Positions 1 through 64,000 of a stretch of 64,000 nucleotides of DNA are shown here, piece by piece. The position numbers and the translations under genes are program-made. Under the pieces are notes generated by a model. It was not told the DNA's origin and searched no databases. It saw only the letters and a program-made list of their open reading frames with translations. Position 1 is the first letter of the stretch. Every line of letters starts with the position of its first letter. The DNA comes from Gordius sp. MW1 (taxonomy: Eukaryota; Nematomorpha; Gordioida; Gordea; Gordiidae): contig OZ038530.1 in assembly GCA_964036665.1 (NCBI GenBank), positions 19,056,001-19,120,000 of the forward strand, in the 5' to 3' direction.

Positions 1-3000
1 TTCTAGGGTCTCCTGGCGTGGGGAAAACTTCAATAATTCAAGCCATAGCATCGCAAACTAATAACAAACTCATTCGCATCAACCTATCGGAGCAAACGGT
101 ATTTCAGCAATCAAGTTTTTTTGCTTAATTAGCTACAATTTATAAAAAAAAGTCTTATTAAAGCATTTTAAATCTCATATCTGTTAATATTCTGATTACC
201 AAATTAAAAAGGCAAGTTATTGATGACTAGACAATGGTATTATTTAAAATTTACTTGAGCTTAGTCTATCTTCATTATTTCCTAAGTAATTTAAATAATT
301 TTAATTTAAAAAAACAACAATATTCACAATGGGCTATACCATTTTTTGATCCTCGCAGATTAAAAATCGTGTTTATTTAATCATCTGCTTAAACTATTTC
401 AATTTAATATTGGAAATCTAGATATTCCTCCTTCCATTTACTCTGACATCGATAGAACCTTAATGTTTTTGCCAACTCTTGGCCCTTTTAAATGCTTTTA
501 AATTTTTGTTTTAACCAATAGGTTCTTTTCCTTTTATTTTATGTTTCTATACACGTAACTTCGTCTTCGCACAATTTGCACATATATTATTTTTTCGTTT
601 TTATTATACAGAGTCTTTTTTTATAATTTTATAACTTCTAATAAATCAATCGAATTACCAAAAAAAACTTATTTTATTGTTAAGTTTTATAAAAGTTATA
701 ATAATAATTTATAACTATGTTATAGGACGTAGCCGACCTTTTTGGCTCTAACCTGCCGACCAAGGAAGGAAACTTCGAATGGAAAGATGGCCCATTGCTG
801 AGGGCCCTAAAATACGGCTATTGGATTTTAATAGACGAGGTTAGTATTAAAGAACCTGGTAATGTTCTATTTAAATCAAACTTTGCGGCACTTTTTGGAT
901 TTTGAATTAGGCTTGACTGCGACTATTTTTTTTTGTTTATACCAACTTGAAATTTAGAAAAAAAGGCATGTTTTTTAATATGTAACAGGCCACTATTGTT
1001 GTACAAATACGATTGATTCCTTAATTTTAAAATAATAATAAATAGCAGTTTTGGGTTAATGTATAGCTAAATTCCATTAAATGTGCCCGGCTAGCTATGA
1101 ATATATTTTAGTCGTGCTGCCTATCAACAAACTTTTCTAATTCTCAAAAATAATTAAAAACATTTTAATGATTTTTTAAAACTTTTTTTGCTGTAGATTA
1201 ATTTGGCTTCTCAGAGCATTTTGGAGGCTTTGAATTCGTGTTTCGATCACAGGGGCCAAATTTTTATTCCAGAATTGGGGAAAACTTTTAACGTTAACGT
1301 TGAGAGTACCAAAATATTCGCCTCGCAGAATCCAAATTTCCAAGGCGGTGGCCGAAAAATGTTGCCACGCTCCTTTTTAAATCGCTTTACCCACGTATGT
1401 ATTTTACACTTTTTATATTAGTATTTGTAAATTATAATGCTTAAACGAGCTTTATAATATCGTAATTTAGTTTTGAAATTGATTAATCATGCAATTTGAT
1501 GTTAAATTTAACTTTTTATATGGTACAATTATTCTATGGATTTTGATATTTTTAAGCCCTTCATGGTAGAATGAGTTAGTTTTTCGGTTTTTTTTTATTA
1601 AATTTTAATAAATAAAAAAAAATATGTTACCTTCATTTGATTCTAACGAGTATTTCAGTTTTCCTTGTTTGTTTTCTCGGCTTTTTTATTTTTTATTTAA
1701 TGAAAATCCGGAGATTTAACAATAATGTAAAATGCATATATATAAAACAGTTTCAGTTTTTATGTGTTGTATTTTCTCAGCTATTTTGTCATTGAGCTTA
1801 CTAGTGTTGTGAAAGGACCTGGCGATTGTTTGGTTTAATTAAGAGTAGCGAACTCAGGTCTATTTTCCAATTTCGACTAAGCCTAGACGGCGATTAAGGA
1901 AAACAGATAAGAAATCTTTAATCTGTTTATATTTAATCGACTAAAACTAAAGGTCGACCAAATAAAATCGAGGTCTTTTTACAACATTAGAGCTTACATT
2001 AAGTTCTAATTTGACTAGTCGAATATGATTTAATTTTGGCTTTTATACTTGTTTTTTAATTAATTGTTTCTATGTTTTTTGGGGGTTTTAAGGTTTGTAT
2101 TAAATCAATGGAAAATCGGGATTACTACCTTATCTTGATTAAAGCATATCCGACCATCGATAAGAACATCATTGACAAGATGATAAAGTTGAACTTTGAG
2201 GTAAACTTCGCCTTAAAATTACTTTATTTTTATAGCTAACAAAAGGTTAAACTTATTATAAACTACACTGAAGTTTTATAATTTGTCATTCAGTGTGTTT
2301 TATTTTTAATTATTGTATGAAATTATTTTTCAGCAAATGTTTTTTTGACTATATATAATACATGACGCGACTTTTAATTTATTAGGTGCAGGTAGTGGGG
2401 AAAAGGCAGAGATACTCTAAATACTGGGAGTTTAATATAAGAGATATGGAGCGATGGTGTCAGCTCGTCAAACATGTGAGTTATCTTAATTAAATCTGAA
2501 ATGCCTTTTTTCGCATTATATGGTTAATTTTGGTTTGATTTTTATATTTTCGCACTAAGTTTTACCGTTAATTGAAAACTTTTAAAAGTGATATATTTTC
2601 GACTAAGTCTAATTATATCAAAATTTTCGGCAAAAATGTTAATTTTATTCATATACTAGATAGATTGCTCGTCAACTTTAAATAAGTGTACCGTTTCCGC
2701 CATTTTAAAATGTGCATTTTATAGTAATTTTGTTTAAAGTGTTTATAAAACGTAATAAAAAATATTGAACTAGTTAAGCATTAAAAATAGCATTCATTTA
2801 TTAACATTCTTTTATATTTATTAACTAATGAGGGAGGTAAACTATTTTTTTCTGTTTTAACAATGTGGTACAGAAAGACACGAGAGATAGTTAAATTCAA
2901 AATGGCGGATTTAATGGTAAATATGACATGAGCAGTCTATGTAATTTATGATTCCATTTTTTTTATACAGGATGAAACGGTGTACAATCTATTTTTCGGC

Positions 3001-6000
3001 TTCAAGTTGATATACGCGTCGAGGTTTAGAGAAAGCCAGGACCGTGACTTGTTAACACGGCTGTTTTGCGGAATTTTTCTCGACGCATCTAATAATTCCG
3101 AAGATACAAACTTACTTTGCTTTAAAGCCAAACCCTTTACCTTCAACCTGGATTTACCGAATTACGTTGAGATAGGCATGACGCGTCTACGTTACAACGA
3201 TAAAATTTGCACTAGGATCGAAGAAAAAGAAAGATTTTCTCTGCTGCGACAACAATTGCTGGCCTTGGAATTGGTTGGCAAATGTGTAGCCTGCAATTGG
3301 ATGCCCATTTTGGTGAGCTCCTTGTTATAGAGTTTTAATTGCTATGCAATTTATGGGCTCGTTTTTGGTTGTCCGTCCTGTCCTGTCCAACTTATGATTT
3401 TTTAATGATTGCCGTGGAAACTTTTACGGGGTTTTAATGGCTTGAATTATGCTACTGTAAAAGACTTTTATTTTGCTTTCGCATATATTGTGCTATGCAA
3501 TTTATGGGCTCACTAGGACGAGACTGGATGCCTAGGTTTTTTTAAATTATCTTATCATTGGATTAGCTAGGATCTAAATTTAGAGGGGATACAATAAAAA
3601 ATATTATAGCCTTTATCATTTTTCTATTTAATAATAAAGGATTTTTGGATATTTTTTGGGGGGATGGGGCAAGCGCCCCTCCTTGCCTATCTCGTTTACG
3701 CCAATTTTTATTAGTAATGTGCTTTGTGGGTTGTGTTATGGTATGGCTTAAAGAAATTGACAAAAAAGGCATTACAAGCTTTAGAATGAACTCATACTCG
3801 TTGATTTCTAATTTATATATTTTTTGTGCAAAGATATGATTTAGCCTCTTTATGAAGAATACTTATTATTTTCAAGTTAAAAAATTTATAGTTACTAAGG
3901 CATAGGATTTAAATTAAACATAGAGCGAGTAAAAAAGGCCATATTTATTGAACCTAAAAAGTGTAGCATTATCCACAGTAAGCCTTGCCTGAAGACCCAC
4001 TTTCCAAAACAAATTCTACATTAAAGCTACACTTTTAACCTTATTTTTATAAATAGGGTGAAAATACAGTTATTCTTTAAAATTTGGAAATTTGAAATAA
4101 TATAATAAAAAATACATTTATAACCTTAAAATCGCTACTAAAAATGTAAAAACAAAAGGCTATTTAATCACCTACAAGAAGCAAATTTGTGAATATAACA
4201 TTACCTTATTGACTTTTATTTTTGTCTTTTTATGGTGTTTTTTCATAAGTGAATTAATAAATAATAAAATATATATTTTTAGGTTGGAAAGAGCGGATCC
4301 GGAAAAAGTAGTTTGATTAAACTCCTCGCGAGGTTGAGTGGAAATCGGGTCGTCACATTTTCCGTTAATTATAACACCGATATTACGGATCTATTGGGAC
4401 ACTACGAACAAGTAGAGCTCAACCATTTTTAACCCATAAATTTTTTTGGATTTGGCTAAGCTTTTTTTTGCATATAGAGGCATTCAATGTTAAATGGCCA
4501 CGATTTTTGCCCATCTCCTCAGATTTTTATGAAATTTGGCTAGAATGTAGAAACTATAAATATTATTAAATTCTGGAAGTTTTAACTCTCTTAAGTCAAA
4601 GATCGGTCTTTTACGACATTAGTTCACGAAGCTAAATTTTATAAAATTTCATCATAAAATGTTGTTGCGGTGACAGGCAATACCTGTTCCCATTAGAAGA
4701 AAATATTTAAAATACAAAATGTTGTCCATTGGGCATCTCATAATGTTCAAAATGTCACATTTTAAGGCGTTTTTATGAACATTTGACATAGAATGCTCCT
4801 ATACTATAATAGTGCCAAATCAAATTGAATATTATGGAATATTTTTTATGTTTTAATGTTGATTGGTCAACAATAATCGCTAACTTGAAATTTATTTATG
4901 GGCGTAGCCATAAATGGAAATTACGGGGGGGGGGCAATAATTATTTAGGGAGGGGCTAAATGGTAATTTTTTGAAATTTTAGCCATGAATTTAATAAATT
5001 ATAATGAATTTTTGAATTTAGAGGGGGGCAACCGCCCCTCCCTGTTACCCCCTGGCTACGCCCATGAATTTATTGACTGTGTTTGACCATAGTAAAGTTA
5101 CATTTTTTGATACATTGTATTTCACCTTGATAATTGTATGTGAATAAATATGTTAAATCATGACAGGAAGATACGTCGAATGTTTTGGGCAGGCTATTGA
5201 ACCGGCTGACCCAGCTTTTAAGGGCTATGGGTAACCGTTTAATTTTACTCGACCGCGAAATTAATGCCGATAAAGCTATAACCTATTTAAAAGCCCTAGA
5301 AGAATTTAGTAGGACAGGTAGATATCTATTTCTATACATAACAATTTTTATCTTGATTTTCGTATTTCTGGTTTTAAATAAGTTTGATAAGTTTTTTATT
5401 AGACGTGTAAGTCTTTATGGTTTTATTTATTTGGTCAATAGGCAAAAAAATAATTGTGTAAATTTGTAATATGAGCGAGTCTATGATATAGAGTGTGACA
5501 GAATGTATTAGTAAATAAAGCCTGTAATAAAAATTTTAGCGGGCATTAATTAAACGGCAGTCTTATAGATTTATAAATATCTAATTCGAACGTAACGTAA
5601 AAGATTATAATGAGTTCAAATTTATTCCAAAGCAATAAAACTTGATATTTCCTTAGATGACACATAAACCTTTTTACATTTTTTTGGACTATTAAAACTT
5701 CGAAATTTAAGGCCGATTTGCTCTTACATATCTCCATGTGATGTTTTTATTTTATTAATTATATATGATATTTTTAAATTTAGTTTTTACACAAGACAAG
5801 CAAGGTGTTTCCGTGCCTGGTTTAATTGTTGAAATAGAATTGTGGCTAGTAGAACAGCTTTCAATTCTCGTAGAAAAAGATGAAGATTTACACGGTAATT
5901 TTAAAGTTAAATTTATTAAAACTCCCATAATATCTAATATTAAAATCCGTTTTAATTTAATCTTTAATCAATTAAAACATTTTACAACTTAATTAGTATG

Positions 6001-9000
6001 CTGAATTATAAGAATACTCCTAGCTTTTATGTCGTCATAATTTAAAATTTTGAAGAATAACGGAATTTAATTTTTTTTAAATGTTTTATTTTTGTACTTA
6101 GCCTCAATAGTAAATGTACGGCAAGATATAACGACGCTCAGCGATTTGATTGGCCTCAAGAATCCAAAAAACTCATTTGTGTGGGTGGAGAGCTTGCTAG
6201 TTTCAGCCCTGAAAAATGGTGATTGGTTATTGGTAGAAAACGCCAATTTATGCAGGTAAATATCGGTTTATTTTGGCTTTTTATAACATATTATTACTGT
6301 AAAATTGTTATGAATATATACGTTTTTATTTTGTAATATAAGGGGTAACATGTTATATAAACCTAATGCTCCTCTTTTCACAGTCTTTAATTCTTTTGTT
6401 GCTTAGGCATAACTTATTGATCCAAGTTTCATATTCTACTGCGAATTATAGTTTTTCATTAGTCAACTTAAATTCTAGTTAAATTTTCCATTTATTCCTG
6501 ACAGTATTCGAGTTTATTATAAAAAATTAAAGATAAATTTAGTTGTAAATCTATGTAAATAATACACCGGTCAAAAAGTTTAATTTAAATATTCAGGGTG
6601 TTAAAATTATATTTAGTCGTTAAATGAAATTCGTGTTTACTTAGGATGGGGTAAAATAAAGTTTTGAGTTAGGGTATCAGCGTTTCATGGTCGGCCTAAA
6701 AAAATTTACTTCGCAATATTCTGCACGATATCCGCTTAAGTAAAAAGAGGGAATTTTTTTCAAAGTTAAAACAATTTATCGTATTTAAGCCCCGCAATAT
6801 TGGATCGATTGATGCCACTGCTGGAACCTAATGGAAGACTGGAGATTCCTGAAAGAGGGCTAGTCGATGGGAACGTTTATAGCGTTGAAATGCACAAGGA
6901 TTTCAGGTCAATATCCAAAATTAGTTTTCCCTGATATATGATTAAAAATGTTTTTGACGTGAATTATATAAAAAAACAGTAAATCTGGTGGTAAAAAGGG
7001 TCCTGATGATTACATTAATATTAAAAGAAATTAAATTTTATTTGGGTTCATATCCATTGACTTTCTTAAGCTTTGTACAGGCAATATTCTAACATAATTT
7101 TTAAAAATATGACATAATCAGTTATATCAATAAAACGCGTCGGAGCTTGATTTTGGCCTTTTTAACGTCTAATATATTTAGTAATTATTACAAAATGTGA
7201 GACCTAAACTTTCACCAATATCCAAATCTAAGAGGGTCGGTCGAAATTCGTTTTTTTTATTGACGATTTGACGAATAGCCCTTTTGAGCACCTAAATTTT
7301 TGTAACAGCTTCGCTATTTGATGCAATGTTTAAAATTTCAAACGATTAGAACGGCCTTCGGATCCGAATTGTTATATTTTTCAGCATCAGAATTAAGGTT
7401 ATTTGCGGTTGGCTATGGTCTTGTTCTTGAAGCAATCGTTCTTGCGTGATCATATGTAAAGTACTCATAAGCTGTTAAGCGAAACATTTTAAATTGTTGG
7501 CAAAACCATTAGTTTATGTTATAATTCATATCGCTAGCTAGGTATGATTTCGGGAGTTATGCTATTTAAAACTATGACAAAATTGCTTAAAAACTTCACT
7601 TCATTAACCTTACATTTTAGGCTTATTTTTAATGGCATTTATTTCGAAACAGGATCATAATGACGATGAACCCTGCAAACGGTGACATCTCTAGAGCCAT
7701 GAATAATCGGGGTATCGAAATATACGTGGATCCAATTGACTTTGGGAATATGGTAGGAAATTTAATTTTATATTCATTTAAAATTTTAAATTGTTTTAAG
7801 GAGGCAAATTTTTTTATATTATAAAGATGTGCCCGTGATTATGTTTTTAACATCGAGGCTATTTATTATAATTCTCTTTGTTTTTTACTTAACAGCAGGA
7901 AGGTGATGATGCCGACTGGTGTACCGATATTCCGAAAATATTAGCAACTCATTACATGCCAAGATCCTTAATTTTGCCAATTATCAAAGCCCATAAAATA
8001 CTCTCGCAAAAATACGTCGATGGTCAGTGTTTACTCACATTTAATTTATATTTATAATAAATGTCTTAATAATTTCGAGTGAAAAAATCAGCTGTTCGTC
8101 ACTCTTTTGTATTATTAGTCCACGTTTGTATACCGATTTTTTCCTTAAAATCTTTTATCACGTAGATCAAGTCCATAAACCTTCCATTTTTGAGATGATC
8201 AAAGTCGCTAAAATCTTTATATCTCGTTTTAACCGCTGTAAGATCAGTTTTAGAGAGCTGCTTTTGCAAACCATTATCGCCTGTTACAAAGATTATATCA
8301 AGGAATCTGTCATCGAAGAAGTAAGTGTTTTAGATGTAAATTTGACCAAATTTTGCAACTAAAAAATGTTATCAAGGACACCCTTAATATTACACTCGTT
8401 CTAATAGGGGCTTTCATTATCTGTACCCATTAAAACCGGACAGTATTTTTTAAAAAGTCCCTTCTTTTACTAAAAAATGAAACCAATTAATTAGAAAACA
8501 TAATAAAATGGGTTCACAAGGTTAATCACATCTTGAGCTTTAATAAAAACTAAATTTGATAACATCAAAAGGTCTTTAAGCATGTAAATTTCTACGCTTA
8601 ATATGGTGTTTTTAGCGTATGATAAATTCGATGGTAGGTTCAATGGGTATACATTTTTCGCCATTTAATTTATTATTAACAACAAACACTAGTTAGAAGT
8701 CATCTCTTTTTCTAAACATTAAATCTGCACCTAGGGTTAGCAAAAATGATTTAAATTATAACATCAACGCGCCTCAAAAATATAAAAAATAGTTAAAATT
8801 TTATTCATATCCAACACGATTTCCATACACGGCTCAATGCCATCCATTAAGTAATAGCACGTTTTTATATTTTTTAGTCGTGAGTGTAATTTTTTTATAC
8901 CATCACAATGAATTAACTTTTTTTTAAATATAAGACATTTATTTATATCAATTATTATCTTTTATATAAAACTTTAAAAACGCTTTTTCACTTCATAAAT

Positions 9001-12000
9001 TATAAATTATATATATCCAAATTAATTAATAAAAGTATTAATTAAACCATTAAAAAAAATTTATTCTAACATAGGCAATCGCTGAACTTAGACGAGAGCT
9101 ATTTGATAATTCCCAAGCAAATTTAGCCTCTGCCCTCACGCTTAAGGAAGATGCTCGTAATTTACCACAAAGGGAAGCAAATGAAATCGTACCTTCATGG
9201 TATTACAAAGATACTTTGCCCTACCTAATGGAATGTTTTCATCACCGGACCATAACCGTAGCTTGTGGACCTTTGTTTAGCCTTTATAAAACCACTTTAA
9301 GTCCTCCCGATCTGTTACCAGTTTATGCTGGGTGTTGGGATGGTGATGAGATTACCACAATTCCTGACGTAGCGTTTAACAGTAACATTGGGCTGAGAAA
9401 TGCGCTTGAAAGCGTGCCCATCCATCAGTATCCCCATTGTAGTCAGTATCTGGAAGCAGCTGAGATTACCTTAGAATCACCGCGTGATTTCCACTCTATA
9501 ATCGATGGTTTTCGTGGAGTTGCGAAAGAAGTGAAATTTTTGCAAGAAAGTTATGCTGGGACTAATCGTGATTTTAGATCCTCTAACTTCAACGAGCTCG
9601 ACGTTGAATTGTTGAACAGGTAAAATTGGGTTGAAAAAATGTTCACACTCTAGATAAATTATATTTTATTTATATTATTTGGGATTTTTGTGAGATTAGG
9701 TTTTGATTGTGATATGTAAACGTGGTATAGAATGTCATAATGAACAATTTTTAATCTTGAAATAAACTTGTAATATTTTGAATTCATTAAAAAGATTCTA
9801 TAATATTATCTAAATGTTTCAAATGAAATATATTTTTTTAAAGTTTTAGTGAATTTCGTTATTCTACGATGTTTGTGGTATATAATTGATGAATATAATT
9901 TTTTAGGATGAATGTTATGTTTGAAATGCGTTTGGGTCTCAATTTGCTGGAATTAGCCTGCGATGGTTTAGATAAATTGGCTAGCATCGAAAAGCAATTT
10001 GACACCCTAACAAAGTCAGGTCGAAACGTGCAAGGTTTAATCTAATAGATTTAAATTGTTCAAATTAATTGTATTGTAATGGAATAATAATACATTATAA
10101 AGCGTTAATTTGTTTTTTTTGCTTTGTGATTTCTAGAAGAAATTATTTTTTTTAAATCAATAGTATCTTAATGGAATAATAATCCTTTATAAAGCGGTAA
10201 TTACTTTATATCTATTTTAATAAAGTTGTTTCAAGATTTGTAGAAAAAATTAAAATTGTTTTAATTGTTATTTTTGTGAAAATGAATAAATTATAGGTGC
10301 GTTGAAAGATAATCATGGCTGCAAAAACAAAATTCAACTGTGCAACCTCTATACCTTATTCGCTCATCTCTTCTATAAAAACACCCTCACTGCCTGTAAT
10401 GGCGTGACGTTGAACTACAATTCAGTATTAAAATTTATTTGATTATATTTTCAAAATCATTGTAAAATTTTAATTTTACCTTTTCCACGCTATATTTTAT
10501 CAAATTATACTAATTAAAACTTAGCAATCTAAAAGCTTTATTGTATCCATAGACTAGATAGACTGCTCCCAAAATGCACAAATTGTGTACCCTTGTTTCC
10601 ACCATTTTGATGTAAACATGGTAAAGTGGTGATCATATAGAAATTAGTAATTTTTGCAAATTAAATAATCTTAAAAAGGTAAATAAAAAATATTTAATTG
10701 GTTAGATATCAAAAACAGCATTTTAAAATAAATATCGTTTACACAATACATAAAAATTATAAATGTAAAAACTGCGATTAAAATTTGTTTAATAATATAG
10801 CGCCATCAATATTAATTGCCATTTTGTATAATATTAATTTATTGACGTTCGTTTTAATTTATAAACTAATGAGGAAGGTGAATCGGCTGTTATATGGCAA
10901 AATTACATGGTTAAAATACACCAGTTGCTCTCTTCAAAATGGAGTAAAATTTGACACACAATTAACCATGTGCAACGTATGGCATGAGCAGTCTATCTAG
11001 TCTATGATTGTATCACGCTTTGCCTTGTACTATTACCACTTATTTCCAATTGATATGAGGATGAGAAAATGTTTTTTTTTTTATTTATTTTAACCTCAAA
11101 TCGTCTAAACGGAACTTTTTTTGAAACTAAGTATTAATTTGAGGGTCTATTATTTAGACTATAAATATTATGTTTAATTTTTTGCGTGTACTTGTTTCAA
11201 ATAGTTAGCGGAGTTGTGTTTTTCGATATCATACGCCATAGTATTGCTCGGTCAAGAACGTGAGACGAATAACGCTTGTTTTGACCTTACCTTGGGCATC
11301 TGTAAAGTCTTGTGGATTCCAATCCAGCAAGCTTACACCGAAATAATCAAATCTAATGAAGGGTTGGTTAATATGCTTATAATTTGTAACATTTTTACGT
11401 TTAATTTTTATTTTTTATTGGAAAAAAACTTGTGAATGATGGTTTACGTAAGAAAATATATTGTATATTTGCGGGTAGAATGGATTCGAAGGCAATTTTG
11501 ACGCACGTCGTTTTAGAAGATCTCCTCAAGATTGAACAAAGCTCTTTTTCAACCTATTTTGGTCGCATTAATTATCCGAAATATGTGGCCCCTTTCCCTA
11601 GCAACGATCAGGCGTTTGAGTTTCAAATTTTTTGGAAAAAGACTTTATCGAGTAAGATGAATTTTAAGTTTTATTTTTTAAAACTTTTTTTACTTTTCAG
11701 CATGAAGAATAAAACCCATACTAGATCGTTTAATAAATTTCAATAGCTTGTTTAATCTGATTTTATTATACCATCCACATACGTTTTAGATTGCTTTGAT
11801 TTAGTAAATTTTATTTGAAATAAATAACTGTAATGTTAAAGTCATTATTTGTTTTCTATACTATAAATTGAATGTCTAAAAAGTCTTGTTTCAATTATTT
11901 TAAGATTTACAAAATATCATAAATGAGCACAAGCCTCAATCTTTATAAGGTTTTTTAGTATAAATTATGGAATATAACAACATTAGAAGAAAAATACTTG

Positions 12001-15000
12001 ATAGTGTTATGTTTAAGTCGTTTTAAACGCCATTAATATTTTGGTCTCAATTTTTATATATGTTTTTGTTGAAATATTAGAATGGGAAATAAGTTGGCGT
12101 GGCGATAATAACTCCAACCTTAAGTTTCACACGTTTACGTCATTGTTGAAGAACTCCACACTTCATCGATTCGTAAATGTTAAATTAATGTCACTCGATG
12201 CCGATCAAGCTTATACTGCTTCCTTGTCACGATTTGGAAAATATTATATAGCTACATCTTTAGCCGTGATGCAAGTATGCACGCGACACTTAGATTTGCA
12301 GGTATTTATCTTTTTGAACGTTATTATGTGCTTACGTTATAAAAATTGGCTTAGCCTCATCCCTAAAGTGTTATCAGCTGTTTAAATTCTTTTTTTTTCG
12401 TAAAAATATGGTTTTTTGGTATATGTATCTGATTATAATGCAATTTGTTAAAAATACTGCAATTGGAATGTATTAAGATTTAAGATAATAAGAGCTTTAT
12501 ATAAGTAATATGCTTTGCCTTTGTGAAAAAGGGCAGAAATTCAAAAAGATATAAAACTAAATATTGGAATTAGTATTGCTACAATCTTGAAAGTACCACG
12601 TCATTTTTTAATGAAGTATGAAAAGATTTTTTAGTATATGTTTTATTATTCATTTTAAAATAAATTAAACGATCTTTTTTTCGTAAATAAATTCTTTTCC
12701 CTACATAGGCAGACTCCCTTTGGTGCGTCTGTTTAGTTTTTGTTGTTTTTGCCTAACTAAATATGTATTATTAGAATGGACTTTATCATTACTGGGCCTA
12801 CCAAGATGGGTAAATAGAATATTTAAAGAGGTAAGGGGTGCAAAAACGGGCTGGACTTGCTTGAGATTTTGGCATTGACAAACTGTTTAACCCGCGAGAG
12901 TATTCGTGGGGTATTTCGAAACCCCACGCAAATTATAAATTAAAATATAAAACGCAATTTAAGGCTAATGAATTTGGTCTTTTCAGTAGCTTAATATTTT
13001 ACTAAGAGCTAGGTTGGATGAAAATTTCATAGGTTTTGGCTTAATACTTTTTAAAATATAAAAGCTTTTTTGGCTCGTGGGGTAAAGTTATACCCCACGA
13101 ATGCTCTCGCGTTCGGGAGTTTCAGGAATACTCTCGAGGGCTAATATAGTACTAACTAGTGTTGTAAAAAACCAAGGGTTTCTATTGGTTGCCTGCAAGC
13201 GTTGGCGTTTTTTTTCACCCAACCTTTTCAGTGTTAGGTGAATTTTCTTGGGAGGGCTTTGGCGTTTGGCGTTTTCGTAAAAAACACCCAAAGCGTTTTG
13301 GGTGTTTTTTTTGGGGGCACCTTTGGCGTTTAGGTTTGGGTGTATTAAAGAGCTAAAGGGTTTGGGTGGATAATATTATTAACCTTTTGGTTTGGTTTTG
13401 GTCGTTTTGGGTTGGGCATGCAAATATATCAATTTGTTTATATTGTTCATCATATTTGTGTATTTAGATTTAGGTAATGAACTTTTAATTTAAGAAAATA
13501 TAAATAAATGTATCATGACGTCACAATCTAGTAAATTCAGTAAATTATAGTTAATTATTATGCATTATAGAAGTAGGTAGTGAATCAATATGTTTTATTT
13601 ATGAAAAAAAAATTTGTGAAGATTTGCCCCCCCCCCCTTTATTTTTTACCCTCTTTCTCACCTGGGGATGAACGGCGGGCAGGTGGGGTGTTTGCCCCCC
13701 TCCTTATTTTTTACCTTCTTTCTGATCCGGGGGAGAAGCGGGGGGGGGGCAGGGGGGTGTTTTGCCCCCCCCCCACTAAATTTTTACCCTCTTTCTGATG
13801 CGAGGGAGAGGGGGGGCAGGGGGTGTTTTGCCCCCCTCCCCCCTTATTTTTACCCTCTTTCTGATGTGGGGGAGAGGGGGGGCATAGGGGGTGTTTTACC
13901 CCCCCCCCCCTTATTTTTTACCCTCTTTCTGATCAGGGGGAGAGGGGGGGGCATGGGGGGTGTTTTGCCCCCCCCCCTTATATTTTTTACCCTCTTTCTG
14001 ATGTGGGAGAGGGGGGGGGGCATAGGGGGTGTTTTGCCCCCCTCCCCCCTTATTTTTTACCCTCTTTCTGATGTGGGGGAGAGGGGGGGCATAGGAGGTG
14101 TTTTGCCCCTCTCCCCCCTTATTTTTTACCCTCTTTCTGATGTGGCTGAGAGGGGGGGGGGGCACAGGGGGTGTTTTACCCCCCCCCCCTAATTTTTTAC
14201 CCTCTTTCTGATCAGGGGGAGAGGGGGGGGGGCATGGGGGGTGTTTTGCCCCCCCCCTAATTTTTTACTTTCTTTCTGATGCGAGGGAGAGGGGGGGGCA
14301 GGGGGTGTTTTGCCCCCCCCCCCCCTAATTTTTTATCTTCTTTCTAATTCGGGGGAGAGGGGGGCATGAGGGGTGTTTTGCCCCCCCCCTAATTTTTTAC
14401 CCTCTTTCTAATGCGGGGGAGAGGGGGGCATGGGGGGTGTTTTGCCCCCCCCTTAATTTTTTACCCTGTTTCTGATCCAGAGGAGAGGGGGGGCATAGGG
14501 GGTGTTTTGCCCCCCCCCCTCTTATTTTTTACCCTCTTGAGAGGGGGGTCATGGGGGGTGTTTTGCCCCCCCCCCCTTTAATTTTTACATGTGGGGGAGA
14601 GGGGGGGCATAGGGGGTGTTTTGCCCCCCTCCCCCCTTATTTTTTACCCTCTTTCTGATGTGGGGGAGGGGGGGGGCATAGGGGGTGTTTTACCCCCCCC
14701 CCTCTAATTTTTTACCCTCTTTCTGATTAGGGGGAGAGGGGGGGCATGGGGGGTGTTTTGCCCCCCCCCCCTTATTTTTTACCCTCTTTCTGATGTGGGG
14801 GAGAGGGGGGGGGCATAGGGGGTGTTTTGCCCCCCCCCTAATTTTTTACCCTCTTTTTGATCAGGGGGAGAGGGGGGCATGGGGGGTGTTTTGCCCCCCC
14901 CCTTATTTTTTACCCTCTTTCTAATGTGGGGGAGAGGGGGGGGGGCATGGGGGGTGTTTTGCCGCCCCCCCCCCCCCCAATTATTTATCCTCTTTCTAAT

Positions 15001-18000
15001 GCGGGGGAGAGGGGGGGGGCATAAGGGGTGTTTTCAATAAATATAAAACGATTATAAAGTGAGATTTATCTGGCCATTCGAGAGCAGATTTTGAATTCAA
15101 TCCTTCAATTAAAAATTAATATTTTAATTCATTCTAAAATAATGACAGCTAAGAGATCCCCCTCTAAATATTCCCGGCAATAGCAATTTTAATCGCAAAA
15201 TTTAATTTCAAATATATTTTGAATTCCTCGCCTCTTGTAAAAGATAAAGACTTATTAATTATATAATGTCCCTTTTATTTTATATTTAAACTCTATTTTC
15301 AATATCAGAGAACGGCATCCCGCGCGACTCGACATATCACCACTTCCATGTAGCATGTACATGTTCATGTACTAATCCACCCTCTCTCTTCCTTCTCTCG
15401 TTGCAATGCATGCGCAAAACCAGATTTAAACCTATCAGATTTAAGTAAGTACTAAACTAAATATATAAAAAAATCATGGCACAACAAGGCAGGGTGTGGC
15501 GTGGGCTGGCTAGGCTCTTTATTACATCATTTTACATTCATTTCTTTTTTAACGTACAACATATCAAGGTATGTAGAAGTTGCAAATCATATTATTATAA
15601 ATAAAATAAATGAAAATTAAACTTTTTTTTATTATGTCAACTACTAATTAAGTCATAATCAATTAGAAAATTAAGTTTCTTATTAAATAATAAGCAATAA
15701 TTTAAATTAAGATGCTTAACTCATTTTTGTTACTCAGAAAAGTTCGATATTTTTTATGATCCTTATAAGCATTGTAAACGAGAAGTCTAAGTCAACAGGA
15801 CGTAGAGTGTTGGTGCCTTGTGAAAGCATAGTAATTAATAGCATGATATGCTTTTTGGAAATACCAAGTTTTTTCATTAAATGCCCAGATAACTTAAATA
15901 GTAAAACTTACTTACCCATGATGGCAAATTTTTTTAAACTGGTAAAATTTCATATTAATATTATATTTAATAATACAGTTTATTTCGTAAATGAAGTTAA
16001 ATTAAAAAAATTTATTTTAATTGATATGGTATATTAAGACAATTTTTGACCGCAAATCTTCAAAAATATATTTTCGAATATTAGAAAATCTTTGTCATAT
16101 AATAAGGCAATTTTCAAAAAAAAAAATTTCAATAGAAAATGTTGATTAAGACATTTGTCATCACTGTGACCGCAAATCTTCCCAAAAATATTTTTTATAA
16201 TAGTAGAACATCTTTCATTCATATAATAAGTCTATTTTAAAAAAAAATATTAATCTCAATAGAAATTGTTGATTATGACATTTGTCACCACTGTGACCGC
16301 AAAAATTCACAAAAATATTTTGAAAGGGTTAAAAAGGGCTTTCCGGCCCCCCCCCGGGTGAGAAAGAGAGTAAAAAATAAGAAGAGGGTCGATTCACCCC
16401 CCCCCCCTCTCCCCTGCATCAGAAAGAGGGTAAAAAATAAGGGGGGGGGGCAAAACACCCCCCATGCCCCCCCCCTTCCCGGGTGAGAAAGAGGGTAAAA
16501 AATAAGGGGGGGGGCTAAACACCCCCATGCCCCCCTCCCCGGATGAGAAAGAGGGTAAAAAATTAGGGGGGGGGGCAAAACACCCCCCTGCCACCCCCCT
16601 CTCCCTTGCATCAGAAAGAGGGTAAAAAATTAGGGGGTAGGGGGGCCAAACACCCCCTGCCCCCCATCTCCCTCGCATCTGAAAGAGGGTAAAAAATTAG
16701 GGGGGGGGCAAAAAACCCCTGCCACCCCCCTCTCCCCCACATCAGAAAGAGGGTAAAAAATAAGGGGGGGGGGGCAAAACACCCCCCATGCCCCCCCCTC
16801 TCCCCCTGATCAGAAAGAGGGTAAAAAATTAGGGGGGGGGGGGTAAAACACCCCCTGTGCCCCCCCCCCTCTCAGCCACATCAGAAAGAGGGTAAAAAAT
16901 AAGGGGGGAGGGGGGCAAAACACCTCCTATGCCCCCCTCTCCCCCACATCAGAAAGAGGGTAAAAAATAAGGGGGGAGGGGGGCAAAACACCCCCTATGC
17001 CCCCCCCCCCCCTCTCCCACATCAGAAAGAGGGTAAAAAATATAGGGGGGGGGGCAAAACACCCCCCATGCCCCCCCTCTCCCCCTGATCAGAAAGAGGG
17101 TAAAAAATTAGGGGGGGGGGGGGGGGTAAAACACCCCCTATGCCCCCCCTCTCCCCCACATCAGAAAGAGGGTAAAAAATAAGGGGGGAGGGGGGCAAAA
17201 CACCCCCTGCCCCCCCCTCTCCCTCGCATCAGAAAGAGGGTAAAAATATAGGGGGGGGGCAAAACACCCCCCTGCCCCCCCCCCCGCTTCTCTCCCGGAT
17301 CAGAAAGAAGGTAAAAAATAAGGGGGGGGGGCAAACACCCCACCTGCCCGCCGTTCATCCCCAGGTGAGAAAGAGGGTAAAAATAAAGGGGGGGGGCAAA
17401 TCTTCACAAATTTTTTTTTCATAAATAAAACATATTGATTCACTACCTACTTCTATAATGCATAATAATTAACTATAATTTACTGAATTTACTAGATTGT
17501 GACGTCATGATACATTTATTTATATTTTCTTAAATTAAAAGTTCATTACCTAAATCTAAATACACAAATATGATGAACAATATAAACAAATTGATATATT
17601 TGCATGCCCAACCCAAAACGACCAAAACCAAACCAAAAGGTTAATAATATTATCCACCCAAACCCTTTAGCTCTTTAATACACCCAAACCTAAACGCCAA
17701 AGGTGCCCCCAAAAAAAACACCCAAAACGCTTTGGGTGTTTTTTACGAAAACGCCAAACGCCAAAGCCCTCCCAAGAAAATTCACCTAACACTGAAAAGG
17801 TTGGGTGAAAAAAAACGCCAACAACTAAGCTTAGCAATACGCTGGGAAAAACCAGCCAGCCGTTTTTACAACACTAGTACTAACCATAGACTAGATAGAC
17901 TGTTCATCAACGCACAAAATGTGTACCCTTTTTTCCACCATGATGTGAACATGGTAAAGTGGTGATCATATAGAAATTAGTAATTTTCGCAAATTAAATA

Positions 18001-21000
18001 ATCATATAAAGGTAAATAAAAAAATATCGAATTGGGTAGATATCAAAAACAGCATTTTAAAATAAATATCATTTATACAATACATAAAAATTAAAAATGT
18101 AAAAACTGCGATTAAAGTTTGTTTAATAATATAGCGCCATCAATATTTTGTATAATATTAATTTATTCACGTTTGTTTTAATTTATAAACTAGTGAGGAA
18201 GGTAAATTGACTGTTATAGGGCAACATTACATGGTTAAATGCGCGAGTTGCACTCTTCAAAATGGAGGAAAATTAGACACACAATTAACCATATGCAACC
18301 TATGGCATGAGCAGTCTATCTAGTCTATGAAGAATATAATTATTTTACAATATTTAGGGTGACAGCGGTTATATTTGCGATTTTTAACTACATTTTAAAC
18401 AAGCACAATTAAATTATTGTATCGCGATGAAGATATTTTTTAAATTCTTGCAATTATTTGGGAAATAGGGAACAAAGAATCTAACCTTTATCGATTCGTG
18501 CTTGTGTTGGAATTTGATGATGAATTATTACCGAATACTTACTTCGCCAATAATAACAACTCCTTCACCTAAAGCAAAAACTTCCTCTAAGGTCACTGTA
18601 TATTTTTTTCTTACCCTAAATCAATAATTTTAATTAATAAATATTTTACCAACTATTATTCAATGGAAAAATAAATCATGCTATAGTGAAAACAAAGTTA
18701 AAATGTTAAATATGCAGTTAACGTTTTATCAGGAATTTTATATCGCGAGATTATTTTCCAACTGGTGTTTCCTTGGATTAAAAACCCTATAGATTGACGG
18801 ACATATGATTTTTGTATTGAAGTCTTTTGACTAACTTAGTCCGCCATTTTGTGTGAGGAATATGCGGACTTGTTTAATAAAATTTGCAAAAGTAATGTGA
18901 GAATAATGATGAAAAAATTGGAAAATTATTTTTGGATGCAAAAGTTTATCAAACATGGTGGCCTACACCCTTACTTAATACTTATGACCTGTTCGCCGGT
19001 CTATTATATCAATTAGTGTTGTAAAATCTGCTGCTGGGTTTTGTTTGATCGACCTTTGCTTTTATTCGATTAAAAATCAACGAACCAAATGTTTTTTCGC
19101 CTGTTTTTCTTAGTCGACCTTTAATATTAGACGGAATTTGAAAAACAAACCAGAGTAGACCATTAGTACAAGCAAACTCAAAAGTATACTAAACGAGACC
19201 TGTTGTAAAACGGCTGGGTTTTGTTTGGTCGGCGTTTGGTTTTAATCGGCTAAACATAAACGACCAAAGATTTTTTAGCCTGTTTTTTTAGTCGACCACT
19301 TTGCTTAGTCGAACTTTGACGGATTAGAGTCGCCCGTTAGGCTTAGCAAAATTAAAGGTCGACCAAACCAAAACCAGCCGTTTTTACAATCCTGTATTAT
19401 TATTAATCTATGGGTATTTCTTGATTTGGTGACTATAAATATTTAACTCTTTGCGTAGATTCCTACGACCATCGCCTCACTGCTATTGTCCAATTCAATG
19501 GACCCCTTTCCCCAAAATCAACGGTCCCAGACCAATGGAAACCTAGAGCTCAGATTTTATTTGGGCGATTTTAATCGCACTCAAAATCTCAACGATATGA
19601 AAATTGCGTTACGTCAATCCTTCTCAAATACCTATTCAAGCTTGCAGTCGTTCAGGTTTACGAGATTATTTTTTTCATTTTATTGTTTTTTTCAAAATTA
19701 GTTTAATTTCCATGATTTTTTTAGTGCAGTGAAGTGACTATTAATTTGACATTCATAAAAAATTTGTGTGGAAAAGTATGCTCTCATTTAAGGCGGGACT
19801 AATTAAAGAGGACATCATTACGAGATTGAGTTTTTTTGCAAAATCAATTTGATTTACATCATTTATTTTAAAGTTGAGTGAAGTGGCTATTTGATTTAAC
19901 ATGCGTTTATAATCTTCTAATCTAAGTATTAATATGAGCTTAGTTATGGCGAAAATAGTTTTAAAAAAGGACTTTGCCGTTTTTCATTGTATAGTGAAAG
20001 TAAAAAGCTCCTTTTTTCATTTTTAACGAAAAATTCTAATTTTTTGTGGGGTAATATTTCTATAGTACGGACTATGCTCGTGGGTCGGTCGAGTATGTAT
20101 CCAGAACCCTAGCTTCAATGGACCCAGCCCGAAGAGAGGATAAAGCATATATAACCGTGCAAACCTTAAATCAGTGCTTAATGCAAGTTTTGGAGTCCAA
20201 TCCTCAATGTCATTTTTCCGAAAGTCATTCAAGTGGAAGTGAATTAATATTGGAAAAAGGTGAAAGGCTTATTAAAACCTCCATTTCTGATCAATTATTG
20301 ATCGCTCGGGCGTCTATTAATACTATCGTGGGTAGCTTGCTGCGGTTGGATTTTGTAGTGCCAGATTTGCACCTTGACCCCTTGGTAGAAACCCGGCTAA
20401 AAAGCCAAATGAAGACCGATGAGGTTAATATTTTTTACTTAAATGTATGTTAATGTAAATAAATTTTTGATTAAAGTGTTTTAACTTTTACTACTTTGTC
20501 GATATTTATAGAGTTTTTCAAGGTTAAATTTGTTAGGTTGAGGTCTTTTGGATAAACGTTTGTTGTAGATCCTTTAATGAGTATCGATTAAGCATACAAA
20601 ATAGTTTTATGATTTAAGTATATTATATTTGTACACGTTGATTGAATGGAATAGCTTTGTCGATTTATTATCAAATTGGGGTCTCTTAGTCCAATTCAAG
20701 ACTTCTATTTATCGATACTTTATGGCATTCCCAATTATTTAAAGATAGGAAAATGGGTGACTACTAAAAAGATAATCAAAATTTTACTATTGTTAGGCAC
20801 TTCAATAAACGACAATTAATTGCAAAAATCATAATTACAATTATACCAAGCCTTTTCAAAGAAATTTCTTAATAAAATTGACAATTTGATGCACACCTAA
20901 AAATGTACATGTGTTTTCTATTATGTGGGAATTTAAAAATAGCTCGCGATCCATACGCGAGAGTTAAGGGTGAAAGCGACGCGACACAAAATTTTGAACC

Positions 21001-24000
21001 TCACATTATCAACGACCAGCTTTAAAACATCAAACTCCCGAGAAATTAATATTATAGAAGAGTTTTTGGGATTGGATCATAGCCATCCCCGCGTAGGATA
21101 TTTGAAAGAAAGATTCTACGCCTTGAAACGAGATGACAACCACAAAGAAAATGCTGTAGATAGCGCCTATAAACGGCGATACCCCGATATGGTAAGTGTC
21201 CTGGTAGTGCGTGCTCTGTTTTTATTGTCGATGTTGTGAGCGTTATTATATAAATAATATAATCTAGTTAGTTAGTTTGACATCTTTTTTGTAAAGTTTT
21301 ACTTTTTGTATTTTTTAATGTTAATTTTCTCCTTTTTTACAAACTTTTTTACTTTTTTTAATTTAAACTCAACTTAATTTTGCCTTTGAAACTTTTAAAA
21401 CGATATGTGTTGTTGTTGTTCTTATGTATGTTTTATCGCTATTTTTCTACTCGTACAGATATTTATTACATTTCTTCTTGTTTTCAATTTTTTGTTCGAG
21501 TATGAGCGTTAAGCTAAATAATTTAGATTACAATACAAAATGATTTGTTTCAACACATATTTAGTCAACTTTACATATTTTAAAATTGCAAAATTAAGGT
21601 GAAATTGTGTAGAAAGCAGGGTTTGCTTATTGACTAATATTAAGTAATAACATCATTAGTTATTTGGTGTATTTGTAAAACAAATTTAGACATGTTATAA
21701 CCACATGTATATCGTAAAACGTTATTCGTATATGCGTTTAGTTTTACGCCCTTCAACGCGATTGCCAAAAAATGGTGGTGACCTGTTTAACGCGACCTAC
21801 CCTCCTTAGTTTCAGTGAATATTTCCGAGACTTTATCAATTGCCTGCAACACAGCGACACGTGTAAAAATAAATTGGAAAATGTGTTGAAATCGTTCCCG
21901 GAGGAGAAAAGTAAACTGGCTGCATTGGAGAAAACGCTTCACAATTTTATCTTTAAACTGACCTTCACCTACGCCGAATTCATAGACATTTGGACTCCGT
22001 TCGTTAACGCACTCATTCAAGTAATCTTTGCCTCACATTTTAATTAAAGGATTTCTATAAATCTTATAAAAAAACAAGTTAGAATGATAAAAAATCCTTT
22101 ACCCAGTGTCATATATGTGAATGCATGAACGGAGAGTTGAATTTATTTTGACTTTTATTTCTATATCATTATCTACAGATTATATTATTGCTTTAATTGT
22201 ATGATGTTTTAATATTGTAAGCCAAAGCCGAGGTGATAAAATCATATTTCCATGTATTCACATATTTGACACCTGGATAGAACTTTTTGAAAGAAACTCA
22301 CTCTTCTTGTATGGGTGTCGGGAAGTGTTGTAAAAACGGCTAGGTTTAGTTTGGTCGCCCTTTGATTTTAGTCGACTAAACATAAACCAAAAAGAGAAAC
22401 AGACCAAAAAATCTTTGGTTTTTACGTTAAGTCGAGGTAAACCAAAGGTAGACCAAAAAACCCCCAGCCGTTTTTGCAACACTAGTGTGGGGTTATGTGG
22501 CATCCTAACATTTCTACATCCCCTATAATAAATCCTCTACTCGGGTTGTGGATTATATGTATGATGACTGATATCTCTTAATGTAAATGGTAGTGTGATA
22601 ACAGCCTTTATTGAAGTGTTAGTAGTTTTTATATGTTTGAGATGGACTTAGTTAAAGGGAAGAAGGGAGGGAAAAAATTCCTGCTTTTATATTAATTGTT
22701 CATGTATATGTTAATCGAAATTTATGCTGAAATCTTATCGTTATTTTGCACTTACGTAAAGTAATACCAAACTTTTTACCAGCCTTTAATTTAAATTCTG
22801 ACTAAGCTCACTTAGCTAATAATAATGATTTTAGTTTATATTTCTTGTAAAATGTTATTTAATAGGATTTTTAAATATTGCTAGAGAAAGAAGTTTTCTT
22901 TTTTGAAAAGCACCTATTCACAAATACTGTTTTTTTAACGAATATAATTCTAAACTTATTTTTATTATCGGCATTATAATTTTCTTATAAGTTTTTAGAC
23001 CCTTTATTATGATTTGGTGGTATTTTATTGCACGGCAATTGTATTTTATTATCATAAAACGCTCTAACTTCACAAAACTGAGCTTAAAATTTATAGTAGC
23101 CTCGAAATTTTACTTTTATTGACTATATTTACCGTTATCTAATATAGATGCTTATTGCGATAACCAATCTCATACATGCAACCTCTTATCTTTACGACAA
23201 AGCCAAAAGGATGTTTGAAGTAATTGAGTTTTTAAGTTTGAGTGTTAGAATTCTAGTTAAATTTACAACTATTTTCCTTCTAACACGGTTGTTATTTTCT
23301 AACAATTAATTAGGACGATGTTTTGAAAACCTCTCTGTGGGATCTTGTGGTGGAAAATGTGAGAAGACGGGCTAATTTTGAAGGAATAACTTTTTATGGA
23401 CCCCTGATCCATTATTCCTGCATTGCCTTACCCACCGAGTCTCTAGTTAACTACTTGACCACGAAGAGTACAAGCACCAACACCGGCCAAACTTTTACTC
23501 TTTTTAGGTTACTTTTATTTAAAACCTCGTTATGTATTTTTTGCAATTTGTTTATTTAACCATGGGAGTAGCCAGGTTTGGAATTAGAGGGGGCAATAGT
23601 AATTAAGGGAGGGGCAATATGCATTTTATTTGAAATATTAGCCATTATTATAATAAATTTTAAAGAATTTTTTGGATTTAGAGGGGACAGTCGCCTCTCC
23701 CTGTCACCCCCTATCTATGCGCATGTATTTAACTTAATGCTTGTATATATGCTTTTTACAATTAAATTTAGTGTATTGTTGAGGATGTGGTAACGTAACT
23801 TTGAGTAAATTTAAATTTTAAAGATATTGCTAGATACTGTACTCTAACATAGAGTTCGTTTGTCTGAAACTTGTTATTTTGTATTTTACACCTTTTATTC
23901 ATTGAAAATATCTTTTTAATCACACAAGCCAATCCACATTTTTGAGATGGAACTTTGAAATAATTTAATATTACTATTTGATTATATAAATGAGTGTATT

Positions 24001-27000
24001 ATAAGGTTAAAAAATTCATATTTTGTTATAAACTTAATAAAAATAGGTGTAGCTGAGGTCGCCCTAAATAAACATATGCAATATGACGGAACTCAGTAAT
24101 TATACATTTTTTATATATCAGGTTGTTGCTCTGGGTATTGCGCCATTATTTAAACCTCCGATTCCTGTCACCTACCCTTATATGGGACACCTCTCACTTC
24201 AAAGGACAAACTCTGATCATCCATAAAATTGCTTCGGTCTATCGCGACTTAGTTGAGCGGTATAAAGAAATTTCGGGCGAGGCAGGAAACGAGGATTGGT
24301 ATGTTATAAGGTTGGGGAAAGAAGAATCAACCAGATTTAAAGATATCGAAACTTCACTTACTCAAGATTTCGCTTTTCAAGTGTGCACAAATTTTAGACC
24401 CATATATATATATATGTTTAATATATATGTTTAAGATATCTTCATGCCTCTTTAGCTATATAGATTTGTTAAAAATTATAATTTTTAAGTTGTTAATTTT
24501 TTTACATTAATAGAGGTATGTTTCCAGATAATTGTGTATGATACATGCTAAAAATATTTAACTTACATTGTTTTTTAATGTTTTTAAAAGATTAAAATAT
24601 TTTAAGTTGATTTTTTTACATTAATAGAGGTATGTTTCCAGATAATTGTGTATGATACATGCTAAAATATATTTATTTTAAATTACTTTGTTTTTTAATG
24701 TTCTATGTATAATATTTAGGATGTAACATATATAAAAGTAATTTGTTGAGGTGTTTTTCACAGTTTTTAATAATTTAGTAGTTTTAAAGGCGATACAAAA
24801 TACGGAGGTAAATCAAAGCAGTCTAAAATTAGGACGGTTTTTAATTACATTTAAATGCTTTAATTTATAATGTGTTTGCGGTGTTTTCAATGCAAAACAA
24901 ACTTTTTATAGGATGAGACGTTGGATGAATCAAAGAAGAAGTCAAAACAAGCCCAGCAACCACAAACAACTGGTGGTGGAGGGGATAAGGGGCTGATTAG
25001 GCATAATTTGGGCGAATGTCTCCAGCATTTCAAACACATCTCGGAGCTTTTGTATTGTTCGAAGGGCGATATTTTGGGCAATAATTACGACGCATTTTAT
25101 AGCAACGATTTAATCATGAATCAACTATCGCATCTCGCTCTCAGCTATTCCTATAACATGGAATCTCCTATTATAAGTAATTTTATACGTGTGTATTCAT
25201 GGGCCTAGCTAGGATTGGATTTAGAGGGGGGGAATAATAATTTAGTGAGAAGCAAAATGATAATTGTTTTGAAATTTTAGCCATTTTCTATTAAATCTTT
25301 TGGATTAGAGGAGGACAGTGGCCCCTCCCTGCCAACCCCTGGCTACGTTATTGACAAACAAGTCCGTTGCTATTTAAACGTTAGCAAAAAGAATTTATGA
25401 AATTATAAGTTACACGGGGTGAGTCTCCTCGAACATACGGTTTATCGAAGATTTTAAGTGTTTTTAAGTTAATTTTTAGGTTTTTCAATTTTTAGGCCTG
25501 CTCCCTTCGAGAAAAAAGCCAGTTATTATTAGTAGGTAGAGTATATATATTAGTGGTGTAAAAATGGCTGGGTTTTGTTTGGTCGACCTTTGGTTAATCG
25601 ATCGACTTTGGGCCTTTGTCCCATGTTTTTATTTATTTCCTTATATTTTAGTAAACGAATACAAATTTTTGTCACTAAAATCGATGTTTTTTTAGCCGCA
25701 TGAGTGTGTAGCCTTCTCAAATACTTCGTTTTTGTCTCGTAATCAATCTGAAGAATAGTGTTTTCTTATCATTGACTACATTCGTCCTTATACATACATA
25801 CCTATTTAATATTTTCATATAATAATTTTTATATTCGAACAAAAAAACACGATATCTAGCTCAAGAACAAGATAGTTCACTTTTGTTGCACCATTTGCAA
25901 TGGTTGTGCGCCCGGGAACAAGCCACGCAACGACCTCGCCTCCTCAAAGATTACCAAAGCAAACCGTTCGATCCATATACCGACCCGCTCTCCGACCCAT
26001 CCCCTTTAAAATATATCCTCGCTTCGCTCAAAAATACGCTGAAAATTTTGTCAAAAGAAATTAATCAGATAGCAGTATCGCTGGGCTCAGACCACCCCAG
26101 CGCTAATGAATTGAGTTTAGCGCTTGGCAAAGTTATGGCTGTCGATCTATTTCAAATTCCCTTCGCTAATTTCGTGTTGGCTCTTCATCAGCTAATCGCT
26201 AAACTTCAGGTTTAGAATCCATGGCTTAAATTGCAAAATTAATGTATATGTTTTTGTTTTTTCTTCAAACATTATACATTTATGAATCTATATAATATGA
26301 CATTTTTAGAGTGCGTTCGTATTTTTCCCCCTCTAAATTTGGTTATTTGCGGTTGCGGTGGGTTTTGTATTAAAGTTTTGGTAGTTGATATTCGTTGGAT
26401 TATATGTTCAAAAATGCAATCAATATTAGTGAAACTAGGCAGCTGACTTTTTAGCGTTTCCAATTAAAATCAATATTTTTAGTTAAAAAGTTTATTTGTA
26501 CCAAGACGAAGTAGGTCAAATATATGAATCTAAATAAAAAACATGTATGGTTTTAATACAAAAGTCTATCTGAAACGGGCCAAGGGTCGGTAAATGCTTT
26601 AAAGCTGTATCACTTCATAAGAATTTCATCAAAAAAAATTCGCAATAAACTTCACTTTATTAACTGCATAGTTTTGGGAAAGAGGATACGGAGCTTCTTT
26701 TCCACAACACTCGATATCGCGATTTTTTGAATCCTTGGAAGAACGGTCCCACCTTATGAAATGCTACGTGTTTCAATCGTCTCTCAATCGTTTAGAAGCC
26801 GTAAAATGGAAATTAGAATCGCTTACCAACTTTTATCACTTCGACGTAGTCGACTTTTTAACGCTACAGGTTAAAAATTTGAAAACATTTTTTTGTTGCG
26901 TTTTGTGGTTAATACTTTAAACCACAATTTTAAGTGCATGTAAGCATAGACTAGATAGACCGCTCATTAACTTTTGAATTACTGTACCGCTTTTCCGCCA

Positions 27001-30000
27001 TTATGAAATGTGCACAAATAAGGGAATGACTTATGGAATTTTGGTAAATTGAAGTATTTTAAAGCGTAATAAAAGGATATTTTGATCTATTTAAACATTT
27101 GAAACAGCATTTTAAATTATATATCATTTACAAAATTTATATAAAAAAAACTGTGATGATGTGATGTTAATGCAATTTAGTGCCATCGGCATTTTGTAAA
27201 ATATTAACTAAGGAGTAAGGTCTCCTTTTTTAGTTTTAAAAAGGGGGTACACTGCAGAAAGACATGGGAGATAGTTAAATTCAAAATGTTGGATTCAATG
27301 ATACACATTCTACCATATGAAACATTTTACATGAGCAGTCTTTGCATGTAGGCCAATGATATTATTTATTATCAATTCTTTGTAATATTATTCGTTGTAC
27401 GAAAGCGGTAAGGTTGGTGATTTCATCTCAACTTTTTATTTTCCTGTTCATGAACTATATATGCCCGAAATATCGGGTGACATCAACCCCACCGCTTTTA
27501 TGCGACAAATTATATGTAGGAATGTTTTTAGAGTTAAAAGGAGGGCCAGGTACTGGGTAGGCAAGAAATTATATTTTTTGATGCTACTTATTTATATGTG
27601 ATTATTGTGTTTTAATAAATTATTATAATATTTAAGTACTTGGTGGTTTTTAAAGAGATCCATCATAAAATATTTTAAATCCAAACAATGACTGAGTTGT
27701 TGAAACATTAAGGTTGAGTTTGTTTCGAATTTTGTTGATCGGGGACAAAGGTTTGCCAATATGATTTTATCAATTTTAATAGTTAAGTAGGGGAAAGTAA
27801 CCTAGACATTTTAATGTGGTAAATCGATGTTACCTCTCTAACTTTTTGTCTTTTAATATATAAAATTTTAAACTCTCATTATTTTTTATGTTTTTACATA
27901 ATTATATTATAGACGGACCAAGATTCAACGAAGCAGTGCAAAGATTTAGTTGCATTTATTTACGATTTTCTCCACAAATCTCCGGTAGGACAATACGGGG
28001 CTCGGTTGAGGTTACTGAACAACGTATGCAATTATCAGAAATCAATTAGTAAGAAAATAAATACCGGCTCCTTAATTCAATATATTTTGGCGTGAACTTA
28101 TTTATTTAAAATTAAAAAAGCATGATCTTACTCTTTTTTTGTTTTTTGATTTTATAGAAGGTCATTCAGAAATTATCGATACTGTGTTCTCTGTGCTTCA
28201 ATACTGCACAACTTTTGAATATACGATCGACAATTACATCAAAAATGTGCAACTCCAATATACTCAAGATTTGAAAGTATTTAACATTTATTAAGGGTTG
28301 CGTAAAATAGCGTATTTTTGTTTAGGAACTCATCAAAAAATATAAATCAAGATTGAAAACCATCGAATATCATACTCTGATCAAGACATTTCAAGCCAAA
28401 CTCAATAAATTACAGACTTCGTTTCAAGTTTGCAAATTAGCTATATATTTTAATTCTTTATTTAGTTAATTTCATTTGAGGTATAAACATTAAAAAAGCT
28501 AATAATTTAAAATCGCATAGATATCAAATTTGAAAACTTATATAAGGAATATATGTATGTAATAGCTTCATATTCTGCAGATATCATTATCTCGAATTTT
28601 TAACGAATAACTCATTTCATTTGTTTAACTTGAGGTTTTTTTTATTATATTCATATTATATATTGACAAAAGTATAGTCTATATAATTTACACTAACTTA
28701 CTGGCATATCTTTTTTGTTTTAAGGTGTATAATAAAACTTTTGTTTGTATTTTATGTTTACAATAGGGAATTTTGCTGAAGAATGCTAGCGAAGTTATAG
28801 AGACGCAAAAAGCTTCAATTTTGAATCCCCAGAGCCCTGGTCAACCTTCAAACCAACTAAGCTCCTTAGAATTCTTAGAAGAACTAGTGTCTCAACCATT
28901 AATAGAATTTGGCAAAAATGCTGTAACGGCTCGATGCAAACTGTTGGCGAAAGCCTTCACCAATCATATAGGACCCAAGACCAGGATTCCAAATTTGAAT
29001 CTTTTTTTGGTCCAAATGACGGGTAAAATTACGCTATAAATATATAATTTTGCGAATCTTTTTGTTCATTAGGTGACGTTAGAAATTTGGGAGAAGTTAT
29101 TGGTAAGAGGGTTGTTTTTGCCGAAGAAAAAGAACTTTCATACGACGTACACCATAAAACCAAAATGTTTGCCGATCTCTACAAAGCATTTTATCTATCG
29201 GGTATTACAATGTTGTCTCTTATTTTTGTCAATTTCAGTAACGGGCTTCTAGAAGTTATCAATTTTGTTTTTAATAATATCATTTTATTAACCTTAAAAC
29301 TCGCTGGGCTCATCACATATACAAGTATTTGGTTGATAGTAGTGTTGTAAAAAGACCTGGGTTCTGTTTAGACCAGGGATAGGCAACGCGGCGCCCGCGA
29401 TCGATTTTTAATGCGCCCTCGCTGAACTAATGTAAATGTATGATATGAGCGTATCTAATAACACACACGTGTTTTTTGTTCGTGTGTGATCGTATTTCGA
29501 ATAGACCACGCGTAGACCGTGCATTTAAAACTGCCAAGTAATCCGAAATAATTTTTTTCTTTCAAAACTCTTCATGGATATATGTAAAAGAAAAAGAACA
29601 TATTATTTTAACGATGAATGGGAACATCAATATTGTTTCGCTGATTACAAAGGGAAGTGTATTTGTTTGTTGTGTAATAATAGTGTTGCGATTCCCAAGA
29701 AAAGTAATATTGAACGACATTTCATGACCGTTCATACAAATTTTGATAGTGATTATCCAATAAACTCTGAAATTAGAAGAAAAAAAATTATTTCTTTAAA
29801 ATCTTCAAGAACTAACCAACAAAGTTTTTTTACTAAACCAATGCAACAACATAAAGCAGCAACGATCGCGTCATATAAAATATCCCATTTGCTAGCTAAG
29901 AATAAAAAACCATTTACAGATGGAGAATTAGTGAAAGAAGCCATGTTAGAAGCTGCGGATTCACTTTTTGAAGAATTTAAAAATAAAAAGGAAATAGTTT

Positions 30001-33000
30001 CAGCTATAAACACGTTGCAATTATCAGCACGAACTGTTACTAGAAGAATTGAAGTAATTACGGAGAATTTGGAGGCAGAATTAGCAAGTGATATGGAAAA
30101 TTGTAATTTCTTTTCGCTACAGATGGATGAATCGACAGACGTGACAAATATATCACAATTAGCAATTTGCGTGAAGATGGTATTCTCTGATTTTACGACA
30201 AAAGAAGAATTCCTTAAAGTTCTGCCATTAAAGGGAAGCACCAGAGGAGAAGATATCTTTTCTACTTTTAAAAAGTATATAACAGATGTAAAATTACCTG
30301 TACAAAAGTTATCGTCAATTACAACAGACGGGGCACCAGCGATGACTGGTAACAAAAAAGGATTTATTGCCTTATGTAGACAGGATTCCTTATTCCCGAA
30401 ATTTATTTCTTACCATTGCCTCATACATCAGGAAATGTTATGCGCAAAAACAATCGGTTTTCAACACGTATTTACGATAGAAAAATTATTAATTTCATAA
30501 GATCGGGAGCTATGCAACACAGATTGTTTAAATTACTTTTAGAAGATGAGGACGTTCAGTTCACAGATCTTCTTTTACATACTGAAGTGAGGTGGCTGAG
30601 TAGAGGTAAAATATTTGAGCGGTTTATCATGCTTTTGCCACAAATAAAGGAATTTATTGCATCAAGAGGCGAATTTTACGAGCAATTAGAAAATAAGGAT
30701 TGGCTAATCGACCTCGGATTTCTGACAGATATAACGGCAAAGTTGAATGAATTAAATTTAAAAATACAAGGGAAAAATCAGCATATCGCTGACATGATTA
30801 GTGCAGTAAATGCATTCAAATGCAAGTTAGTGTTGTTGAAATCCCATCTATTGAAAAAATCATTATCACATTTCCCAAATATAAAATCTACTGTTGAGAG
30901 TTTAAATTTGAATAATGAAAATTTTACTGCTACATCATATTTAGAAATTATAGATAAGCTAATAGAAGAGTTTTCTTCTAGATTTGAAGATTTTGCAGCA
31001 TTAGAACTAGAGATGCACCGATACCACTATTTTTGCCGATACCGATACCAGCCGATATTTAAGATTTTTTTGCTGATACCGATACCATGCCGATACTTAT
31101 AATAAAAAAAATGTTTATACTACGAAATTCGACTGGATGTCTAGTTTTTAAATGTTTCCTTAAATTTGAAGTATTAAAGGAATGTTTGTCTTTGCCCCCA
31201 CGACTTATTTTAGCTTTGCATAATTCACAGATTACAATTTTTTCTTCTGCTGACACAACAAAATAACTCCATAGTGTATCTAAAGAATCCATCTAAGGCT
31301 TAATATATAATAATTTTAAAAAAAACACTATTTACTTAAAAGCGCAGTTGTTCGGAACAGATGGTCAATGAGTTTATTATACTTCATATAGAAATATTTA
31401 TAGGCAATCAAATGAAACAATTTTTAAAAAATTTAAAAAGTCCTCTATTTTTTAATGGTAGGAGATACTATAAATATTATTGAGTTTCATATTGAAAAAG
31501 GTATCGGCTTGGTAATTGCCAATACTAGCAAAGTATCGGCCGATACTTTTGGCAAGGTATCGGCGCCGATACCATGCCGATACTTGGTATCGGTGCATCT
31601 CTAATTAGAACCCGTTCTAAGATTTTTTATAAATCCATTCAATGTTACTGAAGATGATGTCCTTGAAATAGTTTCAGTGTATTTCGAGCTTCATAATATC
31701 GAAGACCTAGAATTAGAAATAATAAACTTGCAAAGTGATATTATTTTAAAAGCGCATAGTAATGATAAAACGTTTTGGAACTTAGTCGATGAAAATAAGT
31801 ATCCTATTTTAAAGAAATGTGCGCTAAAAATTTATTCATATTGTGCAACAACATACAATTGCGAGTCTTTCTTCTCAAATATGAAATATTTGAAATCAAA
31901 ATACCGAACAAAGCTTACTGACTCACATTTAGATAATTGTTTAAGGACCGGGAACTCTAAATATATCCCCAATTATAAGAAATTAGCTGAAAATATGGAC
32001 ACCCAAGTTTCACACTGAATTATATGTAACATTATGTATCATTATGTATGACACCAACAAAATAAAGTTACAAAAAATCTGTTTTTTAAATGCCTATTTA
32101 TACCTGTTGATCATTTGTAAAATATGCGCCCTCGGTAATTTTCAAATTTAGTATTGCGCCCTTAAGGACAAACAGGTTGCCGACCCCTGGTTTAGACTAT
32201 GAATAACGGCCTACATGACCATAACAGACCAAAATCATCAGGTCTCTTTTTCAAATTTCGTCTAAGCCTAGGGGTCGGCTAAGAAAATCAGACCAAAAAC
32301 CTTTGGTTTATTGCTGTTTAGTCAATTGACCTTAAAAGTCGACTTAGCAACCATGTCTTTTTACAACACTAGTAAAATATTTTTTAATCCGAAAATAAGT
32401 ATGTAACTTTATTGCGAAAATTTGTATACTCCATCTTCAGGAATGTCTTATCGGAAGGGATTATCGCTGTGTAACAAAAATCCCACCAATTTTACCCGAC
32501 CGAATTTCGAAGTTTTTATGAACGTCGAACAAGCCCTATCTACCCAAGTTGTAGAATCGAGCGATTTGTGTGGAGGCAATGAAGGACTGCATCCTTTAAC
32601 CACTAGTAGCGATCATTATTACTACCAAGGTCTCTCGGGTTTGCTCAAGTTTCACGAACACTTTTCAAAATCACATACTCAGGTAGTGTATTTTCAAATG
32701 ATTAAAATGTACGATATTTCAAATCTTAGATTCTTTATCAATCAACTGTATTAAGTTGTTAGTTTAAAGTAGGAATGAACAGTTTTAAATTCCCATTATA
32801 TATTTTTTATTGAAAGGTTTGAGCACTTCCCACTTTGACTTTTTTTTCGTTAATTTTTTTTATGTGATTGTAATAATATAATGCTTTCTCCTCAAGACAT
32901 ATTTTTACATTGTTTAAGTTGCTATTTTTATGATTAAATGACTAAGGTCCAGTTACTATCTAAATCATGGTATCAAATTTTATAGTTTTTTTTCCAAATA

Positions 33001-36000
33001 ACTCTAAAGAGTTCTAATTGTAATTAACAGTACTATATCTCCTTTTATTCTCATTTGTTCCCCCCCCCCTCCGGCTCATACTTTTATAAAGTTAACCCAT
33101 ATTTTTATAAAATTATTAATTGTTTTACCTGTATTAATCCGCTCATCTACTTTTTTTGGTCTTTTTAAGTAATGCATCAGACGTTTGCAAGAACTCTGGG
33201 AAGTTTATTCATTAAAAAACGAAAATATAATTTTATTCATTTTATTTTTAATTATTTTATGGATTCATTCGTTTACATGGCAGAACATTAACGTGGATCA
33301 TTTGACTAGAAGTCACGGTATAATTGATTATCTCTTTTTCGCTGCGAACCAACAAAGAAATCTCATAGCTAAAACGTTTAAACCCCTGAACGACCTGTCT
33401 TCCATGCTTAAATGCCTCAAGGATTTGCACATTCCTACCCTCGATTTGGCTCGCAGGGTCGAGCTTGTGGACACTAACGTACATATAAAATATAATTCGA
33501 ATTTTTTTGCAATTTTACAAGTTGTGTTGGACATGTTTTTGTAAATAGGGCTGGGTTTTGTTTGGTCGGCCTTTGGTATTAGTCGACTAAATATTAACAG
33601 ACCAAATGTTTATTAAGAAATGCAGTCAAAAAAATCTTTTGTCTGTTTATGTCTAGTTGACTAAGACAAAACCCAGCCCTTTTTAAAACACTAGTTGGAC
33701 ACCACAGGGGAGCTTGATTTTCTTTGACAGACCTTTTTGCTTTTACTTTTCGTGTTTTTAAATGTATTTTATTTCTTTTTATTGAAATTTTTTTCATTTG
33801 TTTTCTATTAAACATTAAATTTTCTTTTATTCCTCTTTATAGGTGAAATTGAGTAAATCTCTTACGAACGTAGCTTTTATTCTGGGACGGACCCTTGCCT
33901 TATCGCGTTCAATCGACGCTAACATATGCACCGAACGTCTAAAACATCATTTAAAAGTTTTAACCGATTTTAATACACGCGTCAGCGAGCAACTTTGTAT
34001 GAATAAACGCTTGTCCGACTTGATAAAAACCGACTCGAACCTCCTTGACTCTACTAAAACCCGCCTCGAAATTCTGCCTTTGTGCTCACAAACCCAATAC
34101 ACGACACTTGAAACGTGCTTCCAGTATTTTCAAAACGAATTGTTACCATTTATGACCGAATTATCTGCCACGATCGAGGGTTCTTTGTTTGGCCAGGACG
34201 CCTCGGGCGAAATAAACGGTGATGGGCCCATAGCTACGGCTATACATTCTTGCACGGCTCGGCTAAGATCATTAATTCTCGAATCAAATTTAGCCTTTGC
34301 ACCTTCTCAAAAAAACGAAATTAAAAATGAAATTTTCAACAAAACTCCAGATTATCCTGTAGTAGAGCACGTAACTAGCGTTATTAAGAAGATTGTTAAA
34401 TTTTTGGAATTGCCAGATGTGGGAATCACGTTAAAACTATACGACGGAGACGGTAAAATGATTATATGATTTGGCTTAAAATTTATTTTTTCCCTTTAGA
34501 TTATTATCAGCAATTAACCCGTTTTCAGTCTATTCCATTCGCCGAGAACCTCTTTCAAAAACTATTGTTAATCGCAAATCCTACACAGGTTTTTTAGAAA
34601 ATAGATTTTTAAATCTTATTTATGCTTTCAAAATCACTTTAGATATCGAAGAGTTTGTCAAATGTCTTTGAAGAAATGTACGACACTCAATCAAGGCTAT
34701 TTACAAACCCAGAATCAATGACATTACTTACCCAAATGATTGAAGTTTATTGCAAAACGTTAGGATACCTCCTAGAGCAATACCTCGGTTTTCATGTGTC
34801 CTTGTGTCAATTGCTTTGTTACAGCACCGAGTTATTCAATAACTATGTCACCAAAGTAACTGTTCATATAAATTCGGAGATTTATATATAATATTTTAGT
34901 TCAATTTGGTTTGCGATTACAAAAAAAATAAGTAAAATATGTTTTAATATCGTCATTTTGTAACTAGCTCTCTAAGCTTTATTAATTGCTATTTTATAAC
35001 AAAAGCTACTTCTAAATTTATTTGTACTCATATACCTATTAGCTTAGTAGCTCTTAATGAGTAACATTAATATGAATAATTAAAAAGCTTCTAAAACATC
35101 AAAAAGTTAAAGAAGTATTTCTATAATGTTGTAAAAAATTTAAAATAAACTTTTCTCTACAGGGTTTGGGATGCCAGCTAAAATCTAAAAATTCGTCCAA
35201 AGGCGACCAAAACGAAAATTTAAAGCCTAGTGACACGACGGAATACAACGACGCGGAGAATTGTGGCATGGGTGAGGGTCAGGGAATCAAAAATGTCAGT
35301 GATCAAATTGAAAATATGGATCAAGTATATGAATTTATTTTACCCCAAATTTTTCCATTTTTTATATAAAAGACACTTTATAATTAATTATTATATATCT
35401 GATTGTAATTAGTGTAAAAATACTACAGTTATGATATAAGTATATAAAAGGAGCGTTTTATATGTAATATGTGTTTCTCTTTCTCTTTTAAAAAATGCCA
35501 AGGATCTGAAAAAGATTTAAAATTGAATGTTGGAATTAAAATAGCTATTAACCATTTTAAATAAAAATGCGGGGATATTTAAAGAGAGGGGGATTAAAAA
35601 GCCAGCTCCATATTTCTGTAAGAGCCTGAGCAGGAGGATATTGGATAAAAATACTTGAATCCAAGAGGGCCTTGTTTTTTTATTTTCGCCAATTGTCATA
35701 AAGTCGCAAGTCGATGCATATAAACATTTCCGATTTTTATTGAATGTTATTGTAGATAGAAGATTCAAAGCCTCAAGGTATGGACGATGAAATGAACACG
35801 GCAGATGGGAATTCCTCCAAACCCGACAATCCAGGGGATAATGACAAGAACGAGGCAGATTTCAATGAAGACGCTATAGAATTGCCCGAAGATGACGCCG
35901 ATTTTAAAGGTTAAATTTAAACAGTGTTTTTCAAATTTTATTCATTTATTCATTTATTCAAAATGGTATTTATGTTTAAGTTATAAGTGTAGTCTTAGGT

Positions 36001-39000
36001 TTTTCTAGAGCTTGCTATGAAGAATTATAAAATTATTATAAGAAATTTAGCTGTTGGCTATGATTTTTTTGTCCTTGCATTTTAAAAATAGTTTGTAACG
36101 CGATTATTAACTTCGATTCAACATTTTTACTATTATATTTGACAATCCATTTTTTATTGTTTTTTACACTCTTTCACAAAAGTTTTTACAAAGTATATTA
36201 TTATCTAATTATAGACGATGGCAACTTTGACTACGAAAAGAACTATTCCTGTGACCGAGGTATTTCTAAATTTTAATTACGTTTTCTCAAGTTTGCTTTA
36301 TTCCTCAATTGATTTCCTGGTCTAAACACAACATCATGGGCGTAGCCAGGGGGGGCAGGGGGGGGGGGGGGGGGGGTGGCTGCCCCCCCCCTAAATGGCG
36401 AAAAAAAAATTTCAATGCAAAAACCCTTAAAAATTAAAAAAAATTACGTTTTGCCCCCCCCCCTAATCCAAAACCTGGCTACGCCCATGCATAACATTGA
36501 TTGAATAATTATGGCCTAGTTTCTAAAAATATTTATACGTTACACTCTATGTTTAAAAGGCTCTTGTAACATATTCACCAATATATCTTATTAAAAAGGA
36601 GTGCTTTATAATAATATATAAAATCCTGATGTATTATTTAACACACCCTGAACTCTTTCGTTAGAAGGCTCGCTTTGTTTTTCTAATATATCGCATAAAT
36701 AAGGATTTATCACGCTATTTTTAGGACAACACTAATATATATTTTTGAAAACGATGATGGATAGCTCAGTTTTAATATAAACTTTACAAGATCTTTTTCA
36801 TACTCGACTACCGATACAGATGAAACGGAGAATAATGGGATGGATGAATTGCAAAACGCGTTCGATCAAAAAGAATACGATGGGTCCCTGGACCAGCAAG
36901 AAATTTCGGACAACGAAGATTTTCTAAACAATCTGGACAAAGACCTTAATAAGGAAGGGCCTGAAAAAATTAAAGATGATTCTAGCCAAATGGATGATAA
37001 TTCAGCTAAGGAAGAGCCATTAAATCAATCTAAGCAAATTCCCATTTCATCGACTGCTGGTCAAAATAGTTCGGGGACCGACCAACAATCTGTAGAAGGT
37101 GTCAATGAAGAGTTAAGTGGACAAAGTGAAAAGCAGCAACCTATGGATGGAGCTCGAGTAATTTAATGTTGACACAATTTTTGTAACGATAAGTTGGAAA
37201 ATGCTAAGTTATCGTTTTGAATTATCGATCGGTCGTATTTAAAGCCCCCTCTATCGTGAAGATTTGTTATCATGGGCGTAGCCGGGGGCGGGCAAGGAGG
37301 GGCAGCTGCCCCCCTCTAAATCCAAAAATTTATTAGGATTATGGCTAAAATTTCAAAAAATGATTGATTTGCCTCCCAAAATTATTAATGTCCCCCTCTA
37401 ACCCCAATGCTGGCTACGCCTATGTTTGTTATCCATCTCTTTTTATATTTGTAATTGTGTTTGGACAATTATTCTATATAGATCCAAATAACGATAGATA
37501 TTTCAGTGTCAATTATTTGTAGATTAGCCTGCTAATTTAAATTATGCTTATAAACGCCACCACCTGATTATTGCAAATTAGACCATGGATCTTTATTTTT
37601 TGTTTCGAATTTTAGCAAAAGTCGCAAGGTGAATCTTCTTTGGGACGTAAAGATGATATTGAATTTGAAGCCGATGATGGTTTGAATGGTGACAGCGATC
37701 AAGTAATGGACCCAAATAAGTTGGATGAGGTAATTTATCCAGTTTTAATTTAAGTTTCTTCCGATAATAAGAAAATTTTTTAGATAAATTTTGTTAAATA
37801 AAATCTTATACACGTGTTTAGTTGCGCTCTCGCTAATTTATTTTATGTTGTTTGCCATAGATTATCTATTTGGCTTTTTAGGCACTAAAATTCGTATTTT
37901 AAAAGCTGAAATTTAAGAGTTTCTTTAAAATTTGGAGTAAAATACAACTTTGAACAAAAAATTAAACGCATCCTCCGACTATTACCTATCGTTGCCGATG
38001 TTGTTGTCTGTGATCTTGTAGTTTTTAGATTAAATATCGTATTTAATTTCAGCCTTCCCTCGACGACTTGAACACTGATTCTGAATTGCGAGAATCAAAC
38101 CAGGCGGAAGATTTAGGGCGAGCCCAAGAATCCGAGCCCCTAAACGATGAAGGAACCGGCGAAAAAATGGATAATTTACCGTTGGAAAACGCTGAACTCG
38201 ACGAAATGTTCAATGACAAAGGCGACATTGAGTTCGAAGAATCAGCAGAAATCGTAGAAGACTCAATGACCGGGGAGGAGCTAGAAGAAAAAGGAGACAT
38301 TAATAATGGAAAGGAGGATGAATTATTACCACAAAAAGATCAAAACGATGCCCACAATAGCCCTCCTCCAACGCAAGAAAGGTTGGGGAACGAGGTTCAA
38401 CAGTTTAATTCGTTGAATATTGATGATGAGGAAAGTGCAGGCGGGGGAGCGTCTAAGCAGAATGATGATGAAAAAGGCCAAGGATCTAAATCGTTAAATA
38501 ACGAAGGGCAGGATATGGGTGAAGGGGCTACGCCTAAAGCGAACCAAGGGAAAGGAGGTTCTAAGTCGAATGGTAAAATTCCCATTGATGAATCCAATGG
38601 CGATGAAACTAGGATGGAAAAAGATAGTGCTCGGCTTGAAGAATCGAAGGTTTGTATTATATTTGATAAAGAAATTATTAAAAATAAGTTTTTTATTAGT
38701 TTTAAATACATATTTTGGGGAGGTGAAATAAATTAGTAAAAAATGTTAAGTGTTGTATTGTAATTATATGGAAAAGATTTAGACAATGCGTTTTAACATT
38801 TTGCATATTGTATTTATTTACTATAAAGCGATTGTATGCTATAATTTTGCGAAACAAATATAGGGGGGAACCTGGAGTTTTTGAAGTTCTAAAACGGCTT
38901 TAAATAAGGAAGTGCCTGTATATAAGTTAAGTAGAATATAAACTAGAATATTTGTGTTATTATGGTTTGCTGATAATAACATATAATGTAAATAATATGA

Positions 39001-42000
39001 ACACGATGTTTGTAGTAAAAATGCAGTAAAGCTACTTAAAAAGTTAAGTTTTGGTGTAAAAATGTATGTTTAAATGATTTTAGACAGAGAAGTCTCGTCA
39101 AAATAAACGGGACAAACCGTCTGCTCAAAAAGACAAAAACAAAATTGCCAACAAAGGAGGATCGCGAAGCAAAGAAGTAAACATTTTTCATGATAAATTA
39201 AACCTAGTAATAATTAATGTTATCGATTAAATTAGGAGCAAAATAAATCAGCACCTGGAACAGCTTTCGATATACTGTCTGAGGACGAAAACGATTTCGA
39301 AGATACCTCAAATCTAAACGATCTCGAGCTTGAGGAAAATGCATCGGTTGAGTTTAATGATGAATTTGACGCAGAAAATATGGAGTATGCAACTAAGGAA
39401 TCTGCTCTCAATAAACTCAAAGATGACGGGGTATCAAATTTTAAAATCTTTAAGTTTTTTATTTGTGTATTATTTGATAGTTATAAAATTTGGTACTTTT
39501 TAATTGCCTATGCAACATGGGCTTTAGCTAGTTTTTAAATTACAGGGTGGGGGCAAAGTTTTTTGTTTTAAGGATTATATGGAAATTTTTGACAAATTTC
39601 AATGTAAAAAAACATTTTTATGTGGGCGACAGCTGCCTTCTATTGTACGCCCAGGAAGCAGAAAGTTAGAAGCCAATTTTTTTATCTTTATATTAACTAA
39701 CAACTTATAAGTTCCACGATTGTTGTCGTTTAAAAAATGCGATTTTTATGGCAACTACAATGCAAATTTAGAATATACCGAAGTTTTTGGAATAGTTTTA
39801 TGGCAAATTTCTAAAAAAATCATATTTTTTGAATTTATGCAGGCAAAAACAGTTTCTGGGTTCGGTGAAAATGGGGAAACGATCGAAGAGTTAAATGAGA
39901 TCGACCTTGACCCTACCTTTGATAAGATGGAAATTGATGATTTAGGGGTGAAAGAAGTTAAAATCACATGTCGAGATGATAAAGGAAGGGATCCTAGCAA
40001 GGATAAAAGCGTTGATACGGAGTCTAAACACTACGAAAACCTCAGCATACTCGACTCTAGCCGATTACACTTGGATGAAAATGAGAACATGGTGATATAT
40101 TTATTTTCCCTTTTTTGCCGATTTTAATCTGGTATTTCACAAGGTTTGTCATTGTTTTCATAATATTATTCCTACATTTAGAAATAAGGGCATTCAAATA
40201 TAGCGGCCATCTTGAAATGATCTATTGCTAATATTTTTAATCGTATTTTAGAATTCGATTGTAGATCTCGTTGACGAAGAAGATGGTAGAAAATCTGCGC
40301 TAAAGGTATATAACATTTTTGCTGGGATAATAATTTGAAATTTATTTAGGAAAATGACATGCTGGAACAATATTTGGACATTTATCACGAGGCTTCACAT
40401 CAGGCTCAATACCTCACCGAACAGCTTAGGATAATATTAGAACCAACGACGGCATCTCGCTACAAGTAATTGCCCTTATAAAAACTACGATAAATTTTAG
40501 TTGTTTTTATCGATTTTGAAACAAATATTTACAAATTTTTAAAATTAGGCCCGTCTGCATGTTAAAATTTAATTTTTGCACTGTTTTAGGGGAGATTATA
40601 AGACGGGAAAAAGGCTAAACATGAAGAAGATCATCGATTACATAGCGAGCGATTACAGAAACAACAAGATATGGTTGAGAAAGACGAAGCTGAGTCAAAG
40701 GGACTATAACATTATTATAGCCCTGGACGACTCTATGAGCATGAGTGAAAACATTTCACACACGGTAAATTTTCAATTATAATATTATTAAATTTTATCA
40801 TTCGTCGAGATATATTATTAATATTATTGTTTTTTGGAAATACTTTTTAAATGATTTTTATCATGAAATATAGATGGCGATTCAGTCTTTGGCGGTCATA
40901 AACAAGGCTTTTGCCTTGTTGGAAGCTGGAAACTTAGCGATTTGCAAGTAAAATATTTTAAAATAATATGAAGCAGTCTGTTAATTATAAGTCGTATTTA
41001 TACAAAAATTGCATAGCAATCAATATATAACACCTTATTTCCAAGTGTGAACTTGAATATTCGTGCGACTTTAATCACGACAGCGTTGGTTTTTGTAAAA
41101 ATTAGTGACTATTAAAAAATTAACCTGTTGTCGCATTGCCGTTGACCAATGACCCTTATTTATTCAGATGGAAATTAAATAAGTTTAGCCTAAATTTAGG
41201 GAAAACATTTAATTAAAAAATAATTTGTTTAAAAATATACCTAATTTTTAGCGTTTAATTTTAAAATATAGCAGACATATACCTTTTCTATGCAACAATT
41301 AATTTTCAAAGTAGTTTTTATCTTTGGCATTGTATTGCTAACAAAAAACTAAGCTTTATATCAACTTGTTTGAAATGTTCGCTTCTTGATAACACAATCT
41401 AATAAACATTTATTTATCGAAGCTTTTGAAAAGGCAAATTTATAAAATTAATCTAATGTAGCTTTTCAATTTGCCTCAAAAATTCCTTTATTAGGTTCGG
41501 TAAGGAAGTTAATATGGTGCAAAACTTTCAAAAACACTTGTCCGATCACGAATTAACGCGTTCGCTCTTGGATAACCTAACTTTCCAACAAACTACGACC
41601 GACCTAGCCAATTTACTCGCGTTCACGAACCATTACTTCGCCTCCAACACTAGCAACAAATCTTCCCATTTAATATCCGATACTGAGAATCACGAAAATT
41701 TATTGATCATCATCTCGGACGGGAGGAACGTGTTTGGGTGTGGGAAGGAAAATTTGCAACGGGCCGTTCAACGTACCCTAGCTGCAGGCATTTTCGTGGT
41801 ATTCATCGTATTGGACAACCCCAATACTAAAGTAGGCCTTTAGTAAAAAAAATGTACTATATATAAAGTAAAGTGTATGTATGTATGTAAGGGCTAAATT
41901 GTGAAACTACCGGCCCGATTCGCGCGAAACTTTACCCGTAGGTTCCCAGGGCGGTTAGGGGTAAAATAGCTTTTCAGAATCCTAAAATTCCTTAATTAGT

Positions 42001-43866
42001 TTTAAAAATATCGCACATTTCCCGGCCAGTTTCATTTATAGCATCATATACAATAATGACATTATGTTTTCTCGAATAGATCTTTAAAGGTATAATAAAA
42101 ATGTTAAATTCTGAAACTACCCGATTCGCGCGAAAATTTAGCCGTAGATGCCCAGGGCGGCCAGGGGTAAAATAGCTTTTTCAGATTTCTAAAATACCTT
42201 TTCGTTTTAAAAATATCAGACATTTCCCGACCAGTTTCATTTATATCATCATATACAATAATGACTTCATACATACAAGGCTGAAGTTTTCTCGAATTAG
42301 ATATTTAAAAGTATAATAAAAATATTAAACCGGTAGACCAACAACCCCCCCAGGAAACAATAAATAAAAAATTTTCTCTCCCTTCATTCCCCAACAAACT
42401 CCTTACCTGCAATTAGTTATTTACGTTTACTTTCCATCGATTGTAAAAATAACACTACAATTTAGATAAAACTTCTGCAAAAAATATCCCCACACTTATA
42501 GTCAGTTAGTTGTTTTGCCTCCGTCATTTATATTATTTTATCTTTAATTGCCATTCAAAAAATGTAATTTAAAATATATTTGTTAATTTGATAAGGTATA
42601 AAGTATGAAAATTGTCATTTTATAGGCCATCATTGTCACAACGCTCCATTTCTATTTTAATCATAACCACATGCTCACACACTTATAATATTTTTTAGCA
42701 ATAATGTGTATAGCAAAACAAAGTTTGCCGGGTCAGCTAGTGTTTTTATAAAAATATGATTGGGCATTGCTAGGTTTGGTGATTGGGGAGCATGGGCGTA
42801 GCTAGGGGGAGGCCGGGAGGGGTGGCTGCCCCCTCTAAATTCACAATTTTCTTAACTATATTGAAAATATGGCTAAAATTTCAAAAAATTACATTCTGCC
42901 CCTCCCTAAAACATGCCCCCCTCGAATTCCAAAGCTGGCTACGCCCATGTTGGTGAGCGTTTGTTGATAATTTTAACCTACGGATTCCGGTCTCTCAGCC
43001 TTAAGCTCGGCCACTCGCAATATTTAATTGAATTAAGAGAAAATTTTAATATTCGGCAGGGATTGGCAAATTTATCAAGATTATAGTATTATCCTATAAG
43101 AGATTTTTTGCATACCCTCATGGATATGGGTTATTTATATTAATTCCTTTACATTTGTGTGGCGATAGAGCTTAAAAGTTGACTGGAGATTAGAAAGATA
43201 ATAATGGCAAATTTCATTCTCTGATACAATACTAGTGTTGTAAAAACGGCTGGGTTTTGTTTAGTCAACTTTTAGCTTTGATCGATTAAACATAAACAAA
43301 TCAGAGTTTTCTTAGCCGGCCTCTAGACTTAGTCGAAATTTGAAAAGCAGACCACAATCGACCATTAGTCTTAAAAGAACCAAAGGTAGTCGAAAACAAA
43401 ACTTAGCCGTTTTTACAATATTATACAATACAATATTATCCAAATTAATTTGTATAACGCTTTACATTAATTATAACATTTTTTAAATAATTAGGTCTTG
43501 AATTTTACTTGCTAAAATGGTCCTTTAAGCACCATATAGGTGTGTTCAACTCGAATGAGCAATAAATGTTATTAAAAATGAAATTAGTTTAAGTTTAAAA
43601 ATGTCCAAAAACGACATAGAAATAGGTCACTAAATGGAATATTTTTAAAAGGTTAGTAATAATACTTGTATGATAAATTATAGGATTCGATATACGATAT
43701 TCGAGTTCCGATATTTACAAAAGATTTGGTTGCACCGATCATCAAAAACTACCTCGACTTTTTCCCATTTCCATTCTACCTGGTAATTAAGGATGTGTCG
43801 GCATTGACTACAGTATTCCCAGAAGCTTTGAAACAATGGTTCGAAATCGTTGCGTCGCGTCAATAA
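1..43866 (+). CDS. MDN1: Midasin (MDN1/Rea1), C-terminal ~3,606 residues; 5' end outside window
   Basis: Midasin is the giant nuclear dynein-like AAA ATPase that pulls assembly factors off pre-60S ribosomes. The window enters at a Walker A motif and runs through two AAA modules, a long linker, an acidic stretch and a VWA domain to a TAA at 43864-43866. I joined 56 exons (listed in the segment entries) with GT-AG borders; reading frame and phase are continuous throughout. The coding sum is about 10.8 kb. Complete midasins are about 4,900-5,600 residues, so roughly the first third lies upstream. Introns run from 44 bp to 7,157 bp (12302-19458), and the long ones are filled with transposons described separately. 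Family and order of domains are certain. Individual borders are least sure for the exons near 10297-10395 and 27413-27523, and a tiny extra exon near 33181 was considered and left out. Confidence 0.95.
1802..1989. mobile_element. Family A hAT-like MITE, 188 bp, in midasin intron
   Basis: It starts TAGTGTTGTGAAAGG and ends with the inverted copy CTTTTTACAACATTA. The flanks carry the perfect 8-bp duplication GAGCTTAC (1794-1801 and 1990-1997). It has no coding capacity. Confidence 0.85.
2651..2943. mobile_element. Family C MITE, diverged copy
   Basis: The left end resembles ATACTAGATAGATTGCTCG and the right end GAGCAGTCTAT, matching the inverted ends of the complete copy at 10548-11006. The interior shares AAATTCAAAATGGCGGAT with the copy at 26944-27343. 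No clean target duplication remains. It ends 27 bp before a midasin exon. Confidence 0.65.
3337..3515. repeat. Dispersed repeat with GCTATGCAATTTATGGGC, two copies
   Basis: The motif GCTATGCAATTTATGGGCTC occurs at about 3341 and again at about 3493 in direct order. The first is followed by a TCCGTCCTGTCC run. The same unit appears reversed at 58141-58285, and its end also at about 44450, 45700, 46355 and 57240. The GGACGGACGG tract next to a fixed tail resembles 3' ends of SINE or LINE families, but no reverse transcriptase or pol III box was found. Confidence 0.5.
4283..8320 (+). other. MDN1: Midasin segment: last AAA module (AAA6 by position)
   Basis: Exons 4283-4411, 5167-5317, 5784-5894, 6102-6255, 6790-6906, 7653-7752, 7896-8022 and 8166-8320. 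Walker A is VGKSGSGKSSL in the first exon. The region equivalent to Walker B is WLLVENANLCSP across 6102-6255 and 6790-6906, followed by TMNPANGDISRAMNNRG, a block highly conserved in the last midasin module. The expected LDNAN is VENAN here, so the acidic residue is Glu rather than Asp. For exon 8166-8320 the acceptor at 8164-8165 was chosen because the ORF upstream of it runs into an in-frame stop in the required phase. Confidence 0.88.
4897..5066. mobile_element. Family B MITE (TATGGGCGTAGCC ... GGCTACGCCCATG)
   Basis: Inverted ends with the perfect 8-bp duplication AATTTATT on both sides (4889-4896, 5067-5074). The interior has G-runs and C-runs facing each other, so it can fold as a hairpin. 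It lies in the midasin intron between exons 7 and 8. Confidence 0.85.
8321..9074. other. Midasin intron, no element recognised
   Basis: AT-rich intron sequence. I saw no repeat, RNA gene or second coding frame in it. Confidence 0.6.
10060..10210. repeat. Imperfect direct duplication in midasin intron
   Basis: A segment containing TAATGGAATAATAAT followed by TTATAAAGCG occurs twice about 90 bp apart. This is a simple local duplication within an AT-rich intron. Confidence 0.5.
10548..11006. mobile_element. Family C MITE, complete reference copy, 459 bp
   Basis: It starts CATAGACTAGATAGACTGC and ends with the inverse GCAGTCTATCTAGTCTATG. It is flanked by the perfect 8-bp duplication ATTGTATC (10540-10547, 11007-11014). 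The open frame inside (10785-11000) looks like AT-rich noise and gives no recognised protein. Confidence 0.88.
12893..13112. mobile_element. Short hairpin element with CGCGAGAGTATTCGTGGGG ends
   Basis: The left end CGCGAGAGTATTCGTGGGG is mirrored at the right end with one mismatch in 21 bases, around an AT-rich centre of about 170 bp. No clear target duplication was found. It lies only about 45 bp left of the giant foldback element. Confidence 0.65.
13627..15040. repeat. Left-arm minisatellite, ~21 units of ~68 bp
   Basis: Each unit runs TTTTTTACCCTCTTTCTGAT, then a G-rich half (runs of 5-9 G broken by AGA and CAT), then GTGTTTTG and a run of 6-14 C. The outermost unit carries a distinctive variant (GATGAACGGCGGGCAGG) that also occurs in the outermost unit of the right arm. 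Apparent open frames here are repeat artefacts. Confidence 0.92.
15476..15941 (+). CDS. Possible two-exon small gene in the foldback loop, product unknown
   Basis: Not recognised. An ATG at 15476 opens 31 codons ending at 15568 before GTATGT; after a pyrimidine-containing acceptor (TACTCAG at 15731-15737) the same frame continues from 15738 to 15941 before GTAAAA. The joined frame would be about 99 residues with a hydrophobic N-terminal stretch (LFITSFYIHFFF). A pyrimidine-rich stretch (CTCTCTCTTCCTTCTCTCG) lies about 80 bp upstream. Beyond 15941 the frame continues to 16037 if unspliced. It could be a captured host fragment carried as cargo, or chance. Base composition is like the surrounding AT-rich DNA, which weakens the case. 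Confidence 0.25.
16040..16322. repeat. Tandem ~118-bp repeat, about 2.3 units, in the foldback loop
   Basis: GTGACCGCAAATCTTC recurs at about 16045, 16161 and 16297, each followed by AAAAATAT and later TTGATTA then GACATTTGTCA. The array abuts the inner end of the right arm. Confidence 0.75.
16340..17400. repeat. Right-arm minisatellite, ~16 units, inverse of left arm
   Basis: Reverse complement of the left-arm array: GAGAAAGAGGGTAAAAAAT alternating with G-runs and C-runs. Unit variants follow the same order as the left arm counted from the outside. The left arm has about five more units at its inner end. Confidence 0.92.
17885..18329. mobile_element. Family C MITE abutting the foldback element
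   Basis: Starts CATAGACTAGATAGACTG directly after the right target duplication of the giant element and ends GCAGTCTATCTAGTCTATG. It is very similar to the copy at 10548-11006. Its right flank (AAGAATAT) does not match its left flank, so its own duplication is lost. Confidence 0.82.
19014..19394. mobile_element. Two partial family A MITEs in tandem
   Basis: One copy starts TAGTGTTGTAAAATCTGC at 19014. A second start, CCTGTTGTAAAACGGCTGG, follows at about 19199, and the pair ends AGCCGTTTTTACAATCCTG. No shared flanking duplication was found. It ends about 65 bp before a midasin exon. Confidence 0.7.
22323..22484. mobile_element. Family A MITE, 162 bp
   Basis: Ends AAGTGTTGTAAAAACGGC and its inverse GCCGTTTTTGCAACACTA. 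The 8-bp flanks GTGTCGGG and GTGTGGGG differ by one base. It lies in a midasin intron. Confidence 0.82.
23561..23725. mobile_element. Family B MITE
   Basis: Starts CATGGGAGTAGCCAGG, ends CTATGCGCATG, and has the perfect 8-bp duplication TATTTAAC (23553-23560, 23726-23733). It starts 53 bp after a midasin exon. Confidence 0.82.
24488..24705. repeat. Tandem duplication of ~115 bp in midasin intron
   Basis: TTTACATTAATAGAGGTATG and the following 45 bases, through GATACATGCTAAAA, occur at about 24500 and again at about 24617 almost unchanged. Confidence 0.75.
25198..25347. mobile_element. Family B MITE, right end decayed
   Basis: Left end CATGGGCCTAGCTAGG, right end only CTGGCTACG, with the same G-run and C-run core as other family B copies. 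It begins 21 bp after a midasin exon donor. Confidence 0.65.
25551..25620. mobile_element. Family A fragment, left end only
   Basis: TAGTGGTGTAAAAATGGCTG followed by GGGTTTTGTTTGGTCGACC. The matching right end is absent. Confidence 0.6.
26944..27343. mobile_element. Family C MITE, 400 bp
   Basis: Left end GCATAGACTAGATAGACCG, right end GAGCAGTCTTT. Flanks GCATGTAA and GCATGTAG differ by one base. It lies between midasin exons ending 26869 and starting 27413. Confidence 0.75.
31008..31603 (-). mobile_element. Nested non-autonomous hAT element with BED finger, 596 bp
   Basis: Perfect 18-bp inverted ends TAGAGATGCACCGATACC with the perfect 8-bp duplication ATTAGAAC (31000-31007, 31604-31611). 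It contains repeated CCGATACC motifs near both ends, typical subterminal transposase sites. It is inserted into the hAT transposase gene, so it is younger than that copy. Confidence 0.95.
31059..31292 (-). CDS. BED-type zinc finger ORF inside the nested element
   Basis: 77 codons with WSYF near the start, CELC, then NLRKHLKTRH: the aromatic pair plus C2H2 spacing of a BED finger. This is the N-terminal DNA-binding domain of a hAT transposase; the catalytic part has been deleted. As it stands it could encode only a DNA-binding stub. Whether it is transcribed is unknown. Confidence 0.75.
   Translation of the reverse strand: MDSLDTLWSYFVVSAEEKIVICELCKAKISRGGKDKHSFNTSNLRKHLKTRHPVEFRSINIFFIISIGMVSVSAKKS
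33534..33693. mobile_element. Family A MITE, 160 bp, diverged tips
   Basis: Core GGGCTGGGTTTTGTTTGGTC and its inverse, with the perfect 8-bp duplication GTTGGACA (33526-33533, 33694-33701). It starts 56 bp after a midasin exon. Confidence 0.85.
36335..36489. mobile_element. Family B MITE with 18-G run
   Basis: CATGGGCGTAGCCAGGGGGG ... CTGGCTACGCCCATG, with flanks CACAACAT and CATAACAT differing by one base. It contains an uninterrupted G tract at about 36359-36376. Confidence 0.85.
37271..37424. mobile_element. Family B MITE
   Basis: CATGGGCGTAGCCGGGGGCG ... GCTGGCTACGCCTATG with the perfect 8-bp duplication TTTGTTAT (37263-37270, 37425-37432). Confidence 0.87.
41853..42740 (+). mobile_element. 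Helitron-like non-autonomous element
   Basis: The left end reads TGTACTATATATAAAG, then a TGTATG microsatellite and GAAACTACCGGCCCGATTCG. The right end reads TTTGCCGGGTCAGCTAG followed by T, fitting the 3' CTAG/T junction of Helitrons. About 200 bp at the left is duplicated (41898 and about 42105). No Rep or helicase is encoded. The 5' terminal TC is not clear, so the start is approximate. Confidence 0.5.
42791..42949. mobile_element. Family B MITE
   Basis: CATGGGCGTAGCTAGGGGG ... GCTGGCTACGCCCATG with flanks TTGGGGAG and TTGGTGAG (one mismatch). Confidence 0.85.
43233..43423. mobile_element. Family A MITE, 191 bp
   Basis: TAGTGTTGTAAAAACGGCTG ... AGCCGTTTTTACAATATTA with the perfect 8-bp duplication TACAATAC (43225-43232, 43424-43431). 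It lies in the last midasin intron. Confidence 0.88.
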
Positions 43867-43936
43867 TAAATTGATTTGTTTATACGTTTATAATTGCTCA
43901 TCCAATTTTTATTGTTGATTTAAATCATTGTTATAG

Positions 43937-43942
43937 AATAAA
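43937..43942 (+). promoter_or_regulatory. Candidate poly(A) signal of midasin
   Basis: AATAAA lies 71 bp after the stop codon. Another AATAAA overlaps the stop itself (43865-43870) but is too close to serve well. Assigned by position only. Confidence 0.4.
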
Positions 43943-44774
43943 ATTATATCTCTTGAACTTTATATTACAAAATTTTTAAATTTATAAAGGTATGATTTTA
44001 TATTTATAGGTAATCTTAAGGATATTCATGAGAATCAGGGGTGTCTTGGATTAATTTTGACTAATTTTTTTTAAATTCATTAAATTTATTATTAAAGAAA
44101 TTTTCATGCAACAAAAGGTTATTTACTAAATGTGATTTGCACAATAAAACATGCTTATAATTTATTCGTGCAGCTTTAATTATCATCTTATTAATTTATT
44201 ATTATGAATATTAAGCTCTTAGGCATTTTTCATTTATTAATAATTAGCTTAAGAGTGCTTATAAGTATTAAAAATGTGAAATTTGGTGAATACTGAACTA
44301 AGTGGTTTTAGCCTCAAGTTCCAAAATATGCGATTTGTTGGCAATAAAGGAAAAAACTCGGGCTTTCGGCCCTCGTGGGAAGGGGGAGGGGAGAAGGGAA
44401 GGGGGGACGACTCATCTTTACTTCGTATAAATGTATTATATTTGCTATGCAATTTATGGGCGAGAAAGGTAGGAAGGGGCGAGAATGCCTATAGGGGGGT
44501 AATAAATGCCTAATGATTAATTAATTATTTATACAAATTTTCCATTTATAGGCAAAATGTATTATAGGCAAAATGTAATATAGGCAAGGGTTAGGGTTAG
44601 ATTTAGTGTTAGCATCTAGTTGCGTATTACATTAGTTTTTACGGCCTTTAGTGATTATGGGTCTAACAAACATTATATTATAAAAATAAAACATCACAAT
44701 GTTAAGAATTTGCAGAATTGTTGGGAGAAATTTTTGTTGAATTTGAACAATTTTTAATTAAAAAAATCAAAAAT

Positions 44775-45560
44775 TTGGCGAATGGTCATTTTTTCTCCAT
44801 TGGTCAGTACCAACAGATACTCTATAAGTCAATGATAGCCAAAAAAACGGAAAAAAAAAATTTGATGCTCACTTTGGCCAATGGTCATTTTTTTCCATTG
44901 GTCAGCAGCCAGCACACGGTAAAAATGGATATAAATTCATAAGAGTAAAAAAACGAAAAAAAAATTTTCGAATCACATTTTGGCCAATGGTCATTTTTTT
45001 CCATTGGTCAGCAGCCAGGACACGGTAAAAGTGGATATAAATTCATAATAGTAAAAAAACGAAAAAAAAATTTTTGAATCACATTTTGGCCAATGGTCAT
45101 TTTATTCCATTGGTCAGCAGCCAGCGGACGGCCAAAAAGTCATAATAGCAATGGTAGGAACAGGAACAATCATAATAGTCAAAAAAAACGAAAAAATAAA
45201 CTCGGATTCACATTTTGGCCAATGGTCATTTTTTTCATTGGTCAGCAGCCAGCGGACGGCCAAAAAGCCTTATTATCAATGATGGTAACAAGAACAATCA
45301 TAAGAGTCAAAAAAAACGAAAAAATAAACTCGGATTCACATTTTGGCCAATGGTCATTTTTTTCATTGGTCAGCAGCAAGCGGACGGCCAAAAAGTCTTA
45401 TTATCAATGATAGTAACAAGAACAATCATAAGAGTCAAAAAAAAAGAAAAAAATAATTCCGATTCCCATTTTGGCCAATGGTCATTTTTTCCATCGGTCA
45501 GTAGCCAGCGGACGGCTAAAAAGTTATAATAGCATTGGTAGTAACAGGAACAATCATAAT
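44775..45560. repeat. Tandem array with CCAATGG...CCATTGG hairpins, seven units of 104-132 bp
   Basis: The core GGCCAATGGTCATTTTTTTC then CATTGGTCAGCAGCCAG recurs at about 44780, 44877, 44982, 45088, 45220, 45346 and 45474. Each core has a 7-bp perfect inverted repeat, CCAATGG/CCATTGG, that presents a CCAAT box on each strand. The linker carries CGGACGGCCAAAAAG and AATCATAA. It lies between the convergent midasin and RpS4 genes. Frames read through it are artefacts. Confidence 0.88.
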
Positions 45561-45570
45561 AGTCAAAAAA

Positions 45571-45640
45571 AACCCGGGTTTCGAACCCAAAAACTGGTTA
45601 AATTAACCGGGATTTGAACCTAAAAACTAGTTAAATTAAT
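45571..45640 (-). repeat. Two tandem tRNA T-arm-like motifs
   Basis: On the minus strand GGTTCAAATCC and GGGTTCGAAACCC, both close to the pol III B-box consensus, occur about 33 bp apart within a duplicated unit containing AACTAGTTTTTAGG. No A box or complete cloverleaf was found. Confidence 0.4.
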
Positions 45641-45839
45641 AATAGCAATATCTACTATACTGTTAAAAAAAGCGTGACAAGACATTCGGAAAATGGAAAG
45701 TGAGCCCATAAATTGCATAGCAATTAAAACTTTTGTAGGAGCACAGGGACCCACATCAGTAGAGGCATAGGCCCTTGTAGTGGAGGGCATAGGGTAATTA
45801 TCAATGTTAACTTATTCAAAAACGAACAAAAAATTTCGA

Positions 45840-46300
45840 TTTATTTGGCCAATGGTAATTTTTTTAAATGGTCAGTAGCCTGCGGACGGTCAAAAAGTCA
45901 TATTATCAATGGTATTAACAAGAACAAAATATTAATTTAATTAACAGGGACCCATATCAGTAGAGGCATAGGGTAATTATCAATGTTAACCTATTCAAAA
46001 CGAACAAAAAATTTCGATTTATTTGGCCAATGGTAATTTTTTTAAATGGTCAGTAGCCTGCGGACGGTCAAAAAGTCATATTATCAATGGTATTAACAAG
46101 AACAAAATATTAATTTAATTAACAGGGACCCATATCAGTAGAGGCATAGGGTAATTATCAATGTTAACCTATTCAAAACGAACAAAAAATTTCGATTTAT
46201 TTGGCCAATGGTAATTTTTTTCAATGGTCAGTAGCATGCGGACGGTCAAAAAGTCATATTATCAATGGTATTAACAAAAACAATATATTAATTTAATTTA
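45840..46300. repeat. Second tandem array, three units of ~177 bp, related core
   Basis: TTTGGCCAATGGTAATTTTT then TCAGTAGCCTGCGGACGG at about 45846, 46021 and 46199, separated by AACAGGGACCCATATCAGTA and GGTAATTATCAATG. The core is a diverged version of the hairpin unit in 44775-45560. The block ends with GGACGGACGACGGACAACC and the GCATAGCA tail at about 46330-46375. Confidence 0.85.
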
Positions 46301-46375
46301 AAAAAGGCTGGCGCCAATAACTTGGTGGACGGACGACGGACAACCAAAAACGAGCCCATAAATTGCATAGCATTT

Positions 46376-47065
46376 AAAATGAAAATTATTTAGTTTTTTT
46401 TGTAAATTTGGTATTTTACAAAAGCACCTCACAATTTGGTTGGCTGAAAATAAATGAGGTTTTAAGTAGGGCTAGCATTAGATATGTAATTTTAGTATAC
46501 TTAAAGGCTCTACACCACATTATAATTTTTATATTAAATATAGTAAACCAATACTTGTAATAGAAAAGCAATTATAACATGCCTTAACCATAAATGTCAG
46601 ATGTTTTTATCATATATTCAGACAACTTATGATGCAAATAAACATTAAAGATCCAAAAAGTGTTAGTACAAATGTCATCAAATAAAAGTGGAAACATAAA
46701 AACAATAAAGCCTCTTAAATAAATATCTTGATTAAATAAAAAGATGTGGTCAATATTAATATAATAAATATTTCATAACATTACTCATTAAAATGTCAAT
46801 AAGCCTAAAACCCTTTTAGTCAGTTTAAGAAATGGTACACAAATATATAAGTATTGCCCAAATTACAAAGTTGGGAAAGATATTAAATAAGAAAAATTGG
46901 TTTTACACATAGCCTGCTATGTAATTGGAAAACTTATTATCAGATTTAAAGTGCTCTATTATAACAGAGGCAAGGAAGTTAAAATAAGTTTTGCCCTCAA
47001 CTTATAGAATATTTTAACAATTAATCATAAAAACTGTATAAGCACAACAAAATAAAATTTTCTAT
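46376..47065. other. Spacer downstream of RpS4, nothing recognised
   Basis: AT-rich, with no inverted repeat, RNA gene or coding frame that I could see. Confidence 0.6.
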
Positions 47066-47071
47066 TTTATT
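47066..47071 (-). promoter_or_regulatory. Poly(A) signal of RpS4
   Basis: AATAAA on the minus strand, 25 nt beyond the RpS4 stop. This is consistent with the very short 3' UTR common in ribosomal protein genes. Confidence 0.55.
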
Positions 47072-47096
47072 AAGAATAAAATATTAGTTTAATAAA

Positions 47097-48183
47097 TTAA
47101 TTTGATTTTTTAGCAATTCTTTTATCCCTTTCTTCAGCAATAGTAAGTCGTAGACCTTGATTCTTTGGTAATGATACCCATGGTGTAGTACTCTTCCCAA
47201 TAACAAACACATTACTCAATCTAAATATTAGTTAATAATTAGATATATAAATATACCTAGTAGCAAAGGAATGACCAAGTGAATCTCGAACGTGAACTAT
47301 ATCAAATGATCCAGGATGCTTCTCTCTACTTGTAATTAAACCAACTCTCCCAATATTGTGACCAGCAGTTATCATACATAGATTACCTATAAGACATAAA
47401 TTTGCACAAATAGTTCATCTTTACCTGTATCAAATTTGATATAATCTGTAATTTTTCCTGTTGCTGTGTCTAATTTAACAGTATCATTAACCTTGATGTT
47501 TGGATTGGGATATCTGATAGTTCTACCATCATGTGTAACAACAAATGGTATTCTCTTAGGGCCAACTTGGAGTTTTTTAATTTTGCATAATTTATACTAA
47601 AATTATTAATTGATATCAATAATAAACTTACTTTAGCTTCTTCAGGGGTAATTCTATGAATGGCAAACCTTCCTTTTGTATCATATATAAGCCTAAAATG
47701 TTCACCAGTCTTTTCAATTGTTATTACATCTAATAAAATAATAAATTTATGTATGCTTTTTGGGTAATGCTAAATAATAAAATATCTAGCGACCAATAAA
47801 AGAATATAATTTTGGCTGTTTTTGACATTTTAAGGCATAAACCAAAAAATGCTTCGAAAAAGCCCTAAAATATTTGCATCTTACCCATAAATCCAGCTGG
47901 ATAAGTTGGATCTGTCCTGACTTTAGCATCTATCTTAATAAGCCTCTGCATAACAATTTTTTTAACTTCATCTCCAGTTAAAGCATATTTTAAACGATTT
48001 CTTAGAAAAATAATTAAAGGCAAACATTCCCTCATTTTGTGAGGACCAGGGCTTGGCTTAGGAGCAAAGACCCCAGTAAGTTTGTCAAGCATCCAATGCT
48101 TGGGAGCATTTAAGCGTTTAAGATGTTTCTTCGGTCCTCTTACCTTAAGAAAATTTTAAAAACTTTTAAAATTGACATACCAT
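47097..48183 (-). CDS. RpS4: 40S ribosomal protein S4 (eS4), complete, six exons
   Basis: A structural protein of the small ribosomal subunit. Exons, in coding order: 48183-48181 (the ATG alone), 48143-47885, 47729-47632, 47596-47425, 47386-47257 and 47220-47097, giving 261 residues, the length usual for animal eS4. It opens with M-V then [19 protein letters not shown]. It carries the S4 RNA-binding region, the KOW-like stretch ending in FDTGNLCM, and ends in [16 protein letters not shown]. An intron directly after the start codon is common in ribosomal protein genes. Four introns are only 35, 36, 37 and 38 nt. The upstream strand has pyrimidine runs (CTTC) that could be a TOP start, but I cannot place the transcription start. 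No disruption is visible, so it appears functional. Confidence 0.97.
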
Positions 48184-48194
48184 GATTTTGCCAT
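48140..48194 (-). promoter_or_regulatory. Overlapping five-codon upstream ORF at the RpS4 start
   Basis: An ATG at 48194-48192 lies 11 nt upstream of the RpS4 ATG in a different frame. After the first intron is removed it reads MAKSW and stops at 48140, overlapping the real start codon. It matters only if transcription starts upstream of it, which the sequence does not show. Confidence 0.4.
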
Positions 48195-48943
48195 ATGAAG
48201 GAACTGTGTTTTGCAAAAAATACGAATTTGTGATAAAAGGTGAAAATATTTAATTTGTAAAATATAAAATTTTACAAACAAGCTAAGTGTTTATATAAAT
48301 GTATATAATAATTATATTAATGGTTTAAACACTTAATATTATATATCTGCAAGGCATAGAAAACTCTACCGATAATATTATATTTTATTCAACAACTTTG
48401 ATTGTTAAATTATACTTAATAAAAAGTGCTATATTTTTATCAAAATTTAATTAAGTTAACTTTATTTCTGACAAGATCTTTACCACTTAAAATTTATCAA
48501 TAAAAATTAATAAAACTCTACTATAATTTATGTCTCACGTAAAAGAAAGTTTTTAATTTTTTGTGTAATGTTTTTATTTCTTTTGCCTGATAAAAAAGTA
48601 CTTTTTCAAATCTAAAAAGACGCTAACATTACAAAACTTTAGGCTTAGAATGAGTTCTGATGGAATAGTAAATATTACTGAAGCATATTTGAACTTCGCA
48701 ATTACTCATCCTGCATGATGCGGTAATTATAAATGCTGGTCAATCAGTTTGAATAAATAAACAAGTTAAGTGAAGGTGGACTGAGATTTTTGAGCACCCG
48801 CCTACTGATTTCAAAATTACCATGTATATTTAATGACACTGTAATAGATTAAATTTTAAATCATGAGTTTTGTAGAAGTTTTTATGCTTAAACTAATAGT
48901 ACACCATCCAAATTTTTGTACCTTAATAAGACATTAGGTGAAT
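48195..48943. promoter_or_regulatory. RpS4 upstream region, no clear core promoter
   Basis: AT-rich spacer that must include the RpS4 promoter and 5' UTR. I could not identify a convincing initiator or TATA element among the many AT runs. Confidence 0.35.
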
Positions 48944-49645
48944 TAGAGGTGCCGAGGGGTTTTTGAAAAATTTTATATCCATCCGATCCGATCCGAGTTT
49001 TTTAAAATCTAAATCCGATCCAATTCGATCCGAGTTTTTTAAAATTTAAATCCGATCCAATTCGATCCGAGTTTTTTAAAATCTAAATCCGATTCGATCC
49101 GAAATTTTTAAATTAAAATTTTACCAACAGAACTTTTTATTGATGTTAAAATATAAAATACATAAAAATAAGGTATAGCAATTTTAATAGACCCGATATA
49201 AATATAAAATTTTATTTGACTAATTCCATATTATCATATAAAAATAATCAAGAATCTAAATTTGCTGGTTTAATTCGCTTCTTTCTTCTAATGTTCTTCC
49301 AGCCACCGAGAAATTTCTTTCCGAAGTGGTTGAGGTAGCAGGTATAGCTAAAACTTTATTTGCCAGCTTATAAAGCCTTGGCAGGACTGTTTGATATGAA
49401 ACCCACCATTTCAGCAAATCTTTTTTGAATTATATTTGCAATCTTCATTTCAAAGAGAATAATGAAAAGGTATACTAAAAATTATTAATTTAATTAATTA
49501 GAACTATTTATTGTTTATTTAAATTTGAAAATCCGATCCGATCCGACTAAAATAAAATGTTGATCCGATTCGACTTCCAAAATTAAAATGTTGATCAGAT
49601 CCGATCCGAGTTCGGACGGATCGGATCGATACGTGCACACCTCTA
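48944..49645 (-). mobile_element. hAT relic with CCGATCCGA subterminal repeats, 702 bp
   Basis: Ends TAGAGGTGCCG and GTGCACACCTCTA, with flanks AGGTGAAT and ATGTGAAT (one mismatch in 8). A roughly 50-bp block with GATCCGAGTTTTTTAAAAT is repeated three times at the left end, with related CCGATCCGA motifs at the right. It contains the transposase fragment listed next. Confidence 0.85.
49262..49440 (-). pseudogene. hAT transposase C-terminal fragment
   Basis: The minus-strand translation includes LAIPATSTTSERNFSVAGR, the hallmark of the hAT dimerisation domain, then TLEERSEL. Only about 55 codons remain; the catalytic part is deleted. Confidence 0.88.
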
Positions 49646-50321
49646 ATGTGAATACATAGTCTTGTCATATGCATTACTTTTCACATTATAAGCTGGTTTG
49701 GCAGGTGCTTTCAAATTTACTAAAATTTCTACAATTGTGCAATATAAAATAAATACACGAACCTATACTGTATTCGATAAATAACTATTTAATGGCAAAG
49801 TTAGTTCGAATTGGAAGGTAATTAATTGGAATGTAAATTTGATTATGATGATTTTTGTCATAAATTTAAATACGTGCGTTAATTAAAAGTTTAAAACCTT
49901 ATGTTCTTAATCCTATATAATGCTGATTCTAGTTGTTTTTACAACGCTTTAAAATTTGCAACTAGTTATCAATTCTTTAAATAATAATAATATCATTAAA
50001 AGTCACTCGCACTTTGTGGTTTATAATGCTATAGTAAACATGCAATCAACACTATGGGCTATAAATGATGATGGTAATATCAAATGATTTTAACGTTTGC
50101 CTTAAATATGTTAAGGTCTACTTTGAAGCTTTAGCCAGAGTTAATAAAGGGTCTCAATTTGCTCAATTGTGCAACTAAGTTAGCTATAAGCGAACTTATA
50201 ACTTTCTCAGTCTATTTAGAGTTGACAAACACAGAGAATTTGATAAAAATGTTATAATTTGCTAGAACATTAAAATTTAATTTTCTATACTTCAAATCTA
50301 TTTATAATATTTTTTTTTAAA

Positions 50322-50447
50322 AAGTCGAGACGAGACGAGACTTCTCGCCGAGACGAGACCGAGATTTTTCTAGACCGAGACGAGATCGAGATTTTCATAA
50401 TAGCTCCCGAGACGAGACTTCGTTTTCGAGACGAGATTGAAACACTA
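50322..50447. mobile_element. GAGACGAGAC-rich hAT-like fragment
   Basis: Many GAGACGAGAC motifs, ending on the minus strand as TAGTGTTTCAATCTCGTCTC. Only one end is recognisable, so it is a truncated copy. Confidence 0.6.
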
Positions 50448-50514
50448 CATATATTGCTAATCAAATTTTTCAATCATATATTAATCCAAAAATGGCGATA
50501 AAAAAATTAAAATA

Positions 50515-50640
50515 TATTAAAAAGAGGTGAAAAAGAGGGTAAAAAATAATGGCCTCTGGTGAGAAAGAGGGTAAAAAATAAGGGGAGGGGGCAAACCAAC
50601 GGGACAAATAAAGGGAGGGTGGCAAAGTTCTTTATAAAAT
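50515..50640. repeat. Stray piece of the foldback minisatellite
   Basis: GAGGTGAAAAAGAGGGTAAA and GGTGAGAAAGAGGGTAAAAA, followed by G-runs, repeat the unit seen in the arms of 13157-17876, about 33 kb away. Confidence 0.75.
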
Positions 50641-51186
50641 ATTTTAATTTTTTTATCACCATTTTTGGATAATATATGATTGAAAAATTGATTAGCATTA
50701 TGTCAGCTGCCAACTCTAATAGTAAGCTAAAATTAAATTTGCTAAAAACCATATTTAGTTTAAAAAACCCAGCTCGATACCACGGTTTATATCACTCCAA
50801 TCGACCAAATGCCCGGTTAGTTACATCTCTCTCAACCAGCAACCATGCCAACTTTAATCTGCCGTGCTAGTAACCGGGTTATTAAGCAGCATGTGCTGCT
50901 ATGATGGTAATGGTAGGAGATATGTGCCTATTACCAGATTAGTTTTTTTACTTTAAATTTGTCTTCCTTTAGCCAGTGAGATTTAATGCAATTTTTACCT
51001 ACGATACAATGTCATAAATATTTGAGTTTGTTGAGATTTTTGACTCCATAATTTTAATTTTATATTTTAAGTAAATGTTATGGATAGTAGTGATGATTTT
51101 GATAGTGTTTCAAATTTAAAATTATTAAAATGCATTTAATTACAAAAATAAGCTTAAGCTTAATGATGCAATAGGAATAAATAATT
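50641..51186. other. Spacer downstream of macoilin, nothing recognised
   Basis: Mixed AT-rich sequence. The 64-codon frame at 50676-50870 has no recognisable features. Confidence 0.5.
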
Positions 51187-51192
51187 TTTATT
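51187..51192 (-). promoter_or_regulatory. Candidate poly(A) signal of macoilin
   Basis: First AATAAA on the minus strand after the macoilin stop, implying a 3' UTR of about 950 nt across 51190-52138. Assigned by position only. Confidence 0.35.
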
Positions 51193-52138
51193 ATGTAATA
51201 ACACAAAACATAAGAGACATCATGAATTGTATAGTATAAATTTATATTAATTATTCCGAATAATAATACTACTACAATATAATTTTCTTACGATTTGGGG
51301 GTGCAAAGTTTTAAATGTAATATACGTCTATATGTGATGTATGTGTGTGAACGGTTCGGTGTTTTAGTGTGTGATGTGATGTGTATGTGTGAAATGTGAA
51401 ACGATCATAATTAGGCAACGGTCACAACACAAAAAAACGGTATGAAGGTTTTTTTAAACAAAAACGGAGACGATTTCTAATTAAGGGGGCAAGGAATTAT
51501 TTTACCGAGCATTTTTAGAGGAAAATTAAGTTAAGATTCGGAGGCATGGAACGAACCAAGGGCGATTACAAGCAATGAGAACCCAGAGTTATAACCATAA
51601 ACTAAAAAGGAACCGTGGGAGGTTTTGCATTTTTTCTAAAAGAAAACAGGGCAATTTTCGCTTGGTTGCGGACAAAGTTATGATCACAAATATACGCTTT
51701 TTTGGTTGAGGCCTGAATGCAATGTGCTGCAAATGTTATTTTCATCTCTAGTTTAGATGAGGGCTAGGTTACGGCTAAGAGCTCAATATTAAGTCGGCGT
51801 GTAGTAGAGAGAAGGAAGTAATGAAATTGAAATGAAAATAAAGAGAGGGAAAGGAAGAGTAGGACAGGGACGGAGTGGAGTAAAACGAGACGAACGGACA
51901 CATAAATTTAAAGAGGTGCAACACCTTCCCGACCTCCGCGTGTGTGTACATGATTAGCTGGGGGACCCAAAGTGTTAGCCTAACGATAATATAGTTAATT
52001 AAGGTAAAGTGGAAAAAAAGTAGAGTTACACGATAATTGAAGGAGTGAAACTAAACAAAACGGGACCAAAAAAACTAAAGAGCCGAGAAAGAAGCTAATA
52101 GAAAGGTGCGTGTATGTCTGTATACGTCTGTTTAAGTG

Positions 52139-55100
52139 TTAGGGGCTCGAGCCCGTACCCGACAACAACGGATTATAAATTGCGGCGGACGGGTTAAGTT
52201 TATGATGCAATTGATCCATCTTTAAACCGGCCGAGTCGATACCGTTACTATTATTAGCGTTGTTGTGGTGGTGGTTCCCGTTGAAATTGTTATTGCACGT
52301 AGTAGTAGTAGAGAAACCGCAATTGCCTTCCCCCCCGTTGGTATCCTCCGTCATAGCGTTATTGGGTGGGGAGGGTGTGGTGGGTAAGCAACGGCAACCG
52401 TTGTTTAAAGCGATCATTCCTCCCGCACCCGATGATGGTGATGGAGATGAACCCATAGTCGACGAGGGCGAAAAGAGTGAAGCGTAGAACGGGCTTCCAT
52501 CCTTGGCCAACAGAGTGCGGGGCGAAGGAGAGCCCGGCGCTAAAGGACTGTACCTGCTAGTTTGAAAGAATGAATGAGATTGATTATACGGCTAGAGCAG
52601 TTAAAACGACACCTTTGAGTTAAGGCCGTATCGTGAGGCAAATCTAGTGCGGTCATTTAAGCGAACAGCTTACTTAGGCCGCCATATTAAGTGAGATACA
52701 ACTAAGTTTTAATGTGTATGTACACAATTTTAACCATTTACAATATATTTCAATTTTTTTCACCAAACTTCAATTCTTTGATTTGTTAAGACTTTTATTA
52801 GGTGACAATGGCTTGATATAACTTCTTGGAGATAAATAAAAAAATCAGCAAAATAAATAGCGATCAGTTCGATTACATATGTCCCTACCCCTAGGGTGGC
52901 AGACTGACTACACAATTACTCAAAAATTATAAACTGCTTGCCAGTCGGGAGTATTATTAGCTTAGGGTTAAAATTTCGGCTAATTTTTTTTGTTATTAAT
53001 TTTAATTTTAAAAGTGATTGTCCTAGAGTACCAAAAGACAAGAATTTTATCGACGCATGAACATTCCATAATTAGAGTCGAGGATGAAAAGATTAATCAA
53101 GATAACAACAAACAAAATTTACCTAGATAGCCGAACGCATTCCACAACATTAAAAGAAGCACCAACATAACTCTCAATTTTTACTTTATCCCCATTTCTT
53201 CATATAATTCCCTGGGTTTGTTTCAAAATTCCAAAAGTAATAAAACTTTCACCCTAATCATTTACCCACGCTTACCTTATGGATAGTCGTATAGATAATG
53301 ACCAGATAGGGCACAAATATCCGACATTTTATCCAATTAATTTTTCAATTTTTTCCCACGAATTACCTCTGATATCGAAAACTTTCTTGAGGGAATTTTT
53401 TTAATAGCGGAAACATGATAAAAAATTAAAAAGAGTGAGGGGATGAGGGAGTTTGCTTAAAGATTTTTGAGCATTCCTGCAATAAATCAACTATTTTATC
53501 ACGAGCCAAACGAGATTAAATAAAGGTTTTAGCCTTAGAGGACGTCTAACCTTGTAGTGGTAGCGGCGATACAATTTCCACTGCCCGACGAATTAGACCT
53601 TGGAGATGCGTGAAGCGAGATGCTTGCGGGCGTGGTGGGGCCGGGCAAAACGGCCATAATTTCGGCCACTTTGCTCTTTAGATCGGCCACTTCGTTGTCA
53701 CGTTTCGCGAGCAAACCTATAAAGAATGAATCAGGGTGTGTAAATGAAAAAGAAATAAAAATAGAAATAAGAGAGCGTCTTAAAATATCCAAGTCACTAA
53801 TTTTCTATTACCTATAAACTCCCCCAAAAATATAAAAAGTAAAATTTATACATTACAAGATTTTGTTCCTTCTCCTAAAACGTCTAGAATTCAGTGAGTT
53901 AAAATGATATTTGACTATAAAATTCTTATTATTTGTTTTGTAAAAGGCTGATAGAGTATCTTGCTATTGGACAACATTTTAATATCTGTTGAAAAATAAC
54001 ATCAAAATCATAATAAATCTTGAGCCATCAAAGTTGGGTCTTAATTGGCTCTTTAAAAATGTACTCATACTATGAATAAAAAACATTATGATAAATGCAA
54101 CATCACTTAAGACCAAAATTCCTAATTTCGCATCGTATGGAGGAAAACGGTTTATATGTTAACTAAATTGTAGTGCACTAGTCAATCAGCTTTTATGTAC
54201 AAAATATGTTAAAAAAATAATTAAATTGCTCGTGTAGTAATGGTGACAACTTTTGATATTTTGACCCATTTTTCAAGGACCAAAAGCTAAACGCTTATTG
54301 AAAGGGTTTAACCCAAAGCAGTCGACCGTCTGCAGAGACAAACGATACTGTAACCTTAATAATCCCTTACTTTGATTGATTTCGAGGTTGCGTTTGGCTT
54401 CGGAGAGGGCCGAAAACAGATCTAACTTCAATTTTGTCTCTGCGTTCAAGCTAGTTTCCAAATGAATGTTCTTATTCTTTAGAGCGGAGAGGGCGGTCAA
54501 TAGTATATCGTTCTCGTTAGCTTTATCCTTCAACTGACGCAAAGTCTGCACATTAATCAAACGTTTTTCATATAGAAGTGGTTTGAATATGCGGTTTTAA
54601 TAAACAAAAAAGTTTCAGCAGTTCAATTCAAAAATAGGACTTTTGTAGTGCTGTAAAAACGGCTGGGTTTTGTTAGGTCGACCTTTGGTTTTAGTCAAGT
54701 AAGCATAAACCAATCAAAGGCTTTTTGGTCTCCTTTTCGTTTTTCTCCGTTTTAGATGAACCAAAGGTGACCAAGCAAAACCCAGCCGTTTTCGCAACAC
54801 TACTCTATTAAATTTTTTTAAAAAAATCATCGTCTTGCCAGCACAATTTTTGGCTAACGTCAAAAGAAAGAATTTAGCGACTATGGTGTAAATTTGGAGT
54901 TTCTGTTAGCTGATTGAAAAAGATCTCGTTTTTTTAATAATAGAATAAAGAAGGTATTATTACCTGTAATTCTTTTTCTAAAATCCATATTTGATCTTCA
55001 CGAGACTTGGCGTCCCTGCACAACTGACGTATATCGTTTTCGAGATCTTTGCGCCGGTTCTTACAAATGTCGTTACACTCGCCCACCATGTTTGGCCTTA

Positions 55101-58100
55101 GAATAACAAATTTAAGAATGTAGAAAAAAACACGCATTATTACAAATTATAATTATGCTATATATTAACCTCTTATCATATAAAACTAAAATACTTTATA
55201 TATAATTAATCATTTGCTACATTTAAGGTTTAACTTTGAAGTGATAAAATTATCCCACAAATTTCTTTGTTGAATTCATTCTAAAACATATAAAATTTCT
55301 TATGCTCTAAATAGGAACTTTACATAGTTTATAGTGTAAAAAGCACCGTTGTAATATAGCAAAACAGGCGAGTACACACATAGAGCCCTGCACGGGCTGC
55401 CCGAGGCCCGACCCGCCCGGCCTGAGAAAGTTTCGGGCCGGGCTCGGCTGAAGAAAATCTATTTTTCAGGCCTCTATACACACTAACAATTTGGATAAAA
55501 ACATAAAAACCACGCTTTACTTTCCGTTGAGAAGCATGAGAGTTTCGTCGTTCTGTCGCTTCACCTGCACCTTTTTGTCTATGATTTGCGTTTCCAACTT
55601 AGCTCGGTATTTTTGTTCGTCGGTCAATTTCTTTTCCAACGAAGCCATCAACAATTTGTCCTGCTGCTTCAGTGTCACCAAATTGTAAATCCTGAGAGGC
55701 AAGCGGGAAGGGAATGAGAGAAAGAGGCAAAAAATGGATTAAAACGAGGGTAATAATTTTCATTAAAACTAGTCATTAGCGCATATGGCTATGATAACAG
55801 ATTTTAAAAAAAGCTAGAATCATAAAAAAAAAATTTCGGTCGTGTGGGCTCGCACGAAACTTTAACGTCAAACTAAAGGTCAAAATGTGATAGGCGCGTG
55901 TCGAGCAGAAAGATTAATGAGCAAAGTCCATATTTTTTGTTTCTAGGCACAATTTTTGGTGTCAATTTTATAGACAAAACGTTGATTCAAAGTCGCGAAT
56001 ATAGAGGTCTCGACTTAAAGTTATGAACTTTATTAGTAGACAAAACTAAAACGATTTCGCAAAAATATTGGGACTTTCTTTTAATCAATTTCACGGGTGA
56101 TAAAAGAAAGCATGACAAAGTTCATCATATCGCTAGCTAGTGCTCTATCTGCACAAAACTCTGAACTGAGATAATTGAGTTCAAAGTTTGAAATGTTATA
56201 AAATCTAAACTTATTATTCATATGACTTGAAATTAAGTTTGATAGTGTAAACTATTAGCATCTATATTATTTTAGCCTAAAATGTGGATTTTTTCTTTTA
56301 TTTTATAAAAAAATTGATTTATTAAATATCAGATAGAGCAAAGTTCTAAATTTTTTGCGATTTTATTTAGCTACTTTGCTCTATCTGCATTTTTAACGGC
56401 AAGTTTTAAGGTTTTATTGACATTAGATTTATGACTTATAACTTTTATAATAAAATAAATATGAGATTATTAACTAGTTTTATATTATAATAACTATATT
56501 ACTTTAATTACTCAAATTTATTCAATATAATAAAAAATTGTGGTAATTTGGGGTTGTGTACATTAAGGTAAACTATGAAATTTTTTTAAATATCTTTGAG
56601 TATATAATTAAATTTCTAAAACAATTATAATGATTTATGTCCTTTATTTGGCTAAAAATATTTAATGGGAGCATTTTGTAGCAATCATACTATTTACAAC
56701 AAATTCTATTAATTTAATAATTATAAAATAAATGATACATACAAAAGAATATCTAGTAGAAGTACAATCAATCATATCTATCTTTAAATAAATATTTCTT
56801 TTAAAAATCTAACTCTTGACAATTTTGAATAATCTTAAATATTCTATTTTAAAATTTAATTTTTTCCCTATATCTTGCAAACTTTGTTTTGGCCATAACA
56901 ATCATCTTTTTCCATGAGCAATAATGAACAAAGCCTAAAATTAATATTAGTATTAATCATTTATACAAATTTTGCCTGTAGTCTAATTTCAACCATCATT
57001 TACAATTTTTTGATTTATCACCTTTATACTTATACTAGTTATGGCTATATTTTTTGTACAAATTTTACTTATCTTCATCCGAAATAGTTCTTATTTATCA
57101 ATGTTTGACATACAACAATGTTAAAAGTAATTGAAGAAATATTATTGGCATTAAAATTTAAAAGCAGACGATTAATTCACGTGATTAAATGAGCGCTTGC
57201 GATTGGGTAATTGCAGATAGAGTAAACCAATTCTAAAAAATATAAATTGCATAGCAATTAATTGATATTCGCGATTTAAACGAAATAAGAACCTTAATAG
57301 CGAAGCAAAAAAATTTGTTTTCAACATTTTATAAAAAGTTTATGATAAAATATATAAAAATCTATCGAATACAGATAGAGCACTCCAATTCTCAGGTAGC
57401 AATATGTGACATTCAAAATAATTATTTTCGTTAATTGTTTAGTAAAAAGAGCATATTCTTCAGTTGTACATGGAAAACAATGAGGGCGAAGTTTAAGATA
57501 TTTATTTTTATATAAAAAATTTTTTAATGTAGTTTAGTGAGGATGCTGCATAGTTTTACCTAAGGCCGTAATGTAATTAATTAGATGTAAATTTCTAAGG
57601 GCTTTTACTCTAAATATATCGGTTTGATTTAAAAACTTGAGAAACAAACACCAACTAGGAACCGTAATTAAACTTAAAATTAAAAAGAATTATAAAAAGA
57701 ATATTTGAGTCCTAATGTATAAAAATAACTTTAAGCAAATGGGTGAATCCTCAGCAGAAATAATAGGGGGTATTGAGAAGTACGTGACTTAAATTGAAAA
57801 ATAAGCACTTGAAAAAGCCTGACGTACTTTGAAATAGTCTAAAATCCGCCTCCTAGTCCTCTTTGGGTCGAAAAATTTATAAATTGTTTATTTATTCAAA
57901 TTTTATAAGTAAGTTCAATAGGTTTTTCAAATAAATGATCTTTTTTGCTAGTCTCAAGCTGATTCATATACTTTGAAAAAGCTATTACCTAAAATAACCG
58001 CTAAACAAGTTGACAAAAGAAATAATTGATTTATATCAGTGGGGCATAGAAAGAATAATAGAATTAGGGCTCGGGCGAGGTCGAAAAAATTAAGGCCAAC

Positions 58101-61100
58101 CGACGGTCATTAGCTAGTCTATGTGCGAGAGCAAAATAAAAGTCTTTTACAGAAGCATAAGTCCAGTGCCATTAAAAACTGGTGTAAGTTTCCACAGCAA
58201 TTATTGAAAAACTACAAGTTGGACAGGACAGGACGGACGGACGGACGACCAAAAGTGAGGCCATGAATTGCATAGCAATTCAAATATCTTTTATCAAGAC
58301 AATAAAGAAATCTAAATAAGTGTAATGTTTTAGCTAAGTTCGTTAACTTTAAGTTTTACAGACAAGTAGACTCGGAAAATTACTCATTATCTAAAAACCA
58401 AAAACGTCAGTTCGTTATAGCCTATTCAAAAGAATAAAATTTTGACGATTGACCTTGGAGAGCTCTATCGATTCGAAAAGCATGGGATTTCATCCTCAAA
58501 AATTATAATTATAATTAATTTCGACACATATTAATATGGATTTTTAATTAGCAGATCGGAACGTAAAACTTGGCACGGCTAATTAAAGCAAACAAACAAA
58601 GGAATATTGATTAGCGTTAGGGAGGGAGTATCACTTGTTTTGCAGGGATTCGTTGTCTTGCCTCAACTGAGTCAGTTCCTGTTTGATTCCCTTCTCCGAT
58701 ATTTGAAATTGGCCAATTTGCTCGCGAAGGTCTTGTTCGTTGGTGCGACTAGCTTGGAGATCAGATTTGTACTTCTTCAATTCAAGTTCCAGCCTTGCAA
58801 TAAAGTTTTAGCATATATATAAGTAAACTTAATAACACACATTAATCAGGCGCCTTGCGACTAAGTTATGAATTAGAAAAATCGGTGCCCAATCAACTCG
58901 CCGAAAACAATCTCGCCGAATTTAATGTCCCCCAGCTTAAAATCGTCCCCCATTCAATCAATCACAAATTGGGGGACCTTTCTTAGCTGGGGGACATTAA
59001 ATTCGGCGAGATTGTTTTCGGCAAGTTGACGGGGCACCAGAAAAATTGTGTGGACATGGAAAGAATAACGTACATTTTCATTTCCATAGAGACGAGCAGC
59101 AAAATTCGCAGACCGACCAATTGCTGTGTATCTTTAATCCCTAACTTAACAACTTCTTGCACAGAAACCACGAAATTATAGTGAATTAGTATTAAAAATT
59201 TCCCCAAAATCTCTATACAAAACTCACGTCAAACACGAAATTATAGTGAATTAGTGTTAAAAATTTCCCCAATCATTTCAGAAATATCTAGCCCACCTTA
59301 AAGTAAGTGGGTCTTAAATGACCCCATCGAGAAATTATGAGCTTACTTGATTGAATTGCTGTGAATATCATCCTTGGCGCTGGATGTAATTTTGGAAGAG
59401 GCGATGTTATCGTCCTTAAACACGTTATTACTCGGATTGATTTGGCTCTCTTTTTGCAGATAGGTTTCGACGAAGTTCGAATTTTTGCTCAAACGCTTGT
59501 ACGTCGCTGTAATGGGCACAGAAGCATCATGAGATCATTCGAGATTTTTGCAATAAGGGGCAAAATATAAATGAGATTCGTACAAAGCTAGGGTTCAATC
59601 TAATTAAAATTTCTCAAAGAGGGGTTGTAATCAAGTAACTTACCGGACACTCATTAAGTTAAAACCTACAAAAGATGAATATCGAAGTTCGATTTCATCT
59701 AGATACTGAGACAATTTTAAAGAGCTTGCTTAGTAAATAAAACTAAAAACACAAATTCCTAACGTGGTCCTTAATTTTAGGCAAGCCCTTAATTATAGAA
59801 CATATCCATTTCGAGTCGACTAAAAAAGCGTTTTTGGGTAGATTAGAGTTGGGATTTAAAAAAACCTTCGTTGTAGAACTCTGACCACCCCCACCATTCA
59901 ATAATGTCCTCAATTTGAAGTAAAAAACATGAGGCTATGTCTTAATACTCGATTCACAAATTCAACGACAACTTTAATTATTATTATCACGTGATTATCA
60001 GTTACCGTTGAATCGCTACGCAGCAAGCTTTAAAAATAAAGCGAGGCTCGTTTTAAGAATAAATACTCCTTAAGCGATTGACCGAAAACTTACGCGAAGC
60101 TGCGTTATTTTGTTTGCCGCCGCCACCGCTAAAAGAGGAGCTAGATGCGAGAGTGGGCGTCAAATCGTTAAGGCAAAAGCTCCCGCCGACGCTGCCGCTC
60201 ACTGCAGCAGCGTCATCGAGGAGCGGCGGAGGGGGAGCGTTATTTGACGCTGGCTTAACCATCTCCATGTATATATCGTCCCCGGGCTCGCCGGGAAAAA
60301 GAAGCTCGCTCTCCCCAAATTTAACGCTTTTGAGAGTCGTGCCCGCGACGCTAGAAGCATTCTTTTTACCGCTCGCGCCGCGCTTGGGCTCGAGCGCTTC
60401 GTCTTTACCGCTACGGGGCGGGTCCGGCGTCAAGGAGGAGACCACGTCACCCCCCAGGAAGGAATGGCGCTCGGGGGGTCGGAGGGCGTAACAAAAATCG
60501 TTTTTGGTGGTGGTAAAGGTGGAAAACAGAAAAGTGGCCAGGCGATGGCTTATCGACGAGGAGCCTGGGGGTAGTGGTGGTGGGCTAGCGTTGAACGTCG
60601 CGCGCTTATGCTCGAGCGTCGGGGCAGCGCCATTGCAATGACCGTTGGACATGGTGCGGCGGTGAGTAGGAGCGTTAGGGGCGGGGAGCGCTTGAGCGTA
60701 AGGGGGCTCCGGCCCGCTGCTAAAGTCTCCGTTGCACGAGAGGGAATAATCGTCGAGCGAATTGGCTAACAATTGCTTGGCGGCGCTCCCGTTGGACAGG
60801 TTGTGCGCTAACAGCGTTTATTTAAGAATATGTGAATATGTCACGATAAAACTTGTATTACGAGTAAAAGTTTAGAAATTAATATACATAAATGTGTATG
60901 TGAAAAATGAGATGTGGTAATTTCATGGAAATTTTTTAAAACATAACGTGATTTATTAATTATACGTTACGTAGCTTAATTTAGAAATTAATGACTGATG
61001 TCTTGTGAAATTCGTATTTATTATTAGTACGTGGATTGCTAAGGTGAGTAGGAGGGCAAGTATGCAAGTATTCTAAAATTAACAAACTTTAACGCCTATT

Positions 61101-63861
61101 TTAAATAATTTCATTTTTGTTTTAGCATTTTTTAATGTCTAAAATAAAATGGCCCCTTTCCACCTACTCAATTTATTACGGCAATGAGACATTTAACAAA
61201 ATAAAAGGCCAACGTCTTACATTTAATATATTGCCTATTGCCCATTATATAGTGGTACTAATAAGAAGGCGTCCCACGTCTCAAACCTTGGCAAAGTCCT
61301 AGCCGATCTTAAATACCAGTTATAACTTTCCCCCACAACTTTCGCCTCACATTTTCGTTGCAAAGTAAATAGACAATATTATTTTCCTTAGAATATCCCA
61401 CCTATAATCTAAACCCAAAGCAAAATCACACCCCCACTTTAACTAAGTCATGCCAAAAATTAGCTAAATATGAAACAAATTAATTCGGCAAATGATATTG
61501 ATTGGTAGTAGGGTTGTAAAAAACGACTGGGTTTCGTTTGGTCGACCTTTGGTTTAACTAAGACTAACGATCGACTCCGGTGTGTTTTTCACATTTTGAC
61601 TAAGCTTAGAGGGACCAAGAAAAACAGACCAAAAATCCTTGGTCTGTTTATGTTTAGTCGACTAAAATTAAAGGTCGACCATACAAAACCCAGCCCTTTT
61701 TACAAGACTAATTGGGAAAAAATGAGGGGGGGGGGGGGGGGGGGTACCCTTGGGAGCGGATCTCTCTGTCGAGTTATTTGTGTAGGAACTTAGGGCGTCC
61801 GCTAGGTCGAATTCTTTTTGCTGCACGTCGTTTGGTAACGCCTTTTGCAGCAATTCGTGGAAAAAGTCATTTTCTTTCGCGATGTCCCTCTGCTTTTTCT
61901 GCACCAATAAATGCAATTAGGGGATTATTAATAAAGCACAAAAAAAATTGTAAATTAATCGCCGATAAGTTACCAAACGATTTTATTGCAATTGTAAAAT
62001 AAAGATTTGATTGAAATAATAAATAACAAATTTTTTAGAGTTTGTTTATCATATAGCAATAAAAGTCCATCTTACAAAAATAATTGAAAACGGGGAATAC
62101 AGTTGAAAAAGTTAGCAAAACAAATACCGTATAATATAGTAGCTTAAAATAATTAATAGGCCAAACAACAACAGTAACTAACCTCAAATTGTAATGGTCA
62201 ATTAGAATAAAAACTAACAAATGTCTAAATTTATTATTTGAATTAGGTATGATGCAACAAAAACTTAATAAACATTCTAACAGTTTGAAGAGGAAATATA
62301 AAAATTACTTGACGCAATCGGTACCCTATATAGCTTTTGAACCCAAATCCAAGTGTGACCATTGGATACCCAATACTAAATAAATTAAATGATTTATAAA
62401 TTAAATATTATGATAGCTCTTTTATAGATTTTTCATATATAAAAAATATAAATATTACGTCCATTGATTTAAACTATAAGGGCTACAAATGATAAAGATG
62501 TTGAGAGCAACTTCTATAAAAGATTGTTGGAATATTAAACATTTAAATGAATAAGTTTTCTTAACTTATCTATTGCGAATCTTAAGTGAACAAATGCAAA
62601 AATTGTTATTTAAATGAGATAAATTTTTGTAGAAACCTAAAAAATAAATGGATGTATATAAATGTTAAAAATAACATAGAGGTAGAATATTAAATATAAA
62701 AAAAGCAATTGATAACATTGAAATGAAAATGTTATGTACCAATGAGCAGCAAATGGCCTACATAGATCTAAATGGAAGGGTACATTTTTTAACTCCCGTA
62801 GCCGAACTGATGCCTCTATGTACACAAATAGAAGCCAAAGAGAGATCGTAGGCAAACAAATTCCCCTCTCTATAGTACAATATATAAAAAAATTTAATTT
62901 TAAAAATATAACCAAATAATACAATCTATGTAAAAAGAATATGCACTTTAAAAGTTTAAGAATTAGTGTATTAAAATATTAATTTTAGTAATATATGGTT
63001 CATTGTTGATTGAATGATAAACAAAAGCTTATAAGAACAATTTATTTAAACAGTTCTCTCACAAAATAATTGAAACAATGATTCATGTATTTTCATAAGT
63101 CATAATAAAAATAGTGGAACATATTTAACAGTTTTATTCCAATAGTAATAAATATAAAGTAGCTTGTCTTAAATTATCTTTAGACTATATTTTTATCACA
63201 TTAACATATACTTAATTTAATGTTTCATAATTAATAAAACTAAGTGTGAAACTTCAAGCAATTATTGAGTTTAAATACAACTTTCAATAGTAAAATTGGC
63301 ATATATAGCGTACAGTTTACAAATTCATAATAGTTCAATGAAAAGGTTAGAGGTAGAAATTAAAAAAACTATATTTTATTCCAAATATTGCCATCAATAG
63401 TATGAAACTATATATTTGTAAGTATTTACCTGTGTGCCATATGAACTGCACCCAGACATATGTACTGGCAGCAAAAAACAGCCAATGAACAGGGATTGAT
63501 AGTAGACAAATCATATCAGATGTAAGGGCAATGCAGATGAAAAATATTGAGAATGCCTATATAAATTTATTCAGGTAAAATTTGTTGCTTAATTACCAAT
63601 CCTTGATATTTAAAGGAATCATAAACACTTCTCAACAATAGCCAAAAGGGCCACAGGTACTCAAAACGAAATTCAAGGAGAAAATCTGCTAACAATACGA
63701 TTGCCCAAATCAAGAAGAACTTGATGTACAAGAAAGTGCTATAATATATATTAAGCTAAAAATTTCCAAAGTATTTTGAACCTTCCATATATGTTTTCAT
63801 TAATCTTGTTTCTTCGACTGGAACGCCTTAATTTTGGATAGTCTAGATTTTTTCTTTTCAT
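52139..63861 (-). CDS. maco-1: Macoilin (MACO1/TMEM57 family), complete, 14 exons, 929 residues
   Basis: Macoilin is an ER-membrane coiled-coil protein needed for neuronal function. Exons in coding order: 63861-63782, 63738-63597, 63556-63430, 62869-62740, 62375-62309, 61898-61748, 60807-60094, 59506-59347, 58793-58635, 55691-55521, 55096-54964, 54545-54371, 53716-53551 and 52553-52139. Phase is continuous and the stop ends at 52139. Exons 1-5 encode the membrane part, including FRFEYLWPFWLLLRSVYD and HLDLCRPFAAHCIGYP. Exon 6 (KENDFFHELLQKALP) begins the cytosolic part. Exon 7 (714 nt, GC-rich) is a Ser/Pro/Gly/Ala-rich disordered insert. Exons 9-13 form the coiled coil. The last exon is Ser/Pro/Asn/His-rich and ends with SAAIYNPL, the counterpart of the conserved tail. 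The start is the first ATG giving the family's MKRxN opening. Confidence 0.94.
54646..54802. mobile_element. Family A MITE in macoilin intron
   Basis: TAGTGCTGTAAAAACGGCTG ... AGCCGTTTTCGCAACACTA. Flanks GACTTTTG and CTCTATTA do not match. Confidence 0.8.
55381..55476. mobile_element. Very short hAT-like MITE, 96 bp
   Basis: Ends TAGAGCCCTGC and CAGGCCTCTA, GC-rich palindromic core (GGGCTGCCCGAGGCCCG), flanks TACACACA and TACACACT (one mismatch). It is sandwiched between two macoilin exons. Confidence 0.8.
56141..57383. repeat. Inverted CAGATAGAGCA motifs in a macoilin intron
   Basis: TGCTCTATCTGCA occurs at 56141 and 56379; the inverse CAGATAGAGCA or GCAGATAGAGTA occurs at 56330, 57213 and 57372. 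Pairings 56141/56340 and 56379/57223 could mark one or two AT-rich MITEs. No target duplication was established. The rest of the intron 55692-58634 shows nothing else except the repeat at 58141-58285. Confidence 0.45.
58141..58285. repeat. Dispersed repeat, inverse of the 3337 copy
   Basis: Contains AAGTTGGACAGGACAGGACG, GACGGACGGACGACC and then GCCATGAATTGCATAGCAAT. It matches 3337-3480 in reverse orientation. Confidence 0.55.
58883..59038. mobile_element. 156-bp hairpin MITE with perfect 8-bp duplication
   Basis: Left arm CGGTGCCC then ACTCGCCGAAAACAATCTCG and TTTAATGTCCCCCAGCT; the right arm is the inverse with few mismatches. Flanked by AGAAAAAT on both sides (58875-58882, 59039-59046). 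About 60 bp of each arm pairs. It lies in a macoilin intron. Confidence 0.88.
61509..61710. mobile_element. Family A MITE beside macoilin exon 6
   Basis: TAGGGTTGTAAAAAACGACTG ends and the inverse AGCCCTTTTTACAAGACTA. Flanks ATTGGTAG and ATTGGGAA match in part. Its right end is 37 bp from the exon 6 donor, with a long G tract (61726-61744) between. Confidence 0.78.
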
Positions 63862-63874
63862 TAGATTTTATCAT
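63800..63874 (-). promoter_or_regulatory. Overlapping 24-codon upstream ORF of macoilin
   Basis: An ATG at 63874-63872 starts a basic 24-codon frame that overlaps the macoilin start and ends at 63800. A second, six-codon ATG frame lies just upstream. Whether either is in the transcript cannot be seen. Confidence 0.4.
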
Positions 63875-64000
63875 TAATTATTGAATGAGCGCATATGCGA
63901 TAGCTGTAAATAATCAATCGATGATTTACAAGAATATAGGCCTGTTGAAAAATTTAATTACGCATGCGCAGATCCATTTAATTAGCTTGAATTTTGGAGG

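Follow-up and report, generated by a model that had tools for sequence, protein, structure and literature searches.

A foldback element with minisatellite arms in Gordius sp. MW1, probably a non-autonomous member of a hAT transposon family

Introduction

The stretch of Gordius sp. MW1 DNA analysed here (the window; 64,000 nucleotides) contains a 4.7 kb structure in which two long inverted arms enclose a loop, raising the question of whether this structure is a single mobile element and, if so, which transposon superfamily it belongs to. Comparison of its sequence with that of its relatives indicates that the structure is very probably a young, non-autonomous foldback transposon whose family belongs to the hAT superfamily. 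A hAT-type foldback had been proposed in an earlier note from the tips and duplication, and the proposal is strengthened by the existence of members with a hAT transposase gene in the loop.

Structure of the element

Positions 13157-17876 (4.7 kb) represent a single insertion with asymmetric tips and a perfect 8-bp duplication; the target-site duplication GTACTAAC, previously reported as perfect, is found at 13149-13156 on the left and again at 17877-17884 on the right. The left tip (44 bp, 13157-13200, plus strand) departs from the right tip (54 bp, 17823-17876, minus strand) beyond the first 14 bp. The left outer arm (13201-13644, plus strand) and its inverted partner on the right (17379-17822, minus strand) are 99% complementary over 444 nt, in good agreement with the ~430 bp of nearly identical arm first noticed. 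Further inward, a 68-bp G/C-run minisatellite forms two arrays in opposite orientation, one of 21.0 copies (13623-15034, plus strand) and one of about 15 units (16341-17400, minus strand; 14.8 copies at 16400-17400), which accounts for the more than 1 kb of inverted minisatellite originally described. The loop (15035-16340, plus strand) has no hAT reading frame and is kept across the family. It includes a deletion scar at 15562-15565, where two loop halves overlap by 4 bp at the position of the hAT gene in transposase-bearing copies, and 2.2 copies of a 127-bp repeat (16047-16321, plus strand) resembling the arm minisatellite of sister families (L060, L062, and L064). A search of 12901-18100 against Rfam at gathering thresholds returned no match.

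The first 14 bp of the tips (TAGTGTTGTAAAAA) occur 21 times in the window with up to two mismatches (100 shuffles: mean 2.3, maximum 8), and the five tip pairs checked enclose 157-202 bp, consistent with the claim that the tips are common to window MITEs of about 160-200 bp. The duplicated bases number 7 or 8 of 8 in three of these pairs, and 4 and 6 in the others. These family A MITEs, located for example at 1802-1989 (duplication GAGCTTAC, 8/8), 22323-22484 (7/8), and 43233-43423 (duplication TACAATAC, 8/8), share the 14-bp tip with the foldback and about 21 bp with its right tip. With TAGTGTTGTAAAAA on both sides (at 29340 and 32371), a hAT gene in the window (29529-32018) was first taken to be an autonomous partner of the foldback. 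This candidate is rejected, since the gene lies in a separate hAT element (29374-32189; wider range 29366-32197) whose own tips (CAGGGATAGGCAAC / GTTGCCGACCCCTG) and duplication (GTTTAGAC), identified by eye, place it within a family A MITE. Other scored copies of the nested sequence match its inner part, mostly from query position ~26-54 to 1668 and then from 2265 to 2865 at the furthest (query length 3032). None extends to the right MITE end, and the match at C6:11432296 begins at query position 6.

Copies across the genome

Judged from its copies, the element is scattered through the genome as mobile DNA with long mirrored arms. A genome search with the loop gave 876 candidates, of which the 40 scored all matched at 94-100%; the loop, regarded in the earlier note as unique, is single-copy in the window only and elsewhere belongs to the same repeat. 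Recovery of genomic copies with their own 8-bp flanks, which the same note had called for, yielded a complete element with the window element's parts in 19 of 20 fetched stretches, with loop identities of 93-100% in all 19 and a perfect, locus-specific 8-bp duplication in 18 of them, as in the window element. The prospect that no other copies would join these parts is thus contradicted by independent insertions, each with its own duplication, and the supposed composite is instead one family in which arms, arrays, and loop travel together. Perfect duplications are also found in the L057, L058, C4, and C2 copies, and L026 has 6 of 8 bases. The L057 and L058 copies, which lack the exact arm motif, were considered as autonomous copies and rejected as an ordinary foldback subfamily. 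The duplications are biased towards T at position 2 (17/23 elements) and A at position 7 (20/23), with both in 15/23, and TAGTG forms both ends in all 20 elements compared. Sites matching the first 36 bp of the left tip (169, up to two mismatches), the first 32 bp of the right tip (291, up to two mismatches, some in sister families), and a 21-bp motif of the 68-bp unit (3847, up to one mismatch) are distributed over the genome, and the controls gave none. Among the first 100 unit motifs listed, nine of ten complete clusters are inverted pairs. The middles of three long copies (C1:15.20 Mb, C1:14.63 Mb, and C4:15.09 Mb) contain other insertions, two of them retroelement-like by eye.

Arms and minisatellites

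The arms of an element appear to recombine with each other. Arms within an element are more alike than arms from different elements, a conversion-like patch common to both arms is seen, and 7 of the 34 copies that can be oriented have an inverted loop. The two window arrays differ in unit number and inner units, and their outer 10 units are in mirrored order (score 15, reached by 0/200 shuffles, with a shuffle maximum of 7); of the 23 elements compared, only 10 exceed the shuffles in mirrored order, and several of the 10 are closely related. Exchange between the inverted arms, through homologous recombination or repair, would explain the arm likeness, mirrored units, patch, and loop inversion. 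Near-identical copies also differ in G/C-run length, which may be sequencing error.

The arrays could alternatively be transposase binding sites kept by selection for mobilisation, as proposed for Galileo, in whose ends further binding sites have been identified in tandem repeats (PMC3688188). This precedent, together with the position of the arrays inside the outer arm both in the window family and in seven sister stretches, favors selection, which is nevertheless considered unlikely. The seven sister stretches all have the right tip of the window family and an outer arm related to its own, but six contain arrays of 110 or 119-128 bp units and the remaining one an array of ~64 bp units related to the 68-bp unit; moreover, the arm motif GGCGYTTT, picked by eye, has zero occurrences in the window element's left array. 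Minisatellites mostly differ among sister families that have this right tip in common, which suggests that they arose by slippage and arm exchange and are not conserved binding sites. Folding of the minisatellite shows no clear excess over shuffles (z -1.45; 17/200 as good). The L061 stretch prompted the idea of a layered series of minisatellite ages, which was set aside because this stretch spans only 2 kb and has a complex layout.

Transposase-bearing relatives

A relative with the same tips and a hAT transposase, which the earlier note had proposed to look for, is found twice. The C4 copy (C4:23401221-23409826; 8.6 kb, perfect duplication GTGGAAGC) and the C2 copy (C2:19531331-19538002; 6.7 kb, perfect duplication CTACAAAC) both have the window element's tips, and comparison of the loops shows that an apparently intron-bearing hAT transposase gene lies in the loop of these longer members, between the inverted arms. 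The gene is continuous with both loop halves in the two copies, and both of its junctions are the same in the one copy as in the other, although the copies lie at different sites. It opens at a putative start ATG where the left loop half stops, and downstream of the stop codon the sequence passes into the right loop half. Comparison with the window loop shows that the latter is the transposase-bearing loop minus the gene, with the deletion at 15562-15565. The C4 gene is apparently open, in an element whose arms are only 82% alike to those of the window; the C2 copy, read at its ends and junctions, has the exact arm motif and a broken gene. Domain matches in the C4 gene include PF05699 (Dimer_Tnp_hAT, E 2.8e-18), with PF14372 (1.3e-4) and PF04937 (9.9e-5) under their curated cut-offs. 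These were the only matches at E <=0.01 in three C4 exon pieces (downstream of the first exons), and the same scan gave no P-type (THAP) and no Mutator transposase match. A PDB search with one transposase exon gave a single weak match, judged to be chance, the subject being a putative nisin-resistance protein (E 0.0042). Among 150 scored hAT C-terminal matches, 20 were checked for flanking tips (1.2 kb), and none had a correctly oriented tip at up to two mismatches; three-mismatch tip matches in 12 of these 20 flanks were judged to be chance.

That the C4 and C2 gene is an unrelated hAT inserted into the loop of a foldback from another superfamily (P or Mutator) is improbable. Nesting is common here, as seen in the different hAT within a family A MITE at 29366-32197 and in other long copies that seem by eye to hold nested retroelements, but the edges of the C4 gene have neither a duplication (best 6/8, reached by 199/200 shuffles) nor inverted tips (best 8/12, reached by 185/200 shuffles) beyond chance. 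The identical junctions at two sites, with the gene starting where the left loop half stops and the sequence past its stop codon passing into the right one, likewise argue against an insertion. So does the position of the longer gene copies on C1-C4 (850 bp or more, identity of 87% or more): among the matches listed, 9 out of 10 lie within 10 kb of an exact tip or arm motif, although four of these nine represent one segmental duplication. The longer relatives thus tie the foldback architecture to the hAT family, and the enzyme they encode probably moves the foldback element.

Origin of the family

Inverted repeats rich in G/C are difficult to assemble and G/C-run lengths vary among near-identical copies, but an artefact in which assembly joined one arm to its own reverse complement is very unlikely because of the 19 complete stretches of 20 and the 18 perfect, locus-specific duplications of 19, and is further opposed by the unequal tips (44 versus 54 bp) and the differing numbers and inner units of the two arrays. 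Under the preferred reading of a hAT-superfamily foldback family, the transposase would recognise the tips and conserved outer arm, excise the element, and reinsert it through an 8-bp staggered cut. A wider reading, with about equal weight for and against it, is that hAT is a third superfamily, beside Mutator and P, to evolve foldbacks with transposase-bearing members, in a clade that keeps its outer arm and repeatedly replaces the inner minisatellite (68, 110, or 127 bp), leaving traces of another family's array such as the 127-bp repeats in the window loop. If true, foldback arms would arise via recombination between inverted ends and not through selection for a particular repeat. Galileo, which is foldback-like, has produced chromosomal inversions (PMC3688188), and the enzyme moving the foldback Tetris was reportedly never found (PMC4079207). 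In Gordius, a single genome contains many non-autonomous copies that are nearly identical, relatives with a transposase, and sister families whose minisatellites differ, a system that opens tests of the role of long arms, of arm homogenisation, and of the origin of foldbacks from an ordinary hAT transposon.

Comparison with known systems

The family combines hAT features (an 8-bp duplication with T2/A7 bias, TAGTG tips, and a hAT-domain transposase in an element with the same tips) with those of foldbacks (long inverted arms, internal tandem repeats, and a loop between them). The hAT duplication consensus is nTnnnnAn, with which P elements are also compatible, and hAT tips begin YARNG. The duplication and its bias, YARNG tips, and hAT dimerisation domain are those of Ac/Tol2-like hAT elements, which differ in usually having short inverted ends in place of kilobase minisatellite arms. 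Among the open-access papers listed in literature searches, no title or beginning of an abstract mentions a hAT foldback with a transposase.

The hAT-derived, non-autonomous gadMor-hAT MITEs at Atlantic cod inversion breakpoints resemble the present copies in their origin and in a tandem arrangement of inverted repeats, but they are tandem MITE insertions, and foldback arms together with a transposase-bearing relative are not among the features described in the available part of the source (PMC12368964). Tm1, a Mutator/Foldback element of root-knot nematodes, has composite repetitive inverted ends and both MITE-like and transposase-coding members, and is similar in that its terminal motifs are asymmetric and lie beyond the inverted repeat; it differs in its duplications, mostly of 9 bp and lacking a clear consensus, in an internal motif of ~14 bp, and in its assignment by title to Mutator (PMC3169594), compared with the 8-bp duplication, T2/A7 bias, and hAT gene found here. 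Tetris, a foldback of D. virilis with a variable non-coding middle, has ~220-bp tandem repeats in its arms, comparable to the arrays described here; its authors found no autonomous copy and propose Mutator (PMC4079207), whereas transposase-bearing relatives are present in Gordius. Tetris repeats also occur in longer satellite-like arrays, in contrast to the inverted pairs that make up nine of the ten complete clusters (first 100 motifs listed) of the present unit. Galileo of Drosophila is similar in its long, internally repetitive inverted ends, its transposase-coding members, and the active exchange of sequences among its copies, as described in two reports (PMC3688188, PMC3573991). Its transposase is of the THAP type of the P superfamily, whereas the Gordius family has hAT domains and TAGTG..CACTA tips.

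Structure and Genomic Distribution of the Foldback Family

The interval 13157-17876 of the window (C4:19056001-19120000 in a genome of 212 Mb and 12 contigs) is a single element, flanked left and right by the perfect duplication GTACTAAC that the earlier note had reported. The element consists of a 44-bp left tip, a 444-bp outer arm, a minisatellite array of 21 68-bp units, a 1.3 kb loop between the arrays, an inverted right array of about 15 units, an inverted outer arm and a 54-bp right tip. The near-identical arms (99% match over 444 bp) and the opposite orientation of the 68-bp arrays bear out the initial description. The tips agree only over their first 14 bp, and the long inverted arms start inside them. 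A CRE-like palindrome, TGACGTCA, lies in the outer arm at window 13516-13523 and recurs in the arms of the compared stretches L057, L060, L061 and L063-L066 and of a longer C4 copy, and is absent from L062; kept by most subfamilies compared, it is possibly a promoter or binding site.

A genome search with the left end returned 609 first-look candidates, and all 40 of those scored matched at 97-100% over nearly the whole query. The loop had been called unique and is not, since all 40 candidates scored (from 876) matched at 94-100% in their main match. Copies with 8-bp flanks were recovered, as the earlier note had proposed: 19 of 20 genomic stretches taken around left-end matches hold a complete element with all parts (3771-8510 bp), the exception (L020) having its right end outside its 8 kb, and 18 of the 19 have perfect 8-bp duplications, L026 agreeing at 6 of 8 positions. 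The left tip occurs at 169 genomic sites and the right tip at 291 (at most 2 mismatches each), the arm motif at 228 (at most 3) and the minisatellite motif at 3847 (at most 1), with reversed controls giving 0 throughout. The first 100 minisatellite sites listed form 10 complete clusters (9 plus-then-minus, 1 minus only); in this sample the units are inverted pairs, not free satellites.

Superfamily Assignment and Transposase-Bearing Members

Among 23 perfect duplications (L026 omitted), 17 have T at position 2 and 20 have A at position 7; with 0.345 per base, the binomial values are 1.3e-4 and 3e-7, respectively. The tips begin TAGTG, in agreement with YARNG, the rule for hAT ends. Alone, the duplication bias and TAGTG tips are compatible with the P superfamily too.

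Long copies were located by pairing the listed tips, and of four middles read, one (L069) encodes a hAT-like protein. This C4 copy (C4:23401221-23409826, 8606 bp, covered by three overlapping stretches) carries the duplication GTGGAAGC on both sides, and its arms and arrays are 82% alike to those of the window element. Its left loop half extends to the putative start codon (ATG) of a gene that apparently contains introns, and past the stop codon the sequence returns to the window loop at window 15562. At the gene edges, the best 8-bp duplication (6 of 8) and the best 12-bp inverted tip (8 of 12) are equalled or exceeded by 199 and 185 of 200 shuffled flanks, respectively, so neither stands out from the shuffles. 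Three exon pieces of this gene give one firm match, to Dimer_Tnp_hAT (65.9 bits, cut-off 21.4), and two below cut-off, to hAT-like_RNase-H (22.5, cut-off 27) and DUF659 (22.5, cut-off 34.7); the exons are apparently open in the parts read. A C2 copy (C2:19531331-19538002, 6672 bp, duplication CTACAAAC; ends and junctions read only) shares both junctions, with window loop to 15565 on the left and from 15562 on the right, and its gene is disrupted by small indels and an in-frame stop. The relatives sought, with the same tips and a hAT transposase gene, are thus represented by these two copies, and on the hAT criteria tested the foldback family agrees with hAT.

Three gene copies (that of the C4 element, C1:6715875 and C8:24793598) have a rounded identity of 100%, and some 2.75 kb upstream of every one lies an exact left tip; this points to recent movement. 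The exact-tip lists are complete for C1-C4. Of the 10 gene copies there with at least 87% identity and at least 850 bp (shorter or more diverged matches being omitted), 9 have a listed tip or arm motif no more than 10 kb away, C4:13405424 being the sole exception; four of these nine make up a single segmental duplication. At C2:5.55-5.67 Mb, a transposase-bearing foldback piece is present four times at spacings of 27-37 kb, with three copies in the same orientation and one inverted, apparently a segmental duplication. Within its transposase intron, the C4 copy (L071/L069) has some 1 kb of additional DNA containing CCCGGGAAA-like motifs, which is absent from the C2 copy.

Because the loop/gene junctions of the C4 and C2 copies fall at 15562-15565, the window loop is a deletion derivative of the transposase-bearing loop that has lost the gene, with a 4-bp overlap at window 15562-15565 marking the deletion point. 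L059, a 229-bp copy in which two outer arms are joined, is a further deletion.

Probable Exchange between Arms, and Divergence among Sister Families

The two arms within one element differ by a mean of 4.1 events, compared with 7.4-7.7 between elements (22 elements). Three loci carry near-identical insertions, namely the window element, L028 and L029; the window loop is identical to that of L028 and one substitution away from that of L029. Their remaining differences are almost all in G/C-run lengths, except for four substitutions and one indel clustered in the left arm at element 183-416, where the window arms show 0 differences and the arms of L028 and L029 differ by 5; this cluster has the appearance of a conversion-like patch, in either direction. 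In 10 of 23 elements, among them several close relatives, unit order is mirrored more strongly than in any of 200 shuffles; the other 13 do not surpass their shuffles in this way. Of 40 copies examined for loop orientation, 6 were not orientable, and 7 of the other 34 have a loop that is reversed with respect to the tips; L030 has an additional partial loop between its arrays. Recombination of the inverted arms of one element with each other would explain the likeness of the arms, the patch, the mirrored order, the loop inversions and L030.

Sister stretches (n = 7) were found through right tips without a window-type left tip or arm nearby, and all seven begin with the foldback right tip and a related outer arm. 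Their array periods are 110 bp (L061, L065, L066), 119-128 bp (L060, L062, L064) or about 64 bp and related to the 68-bp unit (L063); a few 68-bp-type units are also present further into L061. The 127-bp repeats of the window loop match the L060, L062 and L064 arrays at about 67-80%. Among families, the outer arm is thus better conserved than the minisatellite, which varies; this argues against a sequence-specific recognition role for the 68-bp unit. Each of the 11 ends examined has 1-3 occurrences of the arm motif GGCGYTTT in its outer 230 bp, and the left array of the window element has 0; these counts are weak evidence, since the motif was picked by eye after the arms were inspected.

Related hAT Sequences and Neighboring Features

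The foldback and the family A MITEs have the 14-bp tip in common, and with the right tip of the foldback the MITEs share about 21 bp; a MITE-type 34-mer occurs 5913 times in the genome (at most 3 mismatches; control 0). Cross-mobilization of the MITEs and the foldback is plausible. At window 29366-32197, a separate hAT element (29374-32189), with its own tips and duplication GTTTAGAC, sits inside a family A MITE; it has matches to a zinc finger, a dimerization domain and DUF4371 (below cut-off), and an extra stretch (query 1669-2264) missing from its other scored copies. Genome-wide, Dimer_Tnp_hAT gave 3413 first-look candidates, with all 150 scored above cut-off; hAT sequences are very abundant in this genome. 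An exon with a VWA match lies at window 41457-41843 among other coding exons that may be those of a large AAA protein, for instance midasin.

Comparison with Known Foldback Elements

No hAT foldback with a transposase is described in the titles and abstract starts of the open-access literature searched. In the parts of the published descriptions consulted, foldback architecture is assigned to Mutator for Tm1 (PMC3169594), to Mutator by suggestion for Tetris (PMC4079207), and to P for the foldback-type element Galileo (PMC3688188). The architectures of Galileo and Tm1 are like that of the present foldback; however, Galileo belongs to P and Tm1 to Mutator, whereas the present family has the hAT features tested.
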